A stretch of 64,000 nucleotides of DNA from Sulfurovum sp. (GTDB lineage Bacteria > Campylobacterota > Campylobacteria > Campylobacterales > Sulfurovaceae): positions 1-64,000 of the forward strand of contig JALWTA010000014.1 in NCBI GenBank assembly GCA_027082955.1, read 5' to 3'. Of this stretch, positions 1 through 64,000 are shown piece by piece. The first letter of the stretch is position 1; every line of letters begins with the position of its first letter. The notes under the pieces were generated by a model, which was not told the DNA's origin, did no database searches, and saw only the letters and a program-made list of their open reading frames with translations. Made by a program: the position numbers and the translations under genes.

Positions 1-75
1 GGGTTAACTGTTTATATTTCATAGTACTTTCCTGATTTTGTGGTGAAAAAAGGATAACCTATGATCGGTTAACCC
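1..75. repeat. Inverted repeat at the window edge
   Basis: Bases 1-10 (GGGTTAACTG) and 66-75 (CGGTTAACCC) are reverse complements at 9 of 10 positions, separated by 55 bases. The left arm begins at the first base of the window, so it may extend further. It could be the 3' end of an upstream transcription unit or the edge of a small mobile repeat. Bases 76-346 show no coding sequence, only AT-rich DNA. Confidence 0.35.
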
Positions 76-346
76 TCTCTTTCACGTTACTTTCTCAGAA
101 ATTGCACTTATTGGTTGAATTGGCGTTTTGAAATAAACGCCTTAATTTATTCATATTCCCGATAGAAAACAGCATGATGATGTGAGTTAGAATGTCTATA
201 TCTAAGAAGCATTTAGACGGCGGCTGTAAAAGACGTGTATATCATGAAAAAATAACATTTTGGCACTTTTTGGACATTTTTCGTGAAAAAAGTGAAAAAA
301 AAGCATTGAAAGCCCTATTTTAGGCGATTTTGGCGTATATATTTAT

Positions 347-389
347 GTTTATTTAAGATTTGTTTATGCTATAATAATCGCATCTTAAA
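347..389 (+). promoter_or_regulatory. Promoter and flanking dyad of the HU gene
   Basis: A perfect -10 box TATAAT lies at 370-375, with a weak -35 (GTTTAT) near 347-352. The -10 box sits between TTTAAGAT (352-359) and its exact reverse complement ATCTTAAA (382-389). The dyad could be an operator or a 5' leader hairpin. The HU start codon follows at 405 with an AAGGAAG ribosome site. Confidence 0.5.
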
Positions 390-404
390 CATAAAGGAAG
401 AAGA

Positions 405-689
405 ATGACCAAAGCAGAATTCGTAGAACTGGTACAGAAAAACGGTGAGTTTGAAAGCAAAGCAGCAGCAGAGAGAGCAGTAAAAGCTTTTATTGACTCA
501 GTAACTGAAGCATTGACAAAGAAAGAATCTGTTTCTTTGGTAGGGTTCGGTACTTTCTCTACTACTGAAGTTCCTGAAAAGTCAGGTACTGTACCTGGTA
601 CGAACAAAACATATACAAAAGCGGCACACACTGCACCAAAGTTCAAATTTGGTAAAACACTCAAAGATGCCGTGAGCGGAGCCAAATAA
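405..689 (+). CDS. hup: DNA-binding protein HU
   Basis: This is a 94-residue histone-like protein of the HU/IHF family. It bends and compacts DNA as a dimer. The family signature is clear: an N-terminal helical part (TKAEFVELVQK), the turn SLVGFGTF around residues 46-53, a beta arm after it, and the closing FKFGKTLKDAV. Length matches the usual 90-95 residues. The ATG at 405 has an AAGGAAG ribosome site. It is followed by a hairpin terminator and then by the end of the recombinase module on the other strand. Whether HU is the host flank or cargo of that module cannot be told from the sequence. HU and IHF subunits are hard to separate by eye, and a lone gene suggests HU. Confidence 0.93.
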   Translation: MTKAEFVELVQKNGEFESKAAAERAVKAFIDSVTEALTKKESVSLVGFGTFSTTEVPEKSGTVPGTNKTYTKAAHTAPKFKFGKTLKDAVSGAK

Positions 690-720
690 CAGTACATTAA
701 AGTACCGTTTTAAGGGGGTT

Positions 721-751
721 GAATTGTACTGATGAAAAGTACAATTCTTTT
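721..751. terminator. Hairpin terminator between HU and the recombinase module
   Basis: GAATTGTAC (721-729) and GTACAATTC (739-747) form a perfect 9-bp stem with a 9-base loop, followed by TTTT. It would end the HU transcript. On the other strand the stem is followed by AACCCCC rather than a T run, so it is weaker for the opposing operon that stops at 765. Confidence 0.6.
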
Positions 752-764
752 CCCAAAAATTCCC

Positions 765-1250
765 CTATAGATTATTGTTGATTGGATTTAATTCCTTCCG
801 CATATTCTGACGCAGATCTTTCTCATATATCACAGTCCGCAACTCCTCATTCTCGATCGACAGTTCATCCACTTTTTCAATAAGCCGTTTCTTTTGCTTA
901 TCAAGTTTTTTGATCTGCTCATCCCGTTTCCTGATCTCTTTTTTCGCTTCCAGCAGTTGATCCGCCAGATCGTTCTCTGATCTTGTGGACGTTACTTTTA
1001 TCGCTTCGTATTTTCCAATACCAAGCTCTATCATCAGTTCTTGTATGTGAGTAAGGTTCTTATCTCTGAACGATGTCTCACTTAAACCTTTTCCTTTTGG
1101 ATCAATTTCCTTTGTTTTCTGACTCATGTTTTTGATGCTTTTTATCTCGAAGGATTCATCCAGCAGTTTGGCCGCCTCCCTGATGAGATATTCCGTATGT
1201 TTTTTCCTTTCTGCAGCATTCTTGTTCAGGTTGGGATTACCTCTTGCCAT
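765..1250 (-). CDS. Small coiled-coil protein of the recombinase operon (TnpC-like)
   Basis: This 161-residue basic protein is the last gene of the recombinase operon. Its N-terminal part (MARGNPNLNKNAAER) resembles helical DNA-associated accessory proteins. From about residue 95 to 150 it is a long charged helix with a coiled-coil pattern (EAKKEIRKRDEQIKKLDKQK). By position and form it resembles TnpC of Tn554, a small helical protein that supports transposition, but the sequence link is unproven. The start at 1250 gives 5-base spacing from GGAGG. An ATG directly before it, at 1253, would be too close. The gene overlaps the upstream recombinase by 14 bases, which suggests coupled translation. 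Confidence 0.6.
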   Translation of the reverse strand: MARGNPNLNKNAAERKKHTEYLIREAAKLLDESFEIKSIKNMSQKTKEIDPKGKGLSETSFRDKNLTHIQELMIELGIGKYEAIKVTSTRSENDLADQLLEAKKEIRKRDEQIKKLDKQKKRLIEKVDELSIENEELRTVIYEKDLRQNMRKELNPINNNL

Positions 1251-2784
1251 CATTGCCTCCTTTTTTCGTATTGGTAACTTTGTTGTAAAGGGATGCGAAC
1301 AGTGTAGAGAGGTGGAAGGAGTCTTTCGCTTTGGCCTTGTCACCTATTTCAAGTTGTTTTTCTGTGATCTTGATATATCTGTCGGCCTGTTCGAGATAAT
1401 ATTCCTCAAGATCCTTGTCGGGCACCAGACTTTCGCATCCCAAACATTCGAAATGGTTCCCGCAGCCTGAAACATCAGGGCAGTAACCGAGATTGGATAT
1501 CTTGTGCGCCCTCGGGTTTTCCGACAGTTTCTTTTCAAAGATAACATCGATGCCGTTAATGATCTTTCCCTTGAATACATACCGATCCGACAATTTGTTT
1601 TCTGCCATCAAAACCTTTCTTTGTTCCTTTATCATAAAGGCTTCAGACGGTGCAGAGTATGAATCCAGGGAAGCATATGTACGGTGGTTCGCGAAGTGCT
1701 TTAACTGCGGGATCGTCCAGCCGTTCTCTGCTCTCATTGTAATAGCAGTTTTTTTAAAGTCCCTTGGTACGGCACGTTTTGAATCCGGAATAAGTAATTT
1801 ATGTTGAACTTTTTTAAGATATTGTCCTAGCCGTTGTGTCGATACTACATGTGCTATATGATTAATTGGATGCAAATGTGTTAATAAGAATCCTTTTTGG
1901 GTTGAGCTGTCTTGAAGTTGATTACTATTTTTCTGTTGTGTGATTATTAGATCAAAAAGCATTTTTTGCATAGGTTCTTTAAGATTGAGAAACTCTATAT
2001 TGTAGTCGATACCTTTGTCGCTTTTGGAGTTTTTTACTATGGCATGTTTGATCGTCGCTATTTCGTCAGACAATTGTTTGACGCAGTCAAGAGGGTAATT
2101 CACCGTGTCCTCCGGTCTCGTTCCGTAAAGTCTCATGATCCAGTATGCAACTCTAAAATGAAGAGGTGTTGTGTTCTGGCTGAAATGATCATCCAGCACC
2201 TCTAATGTTTGATCATCTATGACCTTATATTTACTGTCAGAGGATTTTCTGTTATATGGATTCTCTATGGCTTCAACCCCTTTGATATAAGAGATATAGG
2301 AATGTCGATTCATTAATTGGTGAAAACGTAGTGCCGCATCAAGCAGATGATGTTTATAGGCTTCTTTCAGGGGCTCTCCGTCTGATTTTCTTTGCTGCTC
2401 TATCCAAAAGCTATAATGACTGAAGGTTTTTTTGTCGACCTGAAGTAAATTCATGTTTTGGCTAGAAAGAAATACAAAATATTTATGTAAATTATTTACT
2501 ATGCTGTTATTTGTACCACGATTCAGCACTATGATCGCAAAAAGTTTTGCCAGGTGGATTCCAGTTTTCCCCATAGGTTTAAATTCTTTAAAGGCAATTC
2601 TGTCCGGGTGTGCTTTGTCAGACCTCTTGTCAAGGACCCACGAATCGGAATCAAAAGATGAAGTGGTGTAATTGGGCAGAGACGCGATAAGGCTGGCTTC
2701 CGCTACTTTTTCCTTTTTTGTCTGTTCAAGAATTCTTTGAAAAGAGATCTTTCTGATTAGTTTTGACTGTGCTGAAGTTGACAT
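1237..2784 (-). CDS. Tyrosine recombinase-like protein, third of the trio
   Basis: This 515-residue protein has the layout of a phage-integrase family recombinase. An N-terminal core-binding region is followed by a catalytic region with arginine box I (LYGTRPED, R223), a box II-like stretch (RDFKKT, 341-346), FANHRTYASLDSYS with H367, and nucleophile Y376. Box II is unusual: the standard HxxR reads RDFK, so K344 replaces the second arginine. After the catalytic domain comes a cysteine cluster C435, C441, C447, C450, a likely zinc-binding tail like those of Tn554-type TnpB proteins. The ATG overlaps the stop of the preceding gene as TGATG. It may be catalytically altered and act as a partner of the other two. 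Confidence 0.75.
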   Translation of the reverse strand: MSTSAQSKLIRKISFQRILEQTKKEKVAEASLIASLPNYTTSSFDSDSWVLDKRSDKAHPDRIAFKEFKPMGKTGIHLAKLFAIIVLNRGTNNSIVNNLHKYFVFLSSQNMNLLQVDKKTFSHYSFWIEQQRKSDGEPLKEAYKHHLLDAALRFHQLMNRHSYISYIKGVEAIENPYNRKSSDSKYKVIDDQTLEVLDDHFSQNTTPLHFRVAYWIMRLYGTRPEDTVNYPLDCVKQLSDEIATIKHAIVKNSKSDKGIDYNIEFLNLKEPMQKMLFDLIITQQKNSNQLQDSSTQKGFLLTHLHPINHIAHVVSTQRLGQYLKKVQHKLLIPDSKRAVPRDFKKTAITMRAENGWTIPQLKHFANHRTYASLDSYSAPSEAFMIKEQRKVLMAENKLSDRYVFKGKIINGIDVIFEKKLSENPRAHKISNLGYCPDVSGCGNHFECLGCESLVPDKDLEEYYLEQADRYIKITEKQLEIGDKAKAKDSFHLSTLFASLYNKVTNTKKGGNDGKR

Positions 2785-5186
2785 CAGTGGTCCTTTTTGG
2801 GTGATAATCTGTCCACAAGGGATTGGAATGAGTCCAGACGTTGTTTTTCCACGAGATATTCATGCCAGGTCTCGTACTCGCTTCTGGGTATACCTTCTGA
2901 CTCCAGGGTTCTGACCAGATCATCATATATCGCTTTTTGACTGTCCCTGATCTTGACCCAGTTACCCAGGTAGGGAGAGTCGGTATTGAGTCTGGCGCAA
3001 CTTGCGCAGCTCTCCGGACCCTGCAGCTTCCCACATTCCCCTACGACAGGGTGTCGGACGCAGTCGCCGTACTCCATCTGCCGTTTGTGTATATAGAGCT
3101 TGACGAATATATGTTCCCTCTCTTCGCGGCTGTAGCTGCCGAGCAGCTTCTTGTCGAAGGAGACCCTGAAGTGTTTTTTGAACAGTTCTGTATTGAGCTC
3201 TGCCATTTTTTTCTTTCGCACGAACGCATATGCTTTTTCAGAAGTGTGGTTGGTCAGCCATCCGAAGAATGCCTTGATCTCCTCCGGGGCATGCCCCTTT
3301 TCTACCATGGTGGTTGCGATCATCGCTCTCATTTGATAAGGGGTGTAGTGCCAGGTATCACTGTCGAGTTCGGCTTTGATATTGTATTTGTCGATCAGTA
3401 TATTGACATCCCTGATCAGTTCCTTGGAGGACGGGATATGGTATTTGACCACGTGCCGCCTGCGATACCTGCGGACAAAGATGGAATCATTCCCCGATTC
3501 CCTCCTGACCGCCCTGCTTATTTCCGCCTGTTCCCGAAAAGCCCGAATGACATCCTGTTCGTAAATGGGGACCTTTCGTACAGGCAGTTTCCCTTTCTTT
3601 CCGTAAGCGGCTTCCTGCTTTGATGCATATATGGTAAGAATATGGCAGTCTGTCCTTTGATCGAATTTCAGTGAATCTTCACGAATGGCGGCAAGTTCCG
3701 AAGGTCTGCATCCTGTTGCGCATTGGATCAGGAAAGCATTCTTTATTTCAGTGTCCAGTTCGTCTATACGCGCCCTTATCTGGAGGTAGACATCTTCAGG
3801 CATGGGGACTGTCGGATTGTCCGCCTCCTGGTCCTTGGCGGTTATGTCCGAAGAGACTGTTTTGTAGATCGATTTGATCTTTTCGGCATTTTTTTCTCTG
3901 TTCACTGTTTTGATGTCCGTTAAATATCTGTAAAAGGATGTTATCGGATTTTTCGCGCTGCGGAGGCCGATCCTTCTCTCCATCTTTGTCAGCCAGTTCA
4001 CAAGATCCTCTTCCGTGATATCGCCGGCATCGATATTGAATCTTTTGCGTCTATCTTTTACGGAACTGAAAAAATCTATCAGGGAAGAAGCAAAGCCTTT
4101 ATTGTTCGAGGCTCTGTACAATGCATATCTTCTAATGTCCCGGGAAACAGTGTCCTTCGATATGCTGCCAAGGTCCACTTGAAAACTTTTCCACTTTTTA
4201 TTTGTAATATAGCCAAGGTGATATTTCCGTAACTTCATGGCATCCAGACGACGGTTATAGATATTGCGATTGGATATCTGCAGGTTTTGATATTTGACCG
4301 CGAGCCTGACAAGCATCCGGTATGTTTCCGGAGCATTGGATTTTAGTTTTACCAGGAAGTTGCTGTCCTGGCTTATATGCTTTTGCAAAGCTCCGCTCAG
4401 GGAGATATGGCGGTTGTTGAGCATTTGTTCCCTGAGAGTTTTTTTGACGGACAGCTTCATAAGGTCGCGGTGAAACGCGAAGGCATACATCATAACGATC
4501 GACGTGCTTATGTTGAATTGGTCCGCAACGGCGGACAGTGGTCCCTTCCTGTTTAACTGTTCGCCTGTCTTCAGGATCAGTTCCTGTGTCTTTTTGACAC
4601 TTGCCTGAACGTGCAGGGAATGGGCGTCGACCGTTATGCCGATCCAGCCCGAACCATCGATATTGATGTGTGCATGATATTTTGACAACGGTGCGATCCT
4701 GACAGGCAGAGATCCGTCGCTCTTCCCGAAGACCATGATGTCGGATATCTGCTTCTGCATCTTGGGAGACACTCCCGTTGCTCCTTTGTCGAACTTATTG
4801 CGCAGATAATTGCCTTTGCCTTTATTCATTGTAAAGCCGTGATATTCAAAATATGTATATCTGTGTATCCAGTGCTTCGAGAAACAAAGATGTGCATGAT
4901 GCATGAGATATCTTCGTACGATCAGCGGATGTGCTTCCGCTGCCATTTCGAGGAGTATCCAAGTGATCTTTTCTAGCTCTGTATCTCTTTCTTTCCCGAA
5001 GATCTCTTCGGCTGCGTCCAATAGGGTCTTTCTTTTTGACCGTATATGCTTCAGGAACAGGTTCCAGTCATTTAATTGGAACGATGATTCTTTCAATATG
5101 TTTATACTGACCCTGTGCAGCAGGAATCTTTTCTGGTCAACTTCGATATAGCTTGAATAATTATTATTCCTGATATATTTAATCAC
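2784..5186 (-). CDS. Large tyrosine recombinase, second of the trio (TnpB-like)
   Basis: This protein of about 800 residues is much longer than a standard integrase. Residues 1-400 have no motif I can name. The catalytic domain follows, with box I ATGCRPSEL (R about 494), box II HYTPYQMRA (R about 620), GWLTNHTSEKAYAF with W about 643, and nucleophile Y about 652. A C-terminal cysteine set (709, 718, 727, 730) suggests a zinc finger. The start is not ATG. AGGAGG precedes TTG at 5189 by 3 bases and GTG at 5186 by 6, so GTG is preferred. The start overlaps the end of the first recombinase gene, consistent with coupled translation. Confidence 0.8.
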   Translation of the reverse strand: MIKYIRNNNYSSYIEVDQKRFLLHRVSINILKESSFQLNDWNLFLKHIRSKRKTLLDAAEEIFGKERDTELEKITWILLEMAAEAHPLIVRRYLMHHAHLCFSKHWIHRYTYFEYHGFTMNKGKGNYLRNKFDKGATGVSPKMQKQISDIMVFGKSDGSLPVRIAPLSKYHAHINIDGSGWIGITVDAHSLHVQASVKKTQELILKTGEQLNRKGPLSAVADQFNISTSIVMMYAFAFHRDLMKLSVKKTLREQMLNNRHISLSGALQKHISQDSNFLVKLKSNAPETYRMLVRLAVKYQNLQISNRNIYNRRLDAMKLRKYHLGYITNKKWKSFQVDLGSISKDTVSRDIRRYALYRASNNKGFASSLIDFFSSVKDRRKRFNIDAGDITEEDLVNWLTKMERRIGLRSAKNPITSFYRYLTDIKTVNREKNAEKIKSIYKTVSSDITAKDQEADNPTVPMPEDVYLQIRARIDELDTEIKNAFLIQCATGCRPSELAAIREDSLKFDQRTDCHILTIYASKQEAAYGKKGKLPVRKVPIYEQDVIRAFREQAEISRAVRRESGNDSIFVRRYRRRHVVKYHIPSSKELIRDVNILIDKYNIKAELDSDTWHYTPYQMRAMIATTMVEKGHAPEEIKAFFGWLTNHTSEKAYAFVRKKKMAELNTELFKKHFRVSFDKKLLGSYSREEREHIFVKLYIHKRQMEYGDCVRHPVVGECGKLQGPESCASCARLNTDSPYLGNWVKIRDSQKAIYDDLVRTLESEGIPRSEYETWHEYLVEKQRLDSFQSLVDRLSPKKDH

Positions 5187-6354
5187 CAAGTTCCTCCTGA
5201 AGTTTCAAGAGCTTTTCACTTAGTTCGGAAGCATGTTTTCTTGCAAAGTTTCTGGATATCTCCTCATTGTTGTGATCGATGTACGGCGCAATGGATTCGG
5301 GTGATCTCCATCCCATGATCTGTCTGATGATCTCATCACTCAGCTTCAGTTCCCCGCTGACCATTCCCCTGACAAGCTTTGTTGCCTTGTCCGATCTTCC
5401 GGAGTGCGTTCTTACATTCTCTGTTATGCCGGCCTTTCTTGCCGCAGTTTTCAGCGCACTGCGATAGGAAGATGCCGTATATGCGTCAAAAGCGATCTTT
5501 CCGTCTGTTTGTCTGGTGTTGACGAACAGGAAGTCATTGTGCTTTTTTGCTTTTATTTCGGCAGGGCTCCGCTCAAGCCGTATGTAGTTTTCAATGATCT
5601 TGACGACCTCGTCACCCAGCACAACAGTCCTTTTCCTTCCCCTTCCTGTCCCTTTCGAACGGCTCGGCCTGACCGTATTGTCTATTGGGCTGTAATCCCG
5701 AAGCTTGACGGAGAGGACCTCGTCGATCCGCATTCCGTGCAGTGTACACAGGAAGATCGCACGGTTTCGATAGTTTGAAAAATTGGTATAAATGGCTTTC
5801 ATCTCTTCATCGGTGTATTCCATAATGTATTCTTTTTTGGAAGTTTTGTATTTTGTGAGAAAGAGGTCTATCGTAGCGTCCGCAATTGTCTCTACGGCGT
5901 TCCACCGCAGGGTGAGGGCTGTCTTGTACTCGCTCAATGTATTGCTGTCCCATTTGCTGATCTGCAGAACACTGTGGTCTGAGAACTGCCACAAGAACTT
6001 GTAGAACTGTACGATCGTCGACTTGTGTTTTTGAATTGTCGCATACGTAACGTCCGGTCTGTCAATGATCTCACCGCTTTTTTGATCGAAATTTATCAGC
6101 TCCATCATGTATGCCTTTATATCCGAGTCGGTCGCTTCCCAATACTCGGTGTTCCTGTCAAGCAGGAAGTTGAAGAACCTGGTCAGCCTGTAACCGATGC
6201 TCTTTCCGTACCGTATGGAGTTCTTGGAGTGATTGGCGACGAACAGACTCGGATAGAGATCGGGGACATTCGGTCTGCAGACAAAATAGAAAGTGCTGAT
6301 GCCTCCCCTTTTATGTGTTTTCCTTCCTTCCCGGAGACGATACTTGTCTTTCAT
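5179..6354 (-). CDS. Tyrosine recombinase/integrase, first of the trio (TnpA-like)
   Basis: This 391-residue protein is a typical site-specific tyrosine recombinase. A SAM-like N-terminal core-binding domain covers about residues 30-140. The catalytic domain has box I LHGMRIDEVL (R209), lysine 235, box II RTHSGR (H317, R320), and GWRSPESIAPYIDH with W349 in place of the usual histidine and nucleophile Y358. The start at 6354 is chosen because AAAGGA lies 6 bases upstream; an in-frame ATG at 6390 has no such site. It is the promoter-proximal gene of the module and faces the S24 repressor across a control region. It should cut and rejoin DNA at the element's attachment sites. Confidence 0.88.
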   Translation of the reverse strand: MKDKYRLREGRKTHKRGGISTFYFVCRPNVPDLYPSLFVANHSKNSIRYGKSIGYRLTRFFNFLLDRNTEYWEATDSDIKAYMMELINFDQKSGEIIDRPDVTYATIQKHKSTIVQFYKFLWQFSDHSVLQISKWDSNTLSEYKTALTLRWNAVETIADATIDLFLTKYKTSKKEYIMEYTDEEMKAIYTNFSNYRNRAIFLCTLHGMRIDEVLSVKLRDYSPIDNTVRPSRSKGTGRGRKRTVVLGDEVVKIIENYIRLERSPAEIKAKKHNDFLFVNTRQTDGKIAFDAYTASSYRSALKTAARKAGITENVRTHSGRSDKATKLVRGMVSGELKLSDEIIRQIMGWRSPESIAPYIDHNNEEISRNFARKHASELSEKLLKLQEELGD

Positions 6355-6389
6355 GTGACGTCCTTTAACTTGTTTTTCAGAATGGATCA

Positions 6390-6571
6390 TTTACAAAAAG
6401 TGTAAAATCCAGATAAAACAGTGAGTTATTACAAAATTCCAATATGTATAAACCATATTTGATTGAAATATAACACAAAAATTGACACAGATATTCAATA
6501 ATCCACATATTGTGTATAATATTGTGTAACCTGTTGCACCTCTCATACTTCAATTATCCACAATTAGTGTA
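6390..6571. promoter_or_regulatory. Divergent control region with repeated operator-like sites
   Basis: Two related 15-mers lie in the same orientation: TCCACATATTGTGTA (6502-6516) and TCCACAATTAGTGTA (6557-6571). They are identical at 12 of 15 positions, are loosely palindromic and are 55 bp apart. A separate dyad TTTACA-N5-TGTAAA covers 6390-6406, just before the recombinase operon. A TATAAT at 6515-6520 touches the first site. The arrangement resembles a phage-type switch controlled by the adjacent S24 repressor. Binding is inferred. Confidence 0.5.
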
Positions 6572-6640
6572 CGAATTTTGCGAAGAAATTCATTTTTTGA
6601 TACAATTGACCGAACGACAACGAAACGGAGTACATACAAG

Positions 6641-7291
6641 ATGAATTTTGAAAAAGTTATGGAAAGGATGGCGGTAATTCTTGAGCAGCAGGGCAACAGC
6701 AAGGTATATGACAAAGATATCGCCAGCGCTCTGGGTATGACCTCTACGCAGTATTCCAATGCGAAATCCCGCAACAGCATTCCCTACGAAAGGATCGCAG
6801 CGTTCTGCGGCAGAAGAAAGATCAGTATCAACTGGATACTGTTCGATCAGAGCATCAGCATGCTAACGGACGAACACGAGGATATCTACCGGGTCAAACT
6901 GCTTAACAATATCAACGCTAGCGCCGGAGGCGGTGCTTTCAATGAGGACTATGAGGACTTCACCTATATTATGATCGACCCTTTGTACAGGGATCTGCTG
7001 GGTATCGGGAAGAACGATACGATCGAAGCGATCAGGGTCGTGGGCGATTCCATGGAGAACACGCTGAACGAGAACTCCATTGTTCTGGTAGACAGGAGAC
7101 AGACAGAGCTTGTAGACGGGAACATCTTTGTGGTCAATACGCCTGGCGGCGTGTTTATCAAGCGCATCGCCAAAAATCCGTCGGGTGGCATTAATCTGAT
7201 ATCAGACAACAGGAACTACGAAACAACTACGGTTGCTCCGGAGGACCTTCGTGTGATCGGTAGGGTCATCGGGGCGCTGGAGAAGATGTAA
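6641..7291 (+). CDS. S24/LexA-family HTH repressor (CI-like)
   Basis: This 216-residue regulator has an N-terminal helix-turn-helix (about residues 20-60, DKDIASALGMTSTQYSNAK) and a C-terminal S24 peptidase domain. The catalytic dyad is visible as S137 in VGDSMENTL and K174 in VFIKRI. An Ala-Gly at 95-96 (NASAGGGA) fits an autocleavage site. Such proteins are inactivated by RecA-stimulated self-cleavage after DNA damage. It is divergent from the recombinase operon and probably represses it. The ATG at 6641 is chosen because the preceding in-frame sequence does not look coding and GGAG lies 10 bases upstream. Homologues also occur as host regulators, so element ownership is inferred. Confidence 0.82.
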   Translation: MNFEKVMERMAVILEQQGNSKVYDKDIASALGMTSTQYSNAKSRNSIPYERIAAFCGRRKISINWILFDQSISMLTDEHEDIYRVKLLNNINASAGGGAFNEDYEDFTYIMIDPLYRDLLGIGKNDTIEAIRVVGDSMENTLNENSIVLVDRRQTELVDGNIFVVNTPGGVFIKRIAKNPSGGINLISDNRNYETTTVAPEDLRVIGRVIGALEKM

Positions 7292-7480
7292 TAGAAAAAA
7301 GAGCTAACAAGGCAAATGTATTTTGACGGCAAAAAGTGCCGCTTCTCATGATTTGTCGCTCTGTTTTTTGCTACCGATGATTTGCGATGTTATTAATGAA
7401 ATGAAAAGATATTGTCAGAAGATGTAAATGATTTTTTTCAAAAAAATACACAAGATGAAAGCAAAAAAAATTATATTAAT

Positions 7481-7508
7481 TTGAAATGTCCAGAATACTG
7501 TGTATAAT
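7481..7508 (+). promoter_or_regulatory. Candidate sigma-70 promoter in the 7292-7668 gap
   Basis: TTGAAA (7481-7486) and TATAAT (7503-7508) are 16 bases apart in the 377-base AT-rich gap before the TetR gene. The implied leader of about 150 bases is long, so a closer weak promoter is possible. The rest of the gap shows only a small hairpin (CGGCA/TGCCG near 7327) after the repressor gene and no credible gene. No copy of the TGAAT-N4-ATTCA motif is present here. Confidence 0.35.
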
Positions 7509-7668
7509 GCTCTGAAAAATAAAGATAACTATTTGCTTAGATTTGAAATACATATATTGCTTGAAATAATACAACTATTTTCTTTTACTACACTCTACAA
7601 ATCCAAGTTCAGATTTGAATGATATAGATATTATGTTAAAATAAATCGAACATAAATTAGGAAAACCT

Positions 7669-8262
7669 ATGAATTCAGTAGATAAAAAAGCGTTAAAGAG
7701 AGAATCTATTATACAAACAGCCCTACAGCTTTTTTCAACAAACGGGTTTCACAAGACAACCATTCCGGATATCGCGTCAAAGCTTGGTATGAGTGTAGGC
7801 AACCTTTATAATTATTTCTCCTCTAAGGATCTGCTTGCTCAGGAGATTATTCGGTATACCTCTGAAGTGTTGGGTGAGAAGATAAGAGAGGTTAATATGC
7901 TTGATGTCAGTGCTGAGGAAAAGATACATAAGATTGTAGAGATCTACTTTTCGATGGCAAAAGAGAAGCCTGAGATGATCGAGTATTTTCTGCGTGTCTA
8001 TCTCTCCAACAGGGAAGTCTTCAGTGATGGCTGTGAGGGGATGGTCTGTGTATCCGGGTTTATCACAGAGATCATGATCTTTTTTGATGATGCGGTGAGC
8101 AGCGGTGAGTTACGAAATCAGGATTTCTTTTCAGCGTTTGGACTCTTCATGGGCTATCTGGGCGGTATGGTCTTTCTCAAGGGTGAAGGTGTGCTTCCCA
8201 AAGACATTGCCTACTATATAGATGATATCTCCCGAAATATCTACTATGCATTGAAGGCATGA
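7669..8262 (+). CDS. TetR/AcrR-family regulator, first gene of the sensor hydrogenase operon
   Basis: This 197-residue protein has the N-terminal TetR DNA-binding domain: RESIIQTALQLFSTNGFHKTT, then the recognition part IASKLGMSVGNLYNYFSSKDLL (about residues 35-56). The C-terminal ligand-binding half is all helical and not recognisable by eye. The stop at 8260-8262 is one base before the ATG of the hydrogenase small subunit, so the two are surely co-transcribed. It is the only TetR gene in the window. A palindrome of TetR-operator size occurs upstream of hydA and of the nickel permease. I infer that it controls those genes. No matching site lies before its own gene. Confidence 0.88.
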   Translation: MNSVDKKALKRESIIQTALQLFSTNGFHKTTIPDIASKLGMSVGNLYNYFSSKDLLAQEIIRYTSEVLGEKIREVNMLDVSAEEKIHKIVEIYFSMAKEKPEMIEYFLRVYLSNREVFSDGCEGMVCVSGFITEIMIFFDDAVSSGELRNQDFFSAFGLFMGYLGGMVFLKGEGVLPKDIAYYIDDISRNIYYALKA

Positions 8263-8263
8263 G

Positions 8264-9166
8264 ATGGGGCAAGTGCAGCACAGCAAACCGAAACTGCTTT
8301 GGCTGCAGTCCATTACCTGTAACGGCAATACACACTCTTTTCTAAACCATCCTGATATCTTTTCTGTCTTTTCAGGTTTTGAAGTGGTACATCATCCGGT
8401 ACTTGAGTCTGAATATACTTTTCATGATCTTGCTGCCTTGAAAATCCCTTGTGATATATTGATCCTTGAGGGTTCATTTATAGAAAAAGGATTGACTAAA
8501 AACGGGGTAGAGGTCTCAAAGATGATCACCCATTACGGTAATGAAGCGTCACACATCATCACCGCAGGTACTTGCGCAACGTTTGGGGGGATTTTTAAAC
8601 AGAAAGACCCTGAACAGATCTCCGGTTTTTGTTTTGATATTGAGCAGCAGACTGAGCGCTATGAGAAGTTTGCCTCCAAGCTTATATCTCTGCCGGGTTG
8701 TCCCATACATCCAAGGTGGCTTGCATATGTACTGATGATGCTGAGCCAAGGTAAAAAAATAGCGATAGACAGACTGCATCGACCGGTTGAGCTCTATGGC
8801 TATACTGTCCATACCGGTTGTACGCGCAATGAATATTTCGAATGGAAGGTTGATACCAAAGGATATGGACTCAAAGAGGGGTGCCTCTTTTATGAACAGG
8901 GATGCCAAGGACCCTATACACGTGGCAGCTGCAATAAAATTCTTTGGAATGACACCAGTTCCAAAACACGTATTGGTACCCCCTGCTTTGGCTGTACCGA
9001 ACCACAGTATCCAAAGGACAGGCTTTTTGTGACACGAACCAATATGGGGATTCCTGCAACAATGCCACTGGGAATCCCAAGACGTGCCTATCTGACACTG
9101 ACCGGGGTGGTCAAGAGTTTCAAGATCAAGCGTTTTAGCCAAAGACTTTTGGAGTATGACCAATGA
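8264..9166 (+). CDS. Cytoplasmic [NiFe] hydrogenase small subunit, HupU/HupS-like (probable sensor)
   Basis: This 300-residue protein carries the iron-sulfur clusters of a group 2-type hydrogenase. It begins directly with the flavodoxin-like fold (KLLWLQSITC) and has no Tat signal, so it stays in the cytoplasm. Cluster ligands are visible: C19, GTCATFGG, LPGCPIHP, HTGCTRNE, GCLFYEQGC, RGSC, and GTPCFGCTEPQYP. The usual CxxC of the proximal cluster reads CNGN, with Asn22 for the second cysteine, as in cyanobacterial HupS. The gene follows tetR by one base and overlaps the large subunit as ATGA. With a partner lacking a maturation tail, a regulatory HupUV-type role is the best reading. A cytoplasmic uptake role remains possible. 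Confidence 0.85.
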   Translation: MGQVQHSKPKLLWLQSITCNGNTHSFLNHPDIFSVFSGFEVVHHPVLESEYTFHDLAALKIPCDILILEGSFIEKGLTKNGVEVSKMITHYGNEASHIITAGTCATFGGIFKQKDPEQISGFCFDIEQQTERYEKFASKLISLPGCPIHPRWLAYVLMMLSQGKKIAIDRLHRPVELYGYTVHTGCTRNEYFEWKVDTKGYGLKEGCLFYEQGCQGPYTRGSCNKILWNDTSSKTRIGTPCFGCTEPQYPKDRLFVTRTNMGIPATMPLGIPRRAYLTLTGVVKSFKIKRFSQRLLEYDQ

Positions 9167-10464
9167 AAAAAATAAAGATCAAAGAGCTCATCGAGAAGAT
9201 CGAAGGTGAAGCGGAACTTGATTTTACAATAGAGGATGGTCGTATTGAAGATGTGAAGATCAATTTCGGATTTTATCGTGGGATTGAGGAGATACTCCAA
9301 GGCAGAGATGCATGGGATGCGCTGGTAATCACACCCCGTGTATGCGGTATTTGCAACCATGCCCATCTCATTGCGGCAGTACGAGCTATAGAAGACGGCT
9401 ACCAAAATGCAGGTATCAATCTTTTACTCAGTGAAAAAGCAAAAAAGATCAGATCTTTTACGCTTGCATGTGAACTGATACAGAACCATATGAAATGGTT
9501 TTATATGACCATCGTTCCCCAGCTTGAAGCCTATCTGCAAATAGACAATAGACAAAACCATGCGCTTAAAGCAACCTATCTTTCCTCTACAGTCACAAAA
9601 GCGTTGGCAATCTTTGCAGGACAGTGGCCGCACTCATCCTATGCCATCCCTGGTGGTGTAAGCTGTGATCCGACACACCTTGACCTGATGCAGGCTGAAG
9701 CACTGATAGATGAGTGTATCCGTTTTGTCGAACAGGTACTCATTGGTATGGATATGGCACAGTATCTTGACATATCATCAGTAAGCCAACTACACGAGGT
9801 AGGGGGAGATCTTGGTCGTCTCATGCACCTCATTGGAAGTTCCGGCATGGCTACATTGGGACAAAGCTATGACCGTTTTATTGTTTTTGGCGAATCCTTG
9901 CTCTCTTCATCAGGCAAATCTATTGCTACAGCTGTTTCAAAAGTCGATCCGCGTTATGTGCAGGAGTCTGCGCAGGATGAGAGCATGGCAAAAGCAGTTA
10001 CCTATAAAAAGAGACTGTATGAGACCGGACCACTTGCAAGAGGCATGGTTGCTAAAAGACCCATCATCAAGAGTTTACATAAACGCTATAAAGATGCACT
10101 GCTTACACGTATATTTGCCAGAATGCATGAAGTATCTCTTTTGCTGACCGAAAGTAAGCGCCTGCTTAGAGAACTTGATTTAAATGAACCTTCTTGCACA
10201 CTGGACATTGACACACGTTGTGCTGACTTTGAGGGTACAGGTATTGTCGAAGCGGCTCGCGGCTCTCTCATTCACCAAACTGAGGTTTCAGGTGGACTTA
10301 TTCATCGCTATGAAATCATTACACCTACACAGTGGAATCTCTCACATGGCAGTGGAGATGAACATGGTATTGCAGTAGAAGCTATGATAGGTTCAAAGAG
10401 TATTCAAGAAGCTACCTTTATTTTCAGAACATTTGATGTGTGTTCTGTCTGTACAACACAATAA
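9163..10464 (+). CDS. Cytoplasmic [NiFe] hydrogenase large subunit, HupV/HupL-like (probable sensor)
   Basis: This 433-residue catalytic subunit has the N-terminal metal motif RVCGICNHAH (C61, C64) and the C-terminal motif DVCSVCTTQ (C427, C430). The chain ends at Q433, the position where other large subunits have the histidine preceding the cleaved peptide. No tail needs removal by a maturation protease, which is typical of regulatory hydrogenases. Valine follows Asp425 where most enzymes have proline. The fold between the motifs is conserved (GPLARGMVAKR, EAARGSLIHQTEVSGG). It forms a pair with the preceding small subunit. It probably binds H2 and reports to a regulator, most simply the co-encoded TetR protein; that link is inference. 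Confidence 0.85.
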   Translation: MKKIKIKELIEKIEGEAELDFTIEDGRIEDVKINFGFYRGIEEILQGRDAWDALVITPRVCGICNHAHLIAAVRAIEDGYQNAGINLLLSEKAKKIRSFTLACELIQNHMKWFYMTIVPQLEAYLQIDNRQNHALKATYLSSTVTKALAIFAGQWPHSSYAIPGGVSCDPTHLDLMQAEALIDECIRFVEQVLIGMDMAQYLDISSVSQLHEVGGDLGRLMHLIGSSGMATLGQSYDRFIVFGESLLSSSGKSIATAVSKVDPRYVQESAQDESMAKAVTYKKRLYETGPLARGMVAKRPIIKSLHKRYKDALLTRIFARMHEVSLLLTESKRLLRELDLNEPSCTLDIDTRCADFEGTGIVEAARGSLIHQTEVSGGLIHRYEIITPTQWNLSHGSGDEHGIAVEAMIGSKSIQEATFIFRTFDVCSVCTTQ

Positions 10465-10540
10465 AACTAAAAGAATTATTTTATTACATTATTATATATA
10501 ATGGGAAAGAATTAATAAAAATATACTTTTTTCACTAAAA

Positions 10541-10599
10541 TGAATGGGCATTCATCTTTATTTAAGCTCCGACTTCATAGAATAATGAATAGTCATTCA
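10541..10599. promoter_or_regulatory. Two TGAAT-N4-ATTCA operators upstream of hydA
   Basis: TGAATGGGCATTCA at 10541-10554 is a perfect palindrome outside its two central bases. TGAATAGTCATTCA at 10586-10599 has 5-bp perfect arms. Their centres are 45 bp apart in the 191-base gap between the sensor operon and hydA. A third copy, one base different from the second, precedes the nickel permease at 20272. The size and symmetry fit a TetR-family dimer site. A TATAAT also lies at 10497-10502, but the transcription start is not certain. Confidence 0.7.
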
Positions 10600-10655
10600 G
10601 TTTGTGTTTTATACAAAAAACCAACGGATGAATCATCTATTATAAAGGAGTGAAC

Positions 10656-11897
10656 ATGGGTATGGATAAGCAAGAGTCAGTCAAGAAACTCTTTACCGCA
10701 CAAAGTGCCAAAGTGGATACCAACAGGGGTGACGCTTACTATGAAGCATTGTATGTAAAGTGTCAGGAGAGGCTTGATGCACTCAAAAAGTTAAGACCTC
10801 TTAACAATAGACGAGATTTTCTCTCTACTATAGAAGATGAAGGGCTCGAGAGGCGAGATTTCCTAAAATGGGCAAGTGCTACCACCGCAATGTTGATGTT
10901 ACCGGCATCGTTCACTCCTTTGGTTGCTGAAGCGGCAACACTAATGAACCGGGTACCGGTCATCTGGATAGAACTAAGTGATTGTGCGGGTAACTCTGAA
11001 GCTCTGTTGCGTTCAGACGGACCAAAGATCGATGAGATTATTCTTGATATCATCTCTTTGGAGTTCCATGAGACACTGCAGGCTGCTTCCGGTCATCAGG
11101 CTGAAAAACAGATGGAAGAAGCCATGGAGCACTTTAAGGGCAAATATCTTCTCTTTGTTGAAGGTGCCATACCTCTGGGAATGAATGGACAGTTTGGTAC
11201 AATCGGTGCAAAAGCCGAAACATTTGTCGATCATCTTCACAGAGCAGCAGAAGGTGCAGCTGCAGTCGTAGCTGTTGGAAGCTGTGCGACCTACGGCGGT
11301 ATCCCCGCTGCTGCACCAAACCCTACCGATGCAGTAGGTGTGATGGATGTGGTCAAAGGCAAACCGATTATCAATATTCCGGCGTGTCCTGCCAACCCAT
11401 CCAATATGGTAGGTGTTATTCTGCATTTTGTACTGACTGGGCAGATACCTGAACTTGATTCTCTGCTTAGACCTAAATTTGCCTTTGGGTACCGTATCCA
11501 CGACAACTGTGAAAGACGTGCGCATTTTGACGCAGGTGAGTATGTCGAAGAGTGGGGTGATGAGGGTGCCAAAAATAACTTCTGTCTCTACAAGATGGGA
11601 TGTAAAGGTCCTATGACCTTTAACAACTGTTCGATCATCCGCTACAACGAGGGGGTCAACTGGCCTATCGGTGTAGGGCGTGGCTGTATCGGGTGTAGTG
11701 AGCCGGATTTCTGGGATAAATATGCTTATGAAAGACCTATGGCAAATGCCAATATCAAGGCACCTACAGGCGGTGTGGAAAAAACTGTCGATCAATTTGG
11801 TTTGGGGCTTTTGACAGCAGCAGGTATCGGTATCGGTATACATGCAGCAGCAAGTGCCATCGCAGGAAAAAAAGAGAATCAGAAGGAGGAAGCGTAA
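10656..11897 (+). CDS. hydA: Group 1 [NiFe] uptake hydrogenase small subunit with Tat signal
   Basis: This 413-residue subunit passes electrons from the NiFe site to the cytochrome b subunit on the periplasmic face. A Tat motif RRDFLKW at 66-72 is followed by a hydrophobic stretch (about 73-91) and an AEA-type cleavage region. About 65 residues precede the motif, which is long, and a second RRDFL occurs at 52-56. Cluster ligands follow: DCAGN (C110, with Asn113 for the usual second cysteine), GSCATYGG, IPACPANP, IHDNCERR, GRGCIGCSEPDFW. A C-terminal hydrophobic helix (GLGLLTAAGIGIGIHAA) anchors it. AAGGAG lies 5 bases before the ATG at 10656. It heads hydABCD and is preceded by two operator-like palindromes. 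Confidence 0.95.
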   Translation: MGMDKQESVKKLFTAQSAKVDTNRGDAYYEALYVKCQERLDALKKLRPLNNRRDFLSTIEDEGLERRDFLKWASATTAMLMLPASFTPLVAEAATLMNRVPVIWIELSDCAGNSEALLRSDGPKIDEIILDIISLEFHETLQAASGHQAEKQMEEAMEHFKGKYLLFVEGAIPLGMNGQFGTIGAKAETFVDHLHRAAEGAAAVVAVGSCATYGGIPAAAPNPTDAVGVMDVVKGKPIINIPACPANPSNMVGVILHFVLTGQIPELDSLLRPKFAFGYRIHDNCERRAHFDAGEYVEEWGDEGAKNNFCLYKMGCKGPMTFNNCSIIRYNEGVNWPIGVGRGCIGCSEPDFWDKYAYERPMANANIKAPTGGVEKTVDQFGLGLLTAAGIGIGIHAAASAIAGKKENQKEEA

Positions 11898-13691
11898 ATG
11901 GGCAAGAAACATATTATTGTAGATCCAATCACACGGATCGAAGGACACCTGAGAATAGAGGCTGTGATAGATGAGAACAACAAGATTGTAGATGCCTGGA
12001 GCTCCTCTACCATGTTCAGAGGGATCGAGACGATCCTCAAAGGACGCGATCCGCGTGACTGTGGTCTGATGGCAATGCGTATCTGCGGTGTCTGTACAGG
12101 GACACACTACCAAAGAAGCATCGAAGCGGTTGAAGATGCATTTAAAATTACCATCCCAAAAAATGCACGTATCGTAAGGAACCTGATCCAGGGGTCACTC
12201 TATTTGCATGATCATCTGGTGCATTTTTATCATCTGCATGCACTTGACTTTGTCGATGTAGTTGCCGCAACCAAAGCTGATCCTGAAAAAACGGCAGAAG
12301 AAGCTGCCAAATGGGCACATGTAGCCGGTGTAGAGCCCTATATCGGAGGTGCTGGTGATTTTAAGATGATCCAAGACCGTATCATCAAGTTTGTCAAAGA
12401 GGGACGTCTGGGTATCTTTGGCAACGGCTACTGGGGCAACCCTCACTACAAGCTCACACCTGAACAGAATCTTATCGGTGTAGCGCATTACCTCAAAGCG
12501 CTTGATATTCAGCGTGAACTCTCCAAGATGCATGCAATCTTTGGAGGGAAGAGCCCACATCCGCAAAGTATAGTAGTTGGTGGGGTAACGTGTGTGCAGG
12601 ACATCAAAAACCCAGCAAGGATTGCACTCTTTAAAGAGTTGTTGACATTGGGAAGGGATTTTGTAAAACGTGCCTATCTTCCTGATATCTATATGGCTGG
12701 TACAATGTATGCCGATGAGGCGACTGATGGCAATGCTACTTTCCATGCATCCAGCCATAAAGGTGCTATGGGTAAAGCAGTTGGTGGCACAGGCGGCGGT
12801 ATTCTTAGTTTTATGAGTTATGGTGACTTTAGACTTGATGATACAGGATTCTATAAATCAGATCTTCTTTTCCCGAGCGGTTTGGTACTGGATGGAGATA
12901 TTTCAACGGTTCATGAGGTTGATCCAAATAAAATTTCTGAAGACGTCACCCACTCATGGTACAAAGGTACGGGTGCTCCTGAACATCCGTATGATGGTAC
13001 AACGATCCCTGAATATACAGGACTTGAGAAGAAAGAGGATGGCTATGCTTATCTGAAAACGGATGAGAAATACTCTTGGATCAAGTCACCACTTTATAAT
13101 GGTAAAAAGGTTGAGGTTGGGCCACTTGCTCGTATGGTAGTTGGTTATGTCAAAGGAGACAAGCGTATTAAAAAATATGTCGATAACTTCCTGACACGCG
13201 CTAACCTGCCCATAACAGTGCTCTTCTCAACAGTAGGAAGAACTGCGGCACGAGCTATTGAAACCGAATTGATGTCTGATGTAATGATGGAGTGGGTCGA
13301 TGAGTTGGCAGCCAATGCCGCTTCTGGAGACCTGAGTACTTGGACAGAGTTTGACTTTGATAAGGTTTCTGTTGATACCAAAGGTATGGGACTTGCCGAA
13401 GCACCAAGAGGATCTCTCGGGCACTGGGTCAAAATCAAAAACGGAAAGGTTGAAAACTATCAGGCTGTTGTACCGTCTACATGGAATGCCGGACCAAGAG
13501 GTCCAAACGGTGAAGTCGGTGCGTATGAAGGAGCGGTCATAGGTACAGTTGTAGCAGATCCGGAACAACCGCTTGAGATCATCCGCACAGTACACAGTTT
13601 CGATCCATGTATCGCATGTGCGGTGCATGTGGTAGATACCAAAGGTAAGGAGTTAGCTACATACAAAGTTGATCCTACCTGTGCATTCTAA
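11898..13691 (+). CDS. hydB: Group 1 [NiFe] uptake hydrogenase large subunit
   Basis: This 597-residue catalytic subunit holds the NiFe(CN)2CO centre and oxidises H2. The four metal cysteines are in RICGVCTGTH (C63, C66) and DPCIACAVH (C571, C574). A 20-residue tail starting VVDTKG follows the histidine and should be cut off by the HydD protease after nickel insertion. It has no signal peptide of its own and is carried across the membrane with HydA. The ATG follows the hydA stop directly, with AGGAGG upstream. Its length is normal for group 1 enzymes of Campylobacterota such as the Wolinella quinone-reducing hydrogenase. Confidence 0.97.
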   Translation: MGKKHIIVDPITRIEGHLRIEAVIDENNKIVDAWSSSTMFRGIETILKGRDPRDCGLMAMRICGVCTGTHYQRSIEAVEDAFKITIPKNARIVRNLIQGSLYLHDHLVHFYHLHALDFVDVVAATKADPEKTAEEAAKWAHVAGVEPYIGGAGDFKMIQDRIIKFVKEGRLGIFGNGYWGNPHYKLTPEQNLIGVAHYLKALDIQRELSKMHAIFGGKSPHPQSIVVGGVTCVQDIKNPARIALFKELLTLGRDFVKRAYLPDIYMAGTMYADEATDGNATFHASSHKGAMGKAVGGTGGGILSFMSYGDFRLDDTGFYKSDLLFPSGLVLDGDISTVHEVDPNKISEDVTHSWYKGTGAPEHPYDGTTIPEYTGLEKKEDGYAYLKTDEKYSWIKSPLYNGKKVEVGPLARMVVGYVKGDKRIKKYVDNFLTRANLPITVLFSTVGRTAARAIETELMSDVMMEWVDELAANAASGDLSTWTEFDFDKVSVDTKGMGLAEAPRGSLGHWVKIKNGKVENYQAVVPSTWNAGPRGPNGEVGAYEGAVIGTVVADPEQPLEIIRTVHSFDPCIACAVHVVDTKGKELATYKVDPTCAF

Positions 13692-13701
13692 GGAGGATGA
13701 T

Positions 13702-14439
13702 ATGGCAAAAGAAGGATATACCAAAGTCAAGCGTATGACACCTGCAATGCGCATTATCCATTGGGTCAATGTTGCCTCGATGGTTGTTGCCATTATTACA
13801 GGGCTTTATATCGCTGAACCCTATTATCAGACCTTGATTGCCGAACCGGCAGTTGACAAGTATGTGATGGCATGGAACAGATGGGGACACTTTATAGTAG
13901 CAATCATTTTTGATGTTACATCGATCATTGTTGCCTATCTTTACTTCTTCTCAAGGTTTGAGAAGCCTTATAAAAAGATCTTGCCTACAGGCAAAAACAT
14001 CAAGGAGTTTGGTGAGGTATTTATGAATCTTATTACGCTTAATAGGCGTAAAAACTTCGATTCAAGCCATAGTGACAGTTTTAACACAGTCTATTTTACA
14101 ATTTTTCATCTCTTGTTGGCATGGATGCTCTTTACTGGGCTTCAGCTCTATGTACATGGGTTAGAGTCGGGAATGAGCAGTATTGGAAGTTGGTGGCCGG
14201 CGATGCTGCATCTTGTAACTGATTGGACGATTCCAGTGAGCCATGCTATTGTTGGTGGCGGTCCGACAGCAACGATCATGGATGTTCGTATCGTGCATCA
14301 TATGACAATGTGGCTCATTATTACATGGGTAGTTTTCCATATCTACTATCAGGTCTGGAGAACGATTTTCTGGCAAGAGGGAGATATTGCCATTGTTGTC
14401 GGTGGTACCAAGTTTGTCAAAACAGATGAGAAGCAATAG
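13702..14439 (+). CDS. hydC: Hydrogenase cytochrome b subunit
   Basis: This 245-residue membrane protein binds two b hemes and passes electrons from HydA to quinone. Four or more hydrophobic segments are evident: IIHWVNVASMVVAIITGLYI, HFIVAIIFDVTSIIVAYLYF, FHLLLAWMLFTGLQLYV, MTMWLIITWVVFHIYY. Histidines in HW, HF, FH and HH-M-T-M-W contexts fit heme ligation. AGGAGG is 5 bases before the ATG at 13702. It is the HupC/HyaC/HydC family and sits third in hydABCD. Confidence 0.94.
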   Translation: MAKEGYTKVKRMTPAMRIIHWVNVASMVVAIITGLYIAEPYYQTLIAEPAVDKYVMAWNRWGHFIVAIIFDVTSIIVAYLYFFSRFEKPYKKILPTGKNIKEFGEVFMNLITLNRRKNFDSSHSDSFNTVYFTIFHLLLAWMLFTGLQLYVHGLESGMSSIGSWWPAMLHLVTDWTIPVSHAIVGGGPTATIMDVRIVHHMTMWLIITWVVFHIYYQVWRTIFWQEGDIAIVVGGTKFVKTDEKQ

Positions 14440-14441
14440 CA

Positions 14442-14993
14442 GTGAACGATAAAAAGATTGCCCTGATAGGCATCGGTAACATTATGTTCCATGATGAGGG
14501 ACTGGGTGCCTATCTGGTCAAATATATCGAAGAGAATTTTGAGATCCCTCCCCAACTTAGTGTGGTTGAAGGCGGAACACTTGGGTTTAAACTGATGACA
14601 TACTATCAAGAGTATGACAAGATCATTGTAGTAGGCACCGGTTCGCATGACGGTAAGGTAGGAGAGATCCATAGTGAGAGTGCCGAAGAGGTTATGGCAA
14701 AAAGTCCCATCCGAAAAACCGCCAATGAGGTGGAGATTACTATGATGATAGAGATATGCTCGTTTCATGAAGATATGGGCGAGGTGCAATTGATTACAAT
14801 GGTACCGGAAGATATCATTGAAGTCAAAAACGGTCTGACCGATCGTACTTTAGAGTATATGCCAAACCTGGTAGATGTTGTTTTAAACGAACTAAAACGC
14901 TGTGGATTAACTCTGCGTCCCAAAGCAAAACAAGTAAGTTTTGAAGAGATTATTGGAGTATATGCCAACCCCAAAGCACCTGTTATGGCATAA
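14442..14993 (+). CDS. hydD: Hydrogenase maturation protease
   Basis: This 183-residue endopeptidase of the HyaD/HybD family removes the C-terminal peptide of the large subunit after nickel loading. The N-terminal signature is clear (IGIGNIMFHDEGLGAYLVKYI), with the acidic residue pair expected to contact nickel. The start is GTG at 14442, two bases after hydC, and no strong ribosome site is visible, which suggests coupling. HydB is the only large subunit in the window with a cleavable tail, so it is the likely substrate. A second protease of this family lies at 27073-27591. Confidence 0.92.
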   Translation: MNDKKIALIGIGNIMFHDEGLGAYLVKYIEENFEIPPQLSVVEGGTLGFKLMTYYQEYDKIIVVGTGSHDGKVGEIHSESAEEVMAKSPIRKTANEVEITMMIEICSFHEDMGEVQLITMVPEDIIEVKNGLTDRTLEYMPNLVDVVLNELKRCGLTLRPKAKQVSFEEIIGVYANPKAPVMA

Positions 14994-14999
14994 TAAATA

Positions 15000-15103
15000 T
15001 ACTCTCTACTCTCCAACCAATACCCTGTCACGTGTGGCATGCTTCCTCCCCCTTGAAAATAATCATCCATTGAGAGGGTTTATTGGTTGAAGAGTGAAGA
15101 GTA
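15000..15103. repeat. Long imperfect inverted repeat between hydD and hydE
   Basis: The 23-base arms at 15000-15022 and 15081-15103 are reverse complements at 20 of 23 positions and enclose 58 bases. The arms contain ACTCT/AGAGT runs and end in CCAACCAATA/TATTGGTTGA. The whole 104-base stem-loop fills the gap between hydD and hydE. It could limit transcription into hydE or be a small mobile repeat. It has no T run and is not a classical terminator. Confidence 0.6.
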
Positions 15104-15128
15104 ACTATTTTAAGTACTTAGGAAGATT

Positions 15129-17054
15129 ATGTATTTTATCGTTGAACTTGAATTTAACACATCCAAAAGCTATATTGCCCAACTGATCAGAGCCGAATCT
15201 ATGAAAGAGGAGATTGGCATCTCCGTAATACAAAGCAGCGGAAAAATCATACTGGTATGCCCCCGTGATGATGAGAGAGTCGAAGGGTTTCTCCTTGGAT
15301 TGGAGAGTCTTTTACCTGCTTCTATATTCTTAGGCAAAAGCAGACACTATTTTAGTGGTAGTAAACCTACGTTGCTTCCCACCGGCGATGTAGGTTTACC
15401 TCACAACATCGCACCGTGTCCCAACTGTCAAAAAGAGATGTTCGATGTCAGCTCACGGCGTTACTACTACCCATTTACTTCATGTAATGCATGCGGTTCA
15501 CAGCATCCGTTCTTGTCACAATATCCATACAGACGTGAAAATTCACTTATGAAGTTTTTTGCACCATGTGACACATGCCAGAAGGAGATGAAGGAGAATG
15601 CTTTTAGACTTGACTATCCACTCATCTCCTGTATCGACTGCGGCATACCGCTGCGTATGATGGACAAAGATAGTGAGCATACCGCCAATGACAAAGGAGC
15701 CTATAGGCAGCTTTTTGAAGTAAGTGCCAGAGCGATCGCTGCAGGGGAGAGTGTGCTGATCAAAACGATGCATGGATACCGAAAGTTCTTTCTGCCCAAA
15801 GAGAGAGAGGTACCCTCAAATGCGATCTTGATGATCGCAGATGCCAACAGACTCAATACCCATCTGATGATGATCCCTCAGGAGTTCAATGCCCTTTTGA
15901 GTATCGAACGACCGCTTTTGCGTGTCGCTACAAAGAGTGAGAGTCTCAAAGCACTCTTTGGCAGCAGTGTCAATGTGAAGTATGCCGATGAGGGGATGAG
16001 TATGCTGCTTGCCAAGGAGTTGATGACATGTGGACTTGATTATGTGGCATACATAGCGTGTGATGCCAATGAAGAGGCTGACTTTATGGTAGATTTCGAT
16101 CTTCCTATCACCCCGCAGCGAGATACAAAACTCTTTATCAATCAAGATACCAGATACTTTGTAACCGGTGAACGTATAGTCTATCCATGTCATGTCAAGA
16201 ACTCAAAGGATGTTGTCACGGTGGCACACCATTTGGCTGCGGTCAAGGCGGGTGAACGTACGATCATCGATACATTGGAGCATTTCGATACCGTCCAGAC
16301 AAGCCAGGTACGTGTCTTAGAAGATGAGCCTTTTCAGAGCGGTCACAGCAATGAGTTGCGTTTCCCGCAGTGGCGTGCCTCAATGCTCTCCGTACTTGCC
16401 GAACACGGCAAACTGGGAGAGAAAGCGATCGGGGTGCATTTTGACGGGCAGCTCTACTTTCTCTACTACAACGGCAAAGAGGTGATCAATGCGGTGCCTC
16501 CTATCCCTTTTGAGTCTGACAACCTCTGGGAGAAGATAGGCAGACTCAGAGAAGGCTCAGACAGACTGGTAGAGAACTACAAGAAGCGCTATCCCGAAAC
16601 TTGGGAGAGACTCGATCGTCTTGCAGGGGATATAGATATCTTCAAAGTCACTGCCATCACGCTTGGACTTGAGGATGAGAGTCTGGAGGGCATATCCGCT
16701 GCCGCACTCAGCTTTCTTGGCAAAGGGGGACTGCAGATCGATACACGGGTCAAAGACAACCGTTTTGACAACTATGCATTTCTTTCAAGCATCATGAGCT
16801 ATCAGCTGGGTGATGTGGAGAGCAGCTATCTTTGCTACAGCATTTATGAATCATTTGGGGATTATATCGGCGAGATTGTACCTCAGATATCAGAAAAGGT
16901 AGGTACACGTACGCTGACCCTTAGTGGAGAGACCTTCGCCAATCAGGCGCTCTATGCTAGAATACAACGAACAGTAGGACAGTATAAGCCTCTGATGAAC
17001 CAAAACTTCCCTATCGGCAAGGAGAATGCAGCACATGGAGCCCTCTACTTATAA
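15129..17054 (+). CDS. hydE: Hydrogenase maturation factor HydE (Campylobacterales type, HypF-related)
   Basis: This 641-residue protein lies between hydD and hypF. It contains two HypF-type zinc motifs, CPNCQKEM...SCNACG (about residues 98-122) and CDTCQKEM...SCIDCG (about 150-173), each CxxC-x18-CxxC. The N-terminal acylphosphatase domain of HypF is not recognisable. The C-terminal half resembles the Kae1-like part only weakly. In Helicobacter pylori, HydE from the hyd operon is needed for hydrogenase activity. It is unrelated to the radical-SAM HydE of [FeFe] hydrogenases, and no CxxxCxxC motif is present. AGGAAG lies 3 bases before the ATG. Confidence 0.78.
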   Translation: MYFIVELEFNTSKSYIAQLIRAESMKEEIGISVIQSSGKIILVCPRDDERVEGFLLGLESLLPASIFLGKSRHYFSGSKPTLLPTGDVGLPHNIAPCPNCQKEMFDVSSRRYYYPFTSCNACGSQHPFLSQYPYRRENSLMKFFAPCDTCQKEMKENAFRLDYPLISCIDCGIPLRMMDKDSEHTANDKGAYRQLFEVSARAIAAGESVLIKTMHGYRKFFLPKEREVPSNAILMIADANRLNTHLMMIPQEFNALLSIERPLLRVATKSESLKALFGSSVNVKYADEGMSMLLAKELMTCGLDYVAYIACDANEEADFMVDFDLPITPQRDTKLFINQDTRYFVTGERIVYPCHVKNSKDVVTVAHHLAAVKAGERTIIDTLEHFDTVQTSQVRVLEDEPFQSGHSNELRFPQWRASMLSVLAEHGKLGEKAIGVHFDGQLYFLYYNGKEVINAVPPIPFESDNLWEKIGRLREGSDRLVENYKKRYPETWERLDRLAGDIDIFKVTAITLGLEDESLEGISAAALSFLGKGGLQIDTRVKDNRFDNYAFLSSIMSYQLGDVESSYLCYSIYESFGDYIGEIVPQISEKVGTRTLTLSGETFANQALYARIQRTVGQYKPLMNQNFPIGKENAAHGALYL

Positions 17055-19323
17055 AATCACTATAGAGGGTACTGTGCAGGGGGTTGGGTTTCGTCCCTTT
17101 GTCTATACGCTTGCCAAGCGTTTTGGTCTTACAGGCAGTGTCTGTAACGGTACGCAGGGTGTCGAGATAGAGCTCAATGCCACACCGGAGATGTTGGAGC
17201 GGTTTTTACAAGCACTGCAAGAGGAGCTGCCCCCACTTGCTTCTATCGATGCCATCCATACTGTCGAGTGTGAAGCCTTGCATTTTGATGACTTCCAGAT
17301 TGTCACCACAAACCAAGAGGGAGAGAGAACGGTACGCATCCCGCCTGATGTCAGCATCTGTGCCGAGTGTGAAAAAGAGCTTTTTGATCCTGCCAATCGA
17401 CGTTACGGATACCCTTTTATCACCTGTACCCACTGCGGGGTGCGATACTCCATTATCTATGATCTTCCCTATGACCGTAAAAATACTTCAATGAAGTTTT
17501 TCAAGATGTGCAAAACGTGTGAAGCCGAATATACCGATCCGCTTGACAGACGCTACCATGCACAGCCTATTGGATGTTGGGAATGTGGACCTACTTTAAA
17601 ATTAGGAATGAGGAATGAGGAATTAGGAATTGAAGACAATGAGGCTATTGATAAAACGGTTGAATTTCTTTTAGAAGGCAAGATTGTTGCAGTGAAGGGA
17701 GTGGGGGGCTATCACCTGATGTGTGATGCGACCAATGATGCGGCCGTATTGAAACTCAGAGAGAGAAAGCAGCGTCCTGCCAAACCCTTTGCGGTGATGG
17801 CAAGAGATATGGAAATGGCAAGGGGCTTGGCAGAGATCTGCGAAGAGGAGGAAACGCTTCTTTTGTCCAAAGAGCGTCCGATTGTGTTGTTGAAGTCCAA
17901 GGTAGAGGGGGGTCAGGTGATTCATGATTCATCCCAAAGGGACAAATCACAAACCACCAGACCCCTTATTGCTACCAATGTGGCGCCAAATCTCTCGCGT
18001 ATCGGACTCTTTTTGCCCTATACGCCCCTGCACCTGCTGTTGCTTGAGAGGCTCAAACGACCTCTTGTCGCTACTTCTGCCAATCTCTCCGATGAACCGA
18101 TCTGCACCGATATGGCATCTTTGGAATCACTGCAGGGGGTCTATGACTATGTGTTGGAGCATGACCGCCAGATTGTCAACGGCTGTGATGATTCGGTGGT
18201 GATGGTGGTAGCGGGACAAGAGGTGATACTCCGCCGTGCCAGGGGGTATGCTCCGGCAAGTATCAAGCTGCCGTTTTCACTGCGAAAACGTACCCTTGCA
18301 ATGGGTGCGAACCAGAAAAACACAGTCGCCATTGGTTTTGATAACCAGGTGATCCTCTCTCCGCATATCGGCGATCTTGGAAGCATCGGATCAGTGGAGT
18401 ACTATGAAAAAAACATTGAAACCCTCAAACGCATCTATGAATTTGCTCCTGAGATAGTTGCCTACGACAAGCATCCAAACTATGAATCCATCAAAGTAGC
18501 TAAATCTCTCATCACTCAGCACTCAACGCTCAACGCTCTGACTGTCCAGCACCACCATGCCCATATTTTGGGAGTGATGGCAGAAAAACAGATAGACGGT
18601 AAAGTCTTTGGAGTAGCCTTTGACGGTACCGGGTATGGGGATGACGGAAAGCTTTGGGGCGGAGAGTTTATGGTGTGTGGTTATGATGGGTATGAGAGGG
18701 TAGCGCACATAGACTATTTTAAGCTCATAGGCGGAGAAAAAGCGATTAAGGAGCCCAGACGTGTGGCACTGGGTCTGCTCTTTGAGTGTTTTGGTGAGGC
18801 AGCATTAAAGTTGGATGTGCCAACGATACAAGCCTTTAGCAAAACCCAACTGCACACCCTCTACATCGCATGGCAAAAGGGACTTAATACACCTTTGAGC
18901 TCCTCTGTTGGGCGACTCTTTGATGCTGTAGCTTCACTACTGGGTCTCTGTCATGTAATGAGCTTCGAGGGAGAGAGCGGTATGCTGCTTGAAGAGCTGT
19001 ATGATGCCTCCGTAACAGGGCATTATCCTTTTGAGTACAAAGGAGGAGAGATAGATATACTCCCGACAATAGCAGCGATCTTGGATGAAGAGGATGTGAC
19101 GGTGGCAGTGTCGAAATTTTTCAACACCTTGGTTGAGATGATTGCAACTGTCTATGCCCCTTATGATTTGCCTTTGGTGCTAAGCGGCGGGGTGTTTCAA
19201 AACAGGATACTTTTAGAACTGGTTTTTAGAAGGTTCCCCGATGCGATCATTTCCAATACTATTCCACCCAATGACGGAGGGATTGCACTGGGGCAAATAG
19301 TCGCTTCACGTTTCATCGAGTAA
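17035..19323 (+). CDS. hypF: Carbamoyltransferase HypF
   Basis: HypF (762 residues) turns carbamoyl phosphate into carbamoyl-AMP and passes the carbamoyl group to HypE for cyanide ligand synthesis. Domains in order are acylphosphatase (TVQGVGFRPFVYTL), two zinc motifs (CAECEKEL...CTHCG, CKTCEAEY...CWECG), a YrdC domain (EGKIVAVKGVGGYHLMCDA), and a Kae1-like domain with HHHAHILGVMAE and VLSGGVFQNRILLE. The ATG at 17035 has better spacing from AAGGAG than an ATG at 17026. It overlaps hydE by 20 bases. Two in-frame patches look foreign: a GAGGAAT-rich stretch (17598-17635) and a palindromic stretch (17909-17965) that adds about 20 residues in the YrdC domain. Confidence 0.96.
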   Translation: MEPSTYKITIEGTVQGVGFRPFVYTLAKRFGLTGSVCNGTQGVEIELNATPEMLERFLQALQEELPPLASIDAIHTVECEALHFDDFQIVTTNQEGERTVRIPPDVSICAECEKELFDPANRRYGYPFITCTHCGVRYSIIYDLPYDRKNTSMKFFKMCKTCEAEYTDPLDRRYHAQPIGCWECGPTLKLGMRNEELGIEDNEAIDKTVEFLLEGKIVAVKGVGGYHLMCDATNDAAVLKLRERKQRPAKPFAVMARDMEMARGLAEICEEEETLLLSKERPIVLLKSKVEGGQVIHDSSQRDKSQTTRPLIATNVAPNLSRIGLFLPYTPLHLLLLERLKRPLVATSANLSDEPICTDMASLESLQGVYDYVLEHDRQIVNGCDDSVVMVVAGQEVILRRARGYAPASIKLPFSLRKRTLAMGANQKNTVAIGFDNQVILSPHIGDLGSIGSVEYYEKNIETLKRIYEFAPEIVAYDKHPNYESIKVAKSLITQHSTLNALTVQHHHAHILGVMAEKQIDGKVFGVAFDGTGYGDDGKLWGGEFMVCGYDGYERVAHIDYFKLIGGEKAIKEPRRVALGLLFECFGEAALKLDVPTIQAFSKTQLHTLYIAWQKGLNTPLSSSVGRLFDAVASLLGLCHVMSFEGESGMLLEELYDASVTGHYPFEYKGGEIDILPTIAAILDEEDVTVAVSKFFNTLVEMIATVYAPYDLPLVLSGGVFQNRILLELVFRRFPDAIISNTIPPNDGGIALGQIVASRFIE

Positions 19324-19560
19324 AAAATTCAAATCCAGCTTTTCATGCTTCGCATGTGTACCGTCGCAATAGGGCAGGTTGCCGCTCTTTTTACAACGGC
19401 AGAGCAGTGCCTCACCTGTACGTGTCGCGACAAATGCTTTTGGTGTAAAGTCGCTTCCCTTATGACTTCCATCACAAATCACTCCGTCTGCACTCTTCCC
19501 GCAGGTACAGAAGTGATAGCTCTTTCCTTTTTCCAAATAGACTTTTACCGGGTGTTTCAT
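19306..19560 (-). CDS. CDGSH iron-sulfur domain protein (MitoNEET-like)
   Basis: This 84-residue protein contains two CDGSH-type [2Fe-2S] motifs, CTCGKSADGVICDGSH (about residues 18-33) and CRCKKSGNLPYCDGTH (about 53-68). Each would bind a cluster through three cysteines and one histidine. Such small double-CDGSH proteins are thought to be electron or cluster carriers. Its 3' end overlaps the end of hypF by 18 bases on the opposite strand. A link to hydrogenase assembly is suggested only by position. Confidence 0.9.
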   Translation of the reverse strand: MKHPVKVYLEKGKSYHFCTCGKSADGVICDGSHKGSDFTPKAFVATRTGEALLCRCKKSGNLPYCDGTHAKHEKLDLNFLLDET

Positions 19561-19571
19561 CGGTTCTCCTT

Positions 19572-20189
19572 TTAGGTATTATACCCATTATTAAAGCGCC
19601 ACTCCGCCTCTTTGAGATAAAAAACAAACGCCTCATCACTCACCCCTTTATACTTGAGGATAAACTGCTCGAAGTATTCCCAAAAGTGCCTGATGGTGGT
19701 ACGCTCTTTGGCAATTTTAGAGATGGTGTGGTAGGTGAGGTACTTCTCAAGCAGCTTTTGTTCATCTCTGTTATTGGGATTGAGTCCGAGTCTGCTGATG
19801 GAGGGCATCATCAGGGTATAGACCTGACTGGCATAGGCGAGAGTGAGAAAGTGCTTTACTTTGGCAATATCTTTTTGGGGATCAAGGCTTTTTGGAAGAT
19901 AGAGGTACTCATCATAGTCTGTGACTAGATGGCTTTGCTTGGCATAGGCAGCATCACTCTCCAGTGCGATGGTGCGCCTAAAGTCGGCATAGTATTTTTG
20001 TACTGTCACCATATGCATACCAGTATCTTTGGCACTTTGTGTTGCAGTGTATCCCTCAGCAAACAGTTTCCACAGTAGAGCTCTTCTCTCTTGCTTTGCC
20101 GGAGAGAATTTGCGTTTGCATCGGCTGCATTTGCGCTGCTTGTTACCGAGCAGATAGGTGTATGGGTGGCTACAGTAGATACATTGCAT
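19572..20189 (-). CDS. IS1595-like transposase-derived protein
   Basis: This 205-residue protein starts with a zinc ribbon (CIYC at about 3-6 and CSRCKRKF at about 21-28). A helix-turn-helix follows (AEGYTATQSAKDTGMHMVTVQKY). It ends with FVFYLKEAEWRFNNGYNT, which resembles the ending of IS1595-family transposases. The central DDE part is short and I cannot point to a full catalytic triad. No terminal inverted repeats were found. It is either a relic or a domesticated DNA-binding protein in the hydrogenase island, 11 bases upstream of the CDGSH gene. Confidence 0.6.
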   Translation of the reverse strand: MQCIYCSHPYTYLLGNKQRKCSRCKRKFSPAKQERRALLWKLFAEGYTATQSAKDTGMHMVTVQKYYADFRRTIALESDAAYAKQSHLVTDYDEYLYLPKSLDPQKDIAKVKHFLTLAYASQVYTLMMPSISRLGLNPNNRDEQKLLEKYLTYHTISKIAKERTTIRHFWEYFEQFILKYKGVSDEAFVFYLKEAEWRFNNGYNT

Positions 20190-20271
20190 ATCAGTACTAT
20201 AACATTTAGTCCCTAAAATAGAGTAGAAACTTATTTTTTAATGCATACTTAATCTAAAAAGACTACTATAG

Positions 20272-20285
20272 TGAATAGTTATTCA
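20272..20285. promoter_or_regulatory. TGAAT-N4-ATTCA operator upstream of the nickel permease
   Basis: TGAATAGTTATTCA ends 20 bases before the ATG at 20306. It differs by one base from the hydA site at 10586-10599 and shares the TGAAT/ATTCA arms with the site at 10541. Its closeness to the start codon suits repression. It links nickel import and the hypB-A operon to the same regulator as hydABCD. Confidence 0.7.
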
Positions 20286-20305
20286 TTTTTTAAAAAGGAA
20301 TATTC

Positions 20306-20947
20306 ATGGAACTCTCTTTGCTGCTTATTTTCTGGTATGGTGTGCTGCATGCGTTTGGTCCTGATCATCTTACTGCAATTGCAGACTTTTCTATCGGAAA
20401 GAACAAATCAAAAACACTGCTTATTACTGTGCTTTTTGCTATTGGACACGGTTTGAGTCTCTTTGTTTTTGCCAAAGTGCTTGAAGCCTTTCCGCTTTCT
20501 CATCATATTTTGGAATGGGGTGATCTTATCTCTGCAACGGTCATTATCGGTATGGGGGTGTACTTGCTTTATATGGTTGCAACAGATCGTATCCACCTTA
20601 ATAAACACATGCATGAGGGCAAAGAGCATGTCCATATCTGGTTTGGGAAATCACACAAACATGAGGATGCAGTTGTAGAGAGCTCGTCGTTTACCATGGG
20701 ACTTCTCATGGGTGCAGGTGGTGTAAGAGGAATGCTCATTACCCTTGGTGCTGTAGGAAGCGGACATGTTGATCTTAGTATGGTTTCCGCATTTACTGCA
20801 GGTGTGATGCTTATTTTTGTCAGTTTTGGTTTTGTCATTCTCTATATCAATGAACATCTACTTGATTCGCTGCAGAATGTCAGACGCGTATTTGCTACAG
20901 CAGGCGTTATTTCACTCATTGTAGGCACCGATATTTTATTAGGATAG
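20306..20947 (+). CDS. NicO/RcnA-type nickel permease
   Basis: This 213-residue membrane protein has about six hydrophobic segments. Its signature HAFGPDHLTAI near residue 15 is the HxxxxDH motif of the NicO (HupE/RcnA-like) nickel and cobalt transporters. A histidine-rich cytoplasmic loop follows (HLNKHMHEGKEHVHIW, then SHKHEDA). It probably imports nickel for the hydrogenase, as its gene leads the hypBCDEXA genes. Direction cannot be read from sequence, and some relatives are exporters. An operator-like palindrome lies directly upstream. Confidence 0.82.
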   Translation: MELSLLLIFWYGVLHAFGPDHLTAIADFSIGKNKSKTLLITVLFAIGHGLSLFVFAKVLEAFPLSHHILEWGDLISATVIIGMGVYLLYMVATDRIHLNKHMHEGKEHVHIWFGKSHKHEDAVVESSSFTMGLLMGAGGVRGMLITLGAVGSGHVDLSMVSAFTAGVMLIFVSFGFVILYINEHLLDSLQNVRRVFATAGVISLIVGTDILLG

Positions 20948-20961
20948 AAGGAGATTAAGAG

Positions 20962-21750
20962 ATGTGTACAGATTGCGGATGCAGTATCAGAGGAACGGAA
21001 CATGAACATAGCCATGAGCATCATCACCATGAAGATGACCACAGTCATGAACACCAAAAGGCGCATGAGCACCTCCACCACAACCCGCAGCTCAATGATG
21101 CCAAAACGGTCTCAGTGATCCAAAAGATACTGGACAAGAATGACCATGAGGCAGATCACAACAGAGCCCATCTTGAAAAAGCGGGGGTGCTGGGGATCAA
21201 CCTCATGAGCAGTCCGGGAAGCGGGAAAACCACACTACTCGAGTATCTTGCGGATGTAGCACCGTTCAGGTTTGGAGTGGTTGAAGGAGACTTGGAGACC
21301 AACCGTGATGCGGACAGACTTAAAGCCAAAGGAATCCCTGCTATGCAGATACAGACAGGGAGTGCCTGTCACCTCGATGCTTTTATGGTGCACAAAGGGC
21401 TGCACGATATGCCGCTTGAGGAGTTGGATGTCTGTTTTGTAGAAAATGTCGGTAACTTGGTGTGTCCCGCAAGCTACGATGTGGGGACGCACTTGAATAT
21501 CGTACTGGTATCGGTACCTGAAGGGGAGGACAAGATCGCCAAATATCCCGTGATGTTCAGACAGGCGGACCTGGTGCTCATCACCAAAACCGATCTGCTC
21601 CCATACTTCAAATACGATATTGAAGCAGAAAAGAAAGAGGCAAGACGCATCAAGCCCAATGTGGACATCCTCGAAGTCAATGTCAATGATATAGACTCTA
21701 TCAAAGCGGTAGCGGAGTGGATAGAATTTAAAAGAAAGATGAGGGCTTAA
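20962..21750 (+). CDS. hypB: Hydrogenase nickel-insertion GTPase HypB
   Basis: HypB (262 residues) is a SIMIBI GTPase that works with HypA to insert nickel. The N-terminal CTDCGC (C2, C5, C7) is the high-affinity nickel site. A histidine-rich tract at about 13-40 can store nickel. The Walker A motif SSPGSGKTT is at 83-91. The metal-binding SACHLDAFMVH and the base-recognition TKTD are present. It follows the permease by 14 bases, with AAGGAG upstream. Confidence 0.97.
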   Translation: MCTDCGCSIRGTEHEHSHEHHHHEDDHSHEHQKAHEHLHHNPQLNDAKTVSVIQKILDKNDHEADHNRAHLEKAGVLGINLMSSPGSGKTTLLEYLADVAPFRFGVVEGDLETNRDADRLKAKGIPAMQIQTGSACHLDAFMVHKGLHDMPLEELDVCFVENVGNLVCPASYDVGTHLNIVLVSVPEGEDKIAKYPVMFRQADLVLITKTDLLPYFKYDIEAEKKEARRIKPNVDILEVNVNDIDSIKAVAEWIEFKRKMRA

Positions 21751-21751
21751 T

Positions 21752-22072
21752 ATGTGTTTGTCGATCCCGAGTAAAGTAGTTGAAGTCAGCGAAGACAAGA
21801 CCATGTGCAAAGTCGATACGATGGGTGTCCAGCGTGAAGCCAACCTCATGATGATGGCAGATGATGAAGTAAAGGTGGGCGACTATGTGCTGTTGCATAT
21901 CGGTTTTGTGATGAACAAGATCGATGAGGCAGAGGCACTTGCATCTATAGAGACCTACAAAGAGATCCTTGAAGTGATGGATGAAGAGGAACGCAAGCGG
22001 ACGATCCTTGAAGATGACAACTGCCCAAATCGCGGAAGTAGCGAGCAGGTAGCAAGTAGTAGTGAGCAGTGA
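21752..22072 (+). CDS. hypC: Hydrogenase assembly chaperone HypC
   Basis: HypC (106 residues) carries the Fe(CN)2CO unit with HypD and delivers it to the large subunit. The essential N-terminal MCLSIPSKVVEV is present, with Cys2. HypC proteins usually have 75-95 residues. This one ends in an added serine- and glutamine-rich tail (GSSEQVASSSEQ) encoded by AGTAGNGAGCAG-like repeats. The last bases run directly into the hypD start, so the tail probably arose by repeat insertion at the gene border. Confidence 0.94.
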   Translation: MCLSIPSKVVEVSEDKTMCKVDTMGVQREANLMMMADDEVKVGDYVLLHIGFVMNKIDEAEALASIETYKEILEVMDEEERKRTILEDDNCPNRGSSEQVASSSEQ

Positions 22073-22073
22073 A

Positions 22074-23225
22074 ATGGCGGAACTTGAACTGAAAAATCTT
22101 TATGATGACTTTAGAGACGGCAAGACGCTGCAAGCCTATGCGAAGATCATCGCCGAGGATGCTGCAAAGCTTGATCGTACCATCAACATCATGGAGGTGT
22201 GTGGCGGGCATACCCATTCGATCATGAAGTACGGTATCCCGCAGTTGATGCCGGAAAATATCAACTTTATTCATGGTCCTGGATGTCCGGTCTGTATCAT
22301 GCCCAAAGAGCGCATAGACCACGCCTATGTATTGGCACAGCAGCCAGATGTCATTCTGGTGACACTTGGTGATATGATCAAAGTCCCCGGAAGCAACGGC
22401 AGTCTGCAGGATGCGCGTGCCAAAGGGGCAGATGTGCGGTTCGTCTATTCGCCGATGGAGTGTCTGAAGATCGCCGAGGAGAATCCAGACAAAAAGGTGA
22501 TCTTCTTTGCGATCGGTTTTGAGACTACGATACCGATGACGGCCGTGCTACTCGATCAAGTGATCAAACAGGGGATTGATAATATCCTCTTTCATATCAA
22601 CCATGTCACCGTACCTGAAGTGATGGTAGAGCTCATCGACAGCAGAGATGAGCATGTAGATAGTTACAACAACCAGATCGATGCTTTTTTGGGTCCCAGC
22701 CATGTGAGCGTGATCGCCGGTAGCAAGATCTATGAGAAGTTCCCCAAGGAGTATGGTCGTCCGGTGGTGGTCAGCGGCTTTGAACCGGTAGATGTGATGG
22801 AAGGCATCAGCATGATCGTCAAGCAGTTTGTAGAGAATCGCTGCGAACTTGAGGTGCAGTACAAACGTGTCGTAACCAGAGAGGGCAACCTCAATGCACA
22901 GAGGCTCATCGACACCTACTTCGACAAAGTAGATCTTTTCAGATGGCGTGGACTTGGCAATGTCCCCAAAAGCGGTCTGAAACTCAAAGAGGCGTATGCC
23001 AAGTACGATGCTGAAGTGCTTTACAAAGAGGTGCTGCCTCTGGCAGAGATAGAGGATCACAAGCTCTGTATCTGCGGCGATATCCTCAGAGGTATGGCAA
23101 AACCGCCTGAGTGTACGATCTTTGGCACGGCGTGTAAGCCGACAACGCCTATTGGCTCTTGCATGGTGAGCAGTGAAGGGGCATGTGCAGCGTATTACAA
23201 GTATGGAAACCTTATCACTTCGTGA
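22074..23225 (+). CDS. hypD: Hydrogenase assembly protein HypD
   Basis: HypD (383 residues) is the [4Fe-4S] scaffold on which iron receives CN and CO ligands. Family motifs are present: CGGHTHSIMKYG near residue 42, GPGCPVCIMP near 68, and the C-terminal cysteine group CICGDILRGMAKPPEC and GTACKPTTPIGSCMVSSEGACAAYY. ATG at 22074 is preferred over an in-frame GTG at 22062 inside the hypC end. It lies one base after the hypC stop. Confidence 0.96.
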   Translation: MAELELKNLYDDFRDGKTLQAYAKIIAEDAAKLDRTINIMEVCGGHTHSIMKYGIPQLMPENINFIHGPGCPVCIMPKERIDHAYVLAQQPDVILVTLGDMIKVPGSNGSLQDARAKGADVRFVYSPMECLKIAEENPDKKVIFFAIGFETTIPMTAVLLDQVIKQGIDNILFHINHVTVPEVMVELIDSRDEHVDSYNNQIDAFLGPSHVSVIAGSKIYEKFPKEYGRPVVVSGFEPVDVMEGISMIVKQFVENRCELEVQYKRVVTREGNLNAQRLIDTYFDKVDLFRWRGLGNVPKSGLKLKEAYAKYDAEVLYKEVLPLAEIEDHKLCICGDILRGMAKPPECTIFGTACKPTTPIGSCMVSSEGACAAYYKYGNLITS

Positions 23226-23326
23226 AGTGAAGAGTTAAGAGTGAATAGAGAATAGTTGATGTATGCATTGCTATGCAATGCTTTGACTTATTGAAGGGTG
23301 TGAACCACGCATTAGGGAGAGTATAG
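23226..23326. repeat. Repeat-rich spacer between hypD and hypE
   Basis: This 101-base gap has a GTGAAGTGAAGAGTTAAGAG run like the arms of the repeat at 15081. It also holds a hairpin GCATTG-N5-CAATGC (23265-23281) and GGGTGTGAACCACGCAT (23295-23311), a degenerate copy of the repeat found at 31384 and 34896. No gene is present. Confidence 0.5.
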
Positions 23327-24325
23327 ATGAATAAAACAATTACCATAGCCCACGGTAACGGCGGCGAAGAGAATAACGAACTCATTACCAGTATCTTCTA
23401 TAAACACTTTAAGAACGATATCCTCTCCAAGAGTGAGGATGCTGCAGTGCTGGGTGTACCGCATGACAGCATCGTGATGACGACAGACTCCTTTACCGTT
23501 TCGCCGCTCTTCTTTCCAGGAGGTGATATCGGTAAGCTGGCAGTCTGCGGTACCTGTAATGACATAGCGATGATGGGTGCACAGCCTAAATACTTGACCT
23601 GTTCTGTCATCATTGAAGAGGGGTTCTCGACACGAGAACTTGAGAAGATCGTCCGTTCTATGAAAAAGGAGTTAGAACTCAACAATGCTATGATCGTCAG
23701 CGGTGATACCAAAGTCGTCCCCAAAGGCAGTGTGGACAAACTCTTTATCAATACGACAGGGATCGGAGAGATTATGCAGCCGGGTATCTCCGCACACAAT
23801 CTCAAAGAGGGTATGCGTGTTATCGTCAGCCGTGACATCGGCAGACACGGAGCAGCCATCTTTGCTGCAAGAGAGGGCATCACCCTTGAGAGCAGTCTGG
23901 AAACCGACTGCGCCTCACTCTACCCGCAAGTCAAAGCCCTCATCGATGTGGGGGTAAAGATTGTAGCCATGCGTGATGCAACACGCGGGGGTGTTGCAGC
24001 AGTACTCAATGAGTGGGCAAAGACAAGTGAGGTTTGCATCGAGATTGAAGAAGAGAAGATCCCTGTATCCGAAGAGGTGAGAGGCATTTGCGAAATGCTC
24101 GGCTTTGAGGCCGTCAATCTCGCCAACGAAGGTACGTTTGTACTGGCTATCTTGCCAGAAGATGAACACAAGGCCATAGAGGTACTGCAGCAGTTCAATA
24201 CAGACGCAACCGCCATCGGTACGGTAACCCACCAGCATGACGGCAAAGTGATCCTCAACTCCTCGTGGGGAACCAAGCGCTTTTTAGATCTGCCTACGGG
24301 CGAGTTGCTGCCGAGAATCTGCTAA
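23327..24325 (+). CDS. hypE: Carbamoyl dehydratase HypE
   Basis: HypE (332 residues) receives a carbamoyl group from HypF on its C-terminal cysteine and dehydrates it to thiocyanate, the source of the cyanide ligands. It has the PurM-like fold with the N-terminal AHGNGGEENNELI and GDIGKLAVCGTCNDIAMMGA. The chain ends PRIC with the acceptor Cys332 as last residue, as required. GGGAGAG lies just before the ATG. Confidence 0.97.
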   Translation: MNKTITIAHGNGGEENNELITSIFYKHFKNDILSKSEDAAVLGVPHDSIVMTTDSFTVSPLFFPGGDIGKLAVCGTCNDIAMMGAQPKYLTCSVIIEEGFSTRELEKIVRSMKKELELNNAMIVSGDTKVVPKGSVDKLFINTTGIGEIMQPGISAHNLKEGMRVIVSRDIGRHGAAIFAAREGITLESSLETDCASLYPQVKALIDVGVKIVAMRDATRGGVAAVLNEWAKTSEVCIEIEEEKIPVSEEVRGICEMLGFEAVNLANEGTFVLAILPEDEHKAIEVLQQFNTDATAIGTVTHQHDGKVILNSSWGTKRFLDLPTGELLPRIC

Positions 24326-24334
24326 GAGGTATCA

Positions 24335-25981
24335 ATGCGAATCTTATTGCTCGTTACCGCCTTCAACTCACTGACACAGGCAGTCTATGTTTCCCTTAAG
24401 GATAGAGGGGAAGAGGTGGCTGTTGCGTATGCGATCACCCAAGAGCAGATGCTGCAGGAGATAGAGGCATTTTCACCTGACATTATTTTATGTCCTTTTT
24501 TGAAGCATTATCTACCTCCGAGTATCTATGAAGTCTATCCTACTTTCATCTTTCATCCCGGTCCAAGAGGCGACAGAGGTCCCAATGCTTTGGAGTATGC
24601 CTTGCAGAGTGAGAGTAAACGATGGGGCGTTACCATTCTAAGAGCTAATGCTGAGTATGACGGGGGCGATATCTATGCCGAAGCGGACTTTTCTGTGCGT
24701 GACACCTACAAAGCGTCACTTTATAGAAGAGAGGTTGTGGCGGCATCGCTTGAGGCATTGGAGCATTTTTTTGCACATTTTCAAAACAGTGAGAGTATTC
24801 CGCAGATACTCAACCCGCTTCATGCGCAATTTACCCAGCAGATGCGTGCCATAGATTGGGAGCATGACACTACGGAGACGATTATCAGGAAGATTCACCT
24901 CTCCGATTCGCATCCGGGTGTGCTTGATGAGATACTGGGGGTGCCGTGCTATCTCTACGGCGTACACAAAGAGGCGAAGTTTCGCGGCAAGCCCAAAGAG
25001 GTACTTGCCAAACGCGACGGGGCGATCTGCCTGGGTACGGTAGATGGTGCCGTGTGGATCAGCCATCTCAAGGAGCCTGGCAGGTTTAAGCTGTCTGCTA
25101 CCTATGTGCTCAAAGAGAGGCTCAAGGGGGTCAAAGAGGAGCGTCTGCCGCTCATATTTGACCGCAGCTACGATACTTTCCATGAAGTATGGGTGGAGCA
25201 AAAAGAGGAAGTGGCGTATCTACACTTCAACTTCCATAACGGTGCGATGAGTACCGCGCAGTGCATACGGCTCAAATATGCCGTCGAGTATCTTGCCGGA
25301 GAGTGTGACGTACTGGTATTGATGGGCGGGGAGGACTTCTTCTCCAACGGTATCCACCTCAATATCCTTGAAGACAGCCAAAAGCAGGGAGAGGACGGCT
25401 GGGCAAATATCAATGCGATGAACGATCTGATCCGTTCGATCCTCTTTGCCGAAGATGTGGTAACAATCGCTTCGTTTCATCGCAATGCAGGGGCAGGTGG
25501 CGTATTTCTCGGTCTGGCGTGTGATTTTGTTGTGGGTCGGCAGGGGGTGGTGTTCAATCCGCACTACAAAACACTGGGGCTTACAGGCAGCGAATACCAC
25601 ACCTACACACTTCCAAAAAGGGTGGGCAGTGCCAAAGCGAAGGAGCTTCTGGATGCGTGTCTGCCTATCTCTGCCAAGGAGGCTCACAGCATCGGTATGA
25701 TCGATGCAGTCTTTGAAAGTGAGAACTATGCTGCATCACTGCATGCCTTTGCCAAGTCAAAGATAGATGCTGACTACCTTTGGGAGAAACAGGAGTATCT
25801 GGAGATACACGCAGAGGAGATTGAGCAGTGCAAAGAGCGAGAAATCGAGGTGATGTATCCGGAGTTTTGGGAAGAGGAGAGCCCTTTTCATACGTTCAGA
25901 CGCGAGTTCGTCTACAAAGTCTGCCCAAGAGAAACACCCAAAAGGCTCATGGCAACAAACCAAAGGAAGCAATATGCATGA
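24335..25981 (+). CDS. hypX: Hydrogenase maturation factor HypX (CO ligand synthesis)
   Basis: This 548-residue protein joins an N-terminal formyltransferase-like half (HPGPRGDRGPNALEYAL near residue 72) to a C-terminal enoyl-CoA hydratase-like half (GGEDFFSNGIHLN, NAGAGGVFLGLACDFVV). HypX/HoxX makes the CO ligand of the NiFe centre from N10-formyl-tetrahydrofolate through formyl-CoA. It is found in organisms that mature hydrogenase in the presence of oxygen. It lies 9 bases after hypE and overlaps hypA by 8 bases. Confidence 0.92.
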   Translation: MRILLLVTAFNSLTQAVYVSLKDRGEEVAVAYAITQEQMLQEIEAFSPDIILCPFLKHYLPPSIYEVYPTFIFHPGPRGDRGPNALEYALQSESKRWGVTILRANAEYDGGDIYAEADFSVRDTYKASLYRREVVAASLEALEHFFAHFQNSESIPQILNPLHAQFTQQMRAIDWEHDTTETIIRKIHLSDSHPGVLDEILGVPCYLYGVHKEAKFRGKPKEVLAKRDGAICLGTVDGAVWISHLKEPGRFKLSATYVLKERLKGVKEERLPLIFDRSYDTFHEVWVEQKEEVAYLHFNFHNGAMSTAQCIRLKYAVEYLAGECDVLVLMGGEDFFSNGIHLNILEDSQKQGEDGWANINAMNDLIRSILFAEDVVTIASFHRNAGAGGVFLGLACDFVVGRQGVVFNPHYKTLGLTGSEYHTYTLPKRVGSAKAKELLDACLPISAKEAHSIGMIDAVFESENYAASLHAFAKSKIDADYLWEKQEYLEIHAEEIEQCKEREIEVMYPEFWEEESPFHTFRREFVYKVCPRETPKRLMATNQRKQYA

Positions 25982-26315
25982 ATACAGTGTAGTACAGGCA
26001 CTCCTCAACCAGTGTGAAGCGGTCGCCGAAGAGAATGGTGCCGAAAAAATTACCAAAGTGATATGCAAAATAGGGGTGATGAGCGGCATCGAGATACATC
26101 TGCTCAAGGTGGCATTCGATACCTTCAAAGAAGGAACGATGTGTGAGGATGCGGAGTTTATCATCAACGAGCAGAAACTCAAGCTTGAGTGCCGTGACTG
26201 CGGGCATATCTTTGAGACCGACGAGGTACGTTACTTCTGTGTAGCATGTGAGAGTCTGAAAGTCAAGGTGCTTGATGGGGAAGATATGTACCTCATGAGT
26301 CTGGAAATGGAATAA
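25974..26315 (+). CDS. hypA: Hydrogenase nickel chaperone HypA
   Basis: HypA (113 residues) binds nickel at its N terminus (MHEYSVV, His2) and hands it over with HypB. The zinc site is formed by CRDC and CVAC (about residues 73-76 and 91-94). Length and motifs match the family. It overlaps the end of hypX, with AAAGGAAG upstream of the ATG. Confidence 0.96.
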   Translation: MHEYSVVQALLNQCEAVAEENGAEKITKVICKIGVMSGIEIHLLKVAFDTFKEGTMCEDAEFIINEQKLKLECRDCGHIFETDEVRYFCVACESLKVKVLDGEDMYLMSLEME

Positions 26316-26325
26316 GGAGCGAATA

Positions 26326-27078
26326 ATGCAAGAATACTGGGAACTCTATATGAAGCAGATCGACGGTAAGCCCGCTTCGGTACTCTTTAACGCCGGGATT
26401 TCAATGGAGATGGAGGAGGTGCAATACAGCTATCCGATCATCGCTTTTGTCAAAGTCAAACTCAAAGAGCCCAATGAACGGAGCATGCTCAGTGAATCGG
26501 AAGAGCCGGAGATCTCCTATCTTGAAGACAAGCTTGAAGCCTCTTTGATCAAGTTTCGTATCGGGAAATATGTCGGTCGCATCATCAGCGACGGGTATGT
26601 GACATTCCTTTACTACCTGCAGTTTACCTACAACTGGCAGGATTTTCTGGCGTTTGCACTTGGTGAGTTTGAAAGTTATGAGATCAGCAGCGGTTATCAG
26701 GATGATGCTCAGTGGGGCTACTATCAAAACCTTCTCTACCCAAGCCCCAAAGAGTGGCAGATCATCCAAAACCATAAAGTCTGCGATGCGATGCGTGCCA
26801 AAGAGGACAATCTCCATCTGCCTCGTGCAATAGAGCATAAACTCTTTTTTACAGAGAATGAGGCACAGCGTGATGCTCTGATAGAGAAGCTTCAAGAGGA
26901 GGGCTTCAAGGTGCAAAATGAGATTGAAAATGAAGATGGCATTAAGGGGCTGAGCTTCTATCGCATCGATAAACCCTTCTATCACGATATCGATGAGCTG
27001 ACCCTCACATTGATCGATCTGCTTGAAGCACACGGTGCCAGCTATGATGGCTGGGAGACAAGCATCGTCAAATCATAA
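26326..27078 (+). CDS. DUF695/RraB-domain protein
   Basis: This 250-residue soluble protein has a DUF695-like N-terminal part (residues 1-140) and an RraB-like C-terminal part (about 165-250, ending ASYDGWETSIV). RraB proteins modulate RNase E in gammaproteobacteria, but a similar role here is only suggested by the fold. It is the last gene of the hyp run, 10 bases after hypA and preceded by AAGGAG. Its 3' end overlaps the convergent protease gene by 6 bases. No known role in hydrogenase maturation. Confidence 0.72.
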   Translation: MQEYWELYMKQIDGKPASVLFNAGISMEMEEVQYSYPIIAFVKVKLKEPNERSMLSESEEPEISYLEDKLEASLIKFRIGKYVGRIISDGYVTFLYYLQFTYNWQDFLAFALGEFESYEISSGYQDDAQWGYYQNLLYPSPKEWQIIQNHKVCDAMRAKEDNLHLPRAIEHKLFFTENEAQRDALIEKLQEEGFKVQNEIENEDGIKGLSFYRIDKPFYHDIDELTLTLIDLLEAHGASYDGWETSIVKS

Positions 27079-27591
27079 TCCATTGGCACGGTTGATGATC
27101 TCCTGCAATGATACTTTAGATGAAGTCGGGCTGGCTTCGATCCCTTTTTTCTTCAGATACTGCAACACCACCGAAATATACCCTTCAAAGGCATCTTTGA
27201 TCGTCTTGCTCAAAGCGATCTCGAAAGTCACATGCTGCGGTATGATGCCTATGAGCATTGTCTCGGGTACCTCATAGCCTTGCAGTTCAAGCATATCGAG
27301 ACACTGTATCACCCCGATCTCATGCGCACCGCCGCTGTTGAGTCCATACCCTGCCAGCTCCTGTGCCGGGATGGCATAGATTGATGCAGGATCATCCTCC
27401 AGCTCGATGGAGTCAAGGATCAAAATAGGGTCACCTTCAAGAAAATAGTTGAAGAGGTTGATCCCCTGTACCCCACCGTTTACAATATTTACGGCAGGAT
27501 CAAAGGTAAAGTTCTGTGACAGATAGCTTGCCGCATAGACACCGAGCCCGTCATCTTTTTGCAGTATGTTACCGATCCCTATAATAGTCAT
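27073..27591 (-). CDS. Second hydrogenase maturation protease (HyaD/HupD family)
   Basis: This 172-residue protein has the family signature IGIGNILQKDDGLGVYAASYL at the N terminus, with the nickel-contacting acidic residue, and SGGAHEIGV with the conserved histidine. It would clip the tail of a large subunit. HydD already serves HydB, and the sensor-like large subunit has no tail, so this protease probably serves another hydrogenase outside the window. It faces the hyp operon. GGAAAG precedes the ATG. Confidence 0.9.
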   Translation of the reverse strand: MTIIGIGNILQKDDGLGVYAASYLSQNFTFDPAVNIVNGGVQGINLFNYFLEGDPILILDSIELEDDPASIYAIPAQELAGYGLNSGGAHEIGVIQCLDMLELQGYEVPETMLIGIIPQHVTFEIALSKTIKDAFEGYISVVLQYLKKKGIEASPTSSKVSLQEIINRANGL

Positions 27592-27870
27592 GAACTTTCC
27601 ATTGTTTAATTATGAAATTATAGCTTATTGGTCTATAAGATGCCGCATGTCTTTTTGAGGTTAATGATTTGACTGTGAAATTTACCAATATTATTGGGGT
27701 AATGTGTTTTGTTAATTTTGTTGGTAATATCTTAGAAGAGCTCTGTTTAATTTCTTCTACTATGCTCATCCATAAATATATCCCTCAATGACCTGATTGC
27801 CGATCACCCAAAGAATCCGGTCATATGCTTCTTTGGATATCTCATCTTTGTGCTTTTTTCTGTTCCCCAT
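27569..27870 (-). other. Two tiny overlapping reading frames, weak gene candidates
   Basis: On the minus strand a 34-codon frame (27766-27870, starting MGNRKKHKDEISKEAYDR) overlaps a 66-codon frame (27569-27769, starting MSIVEEIKQSSSKILP) as ATGA. The second runs into the start of the protease gene. Neither has a family I recognise. The first looks more protein-like, with acidic and basic residues and a weak purine-rich upstream site. The rest of 27592-28083 is AT-rich, and I see nothing else in it. Confidence 0.25.
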
Positions 27871-28083
27871 GTCATTTTCTTTCTTTGTTATATTTGTGTT
27901 AAAACCTACTGGTCATCCTGTACTGATTGAACCTTCTCATATCGATGAAAATATTATATTCCAGTTTTGTAGAACAACACCACATTAAATATCGTTCATA
28001 TGGGCTTTTCCCCACATTAATTGTACTATTACTCTTGATTTTTATAGGTATTCTCAAAGATGCGGTTGCAGGCAACTAATTCT

Positions 28084-28289
28084 CTATGATACCAGACTGC
28101 TTGGCAGTCTGGTCACTTCTAATATTCTTTTATTTTCTTCACAACACACTTTTCTTGCTTTTTTAACACTTGAACAGTCAGCAACTTGACTAGTAACATA
28201 AATGACTGTACCAAAGATGAAAACCAGCATTGTACCTATGAAGATAGAAACAAAAAACAATATTTTTGCTATCTTTATTTTTTTGCCAT
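28084..28289 (-). pseudogene. Small single-span membrane protein gene interrupted in an A7 run
   Basis: An AAGGAG site 8 bases before ATG (28289) introduces MAKK and then a stop. One extra A in the A7 run (28278-28284) would open a 68-codon frame: MAKKIKIAKIL, then the hydrophobic span FFVSIFIGTMLVFIFGTVIY, then a cysteine-bearing tail (DCSSVKK, VCCEENK) ending at 28084. This looks like a real small inner-membrane protein gene with a frameshift, a sequencing error, or slippage on the A tract. Confidence 0.5.
28092..28112. terminator. Perfect 9-bp hairpin at the end of the small membrane protein frame
   Basis: CCAGACTGC and GCAGTCTGG enclose a TTG loop. It overlaps the last codons of the frameshifted gene. 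No T run follows on the minus strand, and AT-rich sequence follows on the plus strand. It may be a terminator or a stabilising 3' hairpin. Confidence 0.4.
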
Positions 28290-28388
28290 GATCGTATCTC
28301 CTTTTGGTTCATTGGTATGATTCAGATATGTGCTGTGTATGCGTACTTTTCTATGACACATGCTATAATGGCGCAAAAAAGAGGTATC

Positions 28389-29186
28389 ATGAACCTAAAA
28401 GATTGTATAGGGCTTGGAGTAGCTGGAAACTTTGCACACCATCTTGAACAGGCAGGTGAGCTGAAAGATTTTGAAAATGTTGTGACCGAAGTACCGGAAG
28501 CACCAAAAGGCATTTTTCCGTTCTATCTTCCTGGCAGTGACGATTTTCTTGGTATCTACAGTATTGGTACAGAGAAGCTTCAACTGCCCTCTTATGAGGC
28601 AAATGCGCAGGTAGAGCCGGAGATTGCAGTGCTGTTTGACATCGTTTATGATGAGACGATGGTGGTAGCAGATATTATTGCCAAAAAATTTACGACATTC
28701 AATGACTGTACCATCCGAAAAGAGGGTGCAAAGAAGATCTCTGAAAAGAAGTCATGGGGAGAAGACTCTAAAGGCATTGGTGACAAGTGGATCGAGATAG
28801 ACTGTTTTGAAGAGGGCGGTGTAATGGACAGCTACCATCTCTGTTCGTTTGTCAAACGTGACGGGGTGCTGCACCCTTATGGCGTGGATGCACCGCTGCT
28901 TGGTTACAGCTACTTTTATGATAGGCTAAAACAGTGGTTGATTGGTAAGATGAATGAGCAGAAAGATTTTGGACCGCTGGAGGATATAGCCATGCATCTA
29001 AAGAAGTGTGGCTATCCAAAACAGGCACTTATCAGCATCGGTGCAACAGCCTATGCCGAATTTGGTGAATCAAACTATCTGCAAAGCGGTGATGAGGTGT
29101 ATGTAATCGCGTATGATGCAAAAAGAGAGGAGGGGACGCTTGAATCCTCTCCAAGTAAAGTGATCCTACACCAGAAGGTGAAGTGA
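28389..29186 (+). CDS. DUF5718-family protein
   Basis: This 265-residue soluble protein starts MNLKDCIGLGVAGNFAHHLEQ and has GIYSIGTEKLQLPSYEANAQVEPE and an acidic middle region. I match it to DUF5718, a family of unknown function seen in Campylobacterota and some others. The layout recalls fumarylacetoacetase-like folds, but no active site can be named. ATG at 28389 is preferred, with AAGAGG just upstream. It is convergent with the ferritin-like gene, with no gap between the two stops. Confidence 0.6.
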   Translation: MNLKDCIGLGVAGNFAHHLEQAGELKDFENVVTEVPEAPKGIFPFYLPGSDDFLGIYSIGTEKLQLPSYEANAQVEPEIAVLFDIVYDETMVVADIIAKKFTTFNDCTIRKEGAKKISEKKSWGEDSKGIGDKWIEIDCFEEGGVMDSYHLCSFVKRDGVLHPYGVDAPLLGYSYFYDRLKQWLIGKMNEQKDFGPLEDIAMHLKKCGYPKQALISIGATAYAEFGESNYLQSGDEVYVIAYDAKREEGTLESSPSKVILHQKVK

Positions 29187-29705
29187 TCAGTTATTGAATT
29201 GCTGCTTGATTTCTGTGACAAACTCGGTAATATCGTCATGGAGTGCCTGCAGATCCTCTTCATGCTCTACTTCATCTGCGAGGATCTGTGATACGATGTC
29301 ATAGGTGACGATATCTTTGTTCTGGGTTGCTTCGGCGATGCGTGAGTAGACGCTGATGGCACACTGCTCCCCTTTGATGGCATCTTCGAGGATATTGACC
29401 ACATTGTAGGTTTCAGGTGCATCATAGCCGCAGTTGGTGTGTGTAAACCATGCTTCCGGATGTAGCAATGGGGTACCGCCAAGCTGGAGAATTCTGTCTG
29501 CTACCATATTGGCATGCCGAAGTTCGTCAGCTGCATGCTGGGTCAATTCGGTGATAGCGGCATCTTTCATAATACCTGTGATGACTTTGGCTTCAATAAA
29601 ATACTGATAGTATGCCAGCCACTCATCCGCATACGCACGGTTTAGCATGGTGATGATCTCATCGATCTCAATGCCGTGAATGATCGAATTTCCTTTGCGT
29701 GCCAT
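29187..29705 (-). CDS. Ferritin-like/Dps-type iron storage protein
   Basis: This 172-residue four-helix protein has the metal ligands of the ferritin superfamily in order: ADEWLAYYQY, ADELRHANMVAD, KGEQCAISVYSR and LADEVEHEEDL. The spacing fits a bacterioferritin-like or archaeal-type Dps protein that oxidises and stores iron and protects against peroxide. AAAGGAG lies upstream of the ATG. It is probably a single-gene unit. Confidence 0.88.
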   Translation of the reverse strand: MARKGNSIIHGIEIDEIITMLNRAYADEWLAYYQYFIEAKVITGIMKDAAITELTQHAADELRHANMVADRILQLGGTPLLHPEAWFTHTNCGYDAPETYNVVNILEDAIKGEQCAISVYSRIAEATQNKDIVTYDIVSQILADEVEHEEDLQALHDDITEFVTEIKQQFNN

Positions 29706-29789
29706 GATAACTCCTTTAAGATAATGTTATATCATAAGATGACATAATCTATAGTATCGGAGTTTTACTTAAAGGAAAATAATTATTAT

Positions 29790-30923
29790 CTAACTTTTGA
29801 ACCACCCTTTGATTTTGTCGAATGCCGATTCAAAGGTACTTTTGTGTGGATGGCTCTCTACGCCGTAGCTCTCTTGCAGTTTTTCAAGCAGTGCTTTTTG
29901 CTCCTCATTGACCTTCTTGGGCAGTACCATCTTGATTTGCGCAATAAGGCGTCCTTTACGTCCGCTATGTACATCAGCGATCCCTTCCCCTTCAAAGACA
30001 AACTGCTCACGGTCTTTGGTGCCCTGCTTGAGTTCGAGTTCAAGTTTTCCTTTGAGTGCAGGGATGGTAATGGTCTCTCCGAGGATCGCCTGGGTGAAAA
30101 AGACCGGTACTTCAATATAGACATCGTTCCCGTTACGGACAAAGTGTTCATCTTCCTCGACATAGAAGACAAGGTAGAGATCGCCGCGCTGTCCGTTCTT
30201 AGCTTCGTTACCGTAACCCTGTGCACGGAGTCTATTGCCGCTGTCGACCCCTGCCGGAATCTTAATGGTGACGGTACCCTCTTTGGTCTCATAGCCTTTG
30301 CCGTGACAGGTAGGGCATTTTTGCTCTATCTTTTTGCCCATGCCATGACATTTTGGACACTCCTGTGTAAAGGTCATGAACCCCTGACGCATCATGATCT
30401 GTCCTTGACCGCCACAGTAGTCACAGGTACTTAGTTTGCCGTCTTTTGCTCCGGTACCTTCACAGTCACGACAGTAAGTCTTGTAGGTGATGTCGATCTT
30501 CTTCTCGCAGCCAAAGACCGCTTCGTTGAATTTCAAAGGGAGCTCCATTTCAAGGTCGAGTGCATACTTTTGGCTCGGATCGCGTCTGCTGCGTCCAAAT
30601 CCGCCGCCAAATCCGCCGCCTCCTCCGAACATGGAGTTGAAGATATCCATAATATCATCCATACTTGCATTGCCAAACCCGCCGCCGGCTCCCTGACCCT
30701 GAAGTCCCTCTTTCCCGTATCGGTCGTAGATAGCGCGTTTCTCATCGTCACTGAGCACCTGATAGGCTTCATTGATCAGTTTGAACTTCTCTTCGGCTTC
30801 CTTGTCGTCAGGGTTTCTGTCCGGATGATACTTCAGTGCCAGTTTCCGGTAGGCTTTTTTCAGTTCGGCTCCGGTGCAGTCCCTGCTAACCTCAAGTATT
30901 TCATAGTAGTCCATTTTCGTCAT
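29790..30923 (-). CDS. dnaJ: Chaperone DnaJ
   Basis: DnaJ (377 residues) stimulates the ATPase of DnaK and binds unfolded proteins. It shows the J domain (residues 4-68, with YHPDRNP), a Gly/Phe region ([10 protein letters not shown] near 100-110), four CxxCxGxG zinc repeats ([32 protein letters not shown]) and the C-terminal substrate-binding domain. ATG at 30923 is favoured by AGGAG 7 bases upstream. dnaK itself lies 4 kb away in another unit. Confidence 0.97.
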
Positions 30924-31009
30924 TGCCGTGCTCCTGTTTCATTACAAAATATTGGGCGAATTCTACCATAATTTCGTTATAATGGCGAATTAAAAAAAGG
31001 TGGGTAATC

Positions 31010-31309
31010 ATGGTCGTACACATTGTACTTTTCAAGTTCAAAGAAGAACATAAACAGGCTAACATGATACAGGCAAAGCAGATGCTTGAAAACCTGATGG
31101 GAGCGGTGCCGTCACTGCGCAGTATTGATGTGGGGCTCAATTTCTCCAAAGAAGAACGGGCGATGGATTTGAGTATTATCACGGCATTTGAGAGTAAAGA
31201 GGGGCTGGAAGCCTATGCTGTGCATCCTGAACACCTTAAAGTGGTTGAGTTCATTAAAGAGGTGGTTGAGTACTCTAAAGTGGTGGACTATGAAAAGCAC
31301 GATGTGTGA
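31010..31309 (+). CDS. Dabb (stress-responsive A/B barrel) domain protein
   Basis: This 99-residue protein begins MVVHIVLFKFKEE and has the internal pattern IDVGLNFS...SIITAFESKEGLEAYAVHPEHLKVVEFI, typical of dimeric Dabb proteins. Function is unknown for most bacterial members; some are small monooxygenases or stress proteins. It is divergent from dnaJ, 86 bases away. AAAGGTG precedes the ATG. Confidence 0.85.
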   Translation: MVVHIVLFKFKEEHKQANMIQAKQMLENLMGAVPSLRSIDVGLNFSKEERAMDLSIITAFESKEGLEAYAVHPEHLKVVEFIKEVVEYSKVVDYEKHDV

Positions 31310-31383
31310 TAAAATTAGAAATTAGAAATTCAGGATACTTGTCTTTCGTTCCACCGAGATGATGGGAATGAGTAAAGAGTATA

Positions 31384-31407
31384 GTGTAGGGTGCGTAACC
31401 ACGCACC
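31384..31407. repeat. Dispersed palindromic repeat, copy 1
   Basis: The core GGTGCGTAACCACGCACC folds into a perfect 7-bp stem with an AACC loop (31390-31407). With six upstream bases, the 24 bases are identical to 34896-34919. It lies in the 110-base gap before recR, next to an ATTAGAAATTAGAAATT run (31315-31331). Confidence 0.75.
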
Positions 31408-31420
31408 AAAAAGAGTAATC

Positions 31421-31990
31421 ATGAAACAACATAAAATAGAAGCCTTTGAAAACCTTGTTGAAGCATTTGGGTCATTGCCTTCTATAGGCAAGAAGACAGC
31501 TGTTCGGCTTGCCTATCATGCGGTGATGGAAGACGGGTTTGGAGCGCTCAAGCTTGCCCATGCCATCGAGCATGCGGTGGGGAGCATCCAAAAGTGCAGT
31601 AAGTGCCACAATATGAGTGAGGATGAGCTGTGCGGTATCTGTTCTGACCCTTATCGTGATACCTCCAAGCTCTGTATCGTGCAGAGTGCCAAAGATATCT
31701 TGACCATTGAAGAGAGCGGACAGTTTGACGGGGTCTATTATGTCGTTTCACAGATTCAGGATCTGGATGAATCACATCTTTTCTATGCGGTTGAAGGGGT
31801 AGAAGAAATCATCTTTGCTTTTCCGCCAAGTATTGCAACAGACACAATGATCCTTTACATCGAGGACAAACTCTCCGGATTGCCCCTAACATTTACGAAG
31901 ATCGCACAAGGAGTGCCTACAGGGGTAGAACTTGAAAATATTGACCTCATGTCACTTTCACGTGCGCTTGAGGCAAGAGTAAAAATATAA
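31421..31990 (+). CDS. recR: Recombination protein RecR
   Basis: RecR (189 residues) acts with RecO (and RecF where present) to load RecA at gapped DNA. A helix-hairpin-helix (LPSIGKKTAVRLAYH), a zinc finger (CSKCHNMSEDELCGIC, about residues 53-68) and the Toprim domain (LCIVQSAKDILTIEES) follow in order. ATG at 31421 is chosen because the upstream in-frame sequence is the palindromic repeat and not conserved protein. Confidence 0.95.
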   Translation: MKQHKIEAFENLVEAFGSLPSIGKKTAVRLAYHAVMEDGFGALKLAHAIEHAVGSIQKCSKCHNMSEDELCGICSDPYRDTSKLCIVQSAKDILTIEESGQFDGVYYVVSQIQDLDESHLFYAVEGVEEIIFAFPPSIATDTMILYIEDKLSGLPLTFTKIAQGVPTGVELENIDLMSLSRALEARVKI

Positions 31991-32027
31991 AGGTGTACAG
32001 TGATACACCATTAATATGTCTATTTGG

Positions 32028-33074
32028 CTATCGCGTCTTTTGATCTATATAATCCTGCACAAATTTTCGTACATCACTGTAGACAAAGGAGTCCTTATAT
32101 CCATCTATCTTCCCTCCGCTTGCATTGGGATGACCACCGCCATTGCCGATCTGGGCAGCCATTTGGGAAACATCGACTTTGTTGTTGCTTCGCAGTGAAA
32201 AGTTCCCTCTGAAGTTGACATCCATGTAGAAGTCGTAGTCTGGGTTATTAACGAGGAATGTATTGCCGATGATAGAAGTGTTACCGACGTTGTAGCCGAG
32301 GATGCCTTTGTACTCTTTATAGTGGATGGTCAGGCGCTGTTTCTCCTTTGTAAGGAGGTCGGTAACATAGTAGGCGACAAGATTATCTTTGGTATTGTTT
32401 GCCCCTTTGTTGAAGAAGGCTTTTTTGATCTGATGCAGGTCATCATCAAGTACGATAGGGGCATCATGCTTATCGATACGTGCTTTTGCTGCTTCGATCA
32501 TGGCAAGTTTGAATGTTCTGTCTTCATCGGGAAAGAGAATACGGTTGATTTCTCGTGCACCCGAGATCATACCCAGCATTACTTTCCCATACTCAAAGTA
32601 TGGGTCTTGGTCTTTCCAGATGTCAATGGCGTTGATGGCTTTGACAATGTCTGCATATTCGTTATTTGCATCGAAATTGTAATGCTGCTGCAGCCAGTCG
32701 TAGGTGATGAGGGTGGCACAGCGGGAAGTATCGAGTTTGTACCATGCAAAGCGCTCTGCAGCATTGGCTCCGGTAGCGTGGTGGTCAAGAAGCTGGAGTT
32801 TGGCACCTATGCGGACAGCTTCTTTTTCGATCCAGTTCCCCTCTTTAGTAGTCAGGTTCAGGTCAGTAATGAGAATCAGGCGTTCGGTATCGCTGCCATG
32901 AATGAAAGTATCTTGTTCTATCTGTCCTATCATCTCTTCAAGGCGTGCTGTCACTTCAGGTCCGTAATTGGCATTATAGCATGTGATATGACCAAAACAT
33001 TTTGTGGTGAGGTATTGACAGCCGTAACCGTCAAGATCAATGTGGGAAAGATGATAGATACGCGGCTGTTTCAT
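32028..33074 (-). CDS. DHH/DHHA1-family phosphoesterase
   Basis: This 348-residue protein has the DHH metal motifs HIDLDG (residues 10-15), DHHAT (about 97-101) and a C-terminal DHHA1 domain with GGGHPNASGG near residue 316. Relatives are oligoribonucleases or cyclic-di-AMP phosphodiesterases of the NrnA/GdpP type, or other nucleic-acid phosphoesterases. The exact substrate cannot be read here. Its ATG overlaps the stop of the Rrf2 gene as TAATG, so both form one operon. Confidence 0.85.
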   Translation of the reverse strand: MKQPRIYHLSHIDLDGYGCQYLTTKCFGHITCYNANYGPEVTARLEEMIGQIEQDTFIHGSDTERLILITDLNLTTKEGNWIEKEAVRIGAKLQLLDHHATGANAAERFAWYKLDTSRCATLITYDWLQQHYNFDANNEYADIVKAINAIDIWKDQDPYFEYGKVMLGMISGAREINRILFPDEDRTFKLAMIEAAKARIDKHDAPIVLDDDLHQIKKAFFNKGANNTKDNLVAYYVTDLLTKEKQRLTIHYKEYKGILGYNVGNTSIIGNTFLVNNPDYDFYMDVNFRGNFSLRSNNKVDVSQMAAQIGNGGGHPNASGGKIDGYKDSFVYSDVRKFVQDYIDQKTR

Positions 33075-33472
33075 TAAAGGATGTCACTTAGCATCAAACC
33101 ATTGAGAAAATCATCTATTTTGGTTTGGAAATTAGCAAGAAAAGGAGAGATGGCACAGCTGCCGATTGCTCCATTGGGGCAGGTGTTGGTGTAGCTGGTA
33201 CAGTCAAAGACTGCCGGTGCTTTCCCTTCTGCTGCAAGGATGATGCTGCGTACAGTAATATTCTCAATCTCCTGTGCCAGTACGAAACCTCCGTGTGCTC
33301 CTTTGCGTGATTCAAGTATGCCCTCTTTTGCCAGGCTCTGGAGGATTTTTGCCAAAAAACTTTTTGGAATACTCAGCTCATTGGCGAGTTGTTCAGCACC
33401 TATAGGTTTGTCTGATTTGCGAATGGTATCCAGGGATAGCAGTGCATATTCACTTGCACGGGTCAATAACAT
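33074..33472 (-). CDS. Rrf2-family transcriptional regulator
   Basis: This 132-residue protein has the Rrf2 winged helix (LLTRASEYALLSLDTIRK, then AEQLANELSIPKSFLAKILQSLAKEGILESRKGAHGGF). Cysteines in CTSYTNTCPNGAIGSC (about residues 91-106) fit a [2Fe-2S] site as in IscR and NsrR, so it may sense iron-sulfur status, NO or oxidants. ATG at 33472 has AAGGTG 6 bases upstream. The targets are not visible; the DHH gene is co-transcribed. Confidence 0.88.
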   Translation of the reverse strand: MLLTRASEYALLSLDTIRKSDKPIGAEQLANELSIPKSFLAKILQSLAKEGILESRKGAHGGFVLAQEIENITVRSIILAAEGKAPAVFDCTSYTNTCPNGAIGSCAISPFLANFQTKIDDFLNGLMLSDIL

Positions 33473-33618
33473 ATAATACACCTTGATAATAATTAGGAGT
33501 ATTTTACTCTAAAATCTATTATAGAAAGATTTACTTTATGCTTCTAAGCCCTGTAAAAGATTATTATGCTATGATTTCGGACTCATTTGAGAATTTTTAT
33601 ACCAATCAGGAGGTCATT

Positions 33619-33888
33619 ATGGCTTTGGATCCGGCGAAAAAAGCAGAAATTATTGCTAAATACGCAAGAGGCGAAAACGATACAGGTTCAACAGAAGTAC
33701 AGGTTGCTCTGCTTACAGAGAGAATCAAGTACCTGACTGAGCACCTTAAAACAAACAAGAAAGACCACTCTTCAAGACTGGGTCTGCTTAAACTTGTCGG
33801 TCAGAGAAGAAGACTGATGAGATACTTGAAAAAAGTTGATTTTGAAAGATGGACAAAGATCAAAGCCGATCTTGGTATCCGTAACTAA
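33619..33888 (+). CDS. rpsO: 30S ribosomal protein S15
   Basis: S15 (89 residues) binds 16S rRNA early in small-subunit assembly. The sequence has the typical [48 protein letters not shown] pattern, split here as [10 protein letters not shown] and [21 protein letters not shown] at 33619 is preceded by CAGGAGG with 5-base spacing. Upstream in-frame codons are not conserved S15. Confidence 0.97.
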
Positions 33889-33998
33889 ATCTCTTTTTAA
33901 ACATGTCAGGCACTTTGTGCTTGACGTTCTACTCTTTTACTCCCCTTTCATTCTTTCCATATTCTTTTTTTTATTGGATATGATATTGTATTGCTTTG

Positions 33999-34095
33999 TA
34001 GGGTGTTATTCCCCGACAGCACCAAATAGCCCAAATAGCCAGATATCTGTTTACCATTTCAACATCAAAAGGTGTTATCGGGGGACAATACCCTA
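33999..34095. repeat. Imperfect stem-loop of about 97 bp downstream of rpsO
   Basis: Arms 33999-34023 and 34071-34095 are reverse complements at 20 of 25 positions and start and end in TAGGG/CCCTA. The loop of 47 bases is AT-rich. It lies in the 364-base gap between rpsO and grpE. It looks like a small non-autonomous repeat or a structured RNA. No coding sequence is present in the gap. Confidence 0.6.
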
Positions 34096-34111
34096 TGCGG
34101 AAATACTTTTC

Positions 34112-34198
34112 TTAATAAACTTTAGTCAAATACACTAAACTTTATTAAATAAAACTTGTCAGTAAGCCTTGACAAATTATCACTCAATGTTGTATAAT
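34112..34198 (+). promoter_or_regulatory. grpE-dnaK promoter with upstream dyad
   Basis: A consensus -35 TTGACA (34169-34174) and -10 TATAAT (34193-34198) are 18 bases apart, 55 bases before the grpE start. Upstream lies a dyad with 14-base arms (TTAATAAACTTTAG and CTAAACTTTATTAA, 34112-34125 and 34135-34148, 13 of 14 matched, 9-base spacer). A smaller dyad TTGTCA-N8-TGACAA overlaps the -35. The CIRCE sequence for HrcA is absent. The dyads are candidate heat-shock operators. Confidence 0.65.
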
Positions 34199-34252
34199 AC
34201 TCCCAATGCATTTGGAGACGGGTGCAAAGTTTTAGGAAAAAAGGAGGTCTGT

Positions 34253-34810
34253 ATGAGCAAAGAGACAGAAAAAGATCTTGAACAGACTCAAAATGAAGAG
34301 ACGGTCGAGGAGACTGAAACTTCCGAAGCTGAAGAAGGCAATGAAATGAGCGAGCTTGAAGCAGCAAAAGCGGAAGCGGCTGAGTATAAAGACAAGTATA
34401 TCAGAGCGCATGCCGATTTTGAAAATGCTAAAAAGCGTCTGGAGAAAGACAAAGCCAATGCCGTTGCCTATGCCAACGAGAGTTTTGCAAAGGACATTCT
34501 GGCAGTGATCGACTCTTTTGAACAGGCACTTGCTTCTATTGAAGGGGCGAGTGAAGAGAACAGCGGTGAAGTGCTTGAAAAGATGAAAGAGGGTGTCAAG
34601 CTGACCTATGAGCAGCTTAAAAAGGTGCTTGAGAAAAACCACATTAAAGAGATCGTATGTGATAAAGACTTTGACCCTGAAGTCCATCAGGCGATCATGC
34701 AGGTTGATAGTGATGAGCATGAGAGCGGAGACATCGTACAGGTGATGCAAAAAGGCTACACCATCAAGGATCGTGTGTTGCGTCCAGCAATGGTGAGCAC
34801 CGCCAAATAA
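34253..34810 (+). CDS. grpE: Nucleotide exchange factor GrpE
   Basis: GrpE (185 residues) releases ADP from DnaK. An acidic N-terminal tail (residues 1-40) leads into the long dimerising helix (ELEAAKAEAAEYKDKYIRAH, then ADFENAKKRLEK). The C-terminal beta domain ends with VVQ-type motif residues DIVQVMQKGYTIKDRVLRPAMV. AAGGAGG precedes the ATG at 34253. Many Campylobacterota have hrcA directly upstream; here rpsO and repeats occupy that place. Confidence 0.96.
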   Translation: MSKETEKDLEQTQNEETVEETETSEAEEGNEMSELEAAKAEAAEYKDKYIRAHADFENAKKRLEKDKANAVAYANESFAKDILAVIDSFEQALASIEGASEENSGEVLEKMKEGVKLTYEQLKKVLEKNHIKEIVCDKDFDPEVHQAIMQVDSDEHESGDIVQVMQKGYTIKDRVLRPAMVSTAK

Positions 34811-34895
34811 ATATGAGTGAACCTCATGTTTATCGGTGCGAAACCGGAGCGTGGAGCAGAGCGACCGCGTAGGCTGGAGAGCATTTGCAAATAAC

Positions 34896-34967
34896 GTGTA
34901 GGGTGCGTAACCACGCACCGTTATATGTAAAAATAAAAAAATACCTTAAATGCAACCAAAGTTGCAT
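34896..34967. repeat. Dispersed palindromic repeat, copy 2, and adjacent hairpin before dnaK
   Basis: Bases 34896-34919 are identical to 31384-31407, with core stem GGTGCGT/ACGCACC. A second perfect hairpin ATGCAAC-CAAA-GTTGCAT lies at 34950-34967. Both are in the 222-base spacer between grpE and dnaK. The segment 34836-34890 before them has a GC-rich composition like the element at 49412. No gene is present in this spacer. Confidence 0.75.
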
Positions 34968-35032
34968 CGATAGAGACCAAAGATTGAGTACAATACATTC
35001 AGATAAAGAAAATATAACCTAAAGGATGAGCA

Positions 35033-36922
35033 ATGGGAAAAGTATTAGGAATTGACCTTGGAACAACAAACTCTGCAATGGCAGTGTATACAAACGGTGA
35101 AGCAGCGATTATTGCAAACAAAGAAGGAAAAAACACAACCCCTTCAGTCGTTGCATTTACAGACAAAGGAGAAGTGCTTGTAGGGGAACCTGCAAAAAGA
35201 CAGGCAGTCACCAACCCTGAAAAGACCATCTACTCCATTAAGAGAATCATGGGGTTGATGTGTAACGAAGACAAAGCAGCAGAAGCCAAAGAGAGACTGC
35301 CGTACCACATCATCGACAGAAACGGTGCCTGTGCGATCGAAGTATCGGGTAAAACCTATACACCGCAGGAGATCTCTGCAAAAGTACTGATGAAAATGAA
35401 AGAGGATGCCGAAGCCTATCTTGGTGAGACAGTCACCGATGCGGTTATTACGGTACCGGCATACTTTAACGACGCACAGCGTAAAGCAACCAAAGAGGCA
35501 GGAACGATTGCAGGGTTGAATGTCCTTCGTATCATCAACGAGCCTACCTCTGCGGCATTGGCGTACGGACTGGATAAAAAAGATGCAGAGCAGATTGTAG
35601 TCTATGACCTTGGTGGTGGTACATTTGATGTTACTGCACTTGAAACAGGTGACGGTGTTGTTGAAGTACTGGCAACAGGCGGTGATGCATTCCTCGGTGG
35701 GGATGACTTCGATAACCGCATCATTGACTATGTGGCAGAAGAGTTCAAAGCAGAAACCGGCATCGATGTCAAAGCGGATGTGATGGCACTTCAGCGTGTT
35801 AAAGATGCGGCAGAGACGGCAAAAAAAGAGCTCTCTTCTGCAACTGAGACAGAGATCAACCTGCCGTTCATTACTGCAGATGCAAGCGGACCAAAACACC
35901 TGGTAACCAAGATTACCAGAGCGAAATTCGAGTCCCTTATTTCTGATCTGGTTGACAGTACCATCACAACGATCGAATCTGTACTCAAAGATGCAGGTTT
36001 GAGCAAAAACGATGTCAAAGAAGTTGTTATGGTTGGTGGATCTACCCGTGTACCTCTGGTACAGGAGAAGGTCAAGGCTTACTTTAATAAAGAGCTGAAC
36101 AAGTCGGTCAACCCTGATGAAGTTGTTGCGATCGGTGCAGCGATTCAGGGTGGTGTCCTTGCCGGAGATGTCAAAGATGTTCTTCTGCTGGATGTTACAC
36201 CGCTTAGCCTCGGTATCGAGACACTCGGCGGTGTGATGACAAAAGTGATTGAAAAAGGAACAACCATTCCTGCGAAGAAATCACAGATCTTCTCAACAGC
36301 AGAAGACAACCAGCCTGCAGTTAGCATCCACGTACTCCAAGGAGAGCGTGAATTTGCCAAGGACAACAAGTCTCTCGGTATGTTCGAACTTCAGGGGATC
36401 CCACCGGCACCAAGAGGGGTGCCTCAAATTGAGGTAACCTTTGATATTGATGCCAACGGTATCCTGACAGTATCTGCGGTTGACAAAGGTACAGGTAAAT
36501 CTCAGGAGATCAAGATCACCGGTTCGTCAGGACTGAGCGAAGAAGAGATCGAGAAGATGGTACAGGATGCGGAAGCGCACAAAGCTGAAGATGAGAAGCG
36601 TAAAGCAATCGTCGAAGCGAAAAACCAGGCGGATGCACTGATCCATCAGACAAGAAAGTCACTTGATGAGCTTGGTGAGAGTTTCGATGCAGGTGAAAAA
36701 GCGAATATCGAAGCGGCTATTGCAGACCTTGAGACAGTGCTTAAAGATGACAATGCAACCAAAGAGCAGATCGATGAGAAGGTCAAAGCGCTGACTGAGA
36801 AGTCACACAAACTGGCTGAAGCGGTCTATGCCAAAGAGCAGGGCGGACAGCAAGGTGCAGCCGGCGGTGACGCAGGCAAGAAAGCAGACGATGACGATGT
36901 CATCGATGCAGAGGTTGAGTAA
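35033..36922 (+). CDS. dnaK: Chaperone DnaK (Hsp70)
   Basis: DnaK (629 residues) is the ATP-driven Hsp70 chaperone. It begins [19 protein letters not shown] with the phosphate-1 loop. It continues with [40 protein letters not shown], the substrate-binding domain ([16 protein letters not shown]), and an acidic tail ending [19 protein letters not shown] precedes the ATG. It is followed by a strong terminator. It may be expressed with grpE despite the 222-base spacer. Confidence 0.98.
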
Positions 36923-36960
36923 GCCTCTGCCCCTCTTTTTTAAGTTATATTACTTCCTCC

Positions 36961-36998
36961 AAAGCCCGGCTTCCCGAAAGGGGAGTCGGGCTTTTTTT
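36961..36998 (+). terminator. Rho-independent terminator of dnaK
   Basis: The stem has 15-base arms at 36961-36975 and 36980-36994 with a GAAA loop. It contains GCCCG/CGGGC and two G-U pairs, and a T run continues to 36998. It ends the grpE-dnaK transcript before the convergent Omp85-like gene. Confidence 0.9.
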
Positions 36999-37089
36999 AT
37001 GTCTCCCCCAGTAATAGAATGATGTTTAAAAGTATTTCAGAAAGATGGAAGGTATGCAAATGGAAGCCTGCAGGCATCCATATTGCAGT

Positions 37090-38409
37090 TTAGAAGTCAA
37101 ACGGCTGGAAGACCATGACCCAGAAGTTTACGCCTTCATTACTGTAAGCAACATCAAGACGTACCGGCACATGGGCTGCCATGGCACGGAGACTGACACC
37201 AACATCGTATTTCATGTCTTTAAGCAGGTCAAAGTTATAGGTATCATTGACACGTCCTGCTTCCACAAATCCGACAAGCTGGAGCCAATCTACCGCAACG
37301 GGGATATAGTCATTTTTACGGAAAGGATTCCAATCGAGAATAGCCCGGTATTCTGCTGTACCATAAGCGACAGCCTTGTCAGAGAAACGGTCGGTATTGT
37401 AACCTCTCATACGAAATATGCCGCCAAGGCGTGCACCCTCCCATGGAGGCGGGCGGTGATCAGTAATCCCATGATTAAATGTTTTTTCTTTATCCCATGA
37501 AAAGGAGTATCCTGTCCAAAAACTCATAGCCAATACATTTTGTTTGGTGAAAGAGAAGGTAGGCAAGTCGATATAATGATTGTATTTAAATTCCAGAAAA
37601 TCCCATGATTGTTTGGAATCACCCCATCCAAAATCTTTAGAATACTGAATACGGAATTGATAACCACGCGAAGGGTTGAGATCATAATCGGTATTATCAT
37701 GGTCAATAAAAAAACGTATACCATTAGTGTCCCACTTCTTTAAGCCATCGGAAGAATGAGGTGTGCCCAAAAGATAGTTATCGAAAGTATAGTGTTCATA
37801 AAATCCGGTAAGTCCCAGTGAGGTACGTCCAGTGACAAACGGTACACCTCCTCCGTCATTTTCCCTGCCCACTGCAAACCCCCGTTTGAGTGTATACAGT
37901 CCCTCAGGATTGTCTAGTCCGTCACCAAATGGAAGTACATACTTGAGTGTTGCAAAGACAAAATCTTCATTTCCACTCGATTCGATGTATTGATCCTCTT
38001 TCGAATCGTTGGTATGGTTGTAGAGATAGTATCTGGCCTTTGGAAAGTAGCTTTTCAAACCGCTTATAGAGAGAAGCACTCTGTTGGTACCAGGTATTTT
38101 ATAGTCAAACAGACCGATGAAACCACCGGAAAAATTTGCTGTGTCGGGCTGTCCATTGGTCACAATGTCTTGTTTTGTACCATAAAAAAGTGTCGCAATG
38201 GTTGTAGTTTGCGGTTGGAAAAGTCCTTTTTTGATAACGCCTACACCTCCGGAGAATCCGGTTGAATCTGTAGAGAAGACATAAGGGATACATACCATGT
38301 CTTTACTGTCTGTATCTGAAGCGACCGTATTTGTTCCAGCACACAGTGTTGCAGTGTAGCACAAAGATGCAGCTATAGATGGCAGGAGTGTCTTTTTAAA
38401 TGTTTTCAT
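37090..38409 (-). CDS. Outer-membrane beta-barrel protein, Omp85/surface-antigen-like
   Basis: This 439-residue protein has a signal peptide (KTLLPSIAASLCYTATLCAG) and then a barrel-like sequence with alternating aromatic residues. It ends in VFQPFDF, with the terminal phenylalanine of outer-membrane proteins. ARLGGIFRMRGYNTDRF matches the RGY loop motif of the Omp85/BamA barrel (bacterial surface antigen domain). The N-terminal region is too short for POTRA repeats, so it is a barrel-only or patatin-like-independent relative. Its cargo or partner is unknown. Confidence 0.75.
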   Translation of the reverse strand: MKTFKKTLLPSIAASLCYTATLCAGTNTVASDTDSKDMVCIPYVFSTDSTGFSGGVGVIKKGLFQPQTTTIATLFYGTKQDIVTNGQPDTANFSGGFIGLFDYKIPGTNRVLLSISGLKSYFPKARYYLYNHTNDSKEDQYIESSGNEDFVFATLKYVLPFGDGLDNPEGLYTLKRGFAVGRENDGGGVPFVTGRTSLGLTGFYEHYTFDNYLLGTPHSSDGLKKWDTNGIRFFIDHDNTDYDLNPSRGYQFRIQYSKDFGWGDSKQSWDFLEFKYNHYIDLPTFSFTKQNVLAMSFWTGYSFSWDKEKTFNHGITDHRPPPWEGARLGGIFRMRGYNTDRFSDKAVAYGTAEYRAILDWNPFRKNDYIPVAVDWLQLVGFVEAGRVNDTYNFDLLKDMKYDVGVSLRAMAAHVPVRLDVAYSNEGVNFWVMVFQPFDF

Positions 38410-38495
38410 CTGTCCATTATATGCAAAAATATATTATAGACTATTTAGCGATATTTAGGCTATAATAGAGAGCAAAAAACCGAAGGATATAAATC

Positions 38496-38795
38496 ATGGA
38501 AATGCAAAAGTGTGAAACGCTTGAAGAGGCAAGGAAAAAGATCGATGAGGTGGATGAAGAAATCGTGAAGCTGATTGCAAAACGCAATGATTATATCAAG
38601 CAGATTGCACATTTTAAAACGAGTGTAGATGAGGTGAAAGCCGAAGAGCGTATCAATGATGTTATCTCACGTGTCCGTCAGCAGGCAATTGACCTTGACC
38701 TTTCTCCCAATCTTATTAATGATCTGTATGTTCGTATGATAGATGCGATGGTAGAGAGTGAGATTGCCGAATTTAACAATGCGCAAAAATATTAA
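38496..38795 (+). CDS. Chorismate mutase (AroQ class)
   Basis: This 99-residue all-helical protein has the AroQ pattern: ARKKIDEVDEEIVKLIAKRNDYIKQIAHFK, then VKAEERINDVISRVRQQA, then LYVRMIDAMVESEIAEFN. It converts chorismate to prephenate for phenylalanine and tyrosine synthesis. It is a free-standing domain with no prephenate dehydratase part. AAGGATA precedes the ATG. A hairpin CTGTGTA-N7-TACACAG follows at 38851-38871. Confidence 0.85.
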   Translation: MEMQKCETLEEARKKIDEVDEEIVKLIAKRNDYIKQIAHFKTSVDEVKAEERINDVISRVRQQAIDLDLSPNLINDLYVRMIDAMVESEIAEFNNAQKY

Positions 38796-38904
38796 CGTGG
38801 GCTGTGTGATATTTTTCCTGCACAAGAGACCTCTAAATGCTTATGACAGTCTGTGTACTTCCTCTACACAGAGCTATGTTACAATTGATTAAAAAAGGAT
38901 AGAG

Positions 38905-39558
38905 ATGAGGATCTTGCTGCTAGAAGATGATGTGATCCTTCAGGATATCATAGGAGAGTTTCTTGAGGAGAAAGGGTATGAAGTTGAAGCGTTCTATGAC
39001 GGAGAAAAAGCGCTGGACGCTATAGGCAGATCTCACTACGATATGCTGCTTCTGGATGTGAATGTACCCAGCATAGACGGATTTGAAATTTTGGAGTATC
39101 TACGTCAGATAGGCAATACCACTCCTGCAATTTATATTACTTCGCTCGCAGGGGTCAAAGACCTCAAGAAAGGGTTTGACCTCGGGGCTGACGACTACTT
39201 GAAGAAACCGTTTGAACTTGAAGAGCTTCAAGCAAGAATAGAACATATTGTCAGGTCACGGCATATGCAGGACGAGATTGATATAGACGGTATACGGTTC
39301 ATTCCCAAAGCGCATCAGCTTTATATGGGAGACAAGGTAATCGAGATGCGTCAAAAGGAGGCACAGGTACTGGAATATTTTGTGCGCAATCAGGGTAAGA
39401 TCATATCCTGTGATGAGATTATCGAAAATGTCTGGGATGACGATAGCGTCCCAACACATGCCACTATCCGCACCTATATTAAAAATCTTAGAAAAATGTT
39501 TGACAAAGCCTATTTTGACAACATTAAAGGAGAGGGTTATCGTTTTAACATCGTATGA
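38905..39558 (+). CDS. OmpR-family response regulator
   Basis: This 217-residue protein has a receiver domain (LLLEDD at 4-9, phosphoacceptor D51 in LLLDVNVP, YITSL, K101 in LKKPF) and an OmpR-type winged helix ending in IRTYIKNLRKMF and GEGYRF. It is activated by the kinase encoded directly downstream. AAAAGGATAGAG precedes the ATG. Targets cannot be read from the window. Confidence 0.93.
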   Translation: MRILLLEDDVILQDIIGEFLEEKGYEVEAFYDGEKALDAIGRSHYDMLLLDVNVPSIDGFEILEYLRQIGNTTPAIYITSLAGVKDLKKGFDLGADDYLKKPFELEELQARIEHIVRSRHMQDEIDIDGIRFIPKAHQLYMGDKVIEMRQKEAQVLEYFVRNQGKIISCDEIIENVWDDDSVPTHATIRTYIKNLRKMFDKAYFDNIKGEGYRFNIV

Positions 39559-40735
39559 ACGTAAATCACTGATACGGTTTCTGGCACTCTATCTGGGGTC
39601 AGTATTTGTACTGTTGGCGATCATCGGTTATCTTTTTTTTGAAAATAACCGTACCAGTATGAAAAGTGCGATGAAGTTTGAGATGATGTATCAGGGACGT
39701 ATGCTCTCTTCCAAGATCATTATGAAAGCGATGAAGGAAAAGAAGCTTGACCAAAACACTACCAAGCACTTTCTCTCTTCATTGAAGCATTGCCGTTTTA
39801 GTGTTGGCTATTTTGACAAGGAACAGCATCCTATATACAGCGAGATAGGAAGTGTCGGTCAGTTCAAACCTGACTTTTATATGCAGAATAACTGTTGTTA
39901 TACGGTTATTGAAGATCCGAGCGATCATCTTGGTGTACACTATGTTGTCTTGAAAGAGCATGAACTTCTCCATGCATTTCAGCAGCTGCGTATCAAGATC
40001 ATCGGTTATCTGGTTCTCTCGTTTTTGCTCATGGGTGTTGTAGGCTATTTCCTTGGTCGGCTTTTTCTGCATCCTGTGCGCGAGCAGATTGAATCACTTG
40101 ACCGGTTTATTGCAGATACAACGCATGAGCTCAATACGCCTATATCTGCGATTTTGATGACGATACAATCGCTGAAAGATATTGATGAGAAGAAGAAAAA
40201 ACGTCTTGAAGCAAGTGCCAAACGGCTGCATGTGATGTATAGTTCTCTCACATACCGATTTGAAGGGAAAGAGGAGAAGATAGAAGATCTCTGTTTTGAT
40301 AAAATCATTGAAGAGCGAGTGGGATACATTCGTGAACTGATCGATTCAAAACGTCTGCATCTTGAGATGATGCTGGAGCCGACCAAAGTACATATGGCAC
40401 GTACATCGGCAGAACGGCTCATTGACAATCTGCTTTCCAATGCCGTTAAATACTGTGATGTGGGTGATTCGATTGAGATTACGCTCCGCAATAGAGTCTT
40501 GATGGTCAAAGACAGCGGTATCGGCATTGACGAAACGATGAAGGAAGATATTTTTAAACGCTACAAACGTGCCAATAATGAACGCGGCGGTTTCGGTATC
40601 GGATTAAACATTGTACTTCGAATTTGCAGGCAGTACCGCATTAAACTTGAACTGGAATCGGAAAAAGGATCAGGAAGTACATTTATACTTACCTTCCCCA
40701 AATATAAAGGCAGCAGTGCACTGCAGTGTCTATAG
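39515..40735 (+). CDS. Sensor histidine kinase
   Basis: The kinase has two membrane spans (LALYLGSVFVLLAIIGYLFF and IIGYLVLSFLLMGVVGYFLG) around a periplasmic sensor of about 110 residues with an NCC motif. Cytoplasmic motifs follow: H box TTHELNTPISAI, N box IDNLLSNAVKYCD, G1 DSGIGIDE, G2 GGFGIGLNIV. The start is uncertain. The only in-frame canonical codon near the gene junction is TTG at 39515, inside the regulator gene and without a clear ribosome site. ATG at 39555 overlaps the regulator stop as ATGA but is out of frame by one base. Confidence 0.85.
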   Translation: MTTLKERVIVLTSYERKSLIRFLALYLGSVFVLLAIIGYLFFENNRTSMKSAMKFEMMYQGRMLSSKIIMKAMKEKKLDQNTTKHFLSSLKHCRFSVGYFDKEQHPIYSEIGSVGQFKPDFYMQNNCCYTVIEDPSDHLGVHYVVLKEHELLHAFQQLRIKIIGYLVLSFLLMGVVGYFLGRLFLHPVREQIESLDRFIADTTHELNTPISAILMTIQSLKDIDEKKKKRLEASAKRLHVMYSSLTYRFEGKEEKIEDLCFDKIIEERVGYIRELIDSKRLHLEMMLEPTKVHMARTSAERLIDNLLSNAVKYCDVGDSIEITLRNRVLMVKDSGIGIDETMKEDIFKRYKRANNERGGFGIGLNIVLRICRQYRIKLELESEKGSGSTFILTFPKYKGSSALQCL

Positions 40736-40745
40736 ATGTAAAGCT

Positions 40746-41381
40746 TTATTCGGCGATTGGAGGAGTATTTTGATGCAGGCTTATTTTGCCTCTATGCAGA
40801 GTCACCTTTCCCTGTCGCTCCAATATTTTGAGTATACGGCTGACAACTACACGTGACGTACCAAGCTCCGTGGCGATATGTTCGTGGGTTGTCACTACAG
40901 GGTTGCTCTGCTGCGCCTCAAGCCACTCCATGATACGCTCATCGAGATGTTTAAATCTGACGGCGTTGACCAGTTTTGCCAGTGAAGTAAAACGGATCTG
41001 GTAGAGTGAAAAGAGGTAGCGCTGGTAGCTGTCGCTCATCTTGGCAAGCTGTTTGATGCTCTGGGCATCAACGAGGTAGCCTTCGATATCTGTTACCGTC
41101 TCTGCCGAGGCGACCGCTTCAGTCTGTGACATCAATGAAGCGGTATTGACGATACACTGCTCTCCGGGCTGAAGTGTGTAGAGGGTGATCTCTTCGATCC
41201 CGTCTGCTTGTGTATAGAGACGTACTTTGCCTTTGGTCAGCAGCAATATACTCTCACAGATGTCACCTTGGTAGAAAAGTAAGTTGCCTGCGGGGACTTT
41301 GACCGGTTTGAGATGTTGTTTGAGAAATTCCCGTGCTTCGGGTTCGAGGGTATCCATAAAAGGATAGGGTGAAAGCTCCAT
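40746..41381 (-). CDS. Crp/Fnr-family transcriptional regulator
   Basis: This 211-residue regulator has a cyclic-nucleotide-binding-like N-terminal domain (FYQGDICESILLLTKGKVRLYT) and a C-terminal helix-turn-helix (THEHIATELGTSRVVVSRILKILERQG). No FNR-type N-terminal cysteine cluster is present; C50-like and C85-like cysteines are isolated. It resembles Dnr/NssR-type or other redox-stress Crp proteins. ATG at 41381 has GGAG 5 bases upstream. It lies 52 bases after the DUF2892 gene, and a Crp-type dyad precedes that pair. Confidence 0.88.
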   Translation of the reverse strand: MELSPYPFMDTLEPEAREFLKQHLKPVKVPAGNLLFYQGDICESILLLTKGKVRLYTQADGIEEITLYTLQPGEQCIVNTASLMSQTEAVASAETVTDIEGYLVDAQSIKQLAKMSDSYQRYLFSLYQIRFTSLAKLVNAVRFKHLDERIMEWLEAQQSNPVVTTHEHIATELGTSRVVVSRILKILERQGKVTLHRGKISLHQNTPPIAE

Positions 41382-41433
41382 GGTATCTCCGTTTAAAGGC
41401 TGATGCACTCTATCACGGAAAGACTTAAAGAGA

Positions 41434-41631
41434 TTAGTCTTGTTTGGTCTTACAGCCTGTGTTGATGCCAAGTAAGGCGTATGGAGGACACCATCCGATA
41501 GCTGCTGTAAAAAGCAGAACGCCTCCTACAACATCTGCGATGATGCTCCCGTTCATTACACCGTATGCAACCGCTGCCGCACCGATAACTGCTCTGATGA
41601 TTCTGTCAATTTTTCCTACATTACATGTCAT
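41434..41631 (-). CDS. DUF2892 membrane protein (YgaP transmembrane-like)
   Basis: This 65-residue protein has MTCNVGKIDRIIRAVIGAAAVAYG, a second hydrophobic span (IADVVGGVLLFTAAIGW) and CPPYALLGINTGC. This matches DUF2892, the membrane part found fused to rhodanese in YgaP. Free-standing copies are common in sulfur-metabolising bacteria. A role in sulfur or redox stress is inferred from the family and the Crp neighbour. Confidence 0.85.
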   Translation of the reverse strand: MTCNVGKIDRIIRAVIGAAAVAYGVMNGSIIADVVGGVLLFTAAIGWCPPYALLGINTGCKTKQD

Positions 41632-41689
41632 GATAGATCCTTTGTGTCAAATTATACTTACAGAGAATAGTATGACATAATTTGTTCAA

Positions 41690-41717
41690 TTTGTATGTAA
41701 CATAGGTTACAAACAAA
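41690..41717. promoter_or_regulatory. Crp/Fnr-type dyad upstream of the DUF2892-crp unit
   Basis: TTTGTATGTAAC (41690-41701) and GTTACAAACAAA (41706-41717) are reverse complements at 11 of 12 positions with a 4-base spacer. The GTAAC-N4-GTTAC core has the layout of Crp/Fnr-family sites and is close to the NssR type (TTAAC-N4-GTTAA). Position 59 bases before the DUF2892 start suggests autoregulation by the downstream Crp protein. Confidence 0.6.
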
Positions 41718-41771
41718 TGAATAAAATTTGTTCACTTTCCAGCGTATGACACTGGAGGTGAGGATATAGTA

Positions 41772-43718
41772 TTATTTCTGCTGCCGTTTTTCCAGTACTT
41801 CCCGTACCCCGTCAAAATCCTTCTCATGTCCAAAACATGTTGATGTGTTGCAGATCATAAAGCCGTCGTTGGTATCGGTACGCAGCAGGCTGAAGGGGTA
41901 GGGGAGTGTGTCAAGGTCGGTTATGTGCTCTTTGAGCCTCTCCTCTTTGGCTTTGATGATGACATCGTCAAGTAGATAGCGGATGACCATTTTGCTCAGC
42001 TTTGGGGTGGAGACCGGCTGGCGCATCACATCGTAGGAGTGGATCTCGAGTGATTTGAAGACAAACTTTTTATAGACAGGATCGACCAGTGATGTGATCG
42101 AGTGCAACAGCCCGACCATGGTGGCAAGCGAAGAGGGGTAGGAGCTGTCGTAGATCTCCGCTTCAGTCTCGAACTCTCCGCGTGAGAATTTCCAGATACC
42201 GTTTTTGTAGAATTTCTCTATGGCGGCATTGGTCAGTTTCTGCGCTACGATGAGGTAGGTCTCATCCATCGTGCTCTCATAGGCTTCTATGAGGGCTTCA
42301 CCAAGATAGGCATAGTCTTCGAGGAATGCGTGTATCTTCGGAGTTTTCCCAATGAGCGTCGAGTGGAAGAGCTGGGAGTTGATATACATGGTATCAAGCA
42401 GTTTCTCCAGTGACTTCATGGCAGGTTTGAGATATTTTGGATCGACTCTTGCGGCTTTAAAGAGGGAAGTGATCATCATAGCATTCCATGAGACGATGAC
42501 CTTTCTGTCGATAAAGGGGTATTTTCGTTTCTCCTGACGGCGCTGTTTGAGTGCTTCTATGGCTTCTTTGTAGTAGGGGATGGCATCGGTATTGGCAGGA
42601 TCTTCAACTCTGACGATATTTTTGCCTTCAAAGTTGCCCTCCGGTGTGATGTGTAGTGCCTTAGCAAGGCTCTCATGTGCCTCTTTGGGGATACCCGCTT
42701 TGGTAAACGATTTGAGTGCCTTTTCGTAGGTATAGACAAAATATTTCCCCTCTTGCCCTTCGGTATCCGCATCACTGGCAGCGTAGAAGAGATGTTTCTC
42801 CTGCATTTTCTCGAGCATAAAGTCGAGCGTTTCAAATGCGACATCACGGTAGAATGTATTGCCGGTTGCATGATAGGCTTTGAGGTAAACGGCAGAGAGC
42901 TGTGCGTTGTCGTAGGTCATCTTCTCAAAGTGGGGTACCAGCCAGATATCATCGGTCGAATAGCGGCAGAACCCGCCGTCAACAAGATCACGCAAGCCGC
43001 CTTTTGCCATGTGGCTGAGCTGTTTTGCCGCCATATTGAGCGCCTCTTTGTTTCCTGTAAGTTTGTAGAGGTCAAGCAGCAGGTCAAGCAGGGAGGCTTG
43101 CGGAAATTTGGGGGCTTTGCTGAATCCGCCGTAGCGGTGGTCGTAGAGCATACCTGCATGTTCAATGGCACGCCCGATAATGCTGTGGTCGAGTTTGGTT
43201 GCCTGTATCTTGTCTTTGTTGGGGTTGATCTGTCTGAGAACACTCTCTGCCTCTTGCGTCAGTTTATGTTTCTCTGTTTTGTACTTGTCGGCAATCACCT
43301 CCAGTAGTGTCGGAAAGCTCATCATCCCGTAACGCGGTTCGGGAGGAATGTAGGTTGCGGAGTAGAAGGGTTTGCGCTCTTCTGTCAAAAAGATGGAGGT
43401 TGGCCATCCTCCCGGTCTGCCGTTCATCAACTGATAGACCTCCTGAAAGTGTTTGTCAATGTCGGGACGCTCTTCGCGGTCTACTTTGATAGCGACAAAA
43501 TATTTGTTGAGGATCTTTGCGGTCTCTTTGTTCTCAAATGATTCTTTTTCCATCACATGACACCAGTGGCAGGAACTGTAACCGATGCTAAGAAAAATCG
43601 GTTTGTGCTCTTTTTTTGCTTTTTCGAATGCCTCTTCTCCCCACGGATACCAGTCAACAGGGTTGTTTGCATGTTGTTGCAGATAGGGGGAGTGTTCGTT
43701 CTTGAGATGGTTTGCCAT
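41772..43718 (-). CDS. Thioredoxin-domain protein of the YyaL/DUF255 family
   Basis: This 648-residue protein begins with the DUF255 thioredoxin-like domain ([20 protein letters not shown], then [16 protein letters not shown] with the CxxC site near residue 50). An alpha/alpha-barrel like that of sugar epimerases and glycosidases follows ([15 protein letters not shown]). The family (YyaL, SPATA20) is widespread but has no settled function. No signal peptide is seen. ATG at 43718 is chosen because GAGGAAA lies directly upstream. Confidence 0.9.
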
Positions 43719-43828
43719 AGTTTCCTCTTCTACTTGATAAATGATTAATCCATTTTTGGTAAGATTACACAGCTTATACACGAATAGTATAATACAATCA
43801 TATAAAATTTTACAACCAGAGAGAAAAA

Positions 43829-45691
43829 ATGCAGTCTATAATAAAAACGTTACTTTTTGTGAGCCTTTTGCTCAATACATCTCTTTTTGGTGGATTTGGC
43901 GATGCATTGAAAAAACAAAAATTTCTTCAGCCCGATGAAGCGTTCAAGATTGAAGCAGTGCAAAAAGCTGACAAGATCGAAACACATATCACATTGGCAG
44001 ACAAGATACACATTTACAAAAACGATTTGAAGTTTCGTATTGTCAAGCCTCAAAAAGTCAGCCTCACGCCAGCATTGCCGCCGGCTATTACAGAGGATGG
44101 TGAAGCTGTCTATAAAAAGAGCGTGACGGTCGATATTCCTCTACGTGATATTTTCTCTCATGTTGAAGGTGACTATACGTTGGAGGTGGAACTACAGGGC
44201 TGTTCAGACAGGGGCATCTGCTATCAGCCGTTTCACAAACAGTTTACATTCCATGCACCTGCAGCCAAAAAAATGAGTACAGTTTCTCAGACGGCATCAG
44301 TTCAAAAGAACAGTGTTACAGTAAAGGATGGAACACCGGGGGTACTGGATAAGATCAATGCCTTGACACACGAGGGCAATACGGCAAAGATCGCTGATGT
44401 TCTGGGGCATGAGAGTTCATGGTTTATTGTTGTACTCTTTTTTATCTTCGGTTTGCTTCTGGCACTGACTCCTTGTGTCTTTCCGATGATCCCCATCCTC
44501 TCATCAATCATAGTGTCTCAATCGGGCAATGAAAAGCCAGGGGTCGCCAAAGCCTTCTTGATTTCATTGGTTTATGTGATCGCTATGGCACTGACCTATA
44601 CTGCTGTGGGGGTGGTTGCGGGATTGGCAGGTGCCGATATTCAGACAGCTATGCAAAATCCATGGGTATTGACTGCCTTTGCTGCGATGTTCGTTGCCCT
44701 TGCTTTCTCACTCTTTGGCTATTACGAGATAGGATTGCCGGCATCGTGGCAGAGCAAGCTCAGCCGTGCGAGTGACGAGGCGGGACAACGTGGCGGTTTT
44801 GTCGGTACGGCAGTGATGGGTGTACTCTCTGCATTGATTGTCGGTCCATGTGTCGCTCCTCCGCTTGGCGGTGCGGTGCTCTTCATTTCCCACACCGGAG
44901 ATGCTCTGCTTGGCGGTGTGGCACTTTTTGTCATGAGTATCGGTATGGGTATGCCGTTGTTACTTGTGGGTATGGGTGCAGGAAAGTTCATGCCAAAACC
45001 GGGTGGCTGGATGAATGTCGTTTCTCAGGTCTTCGGTGTGATGATGCTTGGACTTGCCATCTTCATGCTTGGACGTGTACTGCCTGGAGGCATTACCCTG
45101 ATGCTATGGGCACTGCTCTTTATAGGGTCGGCACTCTACATGGGTGTGTTTGACAGCAGCGATAAAAAGCCAGGAGCCAAAAAGCTTGTACAGCTTTTTG
45201 CTGTTGTGCTGATGCTCTATGGAGCTTCTCTGTTTGTAGGGGCACTGAGCGGTGCGAATTCGATGTTTAGACCGTTTGAGCGTTTTACCGCACCAAAAGG
45301 CGCAGTTGTTGTGAGTGCAGATGCAAAGAACAGCCATAAGGGCTACAGCATTGCACGCTTGCTCAAAGAGGTAGCCGCTTCAGACAAACCCGTTGTGGTC
45401 GACTTTGGCAAAAAGAGCTGTACAGCATGTAAAGAGCTTGAGGAGATTACTTTCCCCAACCCCAAGGTCAAGGAGCAGCTTAAAAAGTTTAAATTTATCA
45501 AAATTGATGTGACTGACAATACTGATGCAGAGAAGGCACTTTTGAAAAAGTATGAACTCTTCGGTACGCCTAACATCATCTTCTTCGACAAAAACGGAAA
45601 GTTCATGCCCCAAAAGAGCCTGACAGGATTCATCAAGCCGCAGGAGTTTGCGGACCACCTGAAAAGGGTTGATGAGGAGAGTGCACGCTGA
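43829..45691 (+). CDS. dsbD: Thiol:disulfide interchange protein DsbD
   Basis: DsbD (620 residues) carries reducing power from cytoplasmic thioredoxin to the periplasm. It has a signal peptide, an N-terminal domain with C125 and C131 ([12 protein letters not shown]), a central eight-span domain with the redox cysteines in [10 protein letters not shown] and [12 protein letters not shown], and a C-terminal thioredoxin domain with [12 protein letters not shown]. It could supply electrons to the periplasmic MsrA/MsrB fusion at 48132 and to cytochrome c assembly. Confidence 0.95.
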
Positions 45692-45801
45692 TGCGTGTGC
45701 ACCTGCATTTACCAACATTTTTCTTCACTTCACAATCAATATCTTTACATTTGTAAAAAATAAAGCTATACTTATGTAAATTATATACGTAAGGTTCTTA
45801 T

Positions 45802-47022
45802 ATGTTTAAACGATCTGTAGAGAGTATTTTACAAGAAGCACTCCATATCTCACCGGCTGTATTGCTGGCAGGTGCAAGACAGATAGGAAAATCTACGCTA
45901 TGTCTCTCTTTGGAAAGAGAGTACAGAGTATTTGACGACTTGACACAAAGAGAAGCTGCCAAGAACGATCCGCAGGGTTATATTGTTTCACTTCCCAAAC
46001 CTATTACCATAGATGAGATACAAAAAGTGCCGGAAGTGCTGGATGGCATTAAACTTGATATTGATAACCATAGAGTCAATGGGAACTTTTTGCTTACAGG
46101 ATCTGCCAATGTACTTGATATGAAAAAAGCCAAGGAGACGCTTGCAGGAAGGATCATAGAAATACCGATGTATCCGCTCTCGCAAAAAGAGATACACCAT
46201 AAGCCGGAGGAGAATATCATTGATATTTTGTTCACAGAAGGTGTAGAAGGATTACGTTGTGATAAAAAGTCTGTAACAGAGCTGCTGGAAGCGGTACTGA
46301 AGGGTGGCTATCCTGAGATACTTAAAATAGATACACCAAGAGGCAGATCCCTGTGGTTTAATGCCTATATCAGTACCTATGTAGAGAGAGACATACGGGA
46401 TGTTGGAGAGCTTAGAGATATCTCAGCATTTATACGTTTTTACAATATCATCGCACCAAGGTCGTGCGGTTTGGTAAATAAATCAGATTTGGCAAATGAA
46501 GCAAACCTTTCGGAGGCTACGGCAAGCAACTATCTGAGTATGTTGGAGATGATATATCAAATCGCACTGCTTAAGCCTTATGTCTCCAACATTTCCAAAC
46601 GTTTTATCAAATCTCCAAAGCTTTTCATGACCGACAGTGGACTTTTTTGTCATCTTTTGGGAATTGCCTCAGTTGACGATTTGATGCAAAGCAAACATAA
46701 AGGAGATATTGTAGAAACGTTTGTCTATGCCGAACTTGCCAAGCACATAGGGTATTCACAAACACAACCTTCTATGTACCACTACCGTACCAACGACAAA
46801 AAAGAGATCGATTTCATCATAGAAAAGTCCGATACCATATTTGCCATAGAGGTCAAATCCTCTCTAAGTCTTAAAAAGGAGGTATTTAAGCATATTGAAG
46901 ACTTTCAGAAAAAGTCTGATAAAAGGGTAGTCGGTATCGTTTTGTATGCCGGAAGCGATATCGTGCCTTTTGGTGATGGGAACCAAAAGCGATTTGCCGT
47001 TCCATTAAGTCTGTTTTTTTAA
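45802..47022 (+). CDS. AAA ATPase with C-terminal DUF4143
   Basis: This 406-residue protein has a Walker A motif LLAGARQIGKST near residue 21, a Walker B-like ITIDEIQKVPE, the sensor LLTGSANV, and a C-terminal DUF4143/restriction-like part (HYRTNDKKEIDFIIEK, then FAIEVKSSLSLKKE). Such proteins are common accessory genes of unknown role. The DxE-V-K pattern hints at a nuclease fold. It stands alone. Confidence 0.88.
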   Translation: MFKRSVESILQEALHISPAVLLAGARQIGKSTLCLSLEREYRVFDDLTQREAAKNDPQGYIVSLPKPITIDEIQKVPEVLDGIKLDIDNHRVNGNFLLTGSANVLDMKKAKETLAGRIIEIPMYPLSQKEIHHKPEENIIDILFTEGVEGLRCDKKSVTELLEAVLKGGYPEILKIDTPRGRSLWFNAYISTYVERDIRDVGELRDISAFIRFYNIIAPRSCGLVNKSDLANEANLSEATASNYLSMLEMIYQIALLKPYVSNISKRFIKSPKLFMTDSGLFCHLLGIASVDDLMQSKHKGDIVETFVYAELAKHIGYSQTQPSMYHYRTNDKKEIDFIIEKSDTIFAIEVKSSLSLKKEVFKHIEDFQKKSDKRVVGIVLYAGSDIVPFGDGNQKRFAVPLSLFF

Positions 47023-47031
47023 AGGTACCCG

Positions 47032-47394
47032 TTATTTTTCAGGCACAAAATCCAAAGAGATTGAGTTAACGCAGTGGCGTGTCTGTTTGGGGGTGAAGCC
47101 CTCACCTTTGAAGACATGTCCAAGGTGACCGCCACAGTTGGCACAGACAATCTCTATACGTCTGCCGTCAGCATCTGGCACCTCCTTGACTGCTCCGGGG
47201 AAGGCGTCATCAAAGCTTGGCCACCCTGTGCCGCTGTCAAATTTGGCACTTGAGGGAAAGAGCGGTGTATTGCACTGGCGGCAGATGTAGGTGCCGTCTT
47301 TGTGGTGGTCCCAGAACTTTCCGGTAAAGGCGCGTTCGGTTCCTTTGTGGAGGATGACGTACTGTTCTTCTTCTGTGAGTGTATTGTATGGCAT
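47032..47394 (-). CDS. msrB: Methionine-R-sulfoxide reductase MsrB (zinc type)
   Basis: MsrB (120 residues) reduces methionine-R-sulfoxide. It has the zinc cysteines CRQC and CANC, the fold motifs [10 protein letters not shown] and GGHLGHVF, and the catalytic cysteine in TRHCVNS. There is no signal peptide, so it is cytoplasmic. It ends 10 bases from the convergent ATPase gene. The second MsrB of the window, within the fusion at 48132, is periplasmic and lacks the zinc cysteines. Confidence 0.95.
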
Positions 47395-47411
47395 AGTGAT
47401 TCTTTTATTCT

Positions 47412-47642
47412 TTACTTGTCAAATGTTTCAGCTTTTCTATTGGGTACTTTTTTTAGCATCGATGACAGATGTGCGGCACTTCCTTCTTTTGCACGTTCTT
47501 CAAGGTAGTCATAGGTTTGCAGTGCTGACAGTTTCTCGGCTATTGCCGTAGCGATAAACTGGTTCATCGATATATTCTCTCGTTTAGAAAACTCTTTAAG
47601 ACGCATGCCCAATGATTCGGGTAATCTCAGTGCTACATTCAT
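47412..47642 (-). CDS. Ribbon-helix-helix antitoxin of the PIN pair
   Basis: This 76-residue protein begins [38 protein letters not shown], a ribbon-helix-helix DNA-binding domain. The C-terminal tail could wrap the toxin. Its ATG overlaps the stop of the PIN gene as ATGA. In this pair the toxin gene comes first, the reverse of the usual order. It may also be called a CopG/HicB-like antitoxin. Confidence 0.82.
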
Positions 47643-48082
47643 GGTAATACTCCTTTGTCAAATAGTTCGGCGGGGGTAAGTATGTCAATGCCGAAATACT
47701 TTTTTACCCCTTCAAAATCTTTTGTATTGTAAGTGATGATGGCTTTTGCCTGTCCGTTGACAGCAGTCTCCAGCACCTTGTCATCAAAGCTGTCTTTCAA
47801 AAAAGGTCTCCATAAAAAATGAAGCTTTGTTTTATGTGAGATAGCTACAATATCTGACACAATAAGACGAATCTCCTGTTCGCTAAAATAGTCATATTTT
47901 TGTCTATTTTTGGGTCTTAGCAAAACCTCTTCAAACTCCAGCGCCAACGGTACAGAGATCACATTGTAGTGTACATCTTTCAATGCCTGCGCTGTAAGCA
48001 ACTCTATGAGTTGATAAGATTTTCCTTTACTGGAAAAGAGTGCAGACAACACCACATTGGTATCGATCACAATCTTATACAT
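47639..48082 (-). CDS. PIN-domain toxin (VapC-like ribonuclease)
   Basis: This 147-residue protein has the PIN pattern: IDTNVVLSALFSSKG with the first aspartate near residue 5, an acidic residue in LEFEEVLL, then DSFDDKVLETA and AIITYNTKDF. It is a probable metal-dependent RNase toxin of the COG1569 type. ATG at 48082 is preferred; an in-frame GTG at 48106 adds eight residues. No ribosome site is seen, and an AT-rich promoter-like stretch lies directly upstream, so the mRNA may be leaderless. It is translationally coupled to the antitoxin. Confidence 0.82.
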   Translation of the reverse strand: MYKIVIDTNVVLSALFSSKGKSYQLIELLTAQALKDVHYNVISVPLALEFEEVLLRPKNRQKYDYFSEQEIRLIVSDIVAISHKTKLHFLWRPFLKDSFDDKVLETAVNGQAKAIITYNTKDFEGVKKYFGIDILTPAELFDKGVLP

Positions 48083-48089
48083 ATGTATA
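48076..48089. promoter_or_regulatory. Perfect 14-bp palindrome over the PIN start codon
   Basis: TATACATATGTATA is a perfect palindrome that includes the toxin start codon (48080-48082). It is likely the operator bound by the ribbon-helix-helix antitoxin for autorepression. A TATAAT lies just upstream on the minus strand. Confidence 0.55.
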
Positions 48090-48131
48090 TTATATATGAT
48101 ATACACTTATGCCAATATAAAACCACTGTTT

Positions 48132-49370
48132 CTATTTTTTTAACTTATCCCTTGGCACAAACTCCAAAACCGTTGCGTTGATGCAGTAGCGCCGTTTGCC
48201 GCCCGGGGCATCGTTGAAGACGTGTCCCAGATGTGCGCCGCTTTTACGTGCAACGATCTCTACACGGTGCATGCCGTAGCTATTGTCCTCTTTTTCAATG
48301 ACGGCACCCTTGACAGGTTTGTAGAAGCTCAGCCATCCAGAGCCGGAGTTGAAACGGTCACGTGTGTCGAAGAGGATGTCGCCGCTGATGGTGTCGATGA
48401 AAACACCGTCACTGGTATGTTTGAACTTTTCGTAGCGTTTACAGAAGCGGCTCTCAGTACTTTTGTTGAACGCGATATCGAACGCTTCGCTGTCAGTACC
48501 GAGCTTGAAGGCACCAAGCGCTTTGTAAAATGCTTTTTCATCCATGTAGCCTACATGTCTGTAAACCTCTTTGCCATCTTCTATGAAAAGAATAGTCGGA
48601 GTTCCTTCTACAGCTCCTTTGAGCGTGAACCCCTCAAGCTCTTTCTGTTGTGCTGTACGCAGCGGTATGGTACCGTGGTAGTGGTCAGTCACATCGAACT
48701 TGAAGTTTTCACAAAAACGGCAGTGCGGTGCGGTGATGACCATGATCTCCTTGCCGCCAAGCGGTGTTACCTTCGAGGTACTTTGTTTCTGTGCACTCTT
48801 TTCAAACTTTACTCCGGTGGCATGGTTGGGACAGTAGCCAAAAGGGTGTTTTTTCAGATAGTTCTGATGGTATGCTTCAGCAGGCCAGAACTTTTTGAGT
48901 GGTTTGATCTCTGTGGTGATAGTGCCGTATCCTGCCTTAGTCAGAAGTTTCTGGTAGCGTGCCTTCGTTTCAAAGGCTATCTTCTTTTGCTTCGGCGTGG
49001 TGTAGTAGATGGCACTTCGGTAGTTGTTGCCTCTGTCGTTGCCCTGACGATTGCCTTGTGTAGGGTCGTGCATCTGCCAAAAAGACTTGATGAGTTGTTC
49101 TGCTGTAATCTTGCTGTCATCGTAGACCACTTCGACCGATTCGGCATGGTTGACAAGCCCCTTTGGGGGATTGTGACGATATTTCAGCACAGTATCATAA
49201 TCGGGGTTGTCATAGCTGCCGCCTGCGTATCCGGAAGTAGCTTTGATGACACCGGGCATGGCTTCAAAATGCTTTTCGACACCCCAGAAGCAGCCTGCGG
49301 CAAAGACGATGGTTTGCGGTTTCGCCCATAGCGAGAGAGCAAGTGTCAATAGTAGTAAAAAGGTTTTCAT
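48132..49370 (-). CDS. msrAB: Periplasmic MsrA-thioredoxin-MsrB fusion
   Basis: This 412-residue protein reduces both epimers of methionine sulfoxide in exported proteins. A signal peptide (MKTFLLLLTLALSLWAKP) is followed by MsrA with the catalytic GCFWGVEKHF. A short thioredoxin-like segment follows (VITAPHCRFCENFKF, CxxC near residue 224), and then MsrB with FNSGSGWLSF and RRYCINATV. The MsrB part lacks the two zinc CxxC pairs. The domain order differs from Neisseria PilB (thioredoxin-MsrA-MsrB). The second of two adjacent ATGs (49370) is preferred by spacing. Confidence 0.92.
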   Translation of the reverse strand: MKTFLLLLTLALSLWAKPQTIVFAAGCFWGVEKHFEAMPGVIKATSGYAGGSYDNPDYDTVLKYRHNPPKGLVNHAESVEVVYDDSKITAEQLIKSFWQMHDPTQGNRQGNDRGNNYRSAIYYTTPKQKKIAFETKARYQKLLTKAGYGTITTEIKPLKKFWPAEAYHQNYLKKHPFGYCPNHATGVKFEKSAQKQSTSKVTPLGGKEIMVITAPHCRFCENFKFDVTDHYHGTIPLRTAQQKELEGFTLKGAVEGTPTILFIEDGKEVYRHVGYMDEKAFYKALGAFKLGTDSEAFDIAFNKSTESRFCKRYEKFKHTSDGVFIDTISGDILFDTRDRFNSGSGWLSFYKPVKGAVIEKEDNSYGMHRVEIVARKSGAHLGHVFNDAPGGKRRYCINATVLEFVPRDKLKK

Positions 49371-49411
49371 CATTGTTCCTTAGTGTTCATTGTGTTCCCT
49401 AAATAATCACC

Positions 49412-49577
49412 GGTTTCACTCGACAGCTCTGGCAGTCGCGAACGTGAGAAGCGTCAGCAAAAGACAACTGCTTGTCGTTTTCAGCTTCGGAACCGAAACG
49501 ATCGGAGCGAATGCGAAGCCGTGGAGGCGAGCCCGTTTCACGGGTGAAGCGCTCCTTTGTCGCCATCGAGTGAAACC
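49412..49577. repeat. 166-bp element with 12-bp perfect terminal inverted repeats
   Basis: GGTTTCACTCGA (49412-49423) and TCGAGTGAAACC (49566-49577) are perfect inverted repeats. The interior is more GC-rich than its surroundings. It reads like a compact, structured or non-autonomous mobile repeat (MITE-like) in the gap between msrAB and the S1-domain gene. No convincing protein is encoded; the open frame through it is a by-product. No target duplication is evident. The rest of the gap to 49706 is featureless. Confidence 0.65.
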
Positions 49578-49706
49578 TACGTATAGGGAAAAGATTTAGG
49601 TACGTTAGTCTACCCAAAAAGTGTGTAGCAGTGTGGAATAGGGTATAATACACCAAACACGATCAATTGACGTGAGCATATCACGAAATCATACAAACGG
49701 AACCAC

Positions 49707-50570
49707 ATGATATACCCCAAACAACCTAACGAGCATATAGCCATCGGTAAGATCAATACCCTCAAAATAGAACGCGATACTGACTACGGTTACTATCTCA
49801 GTGCCAAAGATGGTGAAGAGGTGCTTTTGCCCAATGTTTACATCATGGAAGATGAGATGCCTATGGGCAGTCTGCTCGATGTCTTTGTCTATACCGACAG
49901 TGAAGACCGGCCAGTGGCAACAACAAAGATACCTTACGCAAAGCTGGGAGAGTACGGCTACTTTACTGTAGTGGACTATAAGAGTTATGGTGCCTTTGTC
50001 AACTGGGGGCTTCCCAAAGATCTGTTTGTGCCGCTCTCACAGCAAAAAGAGCATTTTCATATCGGTAAAAAGTATGTTCTGAGGGTCTGTCTTGACGAGA
50101 AGACCGGTAGGCTTTACGGTACGCAGAAGATCGGCAAATATTTTGAACGATCACTCAAAGGGCTGCACCCGAATAAAATCTGCGAGATGCTTGTATTGGC
50201 ACAGACACCGCTTGGTTACAAAGTGATTGTTGACAACCGTTATGAGGGGATGCTCTTTGCCAATGAGATCTTTGAAACCATTCGGGTAGGTGACAAAAAG
50301 AGAGGGTACATCAAATCGCTGCGCAAGGATGGCAAGCTTGATATGTCGCTCCAGCCTATCGGCAGAGAGGCAAAACTCTCTGTGGCTGAGGGTACGGTTC
50401 TTCAACTGCTCAAAGAGGCTGACGGGTCACTGCCGTTTACCTACAAAAGCGATGCAGAGGCGATTGCCAAGACATTTGGACTGAGCAAGAAAAACTTCAA
50501 GCGAACGCTTACGGCACTGATTGCAGAGGGACGTATTGTGCTAGAGGATGATGCCATAAAACTTCCTTGA
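49707..50570 (+). CDS. cvfB: S1-domain RNA-binding protein, CvfB/YitL family
   Basis: This 287-residue protein has tandem S1-like OB folds (GKINTLKIERDTDYGYYL, then TVVDYKSYGAFVNWGLPKDLFVPLSQ, then GYKVIVDNRYEGMLF). It ends in a winged helix (AEAIAKTFGLSKKNFKRTLTAL, EGRIVL). It matches CvfB of Staphylococcus, a regulator of RNA stability. GGAACC lies just before the ATG. Confidence 0.88.
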   Translation: MIYPKQPNEHIAIGKINTLKIERDTDYGYYLSAKDGEEVLLPNVYIMEDEMPMGSLLDVFVYTDSEDRPVATTKIPYAKLGEYGYFTVVDYKSYGAFVNWGLPKDLFVPLSQQKEHFHIGKKYVLRVCLDEKTGRLYGTQKIGKYFERSLKGLHPNKICEMLVLAQTPLGYKVIVDNRYEGMLFANEIFETIRVGDKKRGYIKSLRKDGKLDMSLQPIGREAKLSVAEGTVLQLLKEADGSLPFTYKSDAEAIAKTFGLSKKNFKRTLTALIAEGRIVLEDDAIKLP

Positions 50571-50650
50571 AGGACTTTGGTTTGTAGAATGATATAATCT
50601 ACAGATAATGCCATGTTACAATGGAATGATTTCAATACAAAGGAACAGCA

Positions 50651-51097
50651 ATGGATTTGAACGAACTTTTTCAAATGGGTGCACAGCTTATTCAGAACAA
50701 CAGTGATGATGCAACAACCGGACTCGACCTTGGTGATATCGCCAATGCCATCGGTTCTCTGATCCAGAACGAAGAGGGAGGGCTTGATCTCTCAACATTC
50801 GTTTCAGGGCTTTCTGAGAATGGACTGGGTGAGATTGTCGGTTCATGGCTTGGCAACGGAGAGAACAAAGCGATCGATCCTGAGCAGGTAAGCGCACTGC
50901 TGGGTTCTGAGAAGGTTTCTCAGTTTGCTTCCCAGCTTGGACTCGAAGAGGGCAGCGCACTGCAGGCACTTGCCGATGCCCTGCCTCAAGTGGTAGACCA
51001 GGCAACTTCCGGTGAAGGCAGCATTGTCGATCAGATGCTCGATCAGGTTGGCGGTGCAGAGGGTGCCATGGGTATGCTTGGCAAGATGTTCGGATAA
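50651..51097 (+). CDS. YidB-like (DUF937) protein
   Basis: This 148-residue acidic protein has repeated glycine-rich segments (IANAIGSLIQNEEGGLDLST, ENGLGEIVGSWLGNGENKAI) and DPEQVSALLGSEKVSQFA, typical of YidB/DUF937 proteins. Function is unknown. The ATG has AAAGGAA upstream. Confidence 0.82.
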   Translation: MDLNELFQMGAQLIQNNSDDATTGLDLGDIANAIGSLIQNEEGGLDLSTFVSGLSENGLGEIVGSWLGNGENKAIDPEQVSALLGSEKVSQFASQLGLEEGSALQALADALPQVVDQATSGEGSIVDQMLDQVGGAEGAMGMLGKMFG

Positions 51098-51171
51098 CCT
51101 GACTGCATGAAATTGTCTGTCAATTTGACAGATAATTTCAATCTTTCTCTCTTTTTGGCTACACTTCCTCT

Positions 51172-52710
51172 ATGAAACTTTTTACTCTTTTCTTGATACC
51201 TTTTTTGCTTCTTGCCAGACCGTTCAAAGTAGCAAGTTACAATGTCGAAAACCTCTTCGATGCCGTCTACAACGGTACGGAGTATGAGGAGTTCATCCCC
51301 GGAAGGCACAACTGGAACCGGCGTATGGCAGAGAGAAAGCTTGACCATACCGCCGAGGTGCTGTGTGATCTAGATGCCGATATTGTCGGATTGCAGGAGG
51401 TAGAGAATACGCATGTATTCGAGCAGCTGCGCACACGCCTCAAACGTGTCGGGTGCGGGTACCGCTACGGAGCGATCACCCACAAACGGGGTGCCCCGAT
51501 ACAAGTGGCACTCCTCTCACGTTTTCCCATACGCAGTGTCCGTGAGATACAGGTTAGCTACAGCCCGCGGGTACGGAACATTCTTGAAGCGGATGTGCGT
51601 GTGGATGGGCAGGATTTGAAGATTTTTGTCAATCACTGGAAGTCCAAAAGCAGAAAAGGGTATGAGAGTAAACGTATCGCCTATGCCAAAGCACTGAAAC
51701 GACGCATCGATGCGATGTCGTCAGACAAAGCCTACATTGTACTGGGAGATCTCAATACCGATTACGATGCCTACCTGACACTGCCAAAACGGTTGAACGA
51801 TACCGGTGGAAGAATCGGCTTGAACCATTTGCTCAAAACAGTTAAAAACGGTGAGCTTCTTACGCCGGAAACCATTCTTCCGCTACATCAGGAACACGTT
51901 GATCTCTGGACACAGCTGCCCTTCTCTAAACGGTGGAGCCACAAATTTTACGGGAGAAAAAGCACACTCGACCACATCCTCCTGCCTGCATCGATGTTTG
52001 ACGGCAAAGGTATTGACTATGTCAACGGTTCGTTTGGTGTCTTTAAAGCCGATTATCTCTTTACAAAAAAAGGGTACATCAACAGCTGGCAGATCAAAGG
52101 TGCTCAGCATACAGGTAGAGGCTACTCCGATCATCTGCCTATTTATGCACTGTTTGATACAAAGCCTTTTGTGCATGCAGCAAAATATGTGCCGCCAAAA
52201 CCGGTAAACGGCACTATCGAGATGCTCTACCAAAAAGAGAAGCTTGACGTACCTGTCGATCTGAAACATTCGGTTGTCGTACTTAAACGCGGGCGCTATG
52301 CGGTGCTGAAACAGCATCCTGGGGGCAGGGGTATTTTTGTATTTGGTACGGCACGAGGACTGCAAGAGGGGAGTGTCTACACCCTCAGGGTGCAGGAGAT
52401 CCATACCTACAAGGGTCTCAAGGAGATTACTGCCATGGTGAAGCTGAAAGAGGAGGGGAAAGTACAACTTTCTCCATACTACGGTTCACTCAAGAGCATG
52501 CGTCAAAATGAGGTTGTACGTGACATTACAGGCACATATAAAAGAGGATACCTCTATACTCAGGGAGAAAAAATACCGTTCTATTTTAAAAATTGCGCCC
52601 TCACTCCGCCAAACGGCAGTAAACTCAAGATAGCCTATGCGCATATAGGGTATTATAAGAGACTGCAACTGGTTGTCTACAGCCGGAAAGATTTTACTGT
52701 ACTGGAGTAA
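51172..52710 (+). CDS. Exported endonuclease/exonuclease/phosphatase-family protein
   Basis: This 512-residue protein has a signal peptide (LFTLFLIPFLLLA). An EEP fold follows, with VASYNVENLFDA, VGLQEVEN (metal glutamate), VNHWKSKSRKG, LGDLNTDYDAY and YSDHLPIYALF (catalytic DH). It is probably a periplasmic or secreted nuclease. Residues 350-512 form an extra OB-like region seen in some extracellular nucleases. The ribosome site is weak. Confidence 0.88.
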   Translation: MKLFTLFLIPFLLLARPFKVASYNVENLFDAVYNGTEYEEFIPGRHNWNRRMAERKLDHTAEVLCDLDADIVGLQEVENTHVFEQLRTRLKRVGCGYRYGAITHKRGAPIQVALLSRFPIRSVREIQVSYSPRVRNILEADVRVDGQDLKIFVNHWKSKSRKGYESKRIAYAKALKRRIDAMSSDKAYIVLGDLNTDYDAYLTLPKRLNDTGGRIGLNHLLKTVKNGELLTPETILPLHQEHVDLWTQLPFSKRWSHKFYGRKSTLDHILLPASMFDGKGIDYVNGSFGVFKADYLFTKKGYINSWQIKGAQHTGRGYSDHLPIYALFDTKPFVHAAKYVPPKPVNGTIEMLYQKEKLDVPVDLKHSVVVLKRGRYAVLKQHPGGRGIFVFGTARGLQEGSVYTLRVQEIHTYKGLKEITAMVKLKEEGKVQLSPYYGSLKSMRQNEVVRDITGTYKRGYLYTQGEKIPFYFKNCALTPPNGSKLKIAYAHIGYYKRLQLVVYSRKDFTVLE

Positions 52711-52713
52711 GGA

Positions 52714-53148
52714 ATGGCGTACTACACATGGATACTGGCATTTCATGTCATGAGTTTTATCAGTTGGATGGCAATGTTGTTCTACTTGCCGAGACTCTTT
52801 ATCTACCACCGGGAACATGCCGATATAAAAGCCTTTACAGAAGTGGTTAAGATACAGGAGTACAAACTGATGAAGTATATCGGCGTACCTGCAATGTGGG
52901 CGACGATCATCTCGGGTGGTACGATGCTCTACCTTAACAGCGGCATTTTCTCAAGCGGCGGCTGGATGCATGCAAAACTCTTTTTTGTCGCACTGCTGAT
53001 TGCCTACCATTTCTCTTTGGAGAAGATACGCAAACGTATGCTTGAGGATGATCACTATAAAACCGGAAAATGGTTTAGAGTGTACAATGAAGTACCGACA
53101 CTGCTGATGATCGGCATTGTTATCATGGTAGTTGTGAGACCGTTTTAA
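52714..53148 (+). CDS. hemJ: Protoporphyrinogen oxidase HemJ
   Basis: HemJ (144 residues) is a membrane protein that oxidises protoporphyrinogen IX in many bacteria lacking HemG and HemY. Four spans are visible (WILAFHVMSFISWMAMLFYL, MWATIISGGTMLYL, KLFFVALLIAYHFSLEKI, LLMIGIVIMVVV). His10 and Lys91-type residues are in the expected HVMSFISWMA and HAKLFFV contexts. It lies 3 bases after the nuclease gene, with TAAGGA at the start. Confidence 0.88.
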   Translation: MAYYTWILAFHVMSFISWMAMLFYLPRLFIYHREHADIKAFTEVVKIQEYKLMKYIGVPAMWATIISGGTMLYLNSGIFSSGGWMHAKLFFVALLIAYHFSLEKIRKRMLEDDHYKTGKWFRVYNEVPTLLMIGIVIMVVVRPF

Positions 53149-53212
53149 AACCATGAAACTAAATTATTTTGTGTTATAATCTTTCACATCAAACCATATA
53201 AAGGATAAACCC

Positions 53213-54013
53213 ATGGAACTACCCGCTTTGAAACTGCCGCAGGTGCACCTGCCGTTTGATATTCCGCTGTTGGCACATCCGCCAATTGATCATTTTGTAA
53301 TTGCTATTCCGGTGTTGGTACTGCTGATCGAGATCATTAACATCTTCGCCAAAAAACGTGCGATCGGAACGATCTCTTTTGTACTGCTTGTCATCGGTAT
53401 GGTTGCGGCTGTCGGTGCCTACCTGACAGGACTGCATGATGGTTCCGAAGTGTTTGATGCTCTGACACAGGCAGGACAGTCCGAACTGAAAGAGCATAAG
53501 CTTCTGGGAACCTACCTTATGCTGGCTTCTGCGGTGGTTGTCGTATTCAAATTGCTTTCTGCGATGATCAAGCGCGGATTGATGAAGGCTACGTATCTGC
53601 TCGTATTGATCGTTTTTGTTGCAGGTCTTTTCAAGCAGGGACATGACGGGGGAGAACTTGTCTACAAATATGGCGCCAATGTCGCACGTGTTGCCGATCT
53701 TGACAGTGATCTTTCCGATGCCCAAGATGAGCTTGACGATGCCAATGATGCATTGAGCAATGTGAAGTCACAGCTTCAGGAGTTGAAGGCAAAAGCGGCA
53801 CAGGGAACGACAGAAGCGAAGCAAACAGTTTCCAAGGTTGTTGACACTGCGGTACAAAAAACAGAAGAAGCGGTTGAAAAGGTCAAACAGAGCGCAGCAG
53901 ATACGGTTGGTGTAGTGAAACAGAAAGCTGCAGAAATGACTGAGAGTGCACCGACTCCGGAGATCGAGAAAGTTTCACAAGAGCCTCAGCCGGTTCCCGT
54001 AGAAACACACTGA
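53213..54013 (+). CDS. DUF2231 membrane protein with coiled-coil tail
   Basis: This 266-residue protein has an N-terminal four-span region (about residues 24-150, with the LAHPPIDHFVIAIPVLVLLI signature of DUF2231). A long charged coiled coil follows (about 160-250, DLSDAQDELDDANDALSNVK). DUF2231 proteins are often associated with heme or metal membrane enzymes, but the function is unknown. Histidines in HPPIDH, TGLHDGSE and KQGHDGGE could bind metal or heme. Confidence 0.75.
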   Translation: MELPALKLPQVHLPFDIPLLAHPPIDHFVIAIPVLVLLIEIINIFAKKRAIGTISFVLLVIGMVAAVGAYLTGLHDGSEVFDALTQAGQSELKEHKLLGTYLMLASAVVVVFKLLSAMIKRGLMKATYLLVLIVFVAGLFKQGHDGGELVYKYGANVARVADLDSDLSDAQDELDDANDALSNVKSQLQELKAKAAQGTTEAKQTVSKVVDTAVQKTEEAVEKVKQSAADTVGVVKQKAAEMTESAPTPEIEKVSQEPQPVPVETH

Positions 54014-54026
54014 CAGCATGTTGTGA

Positions 54027-54377
54027 TCAGGACGATCCGTCGTCCTCATCCTCATCCATTTCATACTTCTCTTTAGGCTCTACCTTTTTCAGTGTAGAGA
54101 GGTAAGCCGCCATCTCTTCTATCTGTTTATCTGTCAATGACTGTGCGAAAGAAACCATAATTGTACCAAATGCACTGCGTGTTTTCCCGGCTTTAAGATC
54201 CTTTAGCCGTCTGACAAGCACCTCTTTCTTTCTGCCTTGAAGTCTTGGTGTTACACCGATTCCTTCGGCATAGATACCATGACAGGAACTGCATCCGTTT
54301 TTCATATAGAGCTGCTGCATGTTTTCTCCAGCAAAAAGCAGCGATGATAGCACAAAAATCCATGTCATATGTCGCAT
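54027..54377 (-). CDS. Small c-type cytochrome
   Basis: This 116-residue periplasmic protein has a signal peptide (MTWIFVLSSLLFAG), the heme motif CSSCHG near residue 29 and a likely axial methionine in GTIMVSF. A very acidic tail follows (YEMDEDEDDGSS). It is a class I monoheme electron carrier. GAAAGGAG lies upstream of the ATG, and the truA gene precedes it by 12 bases. Confidence 0.9.
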   Translation of the reverse strand: MRHMTWIFVLSSLLFAGENMQQLYMKNGCSSCHGIYAEGIGVTPRLQGRKKEVLVRRLKDLKAGKTRSAFGTIMVSFAQSLTDKQIEEMAAYLSTLKKVEPKEKYEMDEDEDDGSS

Positions 54378-54389
54378 TATTATCTCCTT

Positions 54390-55115
54390 TCAATAAAATA
54401 TCTTTGCCAAATAAAGTCCCTGTGCAGGTGCAAGGGTATGCAGGTACTGTCTTTCTCCTGCAAGTTGTGACAAAAGAGAGTGCCTATCCCATTTTCCAAA
54501 AGCGTATTGCATAACGCCCTCTACCATCATCCTCACCTGTGATCGCAAAAAACCGTCCGCTTCAAATGTAATAATGTGGCGGTTTTTATATCGGTAGTAG
54601 CGGCTATGGTAAATTGTCCGTACGGTTGTATGGGGCTGGGAGCCTGTTTTGTGAAAGTATTTAAAGTCATGTTCACCCTCAAAGAGTGAGAGCGCCTCAT
54701 GTAGTTTATCTATCTCAAAATGAGCCGGATAGCTCGCTAGGTATCGTCTCTCAAACACAGAAGGGGTTGTTGTGGTGAAGAGATAGCGGTAAAGGCGTTT
54801 TTGGGCCGAAAAGCGTGCATGAAAATGCATATCGACGGGGGTGATATGCTTGATGTAGATGCCATCCAGCTTTTGGTTCAGAATATATCGGAGCCTTTGT
54901 ATATCGTGCCAAAAATCAGGTATATCAAAGTGTATCACCTGACCTGTTGCATGGACACCTCGGTCTGTTCGTCCGCTTCCAATGACCGGACTGTCAATAT
55001 GAAGTGAACGCAGAACATCCTCTATGGCATGTGTTATGGTCAAAGGTGTGGAGGTTTGCCGCTGGAAACCGTAAAAGGCACTTCCATCGTAGGCAATAAC
55101 TGCTTTGATGCGCAT
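54390..55115 (-). CDS. truA: tRNA pseudouridine synthase A
   Basis: TruA (241 residues) makes pseudouridine at tRNA positions 38-40. The catalytic aspartate is in GSGRTDRGVHATGQV near residue 55, and FSAQKRLYRYLF and FLRSQVRMMVEGVM are present. ATG at 55115 overlaps the stop of the LptF/G gene as TAATG. Upstream in-frame codons belong to that gene's antiparallel reading and are not TruA. Confidence 0.95.
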   Translation of the reverse strand: MRIKAVIAYDGSAFYGFQRQTSTPLTITHAIEDVLRSLHIDSPVIGSGRTDRGVHATGQVIHFDIPDFWHDIQRLRYILNQKLDGIYIKHITPVDMHFHARFSAQKRLYRYLFTTTTPSVFERRYLASYPAHFEIDKLHEALSLFEGEHDFKYFHKTGSQPHTTVRTIYHSRYYRYKNRHIITFEADGFLRSQVRMMVEGVMQYAFGKWDRHSLLSQLAGERQYLHTLAPAQGLYLAKIFY

Positions 55116-56137
55116 TAGAAATACCTTGCTACCCGTTTTTTGAAAAGATATACACCAAAAGCAAAGACAGAGAATATTGCTGCAAAAAGAAGCGGCAGAG
55201 TACCCCATTTCTCAAGTGAGGATGCGATCAGATAGAGTGCAAGCGCTGTAAGAAAAATGACGATGTAGGTGTGGTTTGCCTGATATCTCGGGTTGATCAT
55301 GCTGAATGCTGAAACCAGATAGAGCGAAAGGAACGGTATAAGACTGGTGAAGAGAAAGAAGTAGAGCCGGTGTCGGATATGGCTGTTTGTAGGTGCTTTC
55401 TTCCAGTAGGCTATGGTATCTTGAAAATGGTATTGCTTCTTGGGCGTTGTATCAAATGCCTGAAACGTTTTGTACTTTGCCTGCTGGAGAGTATCTTGCG
55501 TATAGGTGTATCCGTAACCGTTTTGCAGCAGCAGTGATGCCTGTCCGTCGTGTTTTTGCATTTTCCCTCTCTTCGCAGCGAAAAACTGTTCATTGTTCAT
55601 ATCTGTACGGTTATAAATCACCAGATCTTTGAACGTACCGTCATCGTTTTTTTCTTTCACATAGATGTAGTAGTCACCAAACTTCTGTCCAAGTTTTCCA
55701 GGAACAATATTGAGTTTCGCTTCTGCCTTTTTCTCCTCTTTGAACGAGTTGTACAGTTGTTTGCTCATAGGCATGGCAAGCAGGGAAATGACCAGCATCA
55801 AGGCTGAAAACAGAATACTGACAATAAGCAGACCCCGTAAAATCCTGTTGGCTTTCAGTCCAAGTGCGTACAGTGCAATCAATTCATTATCGACAGAGAG
55901 CTTGATGAGCACATTGGCAAGTGCTGCGACGAAAGAGACAGGAAGTGTGTAGAATACAATGTTGGGGACAGAGTAGCTGTAGAGTTGAATAAGCTCGGGA
56001 AATGTCAACTGTATCTGTGCCGTCAGTGCTGCAATTTTAACGAGATAGACCAACGATATAATGAGAAAAAAAGGAACAAATATCGTCAGAAAAGCGTGTG
56101 TAAAGTTTTCTGAGATATATCCTCTGATATTAACCAT
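55115..56137 (-). CDS. LptF/LptG-family lipopolysaccharide export permease
   Basis: This 340-residue inner-membrane protein has the YjgP/YjgQ layout: three N-terminal spans (FLTIFVPFFLIISLVYLVKI, and segments near 50-75 and 95-120), a periplasmic domain of about 120 residues, and three C-terminal spans. It works with LptBC to move LPS towards the outer membrane. Campylobacterota carry separate LptF and LptG genes; which one this is cannot be settled here. It overlaps the prepilin peptidase gene by 8 bases. Confidence 0.88.
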   Translation of the reverse strand: MVNIRGYISENFTHAFLTIFVPFFLIISLVYLVKIAALTAQIQLTFPELIQLYSYSVPNIVFYTLPVSFVAALANVLIKLSVDNELIALYALGLKANRILRGLLIVSILFSALMLVISLLAMPMSKQLYNSFKEEKKAEAKLNIVPGKLGQKFGDYYIYVKEKNDDGTFKDLVIYNRTDMNNEQFFAAKRGKMQKHDGQASLLLQNGYGYTYTQDTLQQAKYKTFQAFDTTPKKQYHFQDTIAYWKKAPTNSHIRHRLYFFLFTSLIPFLSLYLVSAFSMINPRYQANHTYIVIFLTALALYLIASSLEKWGTLPLLFAAIFSVFAFGVYLFKKRVARYF

Positions 56138-56870
56138 AGATCACCTTCTCGATCAGTTGCAGGGTTTGGGTATCGTATATATAGACAATAAAGGTTGCCA
56201 TAGCCAGAAAAGGAACAAAAGGAACTCCGGTCTCTCTTTTGATCAGAGAAGGGACGACAGCAAGAATGGCAGAAAGGAAGAGCGCTGCAAAAAAATTTGG
56301 AAAACCTAGCAGTGCTCCCATGGTACCTGCAACGATGACATCCGCTCCTCCCATTGCCTGACGTCGTGCTATAAGAGACGAGAAAAGGCCGATTAGGTAA
56401 AGTCCTCCCGCAGCTATAGCGGCATACATTGCGGCATGGAGAAAGTCCGGCTGAATAAGGGCAAAAATCAGGGCAGCAAAGTTGACATTGTCCGGTACAG
56501 CCATATATTTAAAATCAATCATAACCAATGCAAAGAGTGCGGCAAAGCTGAAAGCGACAAACGGAAGATACCAGACGAGTCCAAGTTTGAAGTAGAGGAT
56601 GACAAAGAGAATACCGGTGATCAATTCGACGAGAGGATACTGTTTGGCTATGGGTGCATTGCAAAAAGCGCATTTCCCTCTTAGAAAAAGCCAAGAGAGC
56701 ACTGGAATGTTATGGTACCACTTTAACGGTGTGCTGCAGTGTTGGCAATGGGATGCCGGAAAGGCAATGTTCTCCCCTTTGGGGATACGGTAGATGACGA
56801 CATTCAAAAACGAACCTATCATCAAGCCGATAATAAAAACCACTATACTGATCAAAATTGTGTCGGTCAT
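56130..56870 (-). CDS. pilD: Prepilin leader peptidase / N-methyltransferase
   Basis: This 246-residue membrane protein has the GSFLNVVIYRIP motif, the paired CxxC metal site (CQHC and CAFC), and the two catalytic aspartates in ALVMIDFKYMAVPD and MGGADVIVAG. It cleaves and methylates type IV pilin or type II secretion pseudopilins. No pilin gene is in the window. Its ATG overlaps the uppS stop as ATGA. Confidence 0.92.
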   Translation of the reverse strand: MTDTILISIVVFIIGLMIGSFLNVVIYRIPKGENIAFPASHCQHCSTPLKWYHNIPVLSWLFLRGKCAFCNAPIAKQYPLVELITGILFVILYFKLGLVWYLPFVAFSFAALFALVMIDFKYMAVPDNVNFAALIFALIQPDFLHAAMYAAIAAGGLYLIGLFSSLIARRQAMGGADVIVAGTMGALLGFPNFFAALFLSAILAVVPSLIKRETGVPFVPFLAMATFIVYIYDTQTLQLIEKVIYG

Positions 56871-57556
56871 GACAATCCTCCAAATCGCCGGTTTCTGTTT
56901 TGAAAATCGGTTACGATATCATCAAGCTCTTCTACTGTAAAGTCCGGCCAGAGTGTTTGGGTAAAATAAAATTCCGCATAAGAGAGCTGCCATAGCAGAA
57001 AGTTGGAAACCCGTTCCTCGCCACTGGTGCGGATCAGCAGGTCAATATCACTGTAGGGTGTCTGTAGTGCCGCTGAGATATCTGCTTCGGTGACCTCTTC
57101 CTTTCCTACAGCGATCAGGCTGTTGACCGCATGGGTGATCTCCGCCCTTCCGCCATAGTTGAGTGCCAAAATATGGGTCAGGTCTGTGTTGTGTCGTGTC
57201 GCTTCTTCTGTTTTTCGGATGCGCTCTTGTAGCTTGGAAGAGAATGCCTTCATGTCACCTATTGCAAGAAATTTGACGTTGTTCTCCTGATAGGTGGCAA
57301 GTTCTTTTTGCAGATAGCGGTCGAGCAGACGCATGAGAAAATCTACTTCAAGTTTGGGGCGTTTCCAGTTTTCGGTACTGAAAGCATAGAAAGTGACAGT
57401 TTCAATCTCTGGATGCTTGGCACAATAGCGTGTGACATCACGGATGATCTCTGCACCCTGTTCATGCCCTTTGGTGCGGGCAAGACCACGCTGTGCTGCC
57501 CAGCGTCCGTTTCCGTCCATGATGATGGCAAGGTTTTTCAGTGGTGTTTTAGTCAT
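56867..57556 (-). CDS. uppS: Undecaprenyl diphosphate synthase
   Basis: UppS (229 residues) makes the C55 lipid carrier precursor for cell wall synthesis. It has LAIIMDGNGRWAAQRG with the catalytic aspartate, FYAFSTENWKRP, ALNYGGRAEI and DLLIRTSGEERVSNFLLWQ. ATG at 57556 overlaps coaBC by 8 bases. It forms an operon glmU-coaBC-uppS-pilD with coupled starts. Confidence 0.96.
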   Translation of the reverse strand: MTKTPLKNLAIIMDGNGRWAAQRGLARTKGHEQGAEIIRDVTRYCAKHPEIETVTFYAFSTENWKRPKLEVDFLMRLLDRYLQKELATYQENNVKFLAIGDMKAFSSKLQERIRKTEEATRHNTDLTHILALNYGGRAEITHAVNSLIAVGKEEVTEADISAALQTPYSDIDLLIRTSGEERVSNFLLWQLSYAEFYFTQTLWPDFTVEELDDIVTDFQNRNRRFGGLS

Positions 57557-58817
57557 CGGCAAGTACTTTCGCGTGGTCGAGTATTTTTTGTGCGAGGGTT
57601 GTCTTGTCTGCTCTGCCAAGCGGTGCTGTTTCATCAGCAGTGATGAAGGTGATCTCGTTTTCATCCCCGCCAAAGCTTTTGGCATCTTCAAGCAGGTTGT
57701 AACAGACGGCATCTACCTCTTTTTGCTGCAGGAGTGCTTTGGCATTTTCAAGCCCTTGGGTACTGTCCATCTCTGCCTTGAATGCAACGGTATGGATGCC
57801 ATCTTTATTTAAAGAAGAGAGAATATCCGGTGTTTGTGTCAGTTCAAGTGCCCATGTATCACCGAGCATACTCTTTTTCAGTTTTCCCTTTTGAGGGAAC
57901 TTCGGTTTGTAGTCTGCCACCGCAGCTACCATGAAAAGATATGGTGTCTTTTGGATGAGCATGCGTGCTTCTGAAGAGTTCATACTCGCTTTGCTCATGA
58001 CACCTTTTTTGGCAACACGTATTGCATCGACAGTGTAGTCAAGCATCTCTTCGGCATCTTCTACTTCGATGGTGTAGATGCTCTGCGGCAGACCGATAGT
58101 ATCTTTAGTGGTGATGTAGCAGACGTCCGCTCCACGTAGGTAGAGTGCAGTGGCGATCGCTTTTGCCATCTTGCCAGAAGAGTAGTTGCTGATGTAACGC
58201 ACCTCGTCGATCTTCTCTCTGGTACCGCCACCTGTGACCACCACACGTCTGTCACTCCAGAAAGGATCTTTGTAGAGGGCTTTGGCTGTATGGAAAAAGA
58301 TCTCTTCCGGATCAGCAAGTGCTCCGTTTCCCTCATCACCGCAGGCAAGTGTTTTGCTTTGCGGTTCGACTACCTCAATGTCATTGACCTTGAGCATCTT
58401 TAAAGAGCCTTCAGTGTAGTGGTTGGCAAGCATCTGTGTATTGGCGGCAGGTGCGACAATGAGCTGTCCTTTAAATGCAAGAGCACTCTGCAGTAAAATG
58501 TTGTCTGCTATCCCCTTGGAGAGTTTGTTAAGGGTATTGGCTGTTGCCGGAGCAATGACAAAAACATCACACTGTTTACCGAGCTCAATATGGTTGAGGG
58601 TACTGCTCCAGCTCTCTGTTGTTTCGGTAAGCACAGGGTTTCTGGTGAGTGCTTCAAACGTGAGTGCAGAGACAAAACGCTCGGCTGAGGGTGTCATGAC
58701 CACATGCACCTGTGCACCGGCTTTGACAAGCAGTCTGGCAAGGTCACACACTTTGTAGGCAGAGATACTGCCGGTAACGCCAAGCAGCACATGTTTGCCT
58801 GAAAGATCGATTTGCAT
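57549..58817 (-). CDS. coaBC: Bifunctional phosphopantothenoylcysteine decarboxylase / synthetase
   Basis: CoaBC (Dfp, 422 residues) carries out two steps of coenzyme A synthesis. The N-terminal flavin domain has GVTGSISAYK, the active histidine in NHIELGK and PAANTQML. The C-terminal synthetase has VVVTGGGTREKIDEVRYISN and SSGKMA. The ATG at 58817 is one base after the glmU stop; GGAG in the end of glmU serves as ribosome site. Confidence 0.96.
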   Translation of the reverse strand: MQIDLSGKHVLLGVTGSISAYKVCDLARLLVKAGAQVHVVMTPSAERFVSALTFEALTRNPVLTETTESWSSTLNHIELGKQCDVFVIAPATANTLNKLSKGIADNILLQSALAFKGQLIVAPAANTQMLANHYTEGSLKMLKVNDIEVVEPQSKTLACGDEGNGALADPEEIFFHTAKALYKDPFWSDRRVVVTGGGTREKIDEVRYISNYSSGKMAKAIATALYLRGADVCYITTKDTIGLPQSIYTIEVEDAEEMLDYTVDAIRVAKKGVMSKASMNSSEARMLIQKTPYLFMVAAVADYKPKFPQKGKLKKSMLGDTWALELTQTPDILSSLNKDGIHTVAFKAEMDSTQGLENAKALLQQKEVDAVCYNLLEDAKSFGGDENEITFITADETAPLGRADKTTLAQKILDHAKVLADD

Positions 58818-58818
58818 A

Positions 58819-60111
58819 TTAGTTCTCTCCGAAAAATTTATAAAAGAAGTTTTTGACACGTTTGAGCGGTGTTCTGGAGATTGCCAGTTCACCCTGTGCG
58901 ACATCTTTGTTGACGGTCGTACCTGCAGCGATCATCACATCATCCTCCACCGTTACGGGTGCCACGAGTTGTGTATCGGAACCGACAAAGACGTTTTTGC
59001 CGATCTTTGTGGGGTATTTGGCTTTGCCGTCATAGTTACAGGTGATCACCCCGGCACCAATGTTGCTTCCCTCATCGATACTCGCATCGCCAAGGTAGGC
59101 AAGATGTCCTGCCTTGACACCGGTAAGGGTCGATTTTTTGACCTCGACAAAGTTGCCGATATGGGTATCTTTGAGTACAGAACCGGGACGTATGCGTCCC
59201 ATAGGTCCGACATCGGAGTTTTCAATGTGGGAATCTTCAACGACAGAACCGGCTTTGATGTGAGCCTTAATGAGTCTGCTGTGCCCTTCGATGCTGACAC
59301 CGTTTTCAAGGATGCACTCTCCTTCAAATGTGGCACGGCAGTCGATGTAGATGGTCTCTGGAAGACGCATGATGACACCCTGCATCATGAGTGCCTCTTT
59401 AATGCGACGCTGCATGATCTCTTCAGCATGGGCGAGGTCAAGCTTGGAGTTGACCCCTTTGAACTCCTCCTCTTCGACAAAGACAGGGTGTACTGTTCTG
59501 CCTTCTTCGACTGCCATTTTGACAATGTCGGTAAGGTAGTACTCTTTTTGTGCATTGTTGTTGTCAAGCATCGGAATATAGCGTTCCAGCAGTTCGGTGT
59601 TGACTGCATAGATACCGGCATTGACTGTTTTGACATTGAGCTGTTCAGGCGTACAGTCTTTCTGTTCGACGATCTCTCGAACCTCGCCGTTTTCGATGAT
59701 CACTCTGCCGTAGCCGCTGGGATTCTCAAGCTTGATGACAGACATGTTGATGTCAGCATCACCGGCAGTAAGTGCGCGCAGCGATGCTTCGGTAACAAGA
59801 GGCATATCACCGTTTAGAATGAGGGTTCTGCTGTGTTTGGTGTGAACCCCTTTCATCGCACCTCCGGTACCGGGGAACTGTTGAGCATCCTGCAGATGAA
59901 AGTGTATGTTTTCATAATGGGCATTGATCTCGGATTCAATCCGCTCTGCCTGATGGTAGAGTACTACGGTAACATCATCAGAGACAGCCTGTGCAGCATC
60001 GATGGCATGAAAGAGCATCGGTTTTCCGCTGATGGTATGGAGGACTTTGGGGGTCTCTGATTTCATTCTCGTTCCCTGCCCGGCGGCAAGGATGACAATA
60101 CTGATGGACAT
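58819..60111 (-). CDS. glmU: Bifunctional GlmU, UDP-GlcNAc pyrophosphorylase
   Basis: GlmU (430 residues) acetylates glucosamine-1-phosphate and joins it to UTP for wall and LPS synthesis. The N-terminal nucleotidyltransferase has [16 protein letters not shown] and LNGDMPLV. The C-terminal left-handed beta helix has hexapeptide repeats ([35 protein letters not shown]). It leads the glmU-coaBC-uppS-pilD set. Confidence 0.97.
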
Positions 60112-60263
60112 TTGAGGTACCTTTGGATAAAATTGTTGTATTTTTGTATGTGATTATATCGAATTGAGATTAAGGGCGGTGTAAAGAAATAGCTCTCATT
60201 CGATTTGGGTTAAAGTGTGATTGCTATAATAGCATTCAAATATGTTATGAAGAAAAGGCCAGC

Positions 60264-61880
60264 ATGAAAAGAGAGATAACACAGACAAAGTTGATTATCT
60301 ACAGTGCGCTGTTTATGGTGCTGTTTGATAATTACACTTTCTATGTCAATACCTTGAAAGTGTATCCTTTGACTTTGGCAAATAGTGCTTTTTTGCTCTC
60401 TTTGATCTTAGTATTGTGGGCAGTTACTGTATTGCTATTGACCCTTGTCAGCAGCCGGTATACTACGAAACCGGTATTGATTGCTGTTTTGCTCATTTCC
60501 GCATCGACGAACTATTTTATGAACACCTATCATGTCATTATTGATGACAACATGATACGCAATGTGCTTCAGACAGACTGGCATGAGAGCAGAGACCTTC
60601 TGAGCATGAAACTGCTAGCATATATAGTATTTTTGGGAGTATTGCCTGCCTGGTGGGTATGGAAGGTGCCTGTAGCATATGGTACTTTCAAGAGAGAAGT
60701 GCTTGCCAAAGGAAAGACGGTTGTTGCCTCATTGGTGTTGATTGCTTTATTGCTCTTTTCGTTCAGTAAATACTATGCTTCCTTTTTTCGTGAACATGTC
60801 CCCCTGCGATACAATACCAATCCGACATTCTGGATCTACAACAGTGTATACTATCTGTACGAGCAGTTTAGTCATACACCGACCTCCATACGTCCGATAG
60901 GTACGGATGCAAAAATTGTAACCAATGAGAAGCATCCAAAGCCGCGATTGGTGATTATGGTGGTAGGAGAAGCAGCACGTGCTGATCACTTTTCACTCAA
61001 TGGCTATGCGCGTGATACTAACCCAAATCTGGCACAGGAAAATGTAATCTCCTTTACCCATTTTTCATCATGCGGCACCAGTACAGCAGAATCGGTACCA
61101 TGTATGTTTTCTCCTTATAACAGAAGTAATTACAGCTATAATAAAGGGCACTATACGGAAAATGCACTTGATGTTCTCAAACATACTGGAGCAGTGGGAT
61201 TACTTTGGCGTGATAACAATTCTGACAGCAAGGGAGTTGCATTGCGAATTCCTTATGAGAACTACAGAACAGCCAAACACAATACGGTCTGCATTGAAGG
61301 GGAGTGTCGTGATGAAGGTATGCTGGTTGGTCTGGATGAGGTGATCAGGAAGTTTGAGAAAGAAGGGAAACGCAATATCCTCATTGTACTTCACCAGATG
61401 GGAAATCATGGACCGGCCTATTACAAACGCTATCCTAAAGCATTTGAAAAATTTACACCGGTATGCCGCACAAATCAGCTTGAAGAGTGCAGCCGTGAAT
61501 CCATTAGGAACGCATATGACAATGCGATCTTATATACTGATTATTTCCTCAGCAGGGTGATTGGTTTTCTTAAAAAGTATAACAAACGGTATGATACAGC
61601 GATGATTTATATGAGTGACCATGGAGAGAGCCTAGGTGAAAATGGACTGTATCTGCATGGTTTACCATACCTTATCGCACCTAAAGCGCAGACACATATC
61701 CCCGCACTGCTGTGGTTAGGAAAAGGCATGCAGCAACGGTTGAATATGGATGCTATTCGATCAGAAAGCAACCTACCGCTTTCCCAAGATGTTCTCTTCT
61801 CTACACTGCTGGGTATCTTTCATGTTTCAACAAACGTTTATCGGAAAAATCAGGATATATTGCATCCTATTGAAAAGTAA
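60264..61880 (+). CDS. eptA: Lipid A phosphoethanolamine transferase (EptA family)
   Basis: This 538-residue protein has five N-terminal spans and a periplasmic alkaline-phosphatase-like domain. It has VGEAARADHFSLNGYARDTN (E236), CGTSTAESVPCMFS with the nucleophilic threonine, HQMGNHGP and MSDHGESLGENGLYLHG. Cysteine pairs fit the disulfides of EptA. It adds phosphoethanolamine to lipid A or other surface glycans. It stands alone, with its own spacer of 150 bases upstream. Confidence 0.92.
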   Translation: MKREITQTKLIIYSALFMVLFDNYTFYVNTLKVYPLTLANSAFLLSLILVLWAVTVLLLTLVSSRYTTKPVLIAVLLISASTNYFMNTYHVIIDDNMIRNVLQTDWHESRDLLSMKLLAYIVFLGVLPAWWVWKVPVAYGTFKREVLAKGKTVVASLVLIALLLFSFSKYYASFFREHVPLRYNTNPTFWIYNSVYYLYEQFSHTPTSIRPIGTDAKIVTNEKHPKPRLVIMVVGEAARADHFSLNGYARDTNPNLAQENVISFTHFSSCGTSTAESVPCMFSPYNRSNYSYNKGHYTENALDVLKHTGAVGLLWRDNNSDSKGVALRIPYENYRTAKHNTVCIEGECRDEGMLVGLDEVIRKFEKEGKRNILIVLHQMGNHGPAYYKRYPKAFEKFTPVCRTNQLEECSRESIRNAYDNAILYTDYFLSRVIGFLKKYNKRYDTAMIYMSDHGESLGENGLYLHGLPYLIAPKAQTHIPALLWLGKGMQQRLNMDAIRSESNLPLSQDVLFSTLLGIFHVSTNVYRKNQDILHPIEK

Positions 61881-61944
61881 ATGATTGAAGGTGTTATATC
61901 GGCTATTGAGTGCAAGATAAGATATAAAAGGGGAGTACAATGTC

Positions 61945-61970
61945 CTACAGAAGCATTTAGGCTTCTGTAG
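61945..61970. terminator. Convergent hairpin between eptA and the DUF3597 gene
   Basis: CTACAGAAGC (61945-61954) and GCTTCTGTAG (61961-61970) form a perfect 10-bp stem with an ATTTAG loop, extended by three more pairs across a bulge. It lies between two converging genes. No T run follows, so it may act by structure alone. Confidence 0.5.
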
Positions 61971-61977
61971 ACACGTG

Positions 61978-62403
61978 TCAGTGCAAGAGCTCTTCAGGGA
62001 TATTTCCGCCGTTTTGGGCGATCTTTTCCAAGACTGCTTTGTGCAGTGCAATATTTTGTTCAGCAGTTCCTTCATAGTCTTCAATGCCCATTTCGGAAGC
62101 GAGTTCTTTTCTGTGGGCATAGCCACTGTCAAGTCCAAGCAGTTTCATCAAGTCGACAATAGAGGTTTTCCAGTTGAGCCCTGGATTTTGCTCAGAGAGT
62201 GTTTCGAGTTTCGCCACAACATCAACCACTTCGACGGCTTCTACTGCCACTTCTGGTTCTGCAGGCTCGGAAGATGCATTTTCTGTCTCAGGTGCCTCAG
62301 CAATAACTTCTTCCGTTGCTGCTACAGCTTCAGTTTCGGGTTCAGTTTTTGGTGCATCATCACCAAATCCAAGTTTTTTCATAATGTTGCCAAAAATGCT
62401 CAT
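61978..62403 (-). CDS. DUF3597-domain protein
   Basis: This 141-residue protein starts MSIFGNIMKKLGFGDD and has an acidic, alanine-rich linker (about residues 15-60). The DUF3597 domain follows (VVAKLETLSEQNPGLNWKTS, DLMKLLGLDSGYAHRKELA). This domain is related to LysM-adjacent bacterial proteins of unknown function. AAAGGAG lies upstream of the ATG. Confidence 0.85.
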   Translation of the reverse strand: MSIFGNIMKKLGFGDDAPKTEPETEAVAATEEVIAEAPETENASSEPAEPEVAVEAVEVVDVVAKLETLSEQNPGLNWKTSIVDLMKLLGLDSGYAHRKELASEMGIEDYEGTAEQNIALHKAVLEKIAQNGGNIPEELLH

Positions 62404-62577
62404 ATGTGTATCTCCTTTATATTGTTGTGTGTCACACAGTATAACGGATGAATATCGTTAAAGCATAACATAACAGACATATCTTACTCACTTTGTTATC
62501 TGCTTTGCTTTCTTATCGTGATTTTCTCTCAAAATTGGCTAAAATACGCCTAAAGATTTACTCAATAGGAAATCATT

Positions 62578-63696
62578 GTGCAATGTAAACATTTTGGAAG
62601 CTGTGGGTCATGCAGTTTGTATGCTGTGGCGTATACTGAGCAGTTGGCTAAGAAGCAAGAGAGAGTACGGGGATTGCTCGCACCGTTTTATGAAGGTAAA
62701 CTTGCAGTCTTTGATTCCCCGGATTCGCACTACCGCGCACGTGCGGAGTTTCGCATCTGGCATGAGGGTGAGGTGTGTCATTATGCCATGGGGAACATCA
62801 CGAAGAACGGGGCGGTTAACATCAGCGAATGTCCTAAGGTTATTGAGCCTATAGAAAAGCGTATGTGGAAACTGCTTGAAGCGATTAACGCTTCACCTGA
62901 TGTGCTCAAAAAGAAGCTCTTTGCCGTGGAGTTTTTGGCGACAACGACCGATGAGTGTCTGATTACGATGCTCTACCACCGTAAACTCGATGAGCTCTGG
63001 AGCGAGGAAGCCAAGCAGCTTGAAGCGCTACTTAAGTGCAAAGTGATGGGGCGCAGCCGCAAGCAGAAGGTGGTACTCTCCGATGAGTATGTGACCGAAA
63101 GACTGCCCATAGACGGCAGAGTGATCACCTATGTGGAGTATGAGAGCGGCTTTACGCAGCCTAACCCTACGGTGAATATCAAGATGATCGAGTGGGCAAT
63201 CGCACAGGCGAAAAAGACGGGCGGAGGAGATCTGCTTGAAGCCTACTGCGGACTGGGTAACTTCACGCTGCCGCTTTCTCACTACTATGACAAAGTACTC
63301 GCAACTGAGATCTCCAAACGCTCCATCCATGCTGCACTGCAAAACTGTCAGCTAAACGGGGTGAAGAACATCACCTTTGCGCGTATGGCATCAGAGGAGA
63401 TGACCGAGGCACTTCAGGGTGTGCGTAGCTTTGAGAGACTTAAAGGAATCGACCTAACACAGTATGACTTTACGACCGTACTGGTCGATCCGCCGCGTGC
63501 GGGGCTCGATGAAGGCACAACTGCACTGATTGCCGACATGGAGCATATCATCTACATCTCTTGCAACCCTGACACCCTTGCACGTGATCTTGAAACGCTC
63601 TGTAAGAGTCATGAGGTGTTTGATGCTGCTATATTTGATCAGTTCCCCCACACAGAGCATGTAGAGAGCGGAGTGTTTTTGAAAAAAAGAGCTTAG
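62578..63696 (+). CDS. trmA: tRNA (uracil-5-)-methyltransferase TrmA
   Basis: TrmA (372 residues) makes 5-methyluridine at tRNA position 54. The SAM-binding DLLEAYCGLGNFTLPLS, the VLVDPPRAGLDEGT motif and the catalytic cysteine in IIYISCNPDTLARDL are clear. An N-terminal cysteine group (CKHFGSCGSC, C3, C9, C12) resembles the iron-sulfur site of RlmD-type relatives. The start is GTG at 62578 with AGGAAA upstream. Its stop overlaps the convergent gene by 3 bases. Confidence 0.92.
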   Translation: MQCKHFGSCGSCSLYAVAYTEQLAKKQERVRGLLAPFYEGKLAVFDSPDSHYRARAEFRIWHEGEVCHYAMGNITKNGAVNISECPKVIEPIEKRMWKLLEAINASPDVLKKKLFAVEFLATTTDECLITMLYHRKLDELWSEEAKQLEALLKCKVMGRSRKQKVVLSDEYVTERLPIDGRVITYVEYESGFTQPNPTVNIKMIEWAIAQAKKTGGGDLLEAYCGLGNFTLPLSHYYDKVLATEISKRSIHAALQNCQLNGVKNITFARMASEEMTEALQGVRSFERLKGIDLTQYDFTTVLVDPPRAGLDEGTTALIADMEHIIYISCNPDTLARDLETLCKSHEVFDAAIFDQFPHTEHVESGVFLKKRA

Positions 63697-64000
63697 AGCT
63701 CTTTGTGTGCGACCATGGCACAGAGGTTCTGTACCACTTTCATGCCGGCATTTTTGGCTTTTTCGGCTGCGGCATTGTTGACCAGACCAAGCTGCCCCCA
63801 AAATACCTTGACATCACCTCTTTCTATGCACGCATCGGCAATGGCATCGAAGGCTGCCGGTTTTCTGAAAATATCGACCATATCGACCTCAAAGGGGATT
63901 TCTTTAAGTGAGTGGTAAACCTTCTCTCCAAGTATCTTATCACCCTTTGGGTAGACCGGTACGATCTTGTATCCGGCTTCCTGCAGGTACTTGGCGACAC
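63693..64000 (-). CDS. CoA-binding domain protein (YccU-like), 5' end outside the window
   Basis: The last 101 or so residues are seen, reading in from the window edge: VAKYLQEAGYKIVPVYPKGD, then KILGEKVYHSLKEIPFEVDM, then VDIFRKPAAF and FWGQLGLVNNAAAEKAKNAG, ending MVAHKEL. This is the CoA_binding_2 Rossmann fold. The N terminus with the nucleotide loop lies beyond base 64000. Function is unknown. The gene converges on trmA. Confidence 0.88.
   Translation of the reverse strand, partial: VAKYLQEAGYKIVPVYPKGDKILGEKVYHSLKEIPFEVDMVDIFRKPAAFDAIADACIERGDVKVFWGQLGLVNNAAAEKAKNAGMKVVQNLCAMVAHKEL

Follow-up and report, generated by a model that had tools for sequence, protein, structure and literature searches.

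A GInt-like integrative element with probable [NiFe]-hydrogenase cargo at the HU gene of a Sulfurovum genome

GInts, SEs, Tn554 and RITs are kept apart in the literature on recombinase systems (PMC10214605). GInts are defined by the genes ginABCD, whose products, three recombinases plus one small protein, are each required for an element to excise and integrate (Bardaji et al., 2017, PMC5385486), and this four-gene plan already bears a name, GInt/Tn6571 (PMC5385486, PMC10121019). Most reports of GInts come from Pseudomonadota, and examples are also reported for Bacteroidetes, Firmicutes and Verrucomicrobia; resistance, virulence and defence genes are their reported cargo, and the position of ginA at the boundary, with the cargo after ginD, is treated as characteristic by Bardaji et al. 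(PMC5385486).

Here, we describe a related locus in a stretch of 64,000 nucleotides (the window) of a Sulfurovum sp. draft genome, on a contig that starts at window position 1 in an assembly that is 95.6% complete. Our main reading, to which we give a probability of about 0.82, is that window positions 660-28066 form a ~27.4-kb integrative element of GInt-like type made of a four-gene operon and hydrogenase cargo. The features on which this reading is built are listed below by window position.

405..689, plus strand: gene for an HU-family DNA-binding protein, the integration target (PF00216, E 3.9e-24)
660..673, plus strand: attL core CTCAAAGATGCCGT within the HU 3' end; the same core lies at the HU 3' ends beside ginD in all homologous loci
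690..764, no strand: conserved left end of the element, with the motif CATTAAAG and an inverted repeat AATTGTACT..AGTACAATT (722-746)
765..1250, minus strand: ginD-like gene, 161 aa from an internal ATG (192 aa from an upstream GTG), coiled coil, homologues aligned
1237..2784, minus strand: ginC-like gene, 515 aa, putative degenerate tyrosine-recombinase-like protein with a C-terminal Cys cluster
2784..5189, minus strand: ginB-like gene, 801 aa, TTG start, tyrosine recombinase with an N-terminal extension and a C-terminal Cys cluster (PF00589; GinB 93.8%)
5179..6390, minus strand: ginA-like gene, 403 aa (391 aa from the ATG at 6354), tyrosine recombinase (PF00589; best GInt match GinA 97.5%)
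6578..7291, plus strand: S24/LexA-CI-like repressor, divergent from ginA (PF00717, E 2.9e-19)
7669..8262, plus strand: TetR-family regulator (PF00440), at the head of the hydrogenase cluster
8264..10464, plus strand: HupUV-like second [NiFe]-hydrogenase pair, small and large subunit
10650..14993, plus strand: uptake [NiFe] hydrogenase, with small subunit, large subunit, cytochrome b and maturation endopeptidase (TIGR00391, NF033181, TIGR02125, TIGR00140)
15129..19323, plus strand: HypF-like protein (641 aa) and HypF (765 aa) (TIGR00143)
20306..26315, plus strand: NicO-like nickel transporter, HypB, HypC, HypD, HypE, HypX-like protein and HypA (Pfam)
26326..27591, both strands: DUF695/RraB protein (plus) and HycI-type maturation protease (27073-27591, minus)
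28019..28052, plus strand: conserved right end of the element, AATTGTACTATTACTCTTGATTTTTATAGGTATT; same motif in the right ends of the elements in the related genomes G344, G322 and G235
28053..28079, plus strand: attR, the displaced native HU 3' end, with the core CTCAAAGATGCGGT and then codons up to TAA
28390..29186, plus strand: DUF5718-like gene, chromosomal flank, which comes after HU in relatives with an empty site

Homologous modules provide the frame in which this locus can be read. Five of them, one a fragment, occupy the 3' end of HU in further genomes of Campylobacterales, namely G344 and G322 (same genus), G235 (same order), Sulfuricurvum (L082, also G408) and G301 (the fragment). 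Since four other genomes contain these four genes in identical order, with about 49-66% identity, the module is not a chance assembly of genes, and HU abuts ginD in every homologous locus. The cargo comprises type I restriction genes in G344; in G322 it includes the candidate defence gene PDC-S06 together with the gene for a large NTPase (1569 aa), and in G235 a radical-SAM gene, with an apparent nickel/cobalt exporter gene, recognized by eye, near the right end. At the HU site of G344, a further element, now decayed, follows in tandem (L071:480-777); what is left of it, past the attR of the first element, is a left end and a remnant of ginD. In G235 (L007:7455-14155), ginB is split by a 5.5-kb insert that carries genes for an IS1595-like transposase and a DNA methylase, both assigned by eye, and for a DUF6996/6997 protein. 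Finally, a 17-bp match to the left end of the element, with one mismatch, was observed in G349 (L036, about 1996), ~110 bp past an HU gene without module, and is possibly a scar.

The two ends of the window copy were placed by comparison with these loci and with empty sites. In the window copy, the element supplies the HU codons past the core, which keeps the reading frame of HU open. The left-end sequence is kept in seven attL sequences and missing from empty sites. At both element ends, CTYAAAGAYGCNGT forms imperfect direct repeats within the 10-17 bp range of GInts. By our own estimate, which assumes equal base frequencies, the 17-position core pattern is expected to yield ~0.002 perfect matches per 64 kb on both strands, and the flanking motif gives further weight to the attR at 28053; the displaced HU 3' end and the right-end motif found there therefore delimit an element that spans about 660-28066. 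The final ~0.5 kb is AT-rich, with a GC content of 0.34 at 27501-28000 versus about 0.47 in the cargo. Many Sulfurovum genomes lack the module and have, after HU, the flank gene of 28390..29186, for which DUF5718 is a tentative name not derived from a profile match. The HU gene had been considered as cargo and was rejected as such once the empty sites showed HU without the module. The displaced HU 3' end lies on the side of the DUF5718-like gene in G322, and the complete attR signature, a AATTGTACTATTACTCTTGATTTTTATAGGTATT-type motif followed by a displaced HU 3' end, is shared by the window, G344, G322 and G235; no right end was found for the Sulfuricurvum and G301 elements. The contig itself starts and ends with the same 125-bp repeat in opposite orientation (window 1-125; G000:C14:84501-84625), also seen in several relatives and probably the end of an insertion sequence that broke the assembly.

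Adjacent genes of the module share 1-14 bases of overlap. Matches to Phage_integrase (PF00589) were obtained for the 403-aa (E 1.3e-16) and 801-aa (E 6.8e-11) proteins, hereafter A and B. Assigned by eye, the motif residues are R209, H317xxR320, W349 and Y358 in A, and R495, Y618xxR621, W644 and Y654 in B. No Pfam or NCBIfam model scored above cut-off for the 515-aa (C) and 161-aa (D) proteins. C contains a conserved TRPEDT motif and an NHRTY...Y box, and a weak match to Phage_int_SAM_5 (E 0.024) was obtained in two of four homologues; together with its place in the module, this points, on weaker evidence, to a recombinase-like protein. The AlphaFold model of C has a pLDDT of 40, and no match to C was found in the PDB. 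By-eye assignment suggests that C keeps the candidate residues R223 and Y376 and has R341xxK344 in place of HxxR, whereas the defect reported for GinC of GInts is a missing first Arg. Both Cys clusters, C710/H713/C719/C728/C731 in B and C435/C441/H444/C447/C450 in C, are invariant in all homologues aligned.

A first-pass annotation, made from the window alone, had described four overlapping genes with three different tyrosine recombinases. Its gene sizes hold (391/403, 801, 515 and 161 codons, minus strand, window 765-6390), as do the coiled coil of the 161-residue protein and the C-terminal cysteine clusters of two members; two of the recombinases were recovered by PF00589, and the 515-aa third is the less firmly based. 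The suggestion that the module moves accessory or defence genes agrees with the differing cargo of the homologous loci. Its boundaries of 765-6354 capture the module but not the element, which runs to about 28.07 kb, and the comparison of occupied and empty sites that it had proposed, with ends and cargo mapped, gave the HU 3' end as target, attL at 660 and attR at 28053.

Behind the module, the window copy carries as cargo a [NiFe]-hydrogenase system that is close to self-contained. Besides the two hydrogenases, it contains a maturation set of hypA, B, C, D, E and F together with HypX-like (a formyltransferase joined to an enoyl-CoA hydratase), NicO-like, HyaD and HycI proteins, and no other hydrogenase of the same group was found in the genome at its completeness of 95.6%. 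An entire energy metabolism thus looks like the cargo of this element. The 641-aa HypF-like protein (window 15129-17054) precedes the full HypF. Between ginA and the hydrogenase genes, the S24 repressor, which probably starts at the ATG at 6641, might control ginABCD or be cargo; none of the other homologous loci has a divergent S24 repressor beside ginA. Stretches homologous to the region of this repressor occur twice elsewhere in G225.

In the mechanism that we propose, the predicted catalytic tyrosine recombinases A and B, the recombinase-like protein C with its apparently altered catalytic motif and the small coiled-coil protein D would act as a four-gene operon, with all four proteins likely needed. 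The 14-bp core in a circular form of the element would recombine with the same core (CTYAAAGAYGCNGT) at the 3' end of the HU coding sequence. Insertion would keep the HU frame intact through replacement terminal codons brought by the element, and the native 3' end of HU would be displaced to the opposite end of the element and become attR there. Excision would presumably yield a circle. D or C may bind the AATTGTACT repeats at the ends, and expression of ginABCD may be controlled by the divergent S24 repressor.

The extent of the element is the point on which a quite different account could be given. A small element of about 7 kb, made of ginABCD and the S24 repressor, would leave the hydrogenase cluster as an old chromosomal neighbour of HU, and G341 speaks for it: in this genome, TetR and a related cluster, whose uptake hydrogenase is a different one, come immediately after HU, while on a separate contig the gene immediately before the DUF5718-like gene is hypA-like; gin genes are absent and no att relic was seen. 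Hydrogenase genes can therefore occupy the HU site without a visible element, and we take the arrangement in G341 to be a derivative from which the module was lost, with an independent history as a possible alternative. Nevertheless, no HU-like att sequence occurs between 6390 and 7900, and an element that stops right behind the S24 gene was rejected on this ground; the sole attR, with a right-end motif common to other elements, lies at 28053, past the hydrogenase genes. Most relatives, moreover, have HU beside the DUF5718-like gene and the hydrogenase elsewhere. Across other Sulfurovum genomes, the TetR-hydrogenase cluster occupies several different neighbourhoods; G342, with a TetR that shares 96% identity with the window protein, has an empty HU site and carries the cluster elsewhere. 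Taken together, we regard the small element as very unlikely.

Given a 27.4-kb element, its present activity and its affiliation can each be doubted. Its genes could persist in a relic that has lost recombination, as would fit the presence of the large recombinase in only 3 of 78 genus genomes, the interrupted ginB of G235 and the decayed copy in G344, but in the window the four genes are open, both ends are conserved and the active-site motifs of A and B, as assigned by eye, appear intact, so that we find a relic improbable. It is likewise doubtful, though less strongly so, that the element is an ordinary if divergent GInt of the Tn6571 family with no feature of its own: gene order, insertion at a specific site in the 3' end of a gene, direct repeats that are short and imperfect, an AT-rich far end and variable cargo would all suit such a view, against which stand an operon flipped relative to the target, with ginD beside HU in all loci, a larger B, a smaller C and a D without detectable similarity.

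Whether these loci make up a distinct Campylobacterota family, with its operon flipped with respect to GInts and a fixed HU target, that moves whole energy-metabolism modules, here a complete system for hydrogen oxidation, along with defence systems, is in our estimate an even bet. If they do, hydrogen use would be a transferable trait in Sulfurovum. The element offers a testable route for the relocation of hydrogenase clusters in this genus, and the flipped operon and conserved ends of a second lineage provide a comparison to determine which parts of the four-protein system are essential. Within a partial coverage of the literature, we found no paper that describes HU as the place where such elements integrate, or a hydrogenase among their cargo.

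The known recombinase systems differ from the module in several respects. The Tn554 family (TnpA, TnpB and TnpC) has two recombinases only, and an extra recombinase-like gene is present here. B has a match (93.1%) in the TnpB-like recombinase of a module on a Nostoc plasmid; this module also carries a DUF6262 gene that we take to be TnpC-like, and the 161-aa protein did not match DUF6262. A matches GmtY of the GMT systems partially (E 4.9e-6), with 26 bits against a cut-off of 340, and among the GMT models of NCBIfam none scored above cut-off and no other match was seen. RITs also have three adjacent tyrosine recombinases (PMC10214605), but these are proteins of 315-410 aa that all possess the catalytic tyrosine, bounded by 34-bp terminal inverted repeats and with no fourth gene described, in contrast to the 391, 801 and 515 aa and the altered third protein found here. 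SEs, the strand-biased circularizing integrative elements, likewise have four core genes, of which one encodes a recombinase-fold protein without the full motif and one a small auxiliary protein; however, in their order intA-tfp-intB-srap the degenerate gene comes second rather than third, and a profile comparison of the four module proteins with the SE-like four-gene module of pAQU1, an SE carrier (PMC10214605), gave no match. The earlier view that the module belongs to neither Tn554, RIT nor GMT is thus borne out by the number of recombinases, the RIT sizes and the GmtY score.

GInts come closest. The references compared were three E. coli GInts at the ssb site and seven GInts from plasmids, and the final profile comparison was built on nine GInts, with reversed-sequence controls at or below 0.6%. 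A matched GinA (97.5%), B matched GinB (93.8% over 288 columns), C matched GinC through its cysteine cluster only (56%), and D had no detectable similarity to GInt profiles; the homology to all four proteins that marks GInts is therefore clear for A and B, limited to the Cys cluster in C and absent for D. Profiles built on three GInts had given the order A-C-B-D, which was rejected as the nine-GInt profiles and the reversed controls favour A-B-C-D. BLAST-level similarity to GInts was absent in protein searches of a plasmid collection, where the window proteins gave one weak Nostoc match, and a search of viral contigs with the same proteins gave none. The prediction of a distinct family, to be refuted by full-length matches to a named four-gene family, accordingly fares in two ways: the architecture has a named counterpart in GInt/Tn6571, which the annotation had not mentioned, and the sequences do not match over their full lengths.

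From these profiles, the module is a remote relative of GInts with the GInt gene order. Both have three proteins of tyrosine-recombinase type, which for C is based on weak evidence, followed in the same order by one small protein, and both insert at the 3' end of a gene, have short and imperfect direct repeats and an AT-rich far end, and carry diverse cargo that includes defence genes. Unlike in GInts, ginD adjoins attL and HU, and the cargo lies on the ginA side (window, G344, G322, G235 and Sulfuricurvum): in 7 of the 10 GInt references, an ssb gene lies upstream of ginA and the operon points away from that gene, whereas in all loci of the present family the operon reads towards HU. GinB has 801-807 aa here versus 487-546 in GInts, GinC 511-516 versus 630-705, and the target is HU instead of ssb or an ABC transporter gene; the Campylobacterota hosts and the hydrogenase cargo also differ. 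Because of its flipped operon and the remote similarity of its proteins, we describe the element as GInt-like in its working and leave it outside GInt membership. It is a new Campylobacterota variant of GInt-like elements, with a cargo that is metabolic and unusual.
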